From positions 1-25,707 of IMG/VR virus record IMGVR_UViG_3300020474_000097: a stretch of DNA of 25,707 nt. One strand, 5' to 3'. Of this stretch, positions 1 to 25,707 are shown piece by piece. A program made the translations under genes and the position numbers. This DNA comes from a virus. The notes below the pieces were generated by a model. It was not told where the DNA came from, ran no database searches, and saw nothing but the letters and a program-made list of their open reading frames with translations. Each line of letters starts with the position of its first letter. Within the stretch, counting starts at the first letter, position 1.

Positions 1-937
1 GAACATCGCCTTGGTCAAAAGTTAATGCGTGAGCAACACCAGCACCACCTCTTGATGTATCTTCAGCGATTGCAGCCGCCTCATCTTTATACATTGGTGA
101 AAAGAATCCACTATCGCCAGTAGAAGTAGTTCCTTTTACATAGTAAGGACCTCTAGGGTCTTCACCTAAACTTCTTCCAACATCACTAGAGTGGTGAATA
201 CCATCAGCAGTATATGAAAATCCTAATGGATAATATTTGTTATTATTATCGTGTTGATTGAAAGAATACTTATGGCCTTCTTTAAAGTTTTCCCAATTTC
301 TGTAACCAGCAAATTGTCTACCTTTAGTATTATTTCCTACTCTGTTATCTATTTTAAAATCTGGAACACCACCTGATACAGCAACTTGTACTATAAAAGA
401 TTGTTCTACAGGTCTGTAATGATATCTGAAATATGATTGTTCATACTTATTGTAAGTATCTTCAGAAGAATAATCATCTTCTGTTTCTGCAAACATACTA
501 TCGTATTCATCCATTAAGTGAGTTTGATGGCGAACAACACTACCTAATGTGGAATCAACTACATCGTGTTTAATTTGATGAGCACCGTCTTCGTTAGAAC
601 CGTATGTAGAATTGTGGGTGATAGGATTCCCGTCTTTATCAGTTCTTTGTCTTTCTGCTCTTCTTTCGTTTTCTGTCCAATATTGAGTATAATTAAATGC
701 GTCAGGACCAGAGTAATTAGGGTCATTTGACCAGAAGTCTCCAGTTCTGTCTTTGGGATTGTATCCCATAATTTTACTTCCTGGAGCGTATGCACTAGTC
801 CCGTCAGGAAGATACTCATTCGTCATAATCCACATTGCGTTATTGTGGTATACTATGTCGTCTCTTCTGTAGACTTGACTTTTGTCAAACTCTCCTTGGA
901 ATTGTAGTTTAATTCTTCCGAGATTTATTTTTGCCAT
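1..937 (-). CDS. Tail-fibre-like protein, N-terminal part (runs off the window)
   Basis: An open frame begins at an ATG at 937 and runs 312 codons without a stop to the window edge, so the C-terminus is missing. A purine-rich RBS (AGGAAA) lies a few bases upstream, and a late-promoter-like AATAAATA lies 22 nt upstream. The protein opens MAKINLGRIKLQFQGEF, then a region with the pattern VYRRDDIVYHNN. This matches the opening module of the next two upstream genes (GR-hydrophobic-FxG...YxxDDVV), which looks like a CBM5/12-type carbohydrate-binding fold. The remainder is hydrophilic and rich in Tyr, Asp and Asn, as in phage fibre and adhesin proteins. It is the last of three consecutive paralogous fibre-type genes. 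The fibre role is inferred from shared module and location; I do not recognise the central domain. Confidence 0.8.
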   Translation of the reverse strand, partial: MAKINLGRIKLQFQGEFDKSQVYRRDDIVYHNNAMWIMTNEYLPDGTSAYAPGSKIMGYNPKDRTGDFWSNDPNYSGPDAFNYTQYWTENERRAERQRTDKDGNPITHNSTYGSNEDGAHQIKHDVVDSTLGSVVRHQTHLMDEYDSMFAETEDDYSSEDTYNKYEQSYFRYHYRPVEQSFIVQVAVSGGVPDFKIDNRVGNNTKGRQFAGYRNWENFKEGHKYSFNQHDNNNKYYPLGFSYTADGIHHSSDVGRSLGEDPRGPYYVKGTTSTGDSGFFSPMYKDEAAAIAEDTSRGGAGVAHALTFDQGDV

Positions 938-959
938 TTTAGTTTCCTATCTTAATTAC

Positions 960-967
960 TATTTATT
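960..967 (-). promoter_or_regulatory. T4-like late promoter candidate (AATAAATA)
   Basis: Reads AATAAATA on the minus strand, one base off the T4 late consensus TATAAATA. It sits 22 nt before the ATG at 937 and overlaps the stop codon of the preceding gene. Its position matches the other late-promoter candidates in this window. Confidence 0.5.
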
Positions 968-2489
968 AACCTAATACTGCTGGTTGTGGTGTTGAAACAT
1001 AGTTTCCGTCATTTTGACCTTGAATATAATCTCCCCCATAACCCCATATTAAATACCTGTTATCAAAAGTTTTTATTTCTCTAAAGTGGTATCTGTTACC
1101 ATCACTAGAGTAATATCCTCTTCCTTTTACACTTTCTACCTTGCCGTGAGCAAAATTAGGCATTCTTTGCATTTGGAAGTAATAATCATCTGTTTCTTCA
1201 ATTGCGTTAGTTGATTGTCTGTTTGTATAATCAGAAGACCAACCTTGAGCACCAAGTCCGTAATTGTTTCTACCTACATTGAACATAAATCCATCGTAAG
1301 TTAAAACCCATACATTACACATCCATTGGTTACCATATTCAGAGTTACATCCAATTTCTTTAATGTTACTTAAATCTGAAGTAGTTGTTCCATTAATTTG
1401 CCATTTAGGTGTAACAGGAGCAGATTGGTTAGTTGAGTTTCCAATACCAAGTTCATAGTTACCATTGTAACCACAACATCTAATTGAACCTGTACTATCT
1501 TTAGTCCAGAAACTCGCATATCTTCCATTACCTGTAAACCACATATTAGCACAATCTGAATATGTTCCAGAACCTGGACCACTAGACATAATTGTAAATG
1601 TACTTACATCTGTAGTATTTCCCATCATCGCCCAACCATATTCATTTCTACCTGTCCAATATATCTTACCTTTTTCAGTAAGAATAGCACATCTTTGATA
1701 TGATTGTTGACTATCTACTAATAATTTTTTAATCTTACCAGCATTTGCTGAACCGTTGTCAAAAGTAACACCAGTTATTTCAGTTGGTACTGATAAGTTA
1801 GTTGTGTTATTGTGTCCTAGAACACCATAACCATTGTATCCCCAAGAGTATAATTTTCCAGCAGTATCTAGTGCGAAACAGAAAGCGTAACCAGCACCAG
1901 CAGTCCAGAAAGCAACAATTTTATTTCCATTGAAATAAGTTGATTTATTAATCTTTGTAGGTCTACTTAAATCAGTTGTATTATTTTGTCCTAATTGACC
2001 GTAACCATTGTAACCCCAAGCCCATAGTTCGCCGTCAGTATCTAACGCATAACAACTATGTGTACTTGTATTATTATCACCACCCCAATTAGTTAAGTAA
2101 ATTCTTTTAATTCTTGTATCTTTAAATGTGTGAGTTGAAGTATTTGCAGCCAAATAAACTTCTTGATAAGTTCCACCACATCTTGCAGGATAACCTCTGT
2201 TTGAAGTAGCAGCGTCACCATTTTGTCCGTGACCACCATAACCCCAATGGTAAACTTCTCCATTGTTGAATAGTGCCATACCACTTTCATATCCAGAAAT
2301 TAATTGTATTGCCTTTGGTACTTCTCCATCAGGAGTTGTATGAATACCAGAACCACCATTGTCTCCACTTCTGTACCAGTCTAGGAATGGGAATACCATA
2401 CCAACACCAGTTAGAATTGAACCTTGGTTTAATCCGTTTTGTCCATTTGAGTTTGAACCCCAAGAAGTTATTGAACCTCTACCATTAAT
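966..2489 (-). repeat. RCC1-like repeat region (eight motif copies in protein)
   Basis: This span encodes residues about 566-1072 of the fibre protein. The repeat core is (G)-x-hydrophobic-x-x-W/T-G-Y/R-N-x-Y-G-x-x-G, seen at about residues 570, 642, 717, 776, 838, 899, 964 and 1042. Copies three and four are the most alike (GYNGYGQLGQNNTTDLS against GYNGYGVLGHNNTTNLS). The others are degenerate, so the DNA repeat is weak. Confidence 0.7.
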
Positions 2490-4184
2490 GAAACAAGGCC
2501 AGTTGTAACATTGTGATTGTTGGAATTGACCAGGTAATCTGTAATACTTGTTGTCATCTCCAATTGGACCTTCTTCATTTGATAAAGCCATACATTCTAA
2601 TCTGTTTCCAGAAAATTTGTTTTGATATCCTCTTGCCTTCTTTTGAGTTGAAACAACATCAAAAGTTACATTCGCAGAAGAATAGAATACTTGACCATCT
2701 ACTCTTAATTGGTCAGAAGCGGCATTGTTTTCACCACCTAATGTTTCAGCATTGTCATCATTGCCCCAACGAGACCTTTGATATCCTTTTTTCTCATCTT
2801 TCGCAAGAGTTAAATTAACTTGACCCCAAGTACCAATTGAGTTAATTGTCATTGATACATCTGGAGCACCTCCACTACCGAATAGTGAATCCCCGAAAGT
2901 TAATACTTCGTTAACAGCATATCCAAGACCACCTTGTTGACCACCTAATGATTTAGGAGTAATTGTTGCAGTAACATTACCTTCTTGGTCTACTTCAAAG
3001 TCCCAATATGAGTTAGAACCAGCACCAGAAGTAGAAGTGTGAGTTACATTTAAGTATCTACCTTTCTTTCTCTTGTAATGGCCTTTAGTTGTAATTGTAA
3101 AAGTTTTTGCAGATTGGTAACCATCAATAGTTACATCAAACATAGGTGGATTACATCCGCCTGTTCTTCCTGCGCCAGAGTTTTCAGCGTCAGCAGTTAC
3201 ATTGACACAATTTACAAATTTATAAGTTCCTGCCTGTCTACTAGGTGAAGCGGCAGATACATTGTTAATTGCAGTAACAGCACCACTATCAGTTATAATT
3301 TCATCATCAAAAGTATCTTCTTCTGAAACTCTTTCCCAATATTTGTTAGCGGCAGTATCTTTTTCTTGTTCCCAAGGTAAGTATTTGTCTGTACCATCTG
3401 TAGTATGTTGTTTAATACAGATATAAGTTGCTCTTACTCTGTTAATTTGGTCACCAGAGTACTGGTTATTTGTAGAGAAGTCATTATCTAATGATACATT
3501 TACTCTTACAATATCATTTGGATAATATGTGTTGTATGAACCACTTGCATTTGTATTGTCGTGATTACCTCTCCACTTGAACGATTGTCTAATTGATTTC
3601 CAAGTATTTTGTTTGGCAACAACTATTTTTGGTCCCCAACTAGCAGATGGATTGTCATATGAAAACATATAAATTTCATCTGGTGTATCGTTTGTAAATT
3701 CTATTCTTATTTCTCTTGAAGAAGCATTGTTGAAACTTGAAGTATTAAAATATTCTCCAGTTGTAGTTCCAGCACCAACTGACTTTCCGTCTAGGAAGTA
3801 AGTTACATCTTCGTGTAATAGATTAGTCTCTTTAGAAGAAGAAGTTGTGGCAAAGGCAACCTTATTGTCATCAAAATCATTTCCGTCTTGGTAAAGTACT
3901 AATGTATCTCCAACCTTAAATTGTTTCTCGGCAGCAGGCCAAGCAGCCTCAGCGTCCCACCTGTATGCGTCACCGCCAGTAGAAGCAGAAGTTTCTTTAG
4001 TTAATCTTATATAGTGTCTTTCGTTGTCTAATGGAGAAGTTCCTGTAACCGATGAATTCTTAACACAAATATAATCTGTGTTATTGTACATAACGACATC
4101 ATCTTTAAAATATGTCTTTGTACTTGAATATTCACCTTGATAGTTAAAAAACAGGTTTCCAATTCTAGTTTTTGTTGTTGCCAT
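966..4184 (-). CDS. Giant tail-fibre/adhesin protein with C-terminal RCC1-type beta-propeller
   Basis: The protein has 1072 residues. Residues 1-45 form the shared fibre N-terminal module (GNLFFNYQGEY...TYFKDDVVMYNN). The middle (about 50-560) is a long Gly/Thr/Asn-rich region with further YxxND(I/V)V and YICIKQHT stretches like the module's second half. From about residue 566 to the end there are eight copies of an RCC1-type motif, for example ELWAWGYNGYGQLGQNN and KLYSWGYNGYGVLGHNN, spaced roughly 50-75 residues apart, followed by DLSRPTKI-like strands. RCC1 repeats fold into a seven-bladed propeller; eight motif copies may mean one blade is closed by both ends or an eighth blade. In a phage fibre, a propeller at the distal end suggests a receptor-binding tip. 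ATG at 4184 has RBS AGGAAG and a late-promoter-like site. Domain calls come from motif recognition; receptor binding is inferred. Confidence 0.85.
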   Translation of the reverse strand: MATTKTRIGNLFFNYQGEYSSTKTYFKDDVVMYNNTDYICVKNSSVTGTSPLDNERHYIRLTKETSASTGGDAYRWDAEAAWPAAEKQFKVGDTLVLYQDGNDFDDNKVAFATTSSSKETNLLHEDVTYFLDGKSVGAGTTTGEYFNTSSFNNASSREIRIEFTNDTPDEIYMFSYDNPSASWGPKIVVAKQNTWKSIRQSFKWRGNHDNTNASGSYNTYYPNDIVRVNVSLDNDFSTNNQYSGDQINRVRATYICIKQHTTDGTDKYLPWEQEKDTAANKYWERVSEEDTFDDEIITDSGAVTAINNVSAASPSRQAGTYKFVNCVNVTADAENSGAGRTGGCNPPMFDVTIDGYQSAKTFTITTKGHYKRKKGRYLNVTHTSTSGAGSNSYWDFEVDQEGNVTATITPKSLGGQQGGLGYAVNEVLTFGDSLFGSGGAPDVSMTINSIGTWGQVNLTLAKDEKKGYQRSRWGNDDNAETLGGENNAASDQLRVDGQVFYSSANVTFDVVSTQKKARGYQNKFSGNRLECMALSNEEGPIGDDNKYYRLPGQFQQSQCYNWPCFINGRGSITSWGSNSNGQNGLNQGSILTGVGMVFPFLDWYRSGDNGGSGIHTTPDGEVPKAIQLISGYESGMALFNNGEVYHWGYGGHGQNGDAATSNRGYPARCGGTYQEVYLAANTSTHTFKDTRIKRIYLTNWGGDNNTSTHSCYALDTDGELWAWGYNGYGQLGQNNTTDLSRPTKINKSTYFNGNKIVAFWTAGAGYAFCFALDTAGKLYSWGYNGYGVLGHNNTTNLSVPTEITGVTFDNGSANAGKIKKLLVDSQQSYQRCAILTEKGKIYWTGRNEYGWAMMGNTTDVSTFTIMSSGPGSGTYSDCANMWFTGNGRYASFWTKDSTGSIRCCGYNGNYELGIGNSTNQSAPVTPKWQINGTTTSDLSNIKEIGCNSEYGNQWMCNVWVLTYDGFMFNVGRNNYGLGAQGWSSDYTNRQSTNAIEETDDYYFQMQRMPNFAHGKVESVKGRGYYSSDGNRYHFREIKTFDNRYLIWGYGGDYIQGQNDGNYVSTPQPAVLG

Positions 4185-4208
4185 TTTTTTATCTTCCTAA
4201 TTTACTAT

Positions 4209-4216
4209 TATTTATG
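4209..4216 (-). promoter_or_regulatory. T4-like late promoter candidate (CATAAATA)
   Basis: Reads CATAAATA on the minus strand, 24 nt before the ATG at 4184, with an AGGAAG RBS between. One mismatch to TATAAATA. It overlaps the end of the upstream gene. Confidence 0.45.
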
Positions 4217-7200
4217 TTGTTTCTATTACCAAGTCCCCAGCCTTATCAATGTTTATTTGCATTGAGCCGTTGATAATTTCAAAGCCTTCAGCGGAATCTG
4301 TCCCGTCAAAGAAAGCACTTTCTTTTTGTATTAATTCACTTGCGTTAGTAATTACTCTTCTCTTTAATGATAAATCTACATCATCAATAGATAAAGTCTG
4401 TAAAGTTGGAGTACCTTGTGCGTCAACATATGATTTATTAACTATATCGTTGGCCGCAGTAGGAGTTATTCCAATTTGCGTTTGAGCGCCAAAAGTAACA
4501 ATACCGTTATTTTGTGTACCAATTGATAAGTTTACATCTGTTCCACTTACTCCAGTTGTAGACATTGCAGTTCCAGTAATTGTTACTGAACCAGCAGTTA
4601 ATGAGTTAACTGACAAGTCATTTTGACCACCACCAAGTTGACCATCAACATATGTCTTAATTGCCCTTTCAGTTACAAGAGCGGTATCAGAGTTATCTGC
4701 CAATGTACCATCTGTACTGAATTCATTAATCGTTGCACCAAAATTACCTTGAGCATTTGAACCCAATGATAATTCTTGTAGACCAGAAAGGTCAAATGCC
4801 TCGGCGTTCAATGTCGCCTTACCAGTTGCCTGTTCTACTTTAAATAAGTTACCAACTCTAAAGTTACCATCTTGGTCAGTAGATGAGTAGAATACTCTTC
4901 CTCTATCTGCCTCAAAGACTTCATCGTTAGGGTCAGCAGCCTGTGATGGTGTGTTAGGATAATTTGTTGTTGAGAAACCACCTGTACCAACTGATAAGAA
5001 ATCGTGACCAGTCAATCTAATGTTTGAGTAGTTACTTCTTAAAGTTGCAGTTTCAGAGTGTGTAGGTTTATTAGAAGTTGTAAATTTAGGGTTAACTCTA
5101 ACAAGACCAGCACCACTTGAATAACCTGTTACTGATACAACATAGTAAGCCTGTCCAGTTATTCCAGCAAACTCAACTATGTCACCACCTGTAGGTGATT
5201 TAGATAATCCAGTTAATCTGACAAACGCAGTTCCAGCACTTGATATTTCAGCATAACCATCACCAGTTATCGTTGCAGTAGTTGTTTCTGTTTTATATCC
5301 AGAACCAGCACTTGATACCGTTGTTTGTGAGATAACACCATTACCAATATATGAAGTTGCAGTAGCAACCGTACTTGCGTTAGGGTCAGTAATTGTTACG
5401 GTTGGTGCAGAAGAATATCCTGCCCCACCATCTAATATAAGAATTTTTGAAACTTGTTGATTTTCTACAACTGCTCTTGCGAGTGCGTCTCTTGTAGGAG
5501 AACCACCACCAGATAATACTACTCTAGGTTCAATTTCATATCCTGAAGTTGTATCAAAAGAAGAAGCGGAAGATAAACCAGAGTTTACGAATACATCAAA
5601 TCCAGCAGTACCGTTTTCTTTTTGTATCGTACAAGTTTTTGTTGAAGCAACATAGTCTGCGATAACACCTGTGTTACCATAACCTGTTCCAGTATAAACC
5701 GTAATTCTCATTCCGTTATAGAAATCGTCTGGTTGTGTATCAGAAGCGGCAAGTTTAATTGTACTTGCAGTTCCAGATTGTGCAAATCCTGTTGTAGTAA
5801 AGTGAGTAGCACCATTTGTTGCCATTTCAATATACTTAACAGCACCGTTTGCAATATTAGCAGTAGCGCCACCAGAGGCACCAGAACCTGCAAGTGAGAT
5901 TGTAGCAGAAGAATAACTTTCTCCAGCGTATTGTAATTCTAATCTACCAATACCTGAACCAGATACTAATACTCTTCCAACTTGAGCCTCATTATTTCTT
6001 AAATCAACATTACCAGTATATGGAGTTTCGTTTGCGTCAATACCAGCGGCAGTTGAACCATACTCTCCATATGAGTTGTTTGAATTTAGTGAACGAATAA
6101 CACCACCACTATCTGCAAGATATCCGTGGTGTGCGTAATATGTGAATACTGATACTAATTCTGATTTTGCGTTTGCAAGTACCCATACACCTACTCCACC
6201 AGAAGTAATTTGTGTAAAGTCATTTGCAAGTATAGAACGGTTACCAGCGTTATGTAAAGCACCATCAATCTTAATACCTACTGAACCTGTTCCAAAGTGT
6301 GAGCAGTTTTGAATGAATGGTGATTTAGATGTAATATGAGTTGAAGTATCGCCAACACCAGTTCCTGGGTCTAATGCAAATACAACACCACTTCTAGTAG
6401 CACCGTCAGTAGTAGTAGGTCTTGCGACACCGTTTGCGTCAGCAGTAGTCATAGTTCCTAACATACCACTAAATGTAAATCCAGCGAATGTAACACCATT
6501 TCTAACTCTGAACATATCTGCTCTTGCGTTAGGTGTGTTAGTTAATCCAGTAGCAGTAGAATTTCCTGAAGCAGGTACAACTCTAGTACTTCTTAAACCA
6601 TCACCAATAACCTGTGTGTTTGCACCAACCACGATAGGTAGTGCCTCTGAATATTCACCAGTTTTTACATATAAAGTTTTGTTTGTTGTAGCGGTAACAT
6701 TAGCATTCATCCAAGTCATTGCGTAAGCAATTGTTAACCAAGGTTTGTCTAATGAAGTTCCTCTACCTGTATCAGTTGAAGGGTCTGTATCAGCACCGTG
6801 TTTAGCAACATAGTAAACATTTGCTGATGTTCCTGGAACTGCCCAAGAAATATCAGTACCATCTGATACTAAAGTTGAACCAGTTGTTCCAATACCTAAT
6901 CTAATATTTTGTGTAGCGTTTCTAGTTAATAGGTCACCTCTTGTAGTAGTTACATAGTTACTATCACCTTCTGCAAGTAAATTCCAATATGTTCCACCAC
7001 TATCGTTATCTGGTCTGTTTGCAGTTGCAGCCGTATGAGCAGAAACAGCAATATAAGAAGATGAACCATATACAACACCATCGCCAGGTGCATATTCAGT
7101 TGTACTTGCCCAAGTGTTTCTCCAAGTTAAACCTTCGTTTAGTTTATCCCAAGTTGCAGTTGTTGTTGGTACAATACCAGTTGCGTCTGTTTTTGCAACA

Positions 7201-7913
7201 TATGTATGACCACCATATCTAACTACATCACCAGTTTTGTATGCAGTACCACCAGCATATGTTCCAACCATTTTGAAACCAGTTGTTAAAACTTTCCAAT
7301 ATGTGGCGTTGTTGTAAGGTGTTTGACCTGTTGATTGTTGTTCGGCAAGATAATTATATCCACCATATGTAACAATGTCTCCAGCCTGATAGGCAGTAGC
7401 AGAGTTATAAGAATCCTCAAACTCTAGTCCAGAAACAAATACATTAAATTTTGAAGTATCTATAGTAGAAGCACTTGTATGTTCTACGGTACAGATATAA
7501 ACATTGGCACCATATTTCGCAAGGTCATTAACTTTATATGCTGTGGCAGCCGCATATGTACCAGTCCAATTAAACCCTGGAACGAATGATGTCCATTTTG
7601 AATTGTCGTCATATAAATCTGATTGTGAAGTGTGAGCAGTATTACAAACATATGTTGAACCACCCCATTGGACTACATCGTCTACTTTGTAAACGGTAGT
7701 TGCCGCCCAAGCACCTTTCCATTCTTGCCCTGCCGCCATCTTTTTCCATTTGACTGACGCCAAGTCTGTTGCAAAAGTTCCACCTGTGTGGTTAACCATT
7801 GCGACAAAAGTATTTCCACCGTGTCGGACTACATCGTCTTTAATATAGACGGTTGTTGTTGCCCAATCCCCTTTGAAGTGGAATTTAAGTCTTCCTAAAA
7901 TAAAATCTGCCAT
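4212..7913 (-). CDS. Giant tail-fibre protein: six CBM5/12-like modules plus beta-helix-like region
   Basis: The protein has 1233 residues. Residues about 8-316 hold six tandem modules of roughly 50 residues with the pattern W/Y-x4-T-x-Y-x-x-x-D-V-V-x-Y-G-G-x-x-Y-V-C/A...HT...W, typical of CBM5/12-like carbohydrate-binding modules. At about 365-490 comes NVYYVAKHGADTD...KPWLTIAYAM, then VKTGEYSEALPIVV and NTQVIGDG. This is the start of a right-handed beta-helix (pectate-lyase-like) region seen in marine T4-like phage structural proteins. The C-terminal third contains VFYSSTDQDGNFRVGN, VTERAIKTYVDGQLGG and DIVNKSYVDAQ, motifs common at the ends of phage fibre proteins. A GAGAGAG RBS precedes the ATG. 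Binding of host surface glycans is inferred from the modules; no catalytic residues are claimed. Confidence 0.85.
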   Translation of the reverse strand: MADFILGRLKFHFKGDWATTTVYIKDDVVRHGGNTFVAMVNHTGGTFATDLASVKWKKMAAGQEWKGAWAATTVYKVDDVVQWGGSTYVCNTAHTSQSDLYDDNSKWTSFVPGFNWTGTYAAATAYKVNDLAKYGANVYICTVEHTSASTIDTSKFNVFVSGLEFEDSYNSATAYQAGDIVTYGGYNYLAEQQSTGQTPYNNATYWKVLTTGFKMVGTYAGGTAYKTGDVVRYGGHTYVAKTDATGIVPTTTATWDKLNEGLTWRNTWASTTEYAPGDGVVYGSSSYIAVSAHTAATANRPDNDSGGTYWNLLAEGDSNYVTTTRGDLLTRNATQNIRLGIGTTGSTLVSDGTDISWAVPGTSANVYYVAKHGADTDPSTDTGRGTSLDKPWLTIAYAMTWMNANVTATTNKTLYVKTGEYSEALPIVVGANTQVIGDGLRSTRVVPASGNSTATGLTNTPNARADMFRVRNGVTFAGFTFSGMLGTMTTADANGVARPTTTDGATRSGVVFALDPGTGVGDTSTHITSKSPFIQNCSHFGTGSVGIKIDGALHNAGNRSILANDFTQITSGGVGVWVLANAKSELVSVFTYYAHHGYLADSGGVIRSLNSNNSYGEYGSTAAGIDANETPYTGNVDLRNNEAQVGRVLVSGSGIGRLELQYAGESYSSATISLAGSGASGGATANIANGAVKYIEMATNGATHFTTTGFAQSGTASTIKLAASDTQPDDFYNGMRITVYTGTGYGNTGVIADYVASTKTCTIQKENGTAGFDVFVNSGLSSASSFDTTSGYEIEPRVVLSGGGSPTRDALARAVVENQQVSKILILDGGAGYSSAPTVTITDPNASTVATATSYIGNGVISQTTVSSAGSGYKTETTTATITGDGYAEISSAGTAFVRLTGLSKSPTGGDIVEFAGITGQAYYVVSVTGYSSGAGLVRVNPKFTTSNKPTHSETATLRSNYSNIRLTGHDFLSVGTGGFSTTNYPNTPSQAADPNDEVFEADRGRVFYSSTDQDGNFRVGNLFKVEQATGKATLNAEAFDLSGLQELSLGSNAQGNFGATINEFSTDGTLADNSDTALVTERAIKTYVDGQLGGGQNDLSVNSLTAGSVTITGTAMSTTGVSGTDVNLSIGTQNNGIVTFGAQTQIGITPTAANDIVNKSYVDAQGTPTLQTLSIDDVDLSLKRRVITNASELIQKESAFFDGTDSAEGFEIINGSMQINIDKAGDLVIETT
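6966..7892 (-). repeat. Six tandem carbohydrate-binding-like modules (protein-level repeat)
   Basis: Encodes residues about 8-316. The six units start near residues 11, 64, 114, 163, 213 and 262. Each carries a Y-x-x-x/x-D-x-V/A core followed by a (Y/H/W)-G-G-like turn, an aromatic strand and a closing W/F. They are clearly diverged at DNA level, so this is an old duplication or domain shuffling rather than a recent tandem repeat. Confidence 0.75.
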
Positions 7914-7941
7914 TTTTATCTCTCTCTTTTAATTCTTTGTT

Positions 7942-8439
7942 TTACAAGTACCTGTTAATATTGCTGTCGGTGTAATAACTTCCACCACTTGGTGTCCAGT
8001 TACTACCAGTTGTACTAGTAGCATTTTCACCAGTTGCGTATGTGTAATCGTTTTGGTATCTAGCGACTAACATACCATCATCATTTAAAAAATAGAACAA
8101 TTTTAAACTATCAAATCTGGATTGTTGATACTTTCTAAATTGTGCATTGGTTTGATAGTGAACATCTGTTCCTTCATTATGGTCACTTTGTAATGAGTTT
8201 TGGTCAGTTGAACCATCACTCGCCTTACCTAATGCCATACCTTCAAAACCATTAAAACCAAAACCTTCGCCACTATTAACTTCAACACTATCATTACTAT
8301 CTAATTTTACCTTTGTGTAAACTAATAGTCCATTTACATCACGGTTAAGGGCGTGCATAGCAAACTCGTTACTAATTTGAGCACCTGAAGCGTCTACGGC
8401 AACTGCCTGGGATGCTCCTGTTGGTAATGCTAATGCCAT
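7942..8439 (-). CDS. Small virion structural protein, unrecognised family
   Basis: The protein has 165 residues and opens MALALPTGASQAVAVDASG. It contains NEFAMHALNRDVNGLLVYTKVKL and ends in a Gly/Ser/Thr/Asn/Tyr-rich stretch. There is no signal peptide and no cysteine, and the composition is that of a beta-rich phage capsid or tail component. It lies between fibre genes and directly follows a perfect TATAAATA late promoter with a GAGG RBS before the ATG, so it is expected to be a late, abundant structural protein. I do not recognise a specific homologue; capsid decoration, neck or tail attachment are all possible. Confidence 0.7.
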   Translation of the reverse strand: MALALPTGASQAVAVDASGAQISNEFAMHALNRDVNGLLVYTKVKLDSNDSVEVNSGEGFGFNGFEGMALGKASDGSTDQNSLQSDHNEGTDVHYQTNAQFRKYQQSRFDSLKLFYFLNDDGMLVARYQNDYTYATGENATSTTGSNWTPSGGSYYTDSNINRYL

Positions 8440-8458
8440 TTTTTAATCCTCTTTGTTA

Positions 8459-8466
8459 TATTTATA
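8459..8466 (-). promoter_or_regulatory. T4-like late promoter (perfect TATAAATA)
   Basis: Perfect TATAAATA on the minus strand, 19 nt before the ATG at 8439, in the 39-nt gap between two structural genes, with a GAGG RBS downstream. It should drive the 8439 gene and the fibres beyond. Confidence 0.7.
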
Positions 8467-8478
8467 CTATTTTTAATC

Positions 8479-8808
8479 TTATGTATTCTCTAATACCGAA
8501 ATAAATGTATCGGTGTTTGTAATACTTGAAACTACTCTAATTTTGTCGTTTGCCTCTAAATTTACAGGTTTATCTAATATAAAAGTATTGTTTTGTGGGA
8601 CTTTAATTCCTGATAACAAACTTCTATAAGTTGTGCCACCATCTATTGTAACTTTTACATCTATATCTGCTTCTTGCGAAGCATTTGTGTTTGAAATGTA
8701 AACAGCGTGAAGAACGGCAGTACCATTTGACGGTGCAGTATATACATCTGCTGTTGCGTCATCTGTAGTAGGATTTGCCTGTCCTGCATTTTTAAAAGCA
8801 CTTGCCAT
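8479..8808 (-). CDS. Small virion structural protein, beta-sandwich type
   Basis: The protein has 109 residues, opening MASAFKNAGQANPTTDD. It has alternating hydrophobic strands (AVLHAVYISNTNAS, IDVKVTIDGGTTYRSLL) and an NNTFILDKPVNLEANDKIRV motif. This sequence style is common for small tail or capsid accessory proteins in marine T4-like phages; the last strands describe a jelly-roll or Ig-like fold. There is no Cys and no signal peptide. RBS GGAGG precedes the ATG, overlapping the end of the previous gene's neighbourhood (5 nt gap), so it is translated in the same message. The exact place in the virion is unknown. Confidence 0.7.
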   Translation of the reverse strand: MASAFKNAGQANPTTDDATADVYTAPSNGTAVLHAVYISNTNASQEADIDVKVTIDGGTTYRSLLSGIKVPQNNTFILDKPVNLEANDKIRVVSSITNTDTFISVLENT

Positions 8809-8813
8809 TTAAT

Positions 8814-9194
8814 CTATCCTCCAAATACAACAGCAAAGGCAAGAATATCTCCTGTCAATGCAAGTGTACCACTTGAATTTGGTAGTTTAACCGTTCTATC
8901 ACCAGTCGGGTCTTCTACCGTTAAAGTTGTTTCAAAGGCGTCTGGTGTAGCACCTTCAAAAATTATGTTTGCGTTATTCATTGTCAAGTCTGTAGTTGCA
9001 ACAGCACCAGCCTGTAGGACTGATTGTATGTTTACAGCACTTGCACCACCAACTTCTTTAATTGTTGATGAATTTGATTTTGTATAAAACTTACCATCTG
9101 CAACATTCATTGCCAATTCACCTATTTCTAAATCAGAAACACTAGGTACAGCGGCAGAGGTAAAACTTCTTTTTGGTTTAATTACGGTAGACAT
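8814..9194 (-). CDS. Short fibre-type protein with Mtd-like N-terminus
   Basis: The protein has 126 residues. Residues 1-40 (VIKPKRSFTSAAVPS...LEIGELAMNVADGKFYTK) match the start shared by many phage fibres, resembling the N-terminal domain of the major tropism determinant family. Residues about 75-115 contain FEGATPDAFETTLTVEDPTG followed by a DRTVKLPNSSGTLALTGD strand, a module that recurs in the 22115-23416 fibre. The start ATG overlaps the stop of the upstream gene by one base (TAATG), which implies translational coupling. It is much shorter than a full fibre, so it may be a fibre base or adaptor, or the remnant of a longer fibre whose distal part was lost. Confidence 0.7.
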   Translation of the reverse strand: MSTVIKPKRSFTSAAVPSVSDLEIGELAMNVADGKFYTKSNSSTIKEVGGASAVNIQSVLQAGAVATTDLTMNNANIIFEGATPDAFETTLTVEDPTGDRTVKLPNSSGTLALTGDILAFAVVFGG

Positions 9195-10930
9195 TAGAAT
9201 ATACCACCATCAATTGTAGTAACAGCAACATCACCACTTGTTACGGTAAAGTTATTAGTACTAAAAGAAGCCACTCCTTTATTTGTTGTTGACGCCTCTT
9301 CTCCAGCAATTGTAATTGCAGAACCAGAAGCAGTTGTATCAATTCCTTCTCCAGCAGAAATAGTTAATGTTCCAGACAATCCAACTGAACCAGTACCAGT
9401 TTCACCAGCAAGTGAAATATTAGGGTCAGATAATTTTGAGTTAGGTATAGAACCTGCCAACATAGCAGCAGTAATTCCTAATGCCTTAACTTGTAATGCG
9501 TCTGATACTACTTCTATTGAAGAGTTATCTACATTAACATCTAAAGTATTTCCTGCTTTTACCATAGCCGCACCAGCGACTACTTGACCAGCACCAGAGA
9601 ATTGTGATACAGGTAATTCAGTATTACTTGAAAGTGTACTATCTGTTATTACAGGAGTACCATTGTGAGTAAATACATAACCGTTATCACTATTAGCAGT
9701 ACCTTCTTCTACGAAAGTAAATGTACCACCAGTAATATCTGAACCAACATTTGCGTCTTGAGCCCTTGTTAGTCTCCAGTTAGTAGAATTAGTTCCAACT
9801 ATTTCTACAATATAAATTCCATTTTGTCTTGCCTCTGTTTGGTCTTTAACTAATACTCTATCGTTAAGTGATAAAGTAACACCGTCTATTGATAGAGCGG
9901 CCTGTGTTCCAGAGTTGTCTAGTCTTCCATTTGATTGGTCATAAGTAGCAGCCAAGTTTGCAGTTGTAGCAACTCTTGTACTATCTTTAACATCTAAACC
10001 AGATGAAGCACTATCAACATATTCTTTTGTTGCCAAACTATCAGCGGCAAAACCACTTCTGTCTTTATATCCACTTGGTACGGTAACCGTTCCAGTTCCG
10101 TGTGGAGTTATAGTAACATTTTTATTACTTGCAGTTGTTGAAATGTCTTGACCATTTAAAGTTAAGTCATCAACTTCTAAACTATTAAGTCCAGCGATAT
10201 CTTGTTGTGTAGCACCAAGGTTAACACTTGAAGTACCAATTGTTACTCCTTGATTTGCAAGTTTTACATTTGTAACTCCACCATCTGTAAGTTGAGTTGT
10301 TCCAATACTTGCGTCTTGTACTTTTATAGTAACCGTGTTTGCAGTTACAGCAGTATCAATCGTTCCATCACCAGTTAAAAGTAATGTTGCGTTTGTACCA
10401 TAGTTAATTGTTGAACCAGCACTATCTTCTAATGTAAGTGTTGTATCTACATCGTCAAATCCTAAAGTAGTGTTTGAACCTGAACCAGATATAACTTTTA
10501 AAAATTGTCCTGTATTACCAGCACCATCTGGTAAATAAATTGTAGATGAATTTGTTAGTGATAATGGAGCCTTAATAACAACATTGTTTGAACCGTTGTT
10601 AGTTGCCTCATTAAAAGTAATTTGACCAGAGTCCGTATTTGAGTTACCAAATACTAATTGGTCAATTGCGTTATTTGAATCCGTTGTGATTAATTTTTCG
10701 GCAGTTGCCTGTCCGTTTGTACTAGGAAATAGTGAGGTAAAATATTTACCACCAATTACATCAATACTATTTGCATTTCCACTACCATCTACACCACCAG
10801 TACCAACAAATAATCTATCTCCAAGATTACCCGATGTACCAGTACCATATGTTAACGCCAATTCACCAAGTTTAAGTGTTCCTGGTGCCGATGTTCCTGT
10901 ACTTCTTTTTATTCTGATTATTGTTGACAT
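9194..10930 (-). CDS. Long tail fibre with Mtd-like N-terminus
   Basis: The protein has 578 residues. The N-terminus (MSTIIRIKRSTGTSAPG..LKLGELALTYGTG) is the same module as in the following short fibre gene and resembles the Mtd N-terminal domain. The middle has repeating Asn/Thr/Gly-rich strands, including NVTITPHGTGTVTVPSGY and AADSLATKEYVDSASSGLD. After it comes SLNDRVLVKDQTEARQNGIYIV...WRLTRAQDA, a well-known segment of phage fibre proteins. The C-terminus (about 500-578) is Ser/Thr/Gly-rich beta sequence without cysteine. A RBS AAAGGG precedes the ATG. Fibre role rests on these recognised segments; position on the virion is inferred. Confidence 0.85.
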   Translation of the reverse strand: MSTIIRIKRSTGTSAPGTLKLGELALTYGTGTSGNLGDRLFVGTGGVDGSGNANSIDVIGGKYFTSLFPSTNGQATAEKLITTDSNNAIDQLVFGNSNTDSGQITFNEATNNGSNNVVIKAPLSLTNSSTIYLPDGAGNTGQFLKVISGSGSNTTLGFDDVDTTLTLEDSAGSTINYGTNATLLLTGDGTIDTAVTANTVTIKVQDASIGTTQLTDGGVTNVKLANQGVTIGTSSVNLGATQQDIAGLNSLEVDDLTLNGQDISTTASNKNVTITPHGTGTVTVPSGYKDRSGFAADSLATKEYVDSASSGLDVKDSTRVATTANLAATYDQSNGRLDNSGTQAALSIDGVTLSLNDRVLVKDQTEARQNGIYIVEIVGTNSTNWRLTRAQDANVGSDITGGTFTFVEEGTANSDNGYVFTHNGTPVITDSTLSSNTELPVSQFSGAGQVVAGAAMVKAGNTLDVNVDNSSIEVVSDALQVKALGITAAMLAGSIPNSKLSDPNISLAGETGTGSVGLSGTLTISAGEGIDTTASGSAITIAGEEASTTNKGVASFSTNNFTVTSGDVAVTTIDGGIF

Positions 10931-10943
10931 AGTGCTTTACCCT

Positions 10944-11201
10944 TTAAAAACTTCCGCCGTTTAGTGTTATTGAACCTGTGGTAGTAGATATCTCGTCTCT
11001 CACAACAAACTTATCACTTGTTGCCGAGTATTGTATCATAGAACCATCAGCCAAGGTACCAGCGTCTACATCTGCCAGTAATCTCAACTTTAAAGTAGAA
11101 TTGGTTACAGCCGTTTGAGACTGAGCCCCAGCAGGCATAGTAACTGATACTTGTTGCGGTCTGGATATTGTACTATCTATTCTTGCTTTAATTTGCGCCA
11201 C
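10944..11201 (-). CDS. Small virion structural protein (GTG start)
   Basis: The protein has 85 residues: MAQIKARIDSTISRPQQVSV, then LRLLADVDAGTLADGSMIQY and a C-terminal SITLNGGSF. The start is GTG at 11201, supported by the RBS AAGGGAG nine bases upstream and by a perfect TATAAATA at 24 nt; no ATG fits better. The phrase LADGSMIQYSATSDKFVVRDEI is typical of phage structural proteins with fibre-like C-termini. It heads the transcription unit that reads through the long fibre, so it probably encodes a small fibre partner or a base protein. Function is inferred from context only. Confidence 0.65.
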   Translation of the reverse strand: MAQIKARIDSTISRPQQVSVTMPAGAQSQTAVTNSTLKLRLLADVDAGTLADGSMIQYSATSDKFVVRDEISTTTGSITLNGGSF

Positions 11202-11225
11202 TTGGTTTTCTCCCTTAATTGTTAA

Positions 11226-11233
11226 TATTTATA
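11226..11233 (-). promoter_or_regulatory. T4-like late promoter (perfect TATAAATA)
   Basis: Perfect TATAAATA on the minus strand in the 71-nt gap 11202-11272, 24 nt before a GTG start. The gap also holds a short GAAG-ACC-CTTC inverted repeat just upstream, too small to call a terminator. Confidence 0.7.
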
Positions 11234-11272
11234 ACCGAAGGGTCTTCAAAACTTACTAGTATTTAGAAAAAT

Positions 11273-11614
11273 TTAAATAGTAACATTTGGGCGTATAGTT
11301 ATTATGCCTTCAATAACTCTTGTAATCATTCCGTCAGAGGTTCTAGTGACCTCTACATCATAAACATATCTCGCAGGTGCGTCAAGGGCACTTGTCTGAG
11401 CCGCAGTTAGTGAAAGTGTAATAATACCTGTTGTAGGGTTAGCAATCGCAGTTGTGATAGTTGTTCGTGTTTTAGTACTTTCGTACCCTTTTGCCATCTT
11501 AGCAGCCGCTGTATGACCTGTAAGGTCAAACATAGCGCCTTCATTTCCTGCAAGAGTTACATTACTAGAGAATGTTGTTCCCTGGTCTATCCTTAAATTA
11601 GCAATCGCCGCCAT
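11273..11614 (-). CDS. Small virion protein, BppU-like baseplate/fibre domain
   Basis: The protein has 113 residues: MAAIANLRIDQGTTFSSNVTL, then MFDLTGHTAAAKMAK, TTAIANPTTGIITLSLTAAQ and YDVEVTRTSDGMITRVIEGIITI. The order (short strand, 'dltG..a.a.mr', 'd...G.i.l.lt...t..l..g.yvyDve...') matches small proteins of the BppU N-terminal-like type found in many phage tail regions. In lactococcal phages BppU links the receptor-binding protein to the baseplate. A similar adaptor role here is inferred. It starts 3 nt after the stop of the preceding gene, so it is co-translated. Confidence 0.7.
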   Translation of the reverse strand: MAAIANLRIDQGTTFSSNVTLAGNEGAMFDLTGHTAAAKMAKGYESTKTRTTITTAIANPTTGIITLSLTAAQTSALDAPARYVYDVEVTRTSDGMITRVIEGIITIRPNVTI

Positions 11615-11617
11615 TTT

Positions 11618-11857
11618 CTATTCCGTTTTTTCTGTTTTAACTTCTTCGGTAGTCTCTGGAGCTTTGACATTTGGGTCTATTCCCAAAAAGTCGCAGATTT
11701 TAGCATTGTAATAATTTATCAATACATTAATCTTTTCCGCCTCAACTTCTAACCTTGCACGATTTTGAACCAACTCTTGTCTCGCAATTACATAATTTTT
11801 AGTCTTATCGTCAAAAGTGTTCTCATCGTACTCTTTACCATTTATCTTAATAGCCAT
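11618..11857 (-). CDS. Small conserved phage protein, DUF6447-like
   Basis: The protein has 79 residues: MAIKINGKEYDENTFDDKTKN, then a helical, charged stretch ELVQNRARLEVEAEKINVLINYY and an acidic/Thr tail ETTEEVKTEKTE. The opening IKINGKEYDENxxxDxxK is characteristic of small phage proteins of the DUF6447 type. The central part looks like a single coiled-coil helix. It directly follows a perfect late promoter and an AGGAG RBS, indicating late expression with the virion genes. Function is unknown; family assignment is from memory of the N-terminal motif. Confidence 0.7.
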   Translation of the reverse strand: MAIKINGKEYDENTFDDKTKNYVIARQELVQNRARLEVEAEKINVLINYYNAKICDFLGIDPNVKAPETTEEVKTEKTE

Positions 11858-11860
11858 AAT

Positions 11861-12295
11861 TTATCTCCTTATATTACTATTTATACTGATTCCAGTATCA
11901 TACTTTATTTCTTTATCATAATAACCTCTAATATCTGGTATCATTCCTTTCATTTCACTATCTGGGAATGCTTTAATAATAGGGTCATATATTTCTTTAC
12001 TTTTATTATATGTTTCAAAGTATGGGTCATTGCTATACAATAACGCCTCATCATTTAATAAGTCATAAAACTTATCTCCATAATCTCTCTCTATCCATTT
12101 TGCATAACATATCGCTACACAATAACTTTTCGCTGGGTATATAAACTTATCAACTTTTTCGTTCCAATGTCTAATCGCCCAATCTATAATATCTTTCTTA
12201 TCCCATATGAGAGATATTTCTTTATCATATAAAGTATCCGAGTGTGTCGGATTCAATCTATGGTAAATTTCTTGTTTGACTTTCCATTCTTTCAT
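11861..12295 (-). CDS. Hypothetical protein, unrecognised
   Basis: The protein has 144 residues and is rich in Trp, Tyr, Lys and Asp (EWKVKQEIYHRLNPTHSDT, IIDWAIRHWNEKVDKF, SYCVAICYAKWIERDYGD). It looks like a compact, soluble, mostly helical cytoplasmic protein. There is no signal peptide or known catalytic motif. The ATG at 12295 lies 38 nt inside the upstream DUF115-like gene, with GGAG ten bases before it, so translation is coupled. A perfect late promoter for the next gene lies in its last codons. It closes the accessory cassette; whether it works with the DUF115-like protein is inference from coupling alone. Confidence 0.6.
   Translation of the reverse strand: MKEWKVKQEIYHRLNPTHSDTLYDKEISLIWDKKDIIDWAIRHWNEKVDKFIYPAKSYCVAICYAKWIERDYGDKFYDLLNDEALLYSNDPYFETYNKSKEIYDPIIKAFPDSEMKGMIPDIRGYYDKEIKYDTGISINSNIRR
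11878..11885 (-). promoter_or_regulatory. T4-like late promoter (perfect TATAAATA)
   Basis: Perfect TATAAATA on the minus strand, 20 nt before the ATG at 11857 and inside the last codons of the upstream hypothetical gene, with AGGAG between promoter and start. It re-initiates late transcription at the boundary between the accessory cassette and the structural genes. Confidence 0.7.
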
Positions 12296-13052
12296 AACTT
12301 ATATACTCCAAATTCTTGCAATCATTCCATTCAGGAATATTGACATTTAACATATTCTTTCTATTCACTTTATAAAACTTAATATGATGATACCACTTAA
12401 ATAACTTCTTCCATTGATATATCCATTGTTGAATATAATAGTTAGACGGATGAGTATCAGATTTATAATAAGGTTGACCAGCATAGATGTTATTAAATTT
12501 ATTATCCATACTATACAAGTCGTGACCTATTAGATAAATTTCTTTCATTTCGTCTATCGTATTACAAGCAACATAACCACTCATAGGTCCTGCCGACCAA
12601 TGTTCTTGTTCAGGTTCTCTTATTAAATCTGTAATATTCAAAACCTTATCACTTGTTACCCAAGATACAGATACTAAATTTTCATTTGTTTGTTTATCGT
12701 TGTATCCGTGTAATACAAATTCTTTTGCACCTTGTCTGCCGTTCTCAATTAGTTTACCTGATTGTCGTATTGCTCTTAAATGTCTATATTCAGGAAACAT
12801 ACTTAATATCAATTGTTCAAAATTCTCACCAGGTATAGTAGACCAACTTCTGAAATAACATCTTGCATTATAACAATAACCACTTTGATATATGTTGTGC
12901 ATAATAGGGTGGTCAATTGCAACTAATACATCTGGTGCAAAATCTTTATATAAATTATTGCAACCTAATATTGAACCTCTAGGTTTTAACTTACTTAAAT
13001 TAAAACCTCTTCTACTTTTTCCGTTACCAATACAAAATGCTCTATTTGCCAT
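12258..13052 (-). CDS. DUF115/MptE-like (6-hydroxymethylpterin pyrophosphokinase/MAF-like) protein
   Basis: The protein has 264 residues. The N-terminus has a nucleotide-binding-like signature, FCIGNGKSRRGFNL at residues 6-19, then SILGCNNLYKDFAPDVLVAID at about 28-47. This arrangement (GNGxS, GxN, PD-hydrophobic-xxxD) is typical of the DUF115/MptE-like superfamily, which includes MAF-type flagellin glycosylation proteins and archaeal 6-hydroxymethylpterin diphosphokinase. Later, IYLIGHDLYSMDNKFNNIYAG resembles the second conserved G-x-D block. In phages such proteins are usually of unknown role; glycan or pterin/nucleotide transfer are possible. It overlaps the radical SAM gene at 13042 by 11 nt. 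The RBS is weak, so coupling probably sets its level. Confidence 0.6.
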   Translation of the reverse strand: MANRAFCIGNGKSRRGFNLSKLKPRGSILGCNNLYKDFAPDVLVAIDHPIMHNIYQSGYCYNARCYFRSWSTIPGENFEQLILSMFPEYRHLRAIRQSGKLIENGRQGAKEFVLHGYNDKQTNENLVSVSWVTSDKVLNITDLIREPEQEHWSAGPMSGYVACNTIDEMKEIYLIGHDLYSMDNKFNNIYAGQPYYKSDTHPSNYYIQQWIYQWKKLFKWYHHIKFYKVNRKNMLNVNIPEWNDCKNLEYISYERMESQTRNLP

Positions 13053-13995
13053 ATCTCATTTTAAAAGTATCTAACAGATACCTATACCCATTGCAGCCGT
13101 CAGTTAAATCTTTTACATATCTGTAATGTTCAGTTAAACACTTACCTAGGTATTCACACTTACGACATATATCAGATATATTCTTTTCTTTTTCTTTTTG
13201 ACACCATACTTCATAATCTGCGAAACTATCTAACTCTAAAAAGAATTCTTTATCGTCTTCATCAAAATCTAATACAGCAAGTTTACCATTTGGCGTAATA
13301 TATAAATGGTCATCGCTGTATGCGTTGTTTTGTCCGTTTAGACTTTCTTTAATTAAGTCTCTATTTACAAATTGATAGTCACCTCGTTTAGTTGCGTCTT
13401 CATCTTGTAGTAGTTTTAAAATATAATCTTCATATTCTGAATCCTTTACTTTAAGGTCATTTGCTTGATTACTACTATATGGTTTTATCTCAACACTTTG
13501 CATATGACTATTCTCAAATTTTATTCTATTCATCATAGTCCAAAAGTGTTCACCACTATGTGCCATTACTTCTCTAGTTGCAAGACATAGTACTGAAAAG
13601 TCTACAGGCAACTTTGCCATATTCTCTCTTACTAAACGATAATCTTGTCTAGTAGTTAAATCCCAAGATACACTTAAATAATATTCAGGATTAAAAAACT
13701 CTTCTCTTAATACAGATAAATTTGTGTTTATGTTTATCTTATCTTTGTAATAAAATTTTATTGTATTAGTTATTGCTTGTAATTTGTCTTTCTTTAATAT
13801 ACCTATCTCACCACCATACAAATCAATATGATTTATTTCTCTATGTGTAGCAACTTCAGCCAATAAGTCATTTAGTCTTATATGGTCTATAGTTTTTGTA
13901 TCACCTAGTTGTTCAGGTGTAAGGTAACACCAATGACATCTAAAGTTACAATGATACGATGGATTAATTGATAGGTTAATCTTCGGCAGCGTCAT
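13042..13995 (-). CDS. Radical SAM enzyme with reduced SPASM-like C-terminus
   Basis: The ATG at 13995 gives 317 residues. An in-frame TTG lies at 14010, but the ATG is preferred because GAGG is nine bases before it. C16-x3-C20-x2-C23 (CNFRCHWC) is the canonical [4Fe-4S] radical SAM motif. LYGGEIG at about 59-65 is the SAM-binding GGE block, and TNLS at 91-94 and SVSWDLTTR are shared with the other three radical SAM proteins here. The C-terminus has C277-x2-C280-x5-C286 and C301, a cut-down SPASM/twitch auxiliary cluster: the first part of the domain and the Cys after C286 are missing. SPASM enzymes usually modify peptides; the target here is unknown. It overlaps the upstream gene by 20 nt. 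Confidence 0.85.
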   Translation of the reverse strand: MTLPKINLSINPSYHCNFRCHWCYLTPEQLGDTKTIDHIRLNDLLAEVATHREINHIDLYGGEIGILKKDKLQAITNTIKFYYKDKININTNLSVLREEFFNPEYYLSVSWDLTTRQDYRLVRENMAKLPVDFSVLCLATREVMAHSGEHFWTMMNRIKFENSHMQSVEIKPYSSNQANDLKVKDSEYEDYILKLLQDEDATKRGDYQFVNRDLIKESLNGQNNAYSDDHLYITPNGKLAVLDFDEDDKEFFLELDSFADYEVWCQKEKEKNISDICRKCEYLGKCLTEHYRYVKDLTDGCNGYRYLLDTFKMRYGK

Positions 13996-14545
13996 AATCA
14001 AATTCCTCAATACTTTTTAGTAACATCTTCTTACATCTATTAAACATTATTCTTCTTACAAAATTTTGTTTCCAATTTCTATCATCTTTAAATAATCCTA
14101 TCCAGAGATAAGTATACTCTTGATGATTTCTCATAAACAATCTATTTAATTCAGCATACTCTTGTTCTTTTTCTAAACTATAATTAACTCTTATATCACC
14201 TTTTACATTTGCTTGTTGTTCAGCAATCTTATAATGTATACCAGGTATTTTACTTGTCTTATTAATTATATCATTTATTCTATCTAATCTATTTTTACCA
14301 CCAATTGCAATCATAATATAAAATGGCATATAATGTTTCTTTGTGAAATGTCCTTCACAACTTGATATAGGTAAAAAACCTTTTCTTATAAATTCGTGGC
14401 AATGAGATAATACGCCTTTCTCAACTTCTTTATCAAAATTTTTATCAAACGGACTTACTGATAATGCAAGGTACCCATTTGAGTAATCTAAATCTTGTTC
14501 TTCAGAGGCGTGTATTCTGCCATTTGGAAATAACTTATTTTTCAT
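13976..14545 (-). CDS. Hypothetical protein with SSCEGHF motif (weak TYW3 resemblance)
   Basis: The protein has 189 residues. The notable stretch is GFLPISSCEGHFTKKHYMPFYIMIAIGG at about 55-82, followed by NRLDRINDIINKTSK and later YTYLWIGLFKDDRNWKQNFVRR. The SSCxG-type motif followed by a beta strand faintly recalls TYW3-like tRNA wybutosine methyltransferases, but the match is short and I would not assign that function. It is soluble, with no signal or membrane segment. The ATG overlaps the stop of the oxygenase-like gene (ATGA), and its own end overlaps the radical SAM start by 20 nt. Such overlaps place it firmly in the maturation cassette and suggest it is made in step with both enzymes. 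Confidence 0.6.
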   Translation of the reverse strand: MKNKLFPNGRIHASEEQDLDYSNGYLALSVSPFDKNFDKEVEKGVLSHCHEFIRKGFLPISSCEGHFTKKHYMPFYIMIAIGGKNRLDRINDIINKTSKIPGIHYKIAEQQANVKGDIRVNYSLEKEQEYAELNRLFMRNHQEYTYLWIGLFKDDRNWKQNFVRRIMFNRCKKMLLKSIEEFDYDAAED

Positions 14546-15078
14546 ATATTAAAATCAAAACATCCTACTATTCGTTCATCTGAAAATACACCTGTTTTTT
14601 CGTCTAGTGTTCTTTCAAATTCTTCAACTTTATGTTCCCAGACTTTGTTGTGATTTAAAATAACTAAATCTGCTTTCGCTGGGTATATCATACAACTCAA
14701 ACTTTTTGTTTCTGCATTTCGTACTTTCAAACAACCACCTGTAGTTGGATTACTTGCACTTGTAAAATACATTAATATAGCAACATTTGCTCCTTCTTTC
14801 AAATCATTATGCCAATTAGTAGATGGTGCGTCAACACCATTAACTATTTCTGGTTGTCCATACAAACTATATTTGTTAGACAGCAGTTTAATATATTTAT
14901 CACCCAAATAATTATGGCATATTTTGATTGCGTTGTCTAGTTGTGGAGTATGTACAGCAACTCCATATTCACCTACATTTCTAAAAGGTATTTCTATACC
15001 TTCAAAAAATGCAAACGGCACTCTATCGTTGTGTGGAAATACACCGTTAACTAAAACATTTTCTATATGTTTTACCAA
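14542..15078 (-). CDS. Fe(II)/2-oxoglutarate-dependent oxygenase-like protein (TTG start)
   Basis: The protein has 178 residues. Residues 89-92 (WHND) give the HxD iron ligands H90 and D92. The strand AILMYFT and TTGGCLKVR follow, and then ADLVILNHNKVWEHKV supplies the distal histidine H149. R169 in DERIVGCFDFNI is well placed to bind the 2-oxoglutarate carboxylate. This is the double-stranded beta-helix order of prolyl-4-hydroxylase-like phage oxygenases. These hydroxylate protein side chains or small molecules; the substrate here is unknown. The start is TTG at 15078 with GAGGAGG four bases before it, overlapping the radical SAM stop by 7 nt. No close in-frame ATG exists. Confidence 0.75.
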   Translation of the reverse strand: MVKHIENVLVNGVFPHNDRVPFAFFEGIEIPFRNVGEYGVAVHTPQLDNAIKICHNYLGDKYIKLLSNKYSLYGQPEIVNGVDAPSTNWHNDLKEGANVAILMYFTSASNPTTGGCLKVRNAETKSLSCMIYPAKADLVILNHNKVWEHKVEEFERTLDEKTGVFSDERIVGCFDFNI

Positions 15079-16166
15079 GTTGCCTCCTCATTTACATATG
15101 GCGTCATCTGTAAATCACTTTTATTTGCTCTTAAAATATATTTACCTATAGTCTTCATCTTCTCACAATGTTTTTCTACAACTCCTGCCTCTTTATAATC
15201 TTTAATAGTCTTTCTACAACCATTACATATATTAAACATAGGGCAAGTATAACAACCCTTTTTCATTGTACTTAATTTTATGTCGTCTTGTAAGGGAGTA
15301 AAAAACTTACCTGACATTTCTTCTTTAAAATCTATTGCCTTATCTTTATCATCACCAAAAGCACCACAACTATAATAGTCACCATCGGGTTGTAGACATC
15401 TGATACCTTCATCACATTTTCTACTTAAAGGACAAGTTGTAGCACGGTCACCTATTGCTAACATCATTTGTCTAGTATTAAATTCCCAAGGTGCTAAACC
15501 TTTGTTATATATTTCTACATAATAAGAATATATATCCGATAACAAAAACGGCTCTTCCTGTTCGCCACTCATCATCGCATAATTTAGTTTACATTCTACA
15601 CCTGTTTTTTCTTGTCGCCAGAAGTTATGAAGAGTACCTTGTGGTTGTACATCTTCTGACATATACTTTGCCAACTCTACATTTTTAATTGCGTTGTGTT
15701 CATTCTCTCTTGTAATAACAGATATAAAATCTGGTCTATAATTACAATACTCTAACATTGCATTTGAACACTTCCAAAAGTCTTCTTCTGTAAACTCTGT
15801 ATAATCGCCTTTTAATCTACCACCACCATATTGAAATGAAGTAGTAACACCTACTCTATCATTATTAAATAAGTCAACCCATAGACTAGGTTTCTTATAG
15901 AACGGCCATAAGTTTGTTGTTAATGCAAGTGAAGTAGAATAATCTCTCTCGTCTAACCATTTTATAATCTTCCAATAATAATCAGGTGCCATCATCAATG
16001 GGTCACCACCATTTACGATGATAGTTTTAGTTTCAGGAAATCTAGTTAGAAACTCAAATATCTGGTCGTGTTTTAACCAATTCTTTTTTTCATTTGTTAA
16101 TTGTGTGCTAGAACAAAAAGTACATTTGAAATTACATAATTCAGTTGGTTTTATTATTAAGTCCAT
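15072..16166 (-). CDS. Radical SAM/SPASM enzyme
   Basis: The protein has 364 residues. C11-x3-C15-x2-C18 (CNFKCTFC) binds the radical SAM cluster, and IIVNGGDP (49-56) is the SAM-binding GGE-type block with Asp in place of Glu. TNLW at 84-87 and TTSFQYGGGR at 108-117 correspond to the TNL and TS(W/Y)D..R motifs of the sister enzymes. The C-terminus carries nine cysteines: C245, C251, C257, C267, C305, C308, C314, C317 and C334. This includes CYTCPMFNICNGC, a full SPASM arrangement able to hold two auxiliary clusters. Such enzymes mostly modify peptides. RBS AAGG precedes the ATG, and the gene is coupled downstream to the oxygenase by a 7-nt overlap. Confidence 0.9.
   Translation of the reverse strand: MDLIIKPTELCNFKCTFCSSTQLTNEKKNWLKHDQIFEFLTRFPETKTIIVNGGDPLMMAPDYYWKIIKWLDERDYSTSLALTTNLWPFYKKPSLWVDLFNNDRVGVTTSFQYGGGRLKGDYTEFTEEDFWKCSNAMLEYCNYRPDFISVITRENEHNAIKNVELAKYMSEDVQPQGTLHNFWRQEKTGVECKLNYAMMSGEQEEPFLLSDIYSYYVEIYNKGLAPWEFNTRQMMLAIGDRATTCPLSRKCDEGIRCLQPDGDYYSCGAFGDDKDKAIDFKEEMSGKFFTPLQDDIKLSTMKKGCYTCPMFNICNGCRKTIKDYKEAGVVEKHCEKMKTIGKYILRANKSDLQMTPYVNEEATW
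15076..15089 (-). promoter_or_regulatory. Strong RBS that supports a TTG start
   Basis: The minus strand reads GAGGAGG-CAAC-TTG, with the ribosome site inside the last codons of the upstream radical SAM gene. It is the main reason for accepting TTG as the start of the oxygenase-like gene. Confidence 0.6.
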
Positions 16167-16266
16167 ATTTTACCTTATAGTAATAGTAAACTTTTTTATC
16201 AGTTGTAATAATAATAACTTTACCATTCTTGTCATACAAAATATATTTTTTATATTTCGGTCCCAT
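16141..16266 (-). CDS. Possible 41-residue protein filling the only sizeable gap in the cassette
   Basis: An ATG at 16266 opens a 41-codon frame ending with TGA at 16141-16143. It spans the 83-nt gap between the 16250-16831 gene and the radical SAM gene. The product is basic and Tyr-rich, with a beta-hairpin-like pattern (KYILYDKNGKVIIITTDKK then VYYYYK). It overlaps the upstream gene by 17 nt and the downstream one by 26 nt, as is usual in this cassette. The RBS is poor (GGGTAAGAA directly before the ATG). The gap might instead be a simple spacer, so this is a tentative call with no known family. Confidence 0.35.
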   Translation of the reverse strand: MGPKYKKYILYDKNGKVIIITTDKKVYYYYKVKYGLNNKTN

Positions 16267-16831
16267 TTCTTACCCAATAATTATCCTGTTTCTTAAAACC
16301 ATATCTTCTCATATTCTTATAGTGGTAAGGTTGTCTTTGTATTTTCATTTGGTTCATTGTTAAATGAATATGCTCTAAATAAGAACCTGAAGGAATTATC
16401 ATCTTACGATTGCCATATAAATTTACTAGTGTAGAATATATATTTTCAAGAAATGATAAGACTTCTTTCCAAGGTTTTCTATTCATATATCCTGCATACT
16501 TAATACAACTAACAATCACTTCATTATCATATGTGTGTACCATTGCAAGACCTTTTATTAATTTTTTATTATCGTTTAAAGTTAACCATTGTTCTTCGTC
16601 TTTACTATTAATAGCGTCTTCGTAAATCTCTGGGTCAGTATCTTTTGTACCCCACCATACTAATACTATTCCTTGTTTGTTACACAATCTAGGTAGATAA
16701 GGATATTTTGTTGGTATGTTATCTAATACAACATCAACATTATCAGGTGTATTGATTTTAGGTAGCGATATAGTTTCGCTGTAGTCGTACATCTTCAATA
16801 TATCTGTGCGTAAGTTTGTAGACACACTCAT
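16250..16831 (-). CDS. Hypothetical protein, possibly N-acetyltransferase-like
   Basis: The protein has 193 residues. It contains IVLVWWGTKDTDPEIYEDAIN, then KKLIKGLAMVHTYDNEVIVSCIKYAGYMN, a hydrophobic-strand alternation, and VNLYGNRKMIIPSGSYLEHIH. The C-terminus is strongly basic (NMRRYGFKKQDNYWVRNG). The ending YGFKKQDNYWVR is the kind seen at the end of GNAT-like acetyltransferase folds ('GFkk....y'), but I see no clear Q/R-x-x-G-x-A acetyl-CoA loop, so I leave the function open. The start at 16831 has a near-perfect AAGGAGGAG Shine-Dalgarno site and lies 74 nt inside the upstream radical SAM gene; an in-frame ATG at 16792 has no such site. Confidence 0.55.
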   Translation of the reverse strand: MSVSTNLRTDILKMYDYSETISLPKINTPDNVDVVLDNIPTKYPYLPRLCNKQGIVLVWWGTKDTDPEIYEDAINSKDEEQWLTLNDNKKLIKGLAMVHTYDNEVIVSCIKYAGYMNRKPWKEVLSFLENIYSTLVNLYGNRKMIIPSGSYLEHIHLTMNQMKIQRQPYHYKNMRRYGFKKQDNYWVRNGTEI

Positions 16832-17810
16832 TCAACTCCTCCTTATATCTATAATCGTGGTTCATAAAACAACCAAGTGTACATCTATCTAAAAATTCAC
16901 AACTAGCACAATTATACTTTTCTAAAAAAGAATTTTCTATTATACTATTGTCTTTTCTTTTGATTGGAGATTTATATTGACTTAATGATTTTTCACTCTG
17001 TACTAAATTTCCACATTGACATAATGTACCATCTGCTAATATTAATTTAGAAACTCTGCAACTTGCAAAATTCTTTTTGTTGAATATCCAATCTCTAACA
17101 GGATGAACATTTGGATATTTGTCAACACAATGTTTAAAAAACTTTAATAGTAATTCATCACTAGGCATATTAAACTTTGCGTGTTCGTCTGGCATATAAT
17201 AATCAAAGTAAATATACTTACCTTGTTTATACAGATAGTCAAAGTATTCATCGCCTTCATTTAAATAATAATTGATATTAGGTTTTGTCAATAGACAAGA
17301 AAAACAAGTTACTTCGTCTCCCCAATATTCTACATTTGATTTAAATATTTCAAAGTCTTTTTTATTAAATCTACCTCTAGGGTCATAACTTGTAGTAAGT
17401 CTTGTTTCTATACCTTCTTCTCTTGACCAAGATATTAAATCTCTTATTAACTCATTACCATCTTCTGTAGTAACTAAATTAGATACCCAATTCATTACAC
17501 ATTTCTTATCGTAATGGTCGCATATTTTTTGTATGCCTTTTACAAATAGTTTGTAACCCTCGTTTAAGTTTCTATTATAAATTGCAGGTGCAAAAACTTC
17601 GCCACCCATTATGTTAAAGGTAACTTTTTGCATTAATTCTTTTGATATAAACTTCTCTACTGACGGAAGTTTATTCATTACATTGTCAATGCCAATTGTG
17701 TCTTCGTGATTTTGCCAGCAGAAAGCACACCTTAAATTACAAAATTCAAATAGATGAATTGTGTACTCTTGTTCGGGGTCTCTTTTGGGGTCTAATAAGA
17801 ACTCTCGCAT
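16758..17810 (-). CDS. Radical SAM/SPASM enzyme
   Basis: The protein has 350 residues. C24-x3-C28-x2-C31 (CNLRCAFC) is the radical SAM motif, and NIMGGEV at 66-72 contains GGE. SNLVT at 110-114 and TTSYDPRGR at 139-147 are the shared family motifs. The C-terminal domain has C251, then C264 and C266 (LCQCG), C301-x2-C304-x5-C310-x3-C314, and C329. This is a SPASM-type set of ligands, with LILADGTLCQCGNL resembling the start of the domain in peptide-modifying enzymes. The substrate is unknown. The gene lies 8 nt after an unrecognised 372-residue gene, and its last 74 nt also encode the start of the next protein. Confidence 0.9.
   Translation of the reverse strand: MREFLLDPKRDPEQEYTIHLFEFCNLRCAFCWQNHEDTIGIDNVMNKLPSVEKFISKELMQKVTFNIMGGEVFAPAIYNRNLNEGYKLFVKGIQKICDHYDKKCVMNWVSNLVTTEDGNELIRDLISWSREEGIETRLTTSYDPRGRFNKKDFEIFKSNVEYWGDEVTCFSCLLTKPNINYYLNEGDEYFDYLYKQGKYIYFDYYMPDEHAKFNMPSDELLLKFFKHCVDKYPNVHPVRDWIFNKKNFASCRVSKLILADGTLCQCGNLVQSEKSLSQYKSPIKRKDNSIIENSFLEKYNCASCEFLDRCTLGCFMNHDYRYKEELNECVYKLTHRYIEDVRLQRNYIAT
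16836..16844 (-). promoter_or_regulatory. Strong Shine-Dalgarno site deciding an overlapping start
   Basis: AAGGAGGAG on the minus strand, four bases before the ATG at 16831. It is one of the best RBS matches in the window and lies within the upstream radical SAM gene, supporting a genuine 74-nt out-of-frame overlap. Confidence 0.65.
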
Positions 17811-17818
17811 TTAAACTC

Positions 17819-18937
17819 CTACGAGTTTGCGAATAGTCTATACTTTGATAATGTGTCTGTATCGTTATCTTTTTTAAGTGAGAATAGATATTGTAAGAAA
17901 GAATAATTAATATTACCAATATCAAATCTAGGTATAAAGGATAATGCAGAAGGACTATTCACCGTTTCATTTATAATTGTTTCAAAATCTGTTTTAGATA
18001 ATGAACTTTGACAAGCCTTATCTAAATATTTCATATAGAAATCGTCAGCAGTTACCTTTTCTTCAAAAGTCTGTAATGATATAATTAAATCTTTTAATGC
18101 AGTTTGTTTATCACTTGACATATTATCTATATTAGCAATATTTACAGCGCCAACATTTGCAGTTGGATTAGTTGTAAATACATCTGTATCAGCAAACGGA
18201 GCAAAAGGTGTAATGCCTTCAAATACATTGTCGGCAGTTAAGTCAACATCACTTGTAGTATAACCTAGTTGTGTTTGCAAATTCGTATTCAACAGATTAA
18301 GAGCCGCACCTTCTCTAATATCTGTTAGTGTTTCTTTATAAAATCTTTTTAGAAATTTTAAGTAAGTAGAAAGTAATTTATCTTCGTGTGTATCTGCACC
18401 TGCAAAATATTCACCTAGTAATAACTCTAATGAATAATCTAAATCAAGTGCTTTTAATTTATCTAAATCTAATGTTGGCATTACATTTGTGTAACCTACA
18501 ACATCACCTAGACCTGCATACAACTTCGTGAGCGCTAGCGTGTGCGTAGGCTGTAGTTGTGTATTTGCAATAATTTTTTCGTGGTGTAAGAATATTTGTA
18601 AATATTTTTCTATGTCTGAACTTTCTGCGAAAGGTAATACAGACTTTAACCATATTGTTGACAATTCTAAAAATGCCTGTGTATCACAATATATAATTAC
18701 TTTTGTATTCAATTCTTTTTGTTTTGTACATACACTATCAAAGAAATTATCTAAACCATTATACTTGGTTTGCATTTCGTTTCTATTCTTTGCAAAATTA
18801 AGTAAAGTACCTCTATATGTTGTTTGAAGTTCCTGGTGCATTTCATTACCTGCTTCTTCAGATATAACATATCTGTTAGTATGACAATCTATACTATCGT
18901 CAAAGTTTAGATATACTTTATTAAATAAGTGTAGCAT
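17819..18937 (-). CDS. Hypothetical 372-residue protein, unrecognised
   Basis: Two parts are visible. Residues 1-115 have alternating strands and helices (LFNKVYLNFDDSIDCHTNRYVI, TKVIIYCDTQAFLELSTIWLKSVL), suggesting an alpha/beta domain with acidic residues at strand ends. Residues about 130-372 are helical, with LDLDKLKALDLDYSLELLLGEYF, KLLSTYLKFLKRFYKETL and, near the end, NYSFLQYLFSLKK; they are interrupted by a Thr/Asn/Ala-rich segment at about 235-275. There is no signal peptide and no recognised catalytic motif. It lies between the 224-residue hypothetical and a radical SAM gene, 8 nt or less from each. A substrate carrier, virion component or nuclease-like domain are all conceivable; nothing decides it. 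A short GC-rich codon patch lies at 18527-18547. Confidence 0.65.
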   Translation of the reverse strand: MLHLFNKVYLNFDDSIDCHTNRYVISEEAGNEMHQELQTTYRGTLLNFAKNRNEMQTKYNGLDNFFDSVCTKQKELNTKVIIYCDTQAFLELSTIWLKSVLPFAESSDIEKYLQIFLHHEKIIANTQLQPTHTLALTKLYAGLGDVVGYTNVMPTLDLDKLKALDLDYSLELLLGEYFAGADTHEDKLLSTYLKFLKRFYKETLTDIREGAALNLLNTNLQTQLGYTTSDVDLTADNVFEGITPFAPFADTDVFTTNPTANVGAVNIANIDNMSSDKQTALKDLIISLQTFEEKVTADDFYMKYLDKACQSSLSKTDFETIINETVNSPSALSFIPRFDIGNINYSFLQYLFSLKKDNDTDTLSKYRLFANS

Positions 18938-18938
18938 T

Positions 18939-19613
18939 TTATTTTCCTAAATCTTTTTGTTTTGCAGTATTGTATTCTTTAGTATTGAACTTGCCTTCAG
19001 CGACAGCCCAAGTCATAAGAAACATACTATTATTTGTATTTGCCCAAAAATCATATAACGACTTACCTTTGAACATATACTCTTGAAAGTATTTTACATA
19101 ATTTTTTACAATACTTTCGTTTGGTCTATTATAATAAAAATAGAAGTCTTTGTGTTTCAACATACTAACAAAATTTATACCTCTAACATCTTCTGTCTCA
19201 TCTTTAGGATAAGTTTCAAGAAAGTCTTTAAATGCACCTTCACCAACAATAGACATATTGTATAAAGGTAGACTTTCTAGTTTACTTGCCCATTTGTCTA
19301 GTATGTCTTTATTCTTTTCTATTATACTACTATATTTATCCGTTTGCGATAAACCTTTATGTTGAAATAATATAGCGATTACTTCTTTTTCTAATGTCGG
19401 TATATTTACTAACATTTGAGAGTTTAGATATTCTGATACTAATTCATCGTCCATATTCTTAATATCGCAAGGTATATCAAGATTACTTAAATATGTTAGA
19501 AACTGAGCACCTTTTAATGTACTATTTTTATAATCTAATAAGTAAGTTTCAGTTTTATCTTCAAAATATTTTTTTAAGTTTTTCAATTCAATTGGTACTA
19601 TACTTTCAATCAT
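18939..19613 (-). CDS. Hypothetical 224-residue protein, unrecognised
   Basis: The protein is largely helical and charged (IELKNLKKYFEDKTETYLLDY, FLTYLSNLDIPCDIKNMDDE, PTLEKEVIAILFQHKGLSQTDKY). A C-terminal aromatic part contains FYFYYNRPNESIVKNYVKYF and SLYDFWANTNNSMFLMTWAV. It has no signal peptide, and the single Cys at about residue 53 does not suggest a metal cluster. The ATG overlaps the upstream stop by one base (TAATG), with GGAGG about 14 nt before it. The gene is separated from the next by a single base, so it is surely co-translated with the 372-residue protein. Together they may form a complex, but that is inference from spacing only. Confidence 0.65.
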   Translation of the reverse strand: MIESIVPIELKNLKKYFEDKTETYLLDYKNSTLKGAQFLTYLSNLDIPCDIKNMDDELVSEYLNSQMLVNIPTLEKEVIAILFQHKGLSQTDKYSSIIEKNKDILDKWASKLESLPLYNMSIVGEGAFKDFLETYPKDETEDVRGINFVSMLKHKDFYFYYNRPNESIVKNYVKYFQEYMFKGKSLYDFWANTNNSMFLMTWAVAEGKFNTKEYNTAKQKDLGK

Positions 19614-19807
19614 TATGCTTCCATTCCTCCTTTAGGTAAACAATTATAATCAATTGTTTTCCAAGGACCATCTGCTGGTATAGATAAGATTTCTTCTTTT
19701 AATTCTATACAAGCATTTTTTGTTTTAAATTCTTTTACTTCTTGAAAATGACAAGAACTATCATTCATACAAGCAGTTAATATCAAAGTCCATATTACTT
19801 CAATCAT
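19613..19807 (-). CDS. Small Cys-containing protein with lipobox-like N-terminus
   Basis: The protein has 64 residues. MIEVIWTLILTACMNDSSC begins with a short hydrophobic stretch ending in LTAC, which fits a lipoprotein lipobox with C13 as the lipidated residue. The N-terminus lacks the usual positive charge. Further cysteines are C19, C33 and C56, giving possible disulphides if exported. The body reads FQEVKEFKTKNACIELKEEIL, a helix, then DGPWKTIDYNC. I recall small proteins of this layout (hydrophobic start, a few cysteines, 'W..i.Y.C.P' end) near tail genes of marine T4-like phages, without known function. It overlaps both neighbours by one base (TAATG), directly after the Cys-His-x-Ser-tailed protein. 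Confidence 0.65.
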   Translation of the reverse strand: MIEVIWTLILTACMNDSSCHFQEVKEFKTKNACIELKEEILSIPADGPWKTIDYNCLPKGGMEA

Positions 19808-20580
19808 TATCTTCTTCCTCTACTACCGTGGCAAGAACTATGACAAGAACTATGACATATAGTTTTTGCAAGTCCATAAGTGCTTCCTCTTTCAGTATTA
19901 TATGCGTTTGCAAGGTCAGCAATAAATGTTTCTAAATTTGCAGAAGTTATAAGTCGTCCAGAGTTTAGATATGATGGTTGACTAGGATTTAGTGTTACTC
20001 TTACTGAAGTTAAATTGTGAGCAATTTGTGTGTCTGAATATTGTTGTCCTGCACCAGTCATTGTAACAGACGCAGTTGTATTTTTAATATTAGTGTAAGT
20101 ATTCATTTCATTTTTTAATGTTTGATAAATGTTACCTGCATTAATGGTTGTGCCAGAGTTACCTATTTGAGTTCCTGTAATACCAATAGTAACTGCTGAT
20201 ATGGTAGTCATTGTACTGATTGTACCTTGAGCACCTGAATTTGAACCTGTTAGAATATCGTTTTGTAAAAAATTTGTTTGACCTGAACCTGCAACTATAT
20301 TTCTGACTTTTAAATTGTTACTTGAATATGTAACTACGGTACCTACCGTTCCTGATATAGAACCTGTTACCGTTTCGTTTGCAGTAAATGTACCAGTGGC
20401 GTTAGTTAAAACTAATTCCATTCCGTCTACTACACCTCCAAAGTCAGCACTTGAAAATGCAGAGTGACCAGGTAGATTATCTGTACCCCAAACTATTTGG
20501 GTATCTGCAATATCTGTTACTAACTCTTCAAATCTATCTACTATATTTTGACTTGTTATCGGGTCGTTTAATGTTACCAT
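19807..20580 (-). CDS. Virion-type protein with C-terminal Cys-His-x-Ser repeat; candidate radical SAM substrate
   Basis: The protein has 257 residues. Residues 1-55 are a mixed helical start (LNDPITSQNIVDRFEELVTD). Residues about 57-155 hold two Gly/Thr/Ser/Asn-rich beta modules of the kind 'F..NE/DxxTGSxSGxxGT', typical of phage fibre or decoration proteins. A helical part (NLETFIADLANAYNTERGS) leads to the last 16 residues, CHSSCHSSCHGSRGRR. The protein's only three cysteines (242, 246, 250) are there, spaced every four residues and each followed by His and, two on, Ser. ATG at 20580 overlaps by 7 nt the stop of a canonical radical SAM/SPASM gene. A peptide-modification substrate is inferred; metal binding by the tail is the main alternative. 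Confidence 0.8.
   Translation of the reverse strand: MVTLNDPITSQNIVDRFEELVTDIADTQIVWGTDNLPGHSAFSSADFGGVVDGMELVLTNATGTFTANETVTGSISGTVGTVVTYSSNNLKVRNIVAGSGQTNFLQNDILTGSNSGAQGTISTMTTISAVTIGITGTQIGNSGTTINAGNIYQTLKNEMNTYTNIKNTTASVTMTGAGQQYSDTQIAHNLTSVRVTLNPSQPSYLNSGRLITSANLETFIADLANAYNTERGSTYGLAKTICHSSCHSSCHGSRGRR
19810..19857 (-). repeat. Coding repeat for the Cys-His-x-Ser tail
   Basis: Two exact copies of a 12-base unit (TGTCATAGTTCT on the minus strand) followed by a third, diverged unit (TGCCACGGTAGT), then an Arg-Gly-Arg-Arg end. The near-identical first two units suggest recent unit duplication; the third differs at most codons while keeping Cys, His and Ser. Confidence 0.85.
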
Positions 20581-21626
20581 CTTGCTTCATTCCTCTGTGC
20601 CAATTGTTTCATAAGAGATTTAGGGGCACCACATATACCATTTTGCCATTCTAGTTGGTGACAATCGCCACCACAATACTTAAATACTTCACAATCAAAA
20701 CATTCAGTATTTCTTGCAACTTCACAAGCAATATTGTTTAATCTCTTAGGATTATTTATAAGGTCTACCATAGGGTCATCCAGAGAACCGAAATTAAACT
20801 CGGGACTTGCGTTAGGACAACCACCTATAGTACCAGTTGCGTTTAAAGTAAACAATTTCTGCTCACAATCTCTACAAAAAGTACCTTGTTTAGTATTACC
20901 AGTTTCAAATTTAGAATATATTGTCTCTAAAAACTCATTATCAAACCACTCTCTAGTCTTATATTGTATAGATTGTTCGTGCATTTTTAGAAACCATTTA
21001 TCTTGTTCTATATTTGATGGAAATATCTCTGGGTGTAAATTTGCATTACCATTTCCAGTCAATCTTTCTAATGCCATTTCTTGTACGCCTAAATCTTTTA
21101 CCCATTTCAATAATTCAATAGGTTCAATATTTACGGTGTCTTTAGTTACGGATATGAAAAGTTTTATATCAATACCTTCAGATATTAAAGTCTCAACATT
21201 ACTTCTCCATAAGTTTGATTGTTTTTCGTTTGCAAAACGAATATTCGGGTCCCAAGAAGTACCACATCTACCACCAAGAGGACCTTTCATAAAATCTATG
21301 TGTTCTTGTTTTAATTTAAAAACTAAATTAGTTGTAACACCAAATGATTGATGTTCCCATAAGTCTTTTGTTCTATCATAAACATATTGCATTTCAGATA
21401 CAGGTACTAAAAAAGGTTCACCACCGTGAAACTCTAAATGAGCAATATCGTTTTTATGAAAATTGTATTTTCTGAAGTTTTGTAACCATCGTACTACTTT
21501 GTCAGTATTCCAATATACTTTAGGTCCTTTACTACCTGAAGTGAAACAATGTTTACAATTTAGATTACAGGTTTCGGTTGTTTTTAAATAAAACATCCAA
21601 TTCATAGGCGCATAATTTAGCGTCAT
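20574..21626 (-). CDS. Radical SAM/SPASM peptide-maturase-like enzyme (canonical, anSME-like)
   Basis: From ATG at 21626 the protein has 350 residues. An upstream in-frame TTG exists at 21653, but the ATG has GGAG about eight bases before it and forms a TAATG junction with the previous stop. C20-x3-C24-x2-C27 (CNLNCKHC) is the radical SAM motif; FHGGEP at 66-71 is the GGEP block; TSWDPNIR carries the family motif. The SPASM domain is complete: C251, C254, C270, C301, then C309-x2-C312-x5-C318-x3-C322 and C332, with the NATGTIGGCP strand between. This layout matches anaerobic sulfatase-maturating and RiPP-modifying enzymes. The next gene, overlapping by 7 nt, encodes the Cys-His-x-Ser-tailed protein. 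Confidence 0.92.
   Translation of the reverse strand: MTLNYAPMNWMFYLKTTETCNLNCKHCFTSGSKGPKVYWNTDKVVRWLQNFRKYNFHKNDIAHLEFHGGEPFLVPVSEMQYVYDRTKDLWEHQSFGVTTNLVFKLKQEHIDFMKGPLGGRCGTSWDPNIRFANEKQSNLWRSNVETLISEGIDIKLFISVTKDTVNIEPIELLKWVKDLGVQEMALERLTGNGNANLHPEIFPSNIEQDKWFLKMHEQSIQYKTREWFDNEFLETIYSKFETGNTKQGTFCRDCEQKLFTLNATGTIGGCPNASPEFNFGSLDDPMVDLINNPKRLNNIACEVARNTECFDCEVFKYCGGDCHQLEWQNGICGAPKSLMKQLAQRNEARW
20753..20760 (-). promoter_or_regulatory. Possible internal late promoter (TATAAATA)
   Basis: A perfect TATAAATA on the minus strand inside the radical SAM gene (codons for D-L-I-N-N-P), 172 nt before the start of the Cys-His-x-Ser-tailed gene. The other candidates lie within 24 nt of a start, so this may be chance. 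If real, it would raise the level of the structural substrate above that of its enzyme. Confidence 0.25.
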
Positions 21627-22105
21627 TATATAACTCCAATACTTAACCCCCAAGTATCTGCTTCATTCTCAACAAAATGTTTAACACCTTCTTTTATGAT
21701 AACTCCTTCGTCATCATAGACAATTTGTTTTATGCCATCTAGGTCTACGGTCTTTTTACCTTTAACAACATATAGGTAAACATCTTTATCGTCTCTATGT
21801 GCTTTGAAACTTACACCTGGTCTTTGATTTACAAATAAATGAATATCTTGTCTTTTTTTGCCTGTGATATTTAACACAACTTCATCTAAAACTTCTCTCA
21901 ACCAAGGTGTGTCTTCTAAACCTTCCACCTTAATAGTTTTATATCTCTCGTATTCTCTTAACCATTCACCAAAAGACATATGTTCTTTAACCTCTCGGTC
22001 AAGACCATTATCGTCTATGTAAAATAGTTGTCTTGCTTCGTATCTGTCGTGTGATTGGATTTGTTCTTTTAATCGGTTAATCCAAAGGGTTGTTTGTTCA
22101 TCCAT
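21626..22105 (-). CDS. Compact JmjC/cupin-type Fe(II)/2-oxoglutarate oxygenase-like protein
   Basis: The protein has 159 residues. FKAHRDDKDVYLYVVKGKKTVDL at 100-122 is very like the ligand strand of ribosomal-oxygenase-type JmjC proteins (YcfD, MINA53, NO66), with H103 and D105 as iron ligands. IIKEGVKHFVENEADTWGLSIGV supplies the distal His at 143. Only about 38 residues separate the ligands, so the barrel is shorter than in YcfD; a plain cupin is the alternative. YcfD-type enzymes hydroxylate Arg or His side chains in proteins, which is notable beside a His- and Arg-bearing tail. The N-terminal 80 residues are charged and helical. The stop overlaps the radical SAM ATG (TAATG). Confidence 0.65.
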   Translation of the reverse strand: MDEQTTLWINRLKEQIQSHDRYEARQLFYIDDNGLDREVKEHMSFGEWLREYERYKTIKVEGLEDTPWLREVLDEVVLNITGKKRQDIHLFVNQRPGVSFKAHRDDKDVYLYVVKGKKTVDLDGIKQIVYDDEGVIIKEGVKHFVENEADTWGLSIGVI

Positions 22106-22114
22106 AATATACTC

Positions 22115-23416
22115 CTATTTGCCAACTACGATTTCAATAAGTCTTTCCTCTTCTCTATCGTCATTGACTAATGATTTACCTATTAATGTTCCTGGTCTCG
22201 GTTCTGCCTCTGGTCTTCCACAACCAGGTTTAGAACAAGATACTATCATATCACCTTTTCTTACTTTACCACAAACTCTTACAGGTACTCTACCAGTCAT
22301 TGCAACCATTGTAGTTGTACCTTCTAATCCACTATTCATTGTAAAGGCAGGTTTCTCTGAAACAACACCTATTACTTTATGACAATGGTCTTCAACACAT
22401 TGAGTTACTTCAGCAGGACCACCTATACATAAAACGGTACCTATTGAATACTCTTTGTCTGTTAAGTATTTTTCTGCCAAGTCAGCATAGTTAGCCTGTG
22501 TAGCAGTTGTAGTTAAAACATTCGTTGATGGATTGTAGTATAAGGAACTATCAGTTTTTAATGCCTGATTTCCAGAACCAGCGTCTGCAAAAGTTAAAAA
22601 TCTTGTTGCGTTTGAAGTGTTATCAGAAGTTAATGCTACAGCAGTAGCAGATGAAGCAACACCAGTAATAGTGTTTGCAACTAAAGTGTCAACCGTTAAT
22701 GTTGCACTTGCAAATCCCGATAATTTTGCAACCGTAACTGAATTGTCTGCGATTTGGTTTGTACTTACAGCAGAGTTAGCCATCATTGTTCCTGTAACTG
22801 AACCAGTATCACCAGTTGTAATTACGGTACCAGAAATATCTGGCAATGTAATAACTCTATCAGCAGTTGGGTCATCTACTCTAAAAGTAGTTTCAAAACT
22901 ATCTGGAGTAGCACCTTCAAATTGCATAGACGCACCATTGATTGTTAAACCAGCGCCTACTAATGTACCACCAGCAGTTATACCACCAGTAGTATTTAAT
23001 TGTTCGTTACCAAAGTCAATTGTACCACTTGCAGAAGTTATAGAAGAAGTACCAATTGCGATGTTTGAAATTTCAGCCGTACTTGCAACATCAATTGATG
23101 TTAGGCCTGTTAAATTTGTATTTAATGAAAGATTTAATGTATCAGGTGATGATACCGTTGCAGTTAATCCAGTACCAGTTGTTACTAACATCGTGTTACC
23201 AGAAGCAACCGCCTGATTGTTTGAACCATCTGATAATATGAAACCAGCAGCGGCAATTGCGATTGCGTTAATTTCGTTTACAGCACCGATTACACTTGTT
23301 GCAGAAAGAGTTGAATCCAATGTTGCGATATCTCCAAAATCTGAAGCCGCAAGAGCATTAAACTCTATTCTTAATTTATCTAAACTATCTGTTTCTGTTA
23401 CTTGTCTAACTGCCAT
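22115..23416 (-). CDS. Tail-fibre protein with Cys-bearing C-terminal 'ADLAEKY' domain
   Basis: The protein has 433 residues. Residues 1-300 are Ala/Thr/Ser/Asn-rich fibre sequence, including an FEGATPDSFETTFRVDDPT module at about 168-186 followed by DRVITLPDISGTV, also present in the 8814-9194 gene. The C-terminal ~125 residues start YADLAEKYLTDKEYSIGTVL and continue with VIGVVSEKPAFTMNSGLEG, TGRVPVRVCGKVRKGDMIVS and GTLIGKSLV. This domain ends many phage fibres; related segments are thought to aid trimer folding or autocleavage. Here it carries six cysteines (LCIGG, TQCVEDHC, VCGK, SCSKPGC) and a His, more than I expect for the family. It lies directly upstream of the cassette; RBS use overlaps the previous gene by 11 nt. 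Confidence 0.85.
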   Translation of the reverse strand: MAVRQVTETDSLDKLRIEFNALAASDFGDIATLDSTLSATSVIGAVNEINAIAIAAAGFILSDGSNNQAVASGNTMLVTTGTGLTATVSSPDTLNLSLNTNLTGLTSIDVASTAEISNIAIGTSSITSASGTIDFGNEQLNTTGGITAGGTLVGAGLTINGASMQFEGATPDSFETTFRVDDPTADRVITLPDISGTVITTGDTGSVTGTMMANSAVSTNQIADNSVTVAKLSGFASATLTVDTLVANTITGVASSATAVALTSDNTSNATRFLTFADAGSGNQALKTDSSLYYNPSTNVLTTTATQANYADLAEKYLTDKEYSIGTVLCIGGPAEVTQCVEDHCHKVIGVVSEKPAFTMNSGLEGTTTMVAMTGRVPVRVCGKVRKGDMIVSCSKPGCGRPEAEPRPGTLIGKSLVNDDREEERLIEIVVGK

Positions 23417-23639
23417 TGTTTTGTCCCATTAACTTTAATATATTTTTTATTTCAAATAATTCTTGCTTTAAAGTATTTATCTCTCTACACATATCCTTTA
23501 ATTTGTCTTTCTCTGTATCTCTTAATCTTTTTCTTTCCATATAAATTTCGTATTCAGAAGTACTAGTATTAACAATTGCGTTTGAATTAATATCTCTAAC
23601 TAAATTTTGAAAATGTCGTACTTTTAAATGTCTACTCAT
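23406..23639 (-). CDS. Small coiled-coil protein
   Basis: The protein has 77 residues. The N-terminus is basic (MSRHLKVRHFQNLVRDINS). The second half, EYEIYMERKRLRDTEKDKLKDMCREINTLKQELFEIKNILKLM in register, has heptad-spaced hydrophobic residues and looks like one long coiled-coil helix. A fibre-assembly chaperone or small connector is plausible because it sits, overlapping by 11 nt, just before a fibre gene. No family recognised. No late promoter is seen close upstream, so it is read through from the preceding structural gene. Confidence 0.65.
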   Translation of the reverse strand: MSRHLKVRHFQNLVRDINSNAIVNTSTSEYEIYMERKRLRDTEKDKLKDMCREINTLKQELFEIKNILKLMGQNNGS

Positions 23640-23641
23640 AA

Positions 23642-25707
23642 TTAAATCGCCAATGCGATACCTCGTAAATCTCTAACAATAGGTGGATAACTAGAGTTAG
23701 TGCCTTTCAAGACTAGTTTAATCTGAAACGCAGTAAATGAATTAATATTAGGTTGTGAATATTGATACTCTCTAAAGTCATCGTCTGCCTCTGAAGCAGT
23801 TACAGGTAAATCAGGTCTACCATCTGTATTAAATGGTGTCCAGTTTAGTGAGTTAATATTTCTAACTTCGTCAGCAGAAGATACTCTCCAATATACTTCT
23901 ACTTCTGCACTATCTCTAACTGATTGTGTTAGTCTAATATCTAGGGCAGTTGAGTTGTTTGATAATACAACAGGTTTAGTAATATATTGAGACGCAGTTG
24001 ATGAACCATTTGCAGCCGTTTCAGCAACATAGTCAGGTGTATTACTACTTGTAGGACTATTCAATCTATTTGCAACAGCAAAAGCACTTCTTCTTGCCAA
24101 GTCAATAACTGGCGATAGTTTAGTGTTTTCAGTTGTCATTTCCATAATAGTATAGAAAGATTTTTGTCCTGCCATTCTAGTTGTCTCATTTGGTTGAGAC
24201 ATAACTGCCTGTGGTGCAGTAAAGTAAATGTCATCTAAAAATGTAACAGGTACTCTATTGGATTCAGTTGTTAAATTATAAGGTGATTGAGCACCGTGAA
24301 TAGATTTACTTGATGTTGTTCTTACAAATGGAACAATAGAAGTTCCAGGTACACTTAAAGTTTGTAGACCACCTAAACTCATTACATCAAATTGTCTGTT
24401 TTCAGTTGATGTAACAGCAGTACCACCAATGTCTCCTGTGGTAGTTGCAGTACCAGCTGTAGTAATATCAAAACTATCAAGAGTGATATTTGATATTGAA
24501 GTATATGTACCATTAATATCTGTATGTGCAATTCCATTATGTGTACCATTTGGAACACCAGCAATCGTAACTACAGAGTTTGTATCGTGTAAGTTATGAT
24601 TAGGATGGAATACTCTAATTACACCAGAAGTATTTGTTGTTCTCAATGGGTTTTGTTTTAATGTTCTTGCAGCCAATGTTTCGTTTGCCAAATGAACCGT
24701 ACCAGTAACATTACTAAACTCACATCTATTCATTGTAAATTTAATATCTTCGTTTTGGTCAGCAGTCCAAGTTGAACCGTTTTGTGATTTAAATAAAACA
24801 CCAGCATATGGTTGTTTAGATATTGTTCTACTAGAACCAATATTAGTTTCACCTAATCTACCAACATAACAATTGTATTCATCGGAGTTAGATAAAACAA
24901 CAAAAGCATATTCTACTTTTTCTTGTATGTAAACAGGACTTGGGAAAGTAAATGTAGTTTTTACTGAACCGTCTGTCGTTGTATTTACAGCACTAGGTAA
25001 TAGTGTTACTTCACCAAATGGAAGTATTTTACTTCCAGGATAACCATTGACGGTATTTCTAATTTGAACCGTTACTGGAATGTTTGCGTCTTTTGTACTA
25101 AAGAATAAATCAACAGAAGATAAGAATACACCACCTTCATCGTCTGTCATAAATGTTTGTGCAAGAGGGTCGTGCCAACCAACGGTTTGTGTAACCGTTC
25201 TAGTTGAATTTTGAAAAGTATTTCTATTATCTGTAACCGTTTCTTGTACGCCTCTAAATTCTCTTGTTGATACAATTGTATCTCTGACCGTATTCAATAA
25301 ACCTCTAGCGATATACTCTGCGTTTGCAGCCGTTTCAACAGCGGCAGCGTCTTGCGAATTAGTTGATGAAGAAGTTAATCTAAATGTTCTTTCACCAGTA
25401 CGCCATCTTGGATTTGAATTATTAGTTGGGTCAGGTATATTAAATGTTCCTGATACAGAACCATTATCGTCTGTAACTAAATTACCACCAGAAGAACCAC
25501 CAGTTGGTGTTACATAAGTTGTAATATCAATATTATCAAAGAATGGAAATACTCTTGTATTTGGTTTCATTCTTGTTGCAGTAAATCCTACTGCTCTACT
25601 TCTTATAAATGGAACAAACGCAACATCTACAACTCTATCACCCATACTTGTTCGTACGGTTTGAGGTATTGCAGTTGTTGTAATTCCTGTTCTACTTTGG
25701 TTAACTT
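23642..25707 (-). CDS. Large virion structural protein, C-terminal part (5' end outside window)
   Basis: The frame stays open to the window edge: codons before the ATG at 25645 read QTVRTS and earlier, so that ATG is internal and the true start lies upstream. The visible part covers about 688 residues. MGDRVVDVAFVPFIRSRAVGF, FFDNIDITTYVTP and VGWHDPLAQTFMTDDEGGVFL are hallmarks I associate with a large conserved structural protein of marine T4-like phages (cyanophage type). Later parts are Thr/Ser/Asn-rich beta sequence, for example ARTLKQNPLRTTNTSGVIRVF, and end in SFTAFQIKLVLKGTNSSYPP. It has only two cysteines. The likely site is the baseplate or a tail appendage; no enzyme motif is seen. 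Confidence 0.8.
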   Translation of the reverse strand, partial: VNQSRTGITTTAIPQTVRTSMGDRVVDVAFVPFIRSRAVGFTATRMKPNTRVFPFFDNIDITTYVTPTGGSSGGNLVTDDNGSVSGTFNIPDPTNNSNPRWRTGERTFRLTSSSTNSQDAAAVETAANAEYIARGLLNTVRDTIVSTREFRGVQETVTDNRNTFQNSTRTVTQTVGWHDPLAQTFMTDDEGGVFLSSVDLFFSTKDANIPVTVQIRNTVNGYPGSKILPFGEVTLLPSAVNTTTDGSVKTTFTFPSPVYIQEKVEYAFVVLSNSDEYNCYVGRLGETNIGSSRTISKQPYAGVLFKSQNGSTWTADQNEDIKFTMNRCEFSNVTGTVHLANETLAARTLKQNPLRTTNTSGVIRVFHPNHNLHDTNSVVTIAGVPNGTHNGIAHTDINGTYTSISNITLDSFDITTAGTATTTGDIGGTAVTSTENRQFDVMSLGGLQTLSVPGTSIVPFVRTTSSKSIHGAQSPYNLTTESNRVPVTFLDDIYFTAPQAVMSQPNETTRMAGQKSFYTIMEMTTENTKLSPVIDLARRSAFAVANRLNSPTSSNTPDYVAETAANGSSTASQYITKPVVLSNNSTALDIRLTQSVRDSAEVEVYWRVSSADEVRNINSLNWTPFNTDGRPDLPVTASEADDDFREYQYSQPNINSFTAFQIKLVLKGTNSSYPPIVRDLRGIALAI

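Follow-up and report, generated by a model that had tools for sequence, protein, structure and literature searches.

A putative tail fibre of a T4-like marine phage ends in a predicted RCC1-type propeller that probably serves as a host-recognition head

Both RCC1 proteins of phages and propeller domains of phage adhesins are already known. Phage phAPEC6 is reported to encode eleven RCC1-like proteins, which were proposed to order DNA (PMC7247149). Three RCC1-like proteins of phage W70 (W70_237-239, 40-43 kDa, phrog_4219) were detected in the virion by mass spectrometry (PMC11370258), as was the RCC1-like GAP_001 of phage GAP32 (PMC5259590). Jumbo coliphage fEgEco12 has, among the proteins that set it apart most from its sister Ecwhy_1, two with the annotation chromosome condensation regulator (PMC13070987), a divergence that would fit adhesins. 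Propellers, in turn, have been described in established or putative phage receptor-binding proteins, namely phi11 Gp45, PRD1 P2 and phiKZ gp131C, as well as in endosialidases (PMC4901313). Our searches of open-licence PMC text turned up no paper describing a fibre tip made of an RCC1 propeller, and the portion of a catalogue of eCIS receptor-binding domains considered here mentions beta-propellers and not RCC1. The earlier note's remark that RCC1 propellers are mostly proteins of eukaryotes or bacterial cells is misleading, given at least 542 confirmed IMG/VR stretches and the virion RCC1 proteins of enterobacterial phages.

The window, i.e., the whole stretch of viral DNA analysed (25,707 nucleotides), carries a gene, hereafter gene A, whose protein combines an RCC1-type domain with features of a fibre. 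The features of the locus are as follows.

966-4184, minus strand: gene A, a fibre protein of 1072 residues that ends in an RCC1-type propeller (open reading frame, Pfam, PHROG, PDB sequence matches, AlphaFold2)
969-2594, minus strand: predicted RCC1-type propeller, residues ~531-1072, with eight predicted blade units (AlphaFold2, repeat model, fold matches)
984-2522, minus strand: eight RCC1 repeat units, at 2418-2522, 2145-2294, 1902-2078, 1752-1892, 1575-1712, 1326-1532, 1131-1325 and 984-1112 (repeat model)
2595-4049, minus strand: stalk region, residues 46-530, without known domain (Pfam, orthologue comparison)
4050-4184, minus strand: N-terminal module, residues 1-45, a probable attachment module
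2-937, minus strand: first 312 residues of gene B, cut at the left edge of the window
4212-7913, minus strand: upstream tail fibre of 1233 residues with six CBM_5_12-like stretches (Pfam 1.7e-26; PHROG 9851 tail fiber protein, 1.5e-197)

The C-terminal half of the gene A protein matched the Pfam models WD40_RLD (2.1e-39), RCC1_2 (1.3e-16) and RCC1 (3.2e-15). Against curated Pfam cut-offs, PF13540 scored 60.3 bits (cut-off 22) and PF00415 scored 56.9 (cut-off 21.7); PF25390 scored 136.3 with the full protein, below its cut-off of 150, and 160.1 with the domain alone. Among PDB sequences searched with phmmer, UVR8 (1.9e-29) and HERC2 (1.8e-25) were matched, and the best PHROG was phrog_4219. Judged by these matches, gene A belongs to the RCC1 repeat/RCC1-like domain superfamily. 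A repeat-unit model, trained on the same RCC1 family, placed units at residues 555-589, 631-680, 703-761, 765-811, 825-870, 885-953, 954-1018 and 1025-1067, each with E <= 1.4e-7. The earlier note's count of eight RCC1-like motifs at the end of a 1072-residue protein is thus confirmed: the reading frame is open, the Pfam and PDB matches are far above chance and eight units were found. The C-terminal location of the domain stands as well, and its start, put by the note at residue 566, was somewhat late, the profile envelope beginning at residue 533 in the orthologues and the first repeat unit at 555. Across 58 family members the same model found eight units in 30, seven in 13 and fewer in 15, and in most members the propeller stops just a few residues short of the C-terminus.

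AlphaFold2 prediction of residues 530-1072, with an alignment of 58 sequences from the window and IMG/VR as input, gave a nearly all-beta structure with a pLDDT of 88 and a pTM of 0.91. Strands 2-4 form eight sets in the model, with seven long first strands and a short one, so that the domain is predicted to be a ring of four-stranded blades of RCC1 type. Structure prediction and blade count, both proposed in the earlier note as checks, thus point to a complete propeller with eight strand sets rather than an unclosed one. Prediction of the full-length protein with 16 orthologues was of low confidence (pLDDT 36.7, pTM 0.30).

When the propeller model was compared by VIA-align with Foldseek's best PDB chains, a comparison in which absence of a fold does not amount to its exclusion, UVR8 (6dd7) ranked first with Z 25.7 and an rmsd of 3.9 over 357 aligned residues of the 368-residue chain, followed by HERC2 (Z 25.5), RCC1 (1a12; Z 19.5) and BLIP-II (Z 15.0). 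In BFVD, the fold matches were topped by I3ULP0 and A0A6G6XPH1, both nameless there. Solved RCC1-type relatives are seven-bladed. Different RCC1-type chains aligned from different positions of the model (93..543, 48..510 and 1..435), as is expected if any seven of eight blades fit a seven-bladed ring. With closure judged from the strand sets and the fold matches, the gene A propeller is probably eight-bladed, and its eight repeat units and eight predicted strand sets would set it apart from the canonical seven-bladed RCC1 propeller.

Gene A resembles UVR8, HERC1/2, RPGR, RCC1 and BLIP-II in both its repeats and its predicted fold (Z 25.7 to 15.0), but it lacks the Ran-exchange, chromatin or photoreceptor context of solved RCC1-type proteins, and neither Ran-GEF activity nor chromatin binding would be expected of a bacteriophage protein. 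With phi11 Gp45, PRD1 P2 and phiKZ gp131C it would share a propeller in an established or putative phage adhesin, which in phi11 is joined to a stem. The phi11 propeller, however, is described as central and followed by a C-terminal tower, whereas that of gene A is C-terminal, and the reported blade numbers are five for phi11 Gp45, five (distorted) for PRD1 P2 and seven for phiKZ gp131C, against the eight predicted here. W70_237-239, GAP32 GAP_001 and the proteins of cyanophage S-SRM01 are, like gene A, phage proteins with RCC1 repeats, those of W70 also sharing phrog_4219; unlike gene A, the W70 (40-43 kDa) and S-SRM01 proteins (344-405 residues) are reported at sizes that leave them without a long stalk. 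S-SRM01 is a cultured freshwater Synechococcus phage in which three stand-alone RCC1 genes adjoin a long-tail-fibre gene (locus L123, 6039-14466); RCC1 was not mentioned in the searched text of the paper on this phage.

The N-terminal module is common to genes A, B and C (gene C lying beyond the window, see below) and to the fibre gene at 4212-7913, which is assigned to a PHROG tail fiber family. BLAST identities of the module among family members were about 29-42% over 36-92 residues, and the module of gene A gave a weak CBM_5_12 match (0.035). It probably serves in attachment. Gene A lies in a tail/baseplate cluster, directly downstream of the tail-fibre gene in the window and in its relatives, and a stretch of the gene B stalk matched a PHROG tail fiber family (2.5e-10). 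The shared module and the synteny bear out the earlier description of gene A as encoding a fibre-type protein.

That description overlooked a second RCC1 fibre gene, whose first part occupies 2-937, and a third that relatives carry beyond the end of the window. In IMG/VR relatives, gene B is about 1361-1375 residues long with a C-terminal RCC1 domain (1370 residues in the full relative in L001) and is followed by a 129-residue gene and then by gene C, an RCC1 gene of 731 residues; gene A is the first of these three tandem RCC1 fibre genes. The conserved 129-residue gene (L021, 4995-5384, and its equivalents) had no PHROG match. Counted from the locus listing, 32 of the 57 loci L064-L120 have at least three RCC1 open reading frames, the remaining loci having ended early or coming from other phage types. 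Across the family the part N-terminal to the propeller spans about 160 to 870 residues while the propeller is constant, and in some other phages (e.g., L101, L103, L118 and L120) the RCC1 domain is joined to an unrelated N-terminus.

Cultured phages with the same arrangement were found among Pseudomonas phages. In the T7-like phages PollyC and SeaP1-4, the fibre in the gp17 slot starts with a T7 tail-fibre N-terminal domain and ends in an RCC1 domain. The N-terminal match was weak (E about 1e-4, just under the Pfam cut-off) in the four fibres scanned (PollyC, SeaP1, SeaP3 and SeaP4), and the SeaP2 fibre was assigned through its 81% identity to that of PollyC. The fibre gene follows immediately after those for the internal virion proteins and precedes the holin/terminase genes. 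Littlefix gp88, from a member of the Schitoviridae whose host strain is the same as that of PollyC, also ends in an RCC1 domain, with 35% identity to that of PollyC over 50% of the query. The RCC1-ended fibres of PollyC, SeaP and Littlefix go under several annotations (tail fiber assembly, tail protein, RCC1 domain protein, outer membrane protein), and we found no paper describing them in open-licence PMC text. Like gene A, they join a fibre N-terminus to a C-terminal RCC1 domain; they differ from it in being single genes with a highly variable propeller in T7-like phages and a schitovirus, whereas gene A belongs to a tandem array in a T4-like phage. The Pseudomonas propellers are no more than distant relatives of that of gene A and mostly have seven repeat units (seven by the repeat model in PollyC, SeaP3 and SeaP4). 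In SeaP1 (L130, 3001-5703) the propeller contains 111 bases (37 residues) repeated exactly in tandem, which is not the case in SeaP4; this may be either a very recent duplication of part of a blade or an assembly artefact.

Pairwise comparison of the five PollyC/SeaP isolates (10 pairs) showed TerL to be 99.5-100% identical and the 800 residues encoded upstream of the fibre 99.9-100% identical. Within the fibre, identity was 96.5-100% over residues 1-300, 51-92% over residues 301-420 and 33-91% over the RCC1 part. Other Pseudomonas phages match the PollyC-type fibre over its first ~128-145 residues only; among these, SeaD1 has a fibre that gave no RCC1 match. Divergence of the fibre end among otherwise near-identical isolates is what a receptor-binding tip would be expected to show and, by analogy, would be consistent with such a role for gene A. 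Residues 1-863 of the PollyC fibre are matched by phrog_4219, a family whose label reads "regulator of chromosome condensation; DNA, RNA and nucleotide metabolism". Since the family spans this protein almost end to end, at least one protein under that label is a tail fibre.

With the tail-fibre gene at 4212-7913 as the anchor for synteny, the closest cultured syntenic phage found was Pelagibacter phage Mosig EXVC030M. The slot that corresponds to gene A lies in Mosig between the annotated tail fibre and the neck genes, and the protein encoded downstream of the 4212-7913 homologue has 516 residues and, instead of RCC1, a glycine-rich domain (Pfam, 4.4e-13) together with a putative Ig domain. 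Glycine-rich tips are adhesins in T-even phages. In the lineage of the window (24 of 37 loci examined), the gene after the upstream fibre carried RCC1 in 22 of 24; in the other two it was that gene again, with the contig ending ahead of its propeller. At Mosig-type loci (66 examined of the 80 found with the Mosig gene), the next open reading frame was glycine-rich in 42 of 66, another frame in 20 and lacking in four; an RCC1 gene was the next frame in 0 of 66. Replacement of an RCC1 gene by a glycine-rich, adhesin-like gene in the same slot suggests that this is a locus for host-recognition proteins. A tblastn search with the divergent relative L096 yielded no match among cultured phages.

Several other genes of the window and its relatives may be recorded here. 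Four radical SAM-like frames are present on the minus strand (13042-14010, 15072-16166, 16758-17810 and 20574-21653; Pfam Radical_SAM E 0.0077 to 1e-6, at or below the cut-off), and together with a 2OG-Fe(II) oxygenase-like frame (14542-15078, minus strand) and a cupin-like frame (21626-22105) they lie among tail-type genes. A 257-residue protein (19807-20580, minus strand), whose gene overlaps a radical SAM gene (phrog_1802, 4.8e-65), has the C-terminal Cys/His-rich repeat ICHSSCHSSCHGSRGRR; the final 25 residues are similar to the C-terminal end of phrog_35144 (2.1e-4). The whole resembles a virion-type protein that carries a peptide precursor's modified tail, and a tblastn search with 57 C-terminal residues gave no match among cultured phages. 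In IMG/VR relatives, putative heme oxygenase, bilin reductase and 5-aminolevulinate synthase genes were read by eye downstream of the RCC1 trio (L021, 8472-10343; L033, 11032-13569; L121, 23640-24876), and the Mosig annotation includes heme oxygenase and phycocyanobilin reductase. These heme/bilin genes may link the lineage of the window to phages treated in PMC11480375.

Within this lineage, the propeller is the better conserved part of gene A. Excepting the near-identical L001 and L014, orthologues are about 78-90% identical to the window over the propeller versus 65-71% over the stalk, and mean column conservation is 0.90 versus 0.80 (9 of 16 orthologues, near-identical rows dropped). In five deep comparisons with the window, dN/dS was 0.11-0.24 for the propeller versus 0.23-0.27 for the stalk; in two close pairs the corresponding values were 0.24 versus 0.18 (L004-L005) and 0.32 versus 0.33 (L018-L022). 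The earlier note had proposed a comparison for variation on one face of the propeller, and none was seen: loops of the two faces did not differ in variability (permutation p 0.73 with 7 orthologues and 0.67 with 21 A-type members). A simply hypervariable tip in the lineage of the window is rejected, the propeller being more conserved than the stalk. Divergence or exchange of the distal domain is observed in Pollyceevirus and in the slot replacement, and the opposite holds for the window lineage. The conservation would be accounted for either by a conserved receptor or by a structural role of the propeller.

Taken together, the fold and architecture of gene A are well supported by computation, and the function assigned to it rests on related phages and synteny. 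We consider it likely that gene A is a fibre whose RCC1-type, probably eight-bladed, domain recognises the host from the distal end, and that the phage has three such heads. Gene A would be a tail-fibre gene of a marine myovirus of T4-like type. In its product, the first ~45 residues probably provide the link to the baseplate or another fibre, the stalk would comprise residues ~46-530, and residues ~531-1072 would be a propeller at the distal end. Loops of one face or of the rim would touch a cell-surface receptor, as in other phage adhesins. The analysis shows RCC1 homology, the predicted fold and its C-terminal position, the shared N-terminal module, the tandem paralogues and the use of a slot that holds another adhesin-like gene in a relative; from these we infer a trimeric fibre, its distal head and the binding of a receptor, whichever that may be. 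As genes B and C carry homologous heads, the virion may display three related ones. The receptor-binding head proposed in the earlier note is thus retained as the best reading by analogy with the T7-like Pseudomonas phages and from the slot replacement in Pelagibacter phages, with the qualification that within the lineage of the window it is the stalk that varies more.

The better conservation of the propeller speaks for a structural role, with the propeller acting as a rigid platform or docking piece in baseplate or fibre assembly and another protein contacting the receptor. The lack of a more variable face is likewise in its favour, and three paralogues kept together, with the 129-residue gene between B and C, could be one fixed assembly. 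Against this, the RCC1 part is precisely what diverges in the five near-identical Pseudomonas phages, the Mosig group has an adhesin-like gene in the slot, and the propeller mostly lies at the very C-terminus, so we regard a structural role as unlikely. A head that cleaves or modifies surface glycans has precedents in the propellers of phage tailspike enzymes, the K1F and phi92 endosialidases (PMC4901313), and the upstream fibre contains CBM_5_12-like stretches; the solved folds nearest to the gene A model among those listed (UVR8, HERC, RPGR, RCC1 and BLIP-II) are, however, binding or regulatory proteins, and an enzymatic head seems quite improbable. Least credible of all, and very improbable, is DNA condensation by an internal head protein, which was proposed in PMC7247149 and PMC11370258 and agrees with the PHROGs class and with the mass-spectrometric detection of the W70 and GAP32 proteins in virions, but which in the parts of those two papers considered here is argued from name or analogy rather than from tests, and which must contend with propellers fused to fibre N-termini inside a fibre cluster, with a phrog_4219 that covers a T7-type fibre almost end to end, and with the mildly acidic pI of the gene A propeller (5.9; pI > 8 in 4 of 58 family domains), although the domains of PollyC, SeaP4 and one of S-SRM01 are basic (pI 8.3-9.4).

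For gene A itself, we retain the host-recognition head as the likely reading. A broader proposal is possible, though we would stop short of calling it probable: that phage proteins filed under "regulator of chromosome condensation" or "DNA condensation" are largely widespread, exchangeable host-recognition propellers of fibres, and that a T4-like lineage carries three tandem fibres with paralogous eight-bladed propellers, an extended version of the fold, giving three different heads per virion. The apparent gain of a repeat in SeaP1 and the apparently one blade more of the marine propellers relative to solved RCC1 structures raise the prospect that the family could vary its heads by repeat number. 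Since cultured Pseudomonas phages are near-identical in the genes compared and differ in the RCC1 domain, the idea is directly testable. RCC1 phage proteins of phrog_4219, now classed with DNA metabolism, gain a testable function, and, should RCC1 propellers prove to be receptor-binding heads, predictions of host range would gain a class of adhesins that is at present hidden by annotation.
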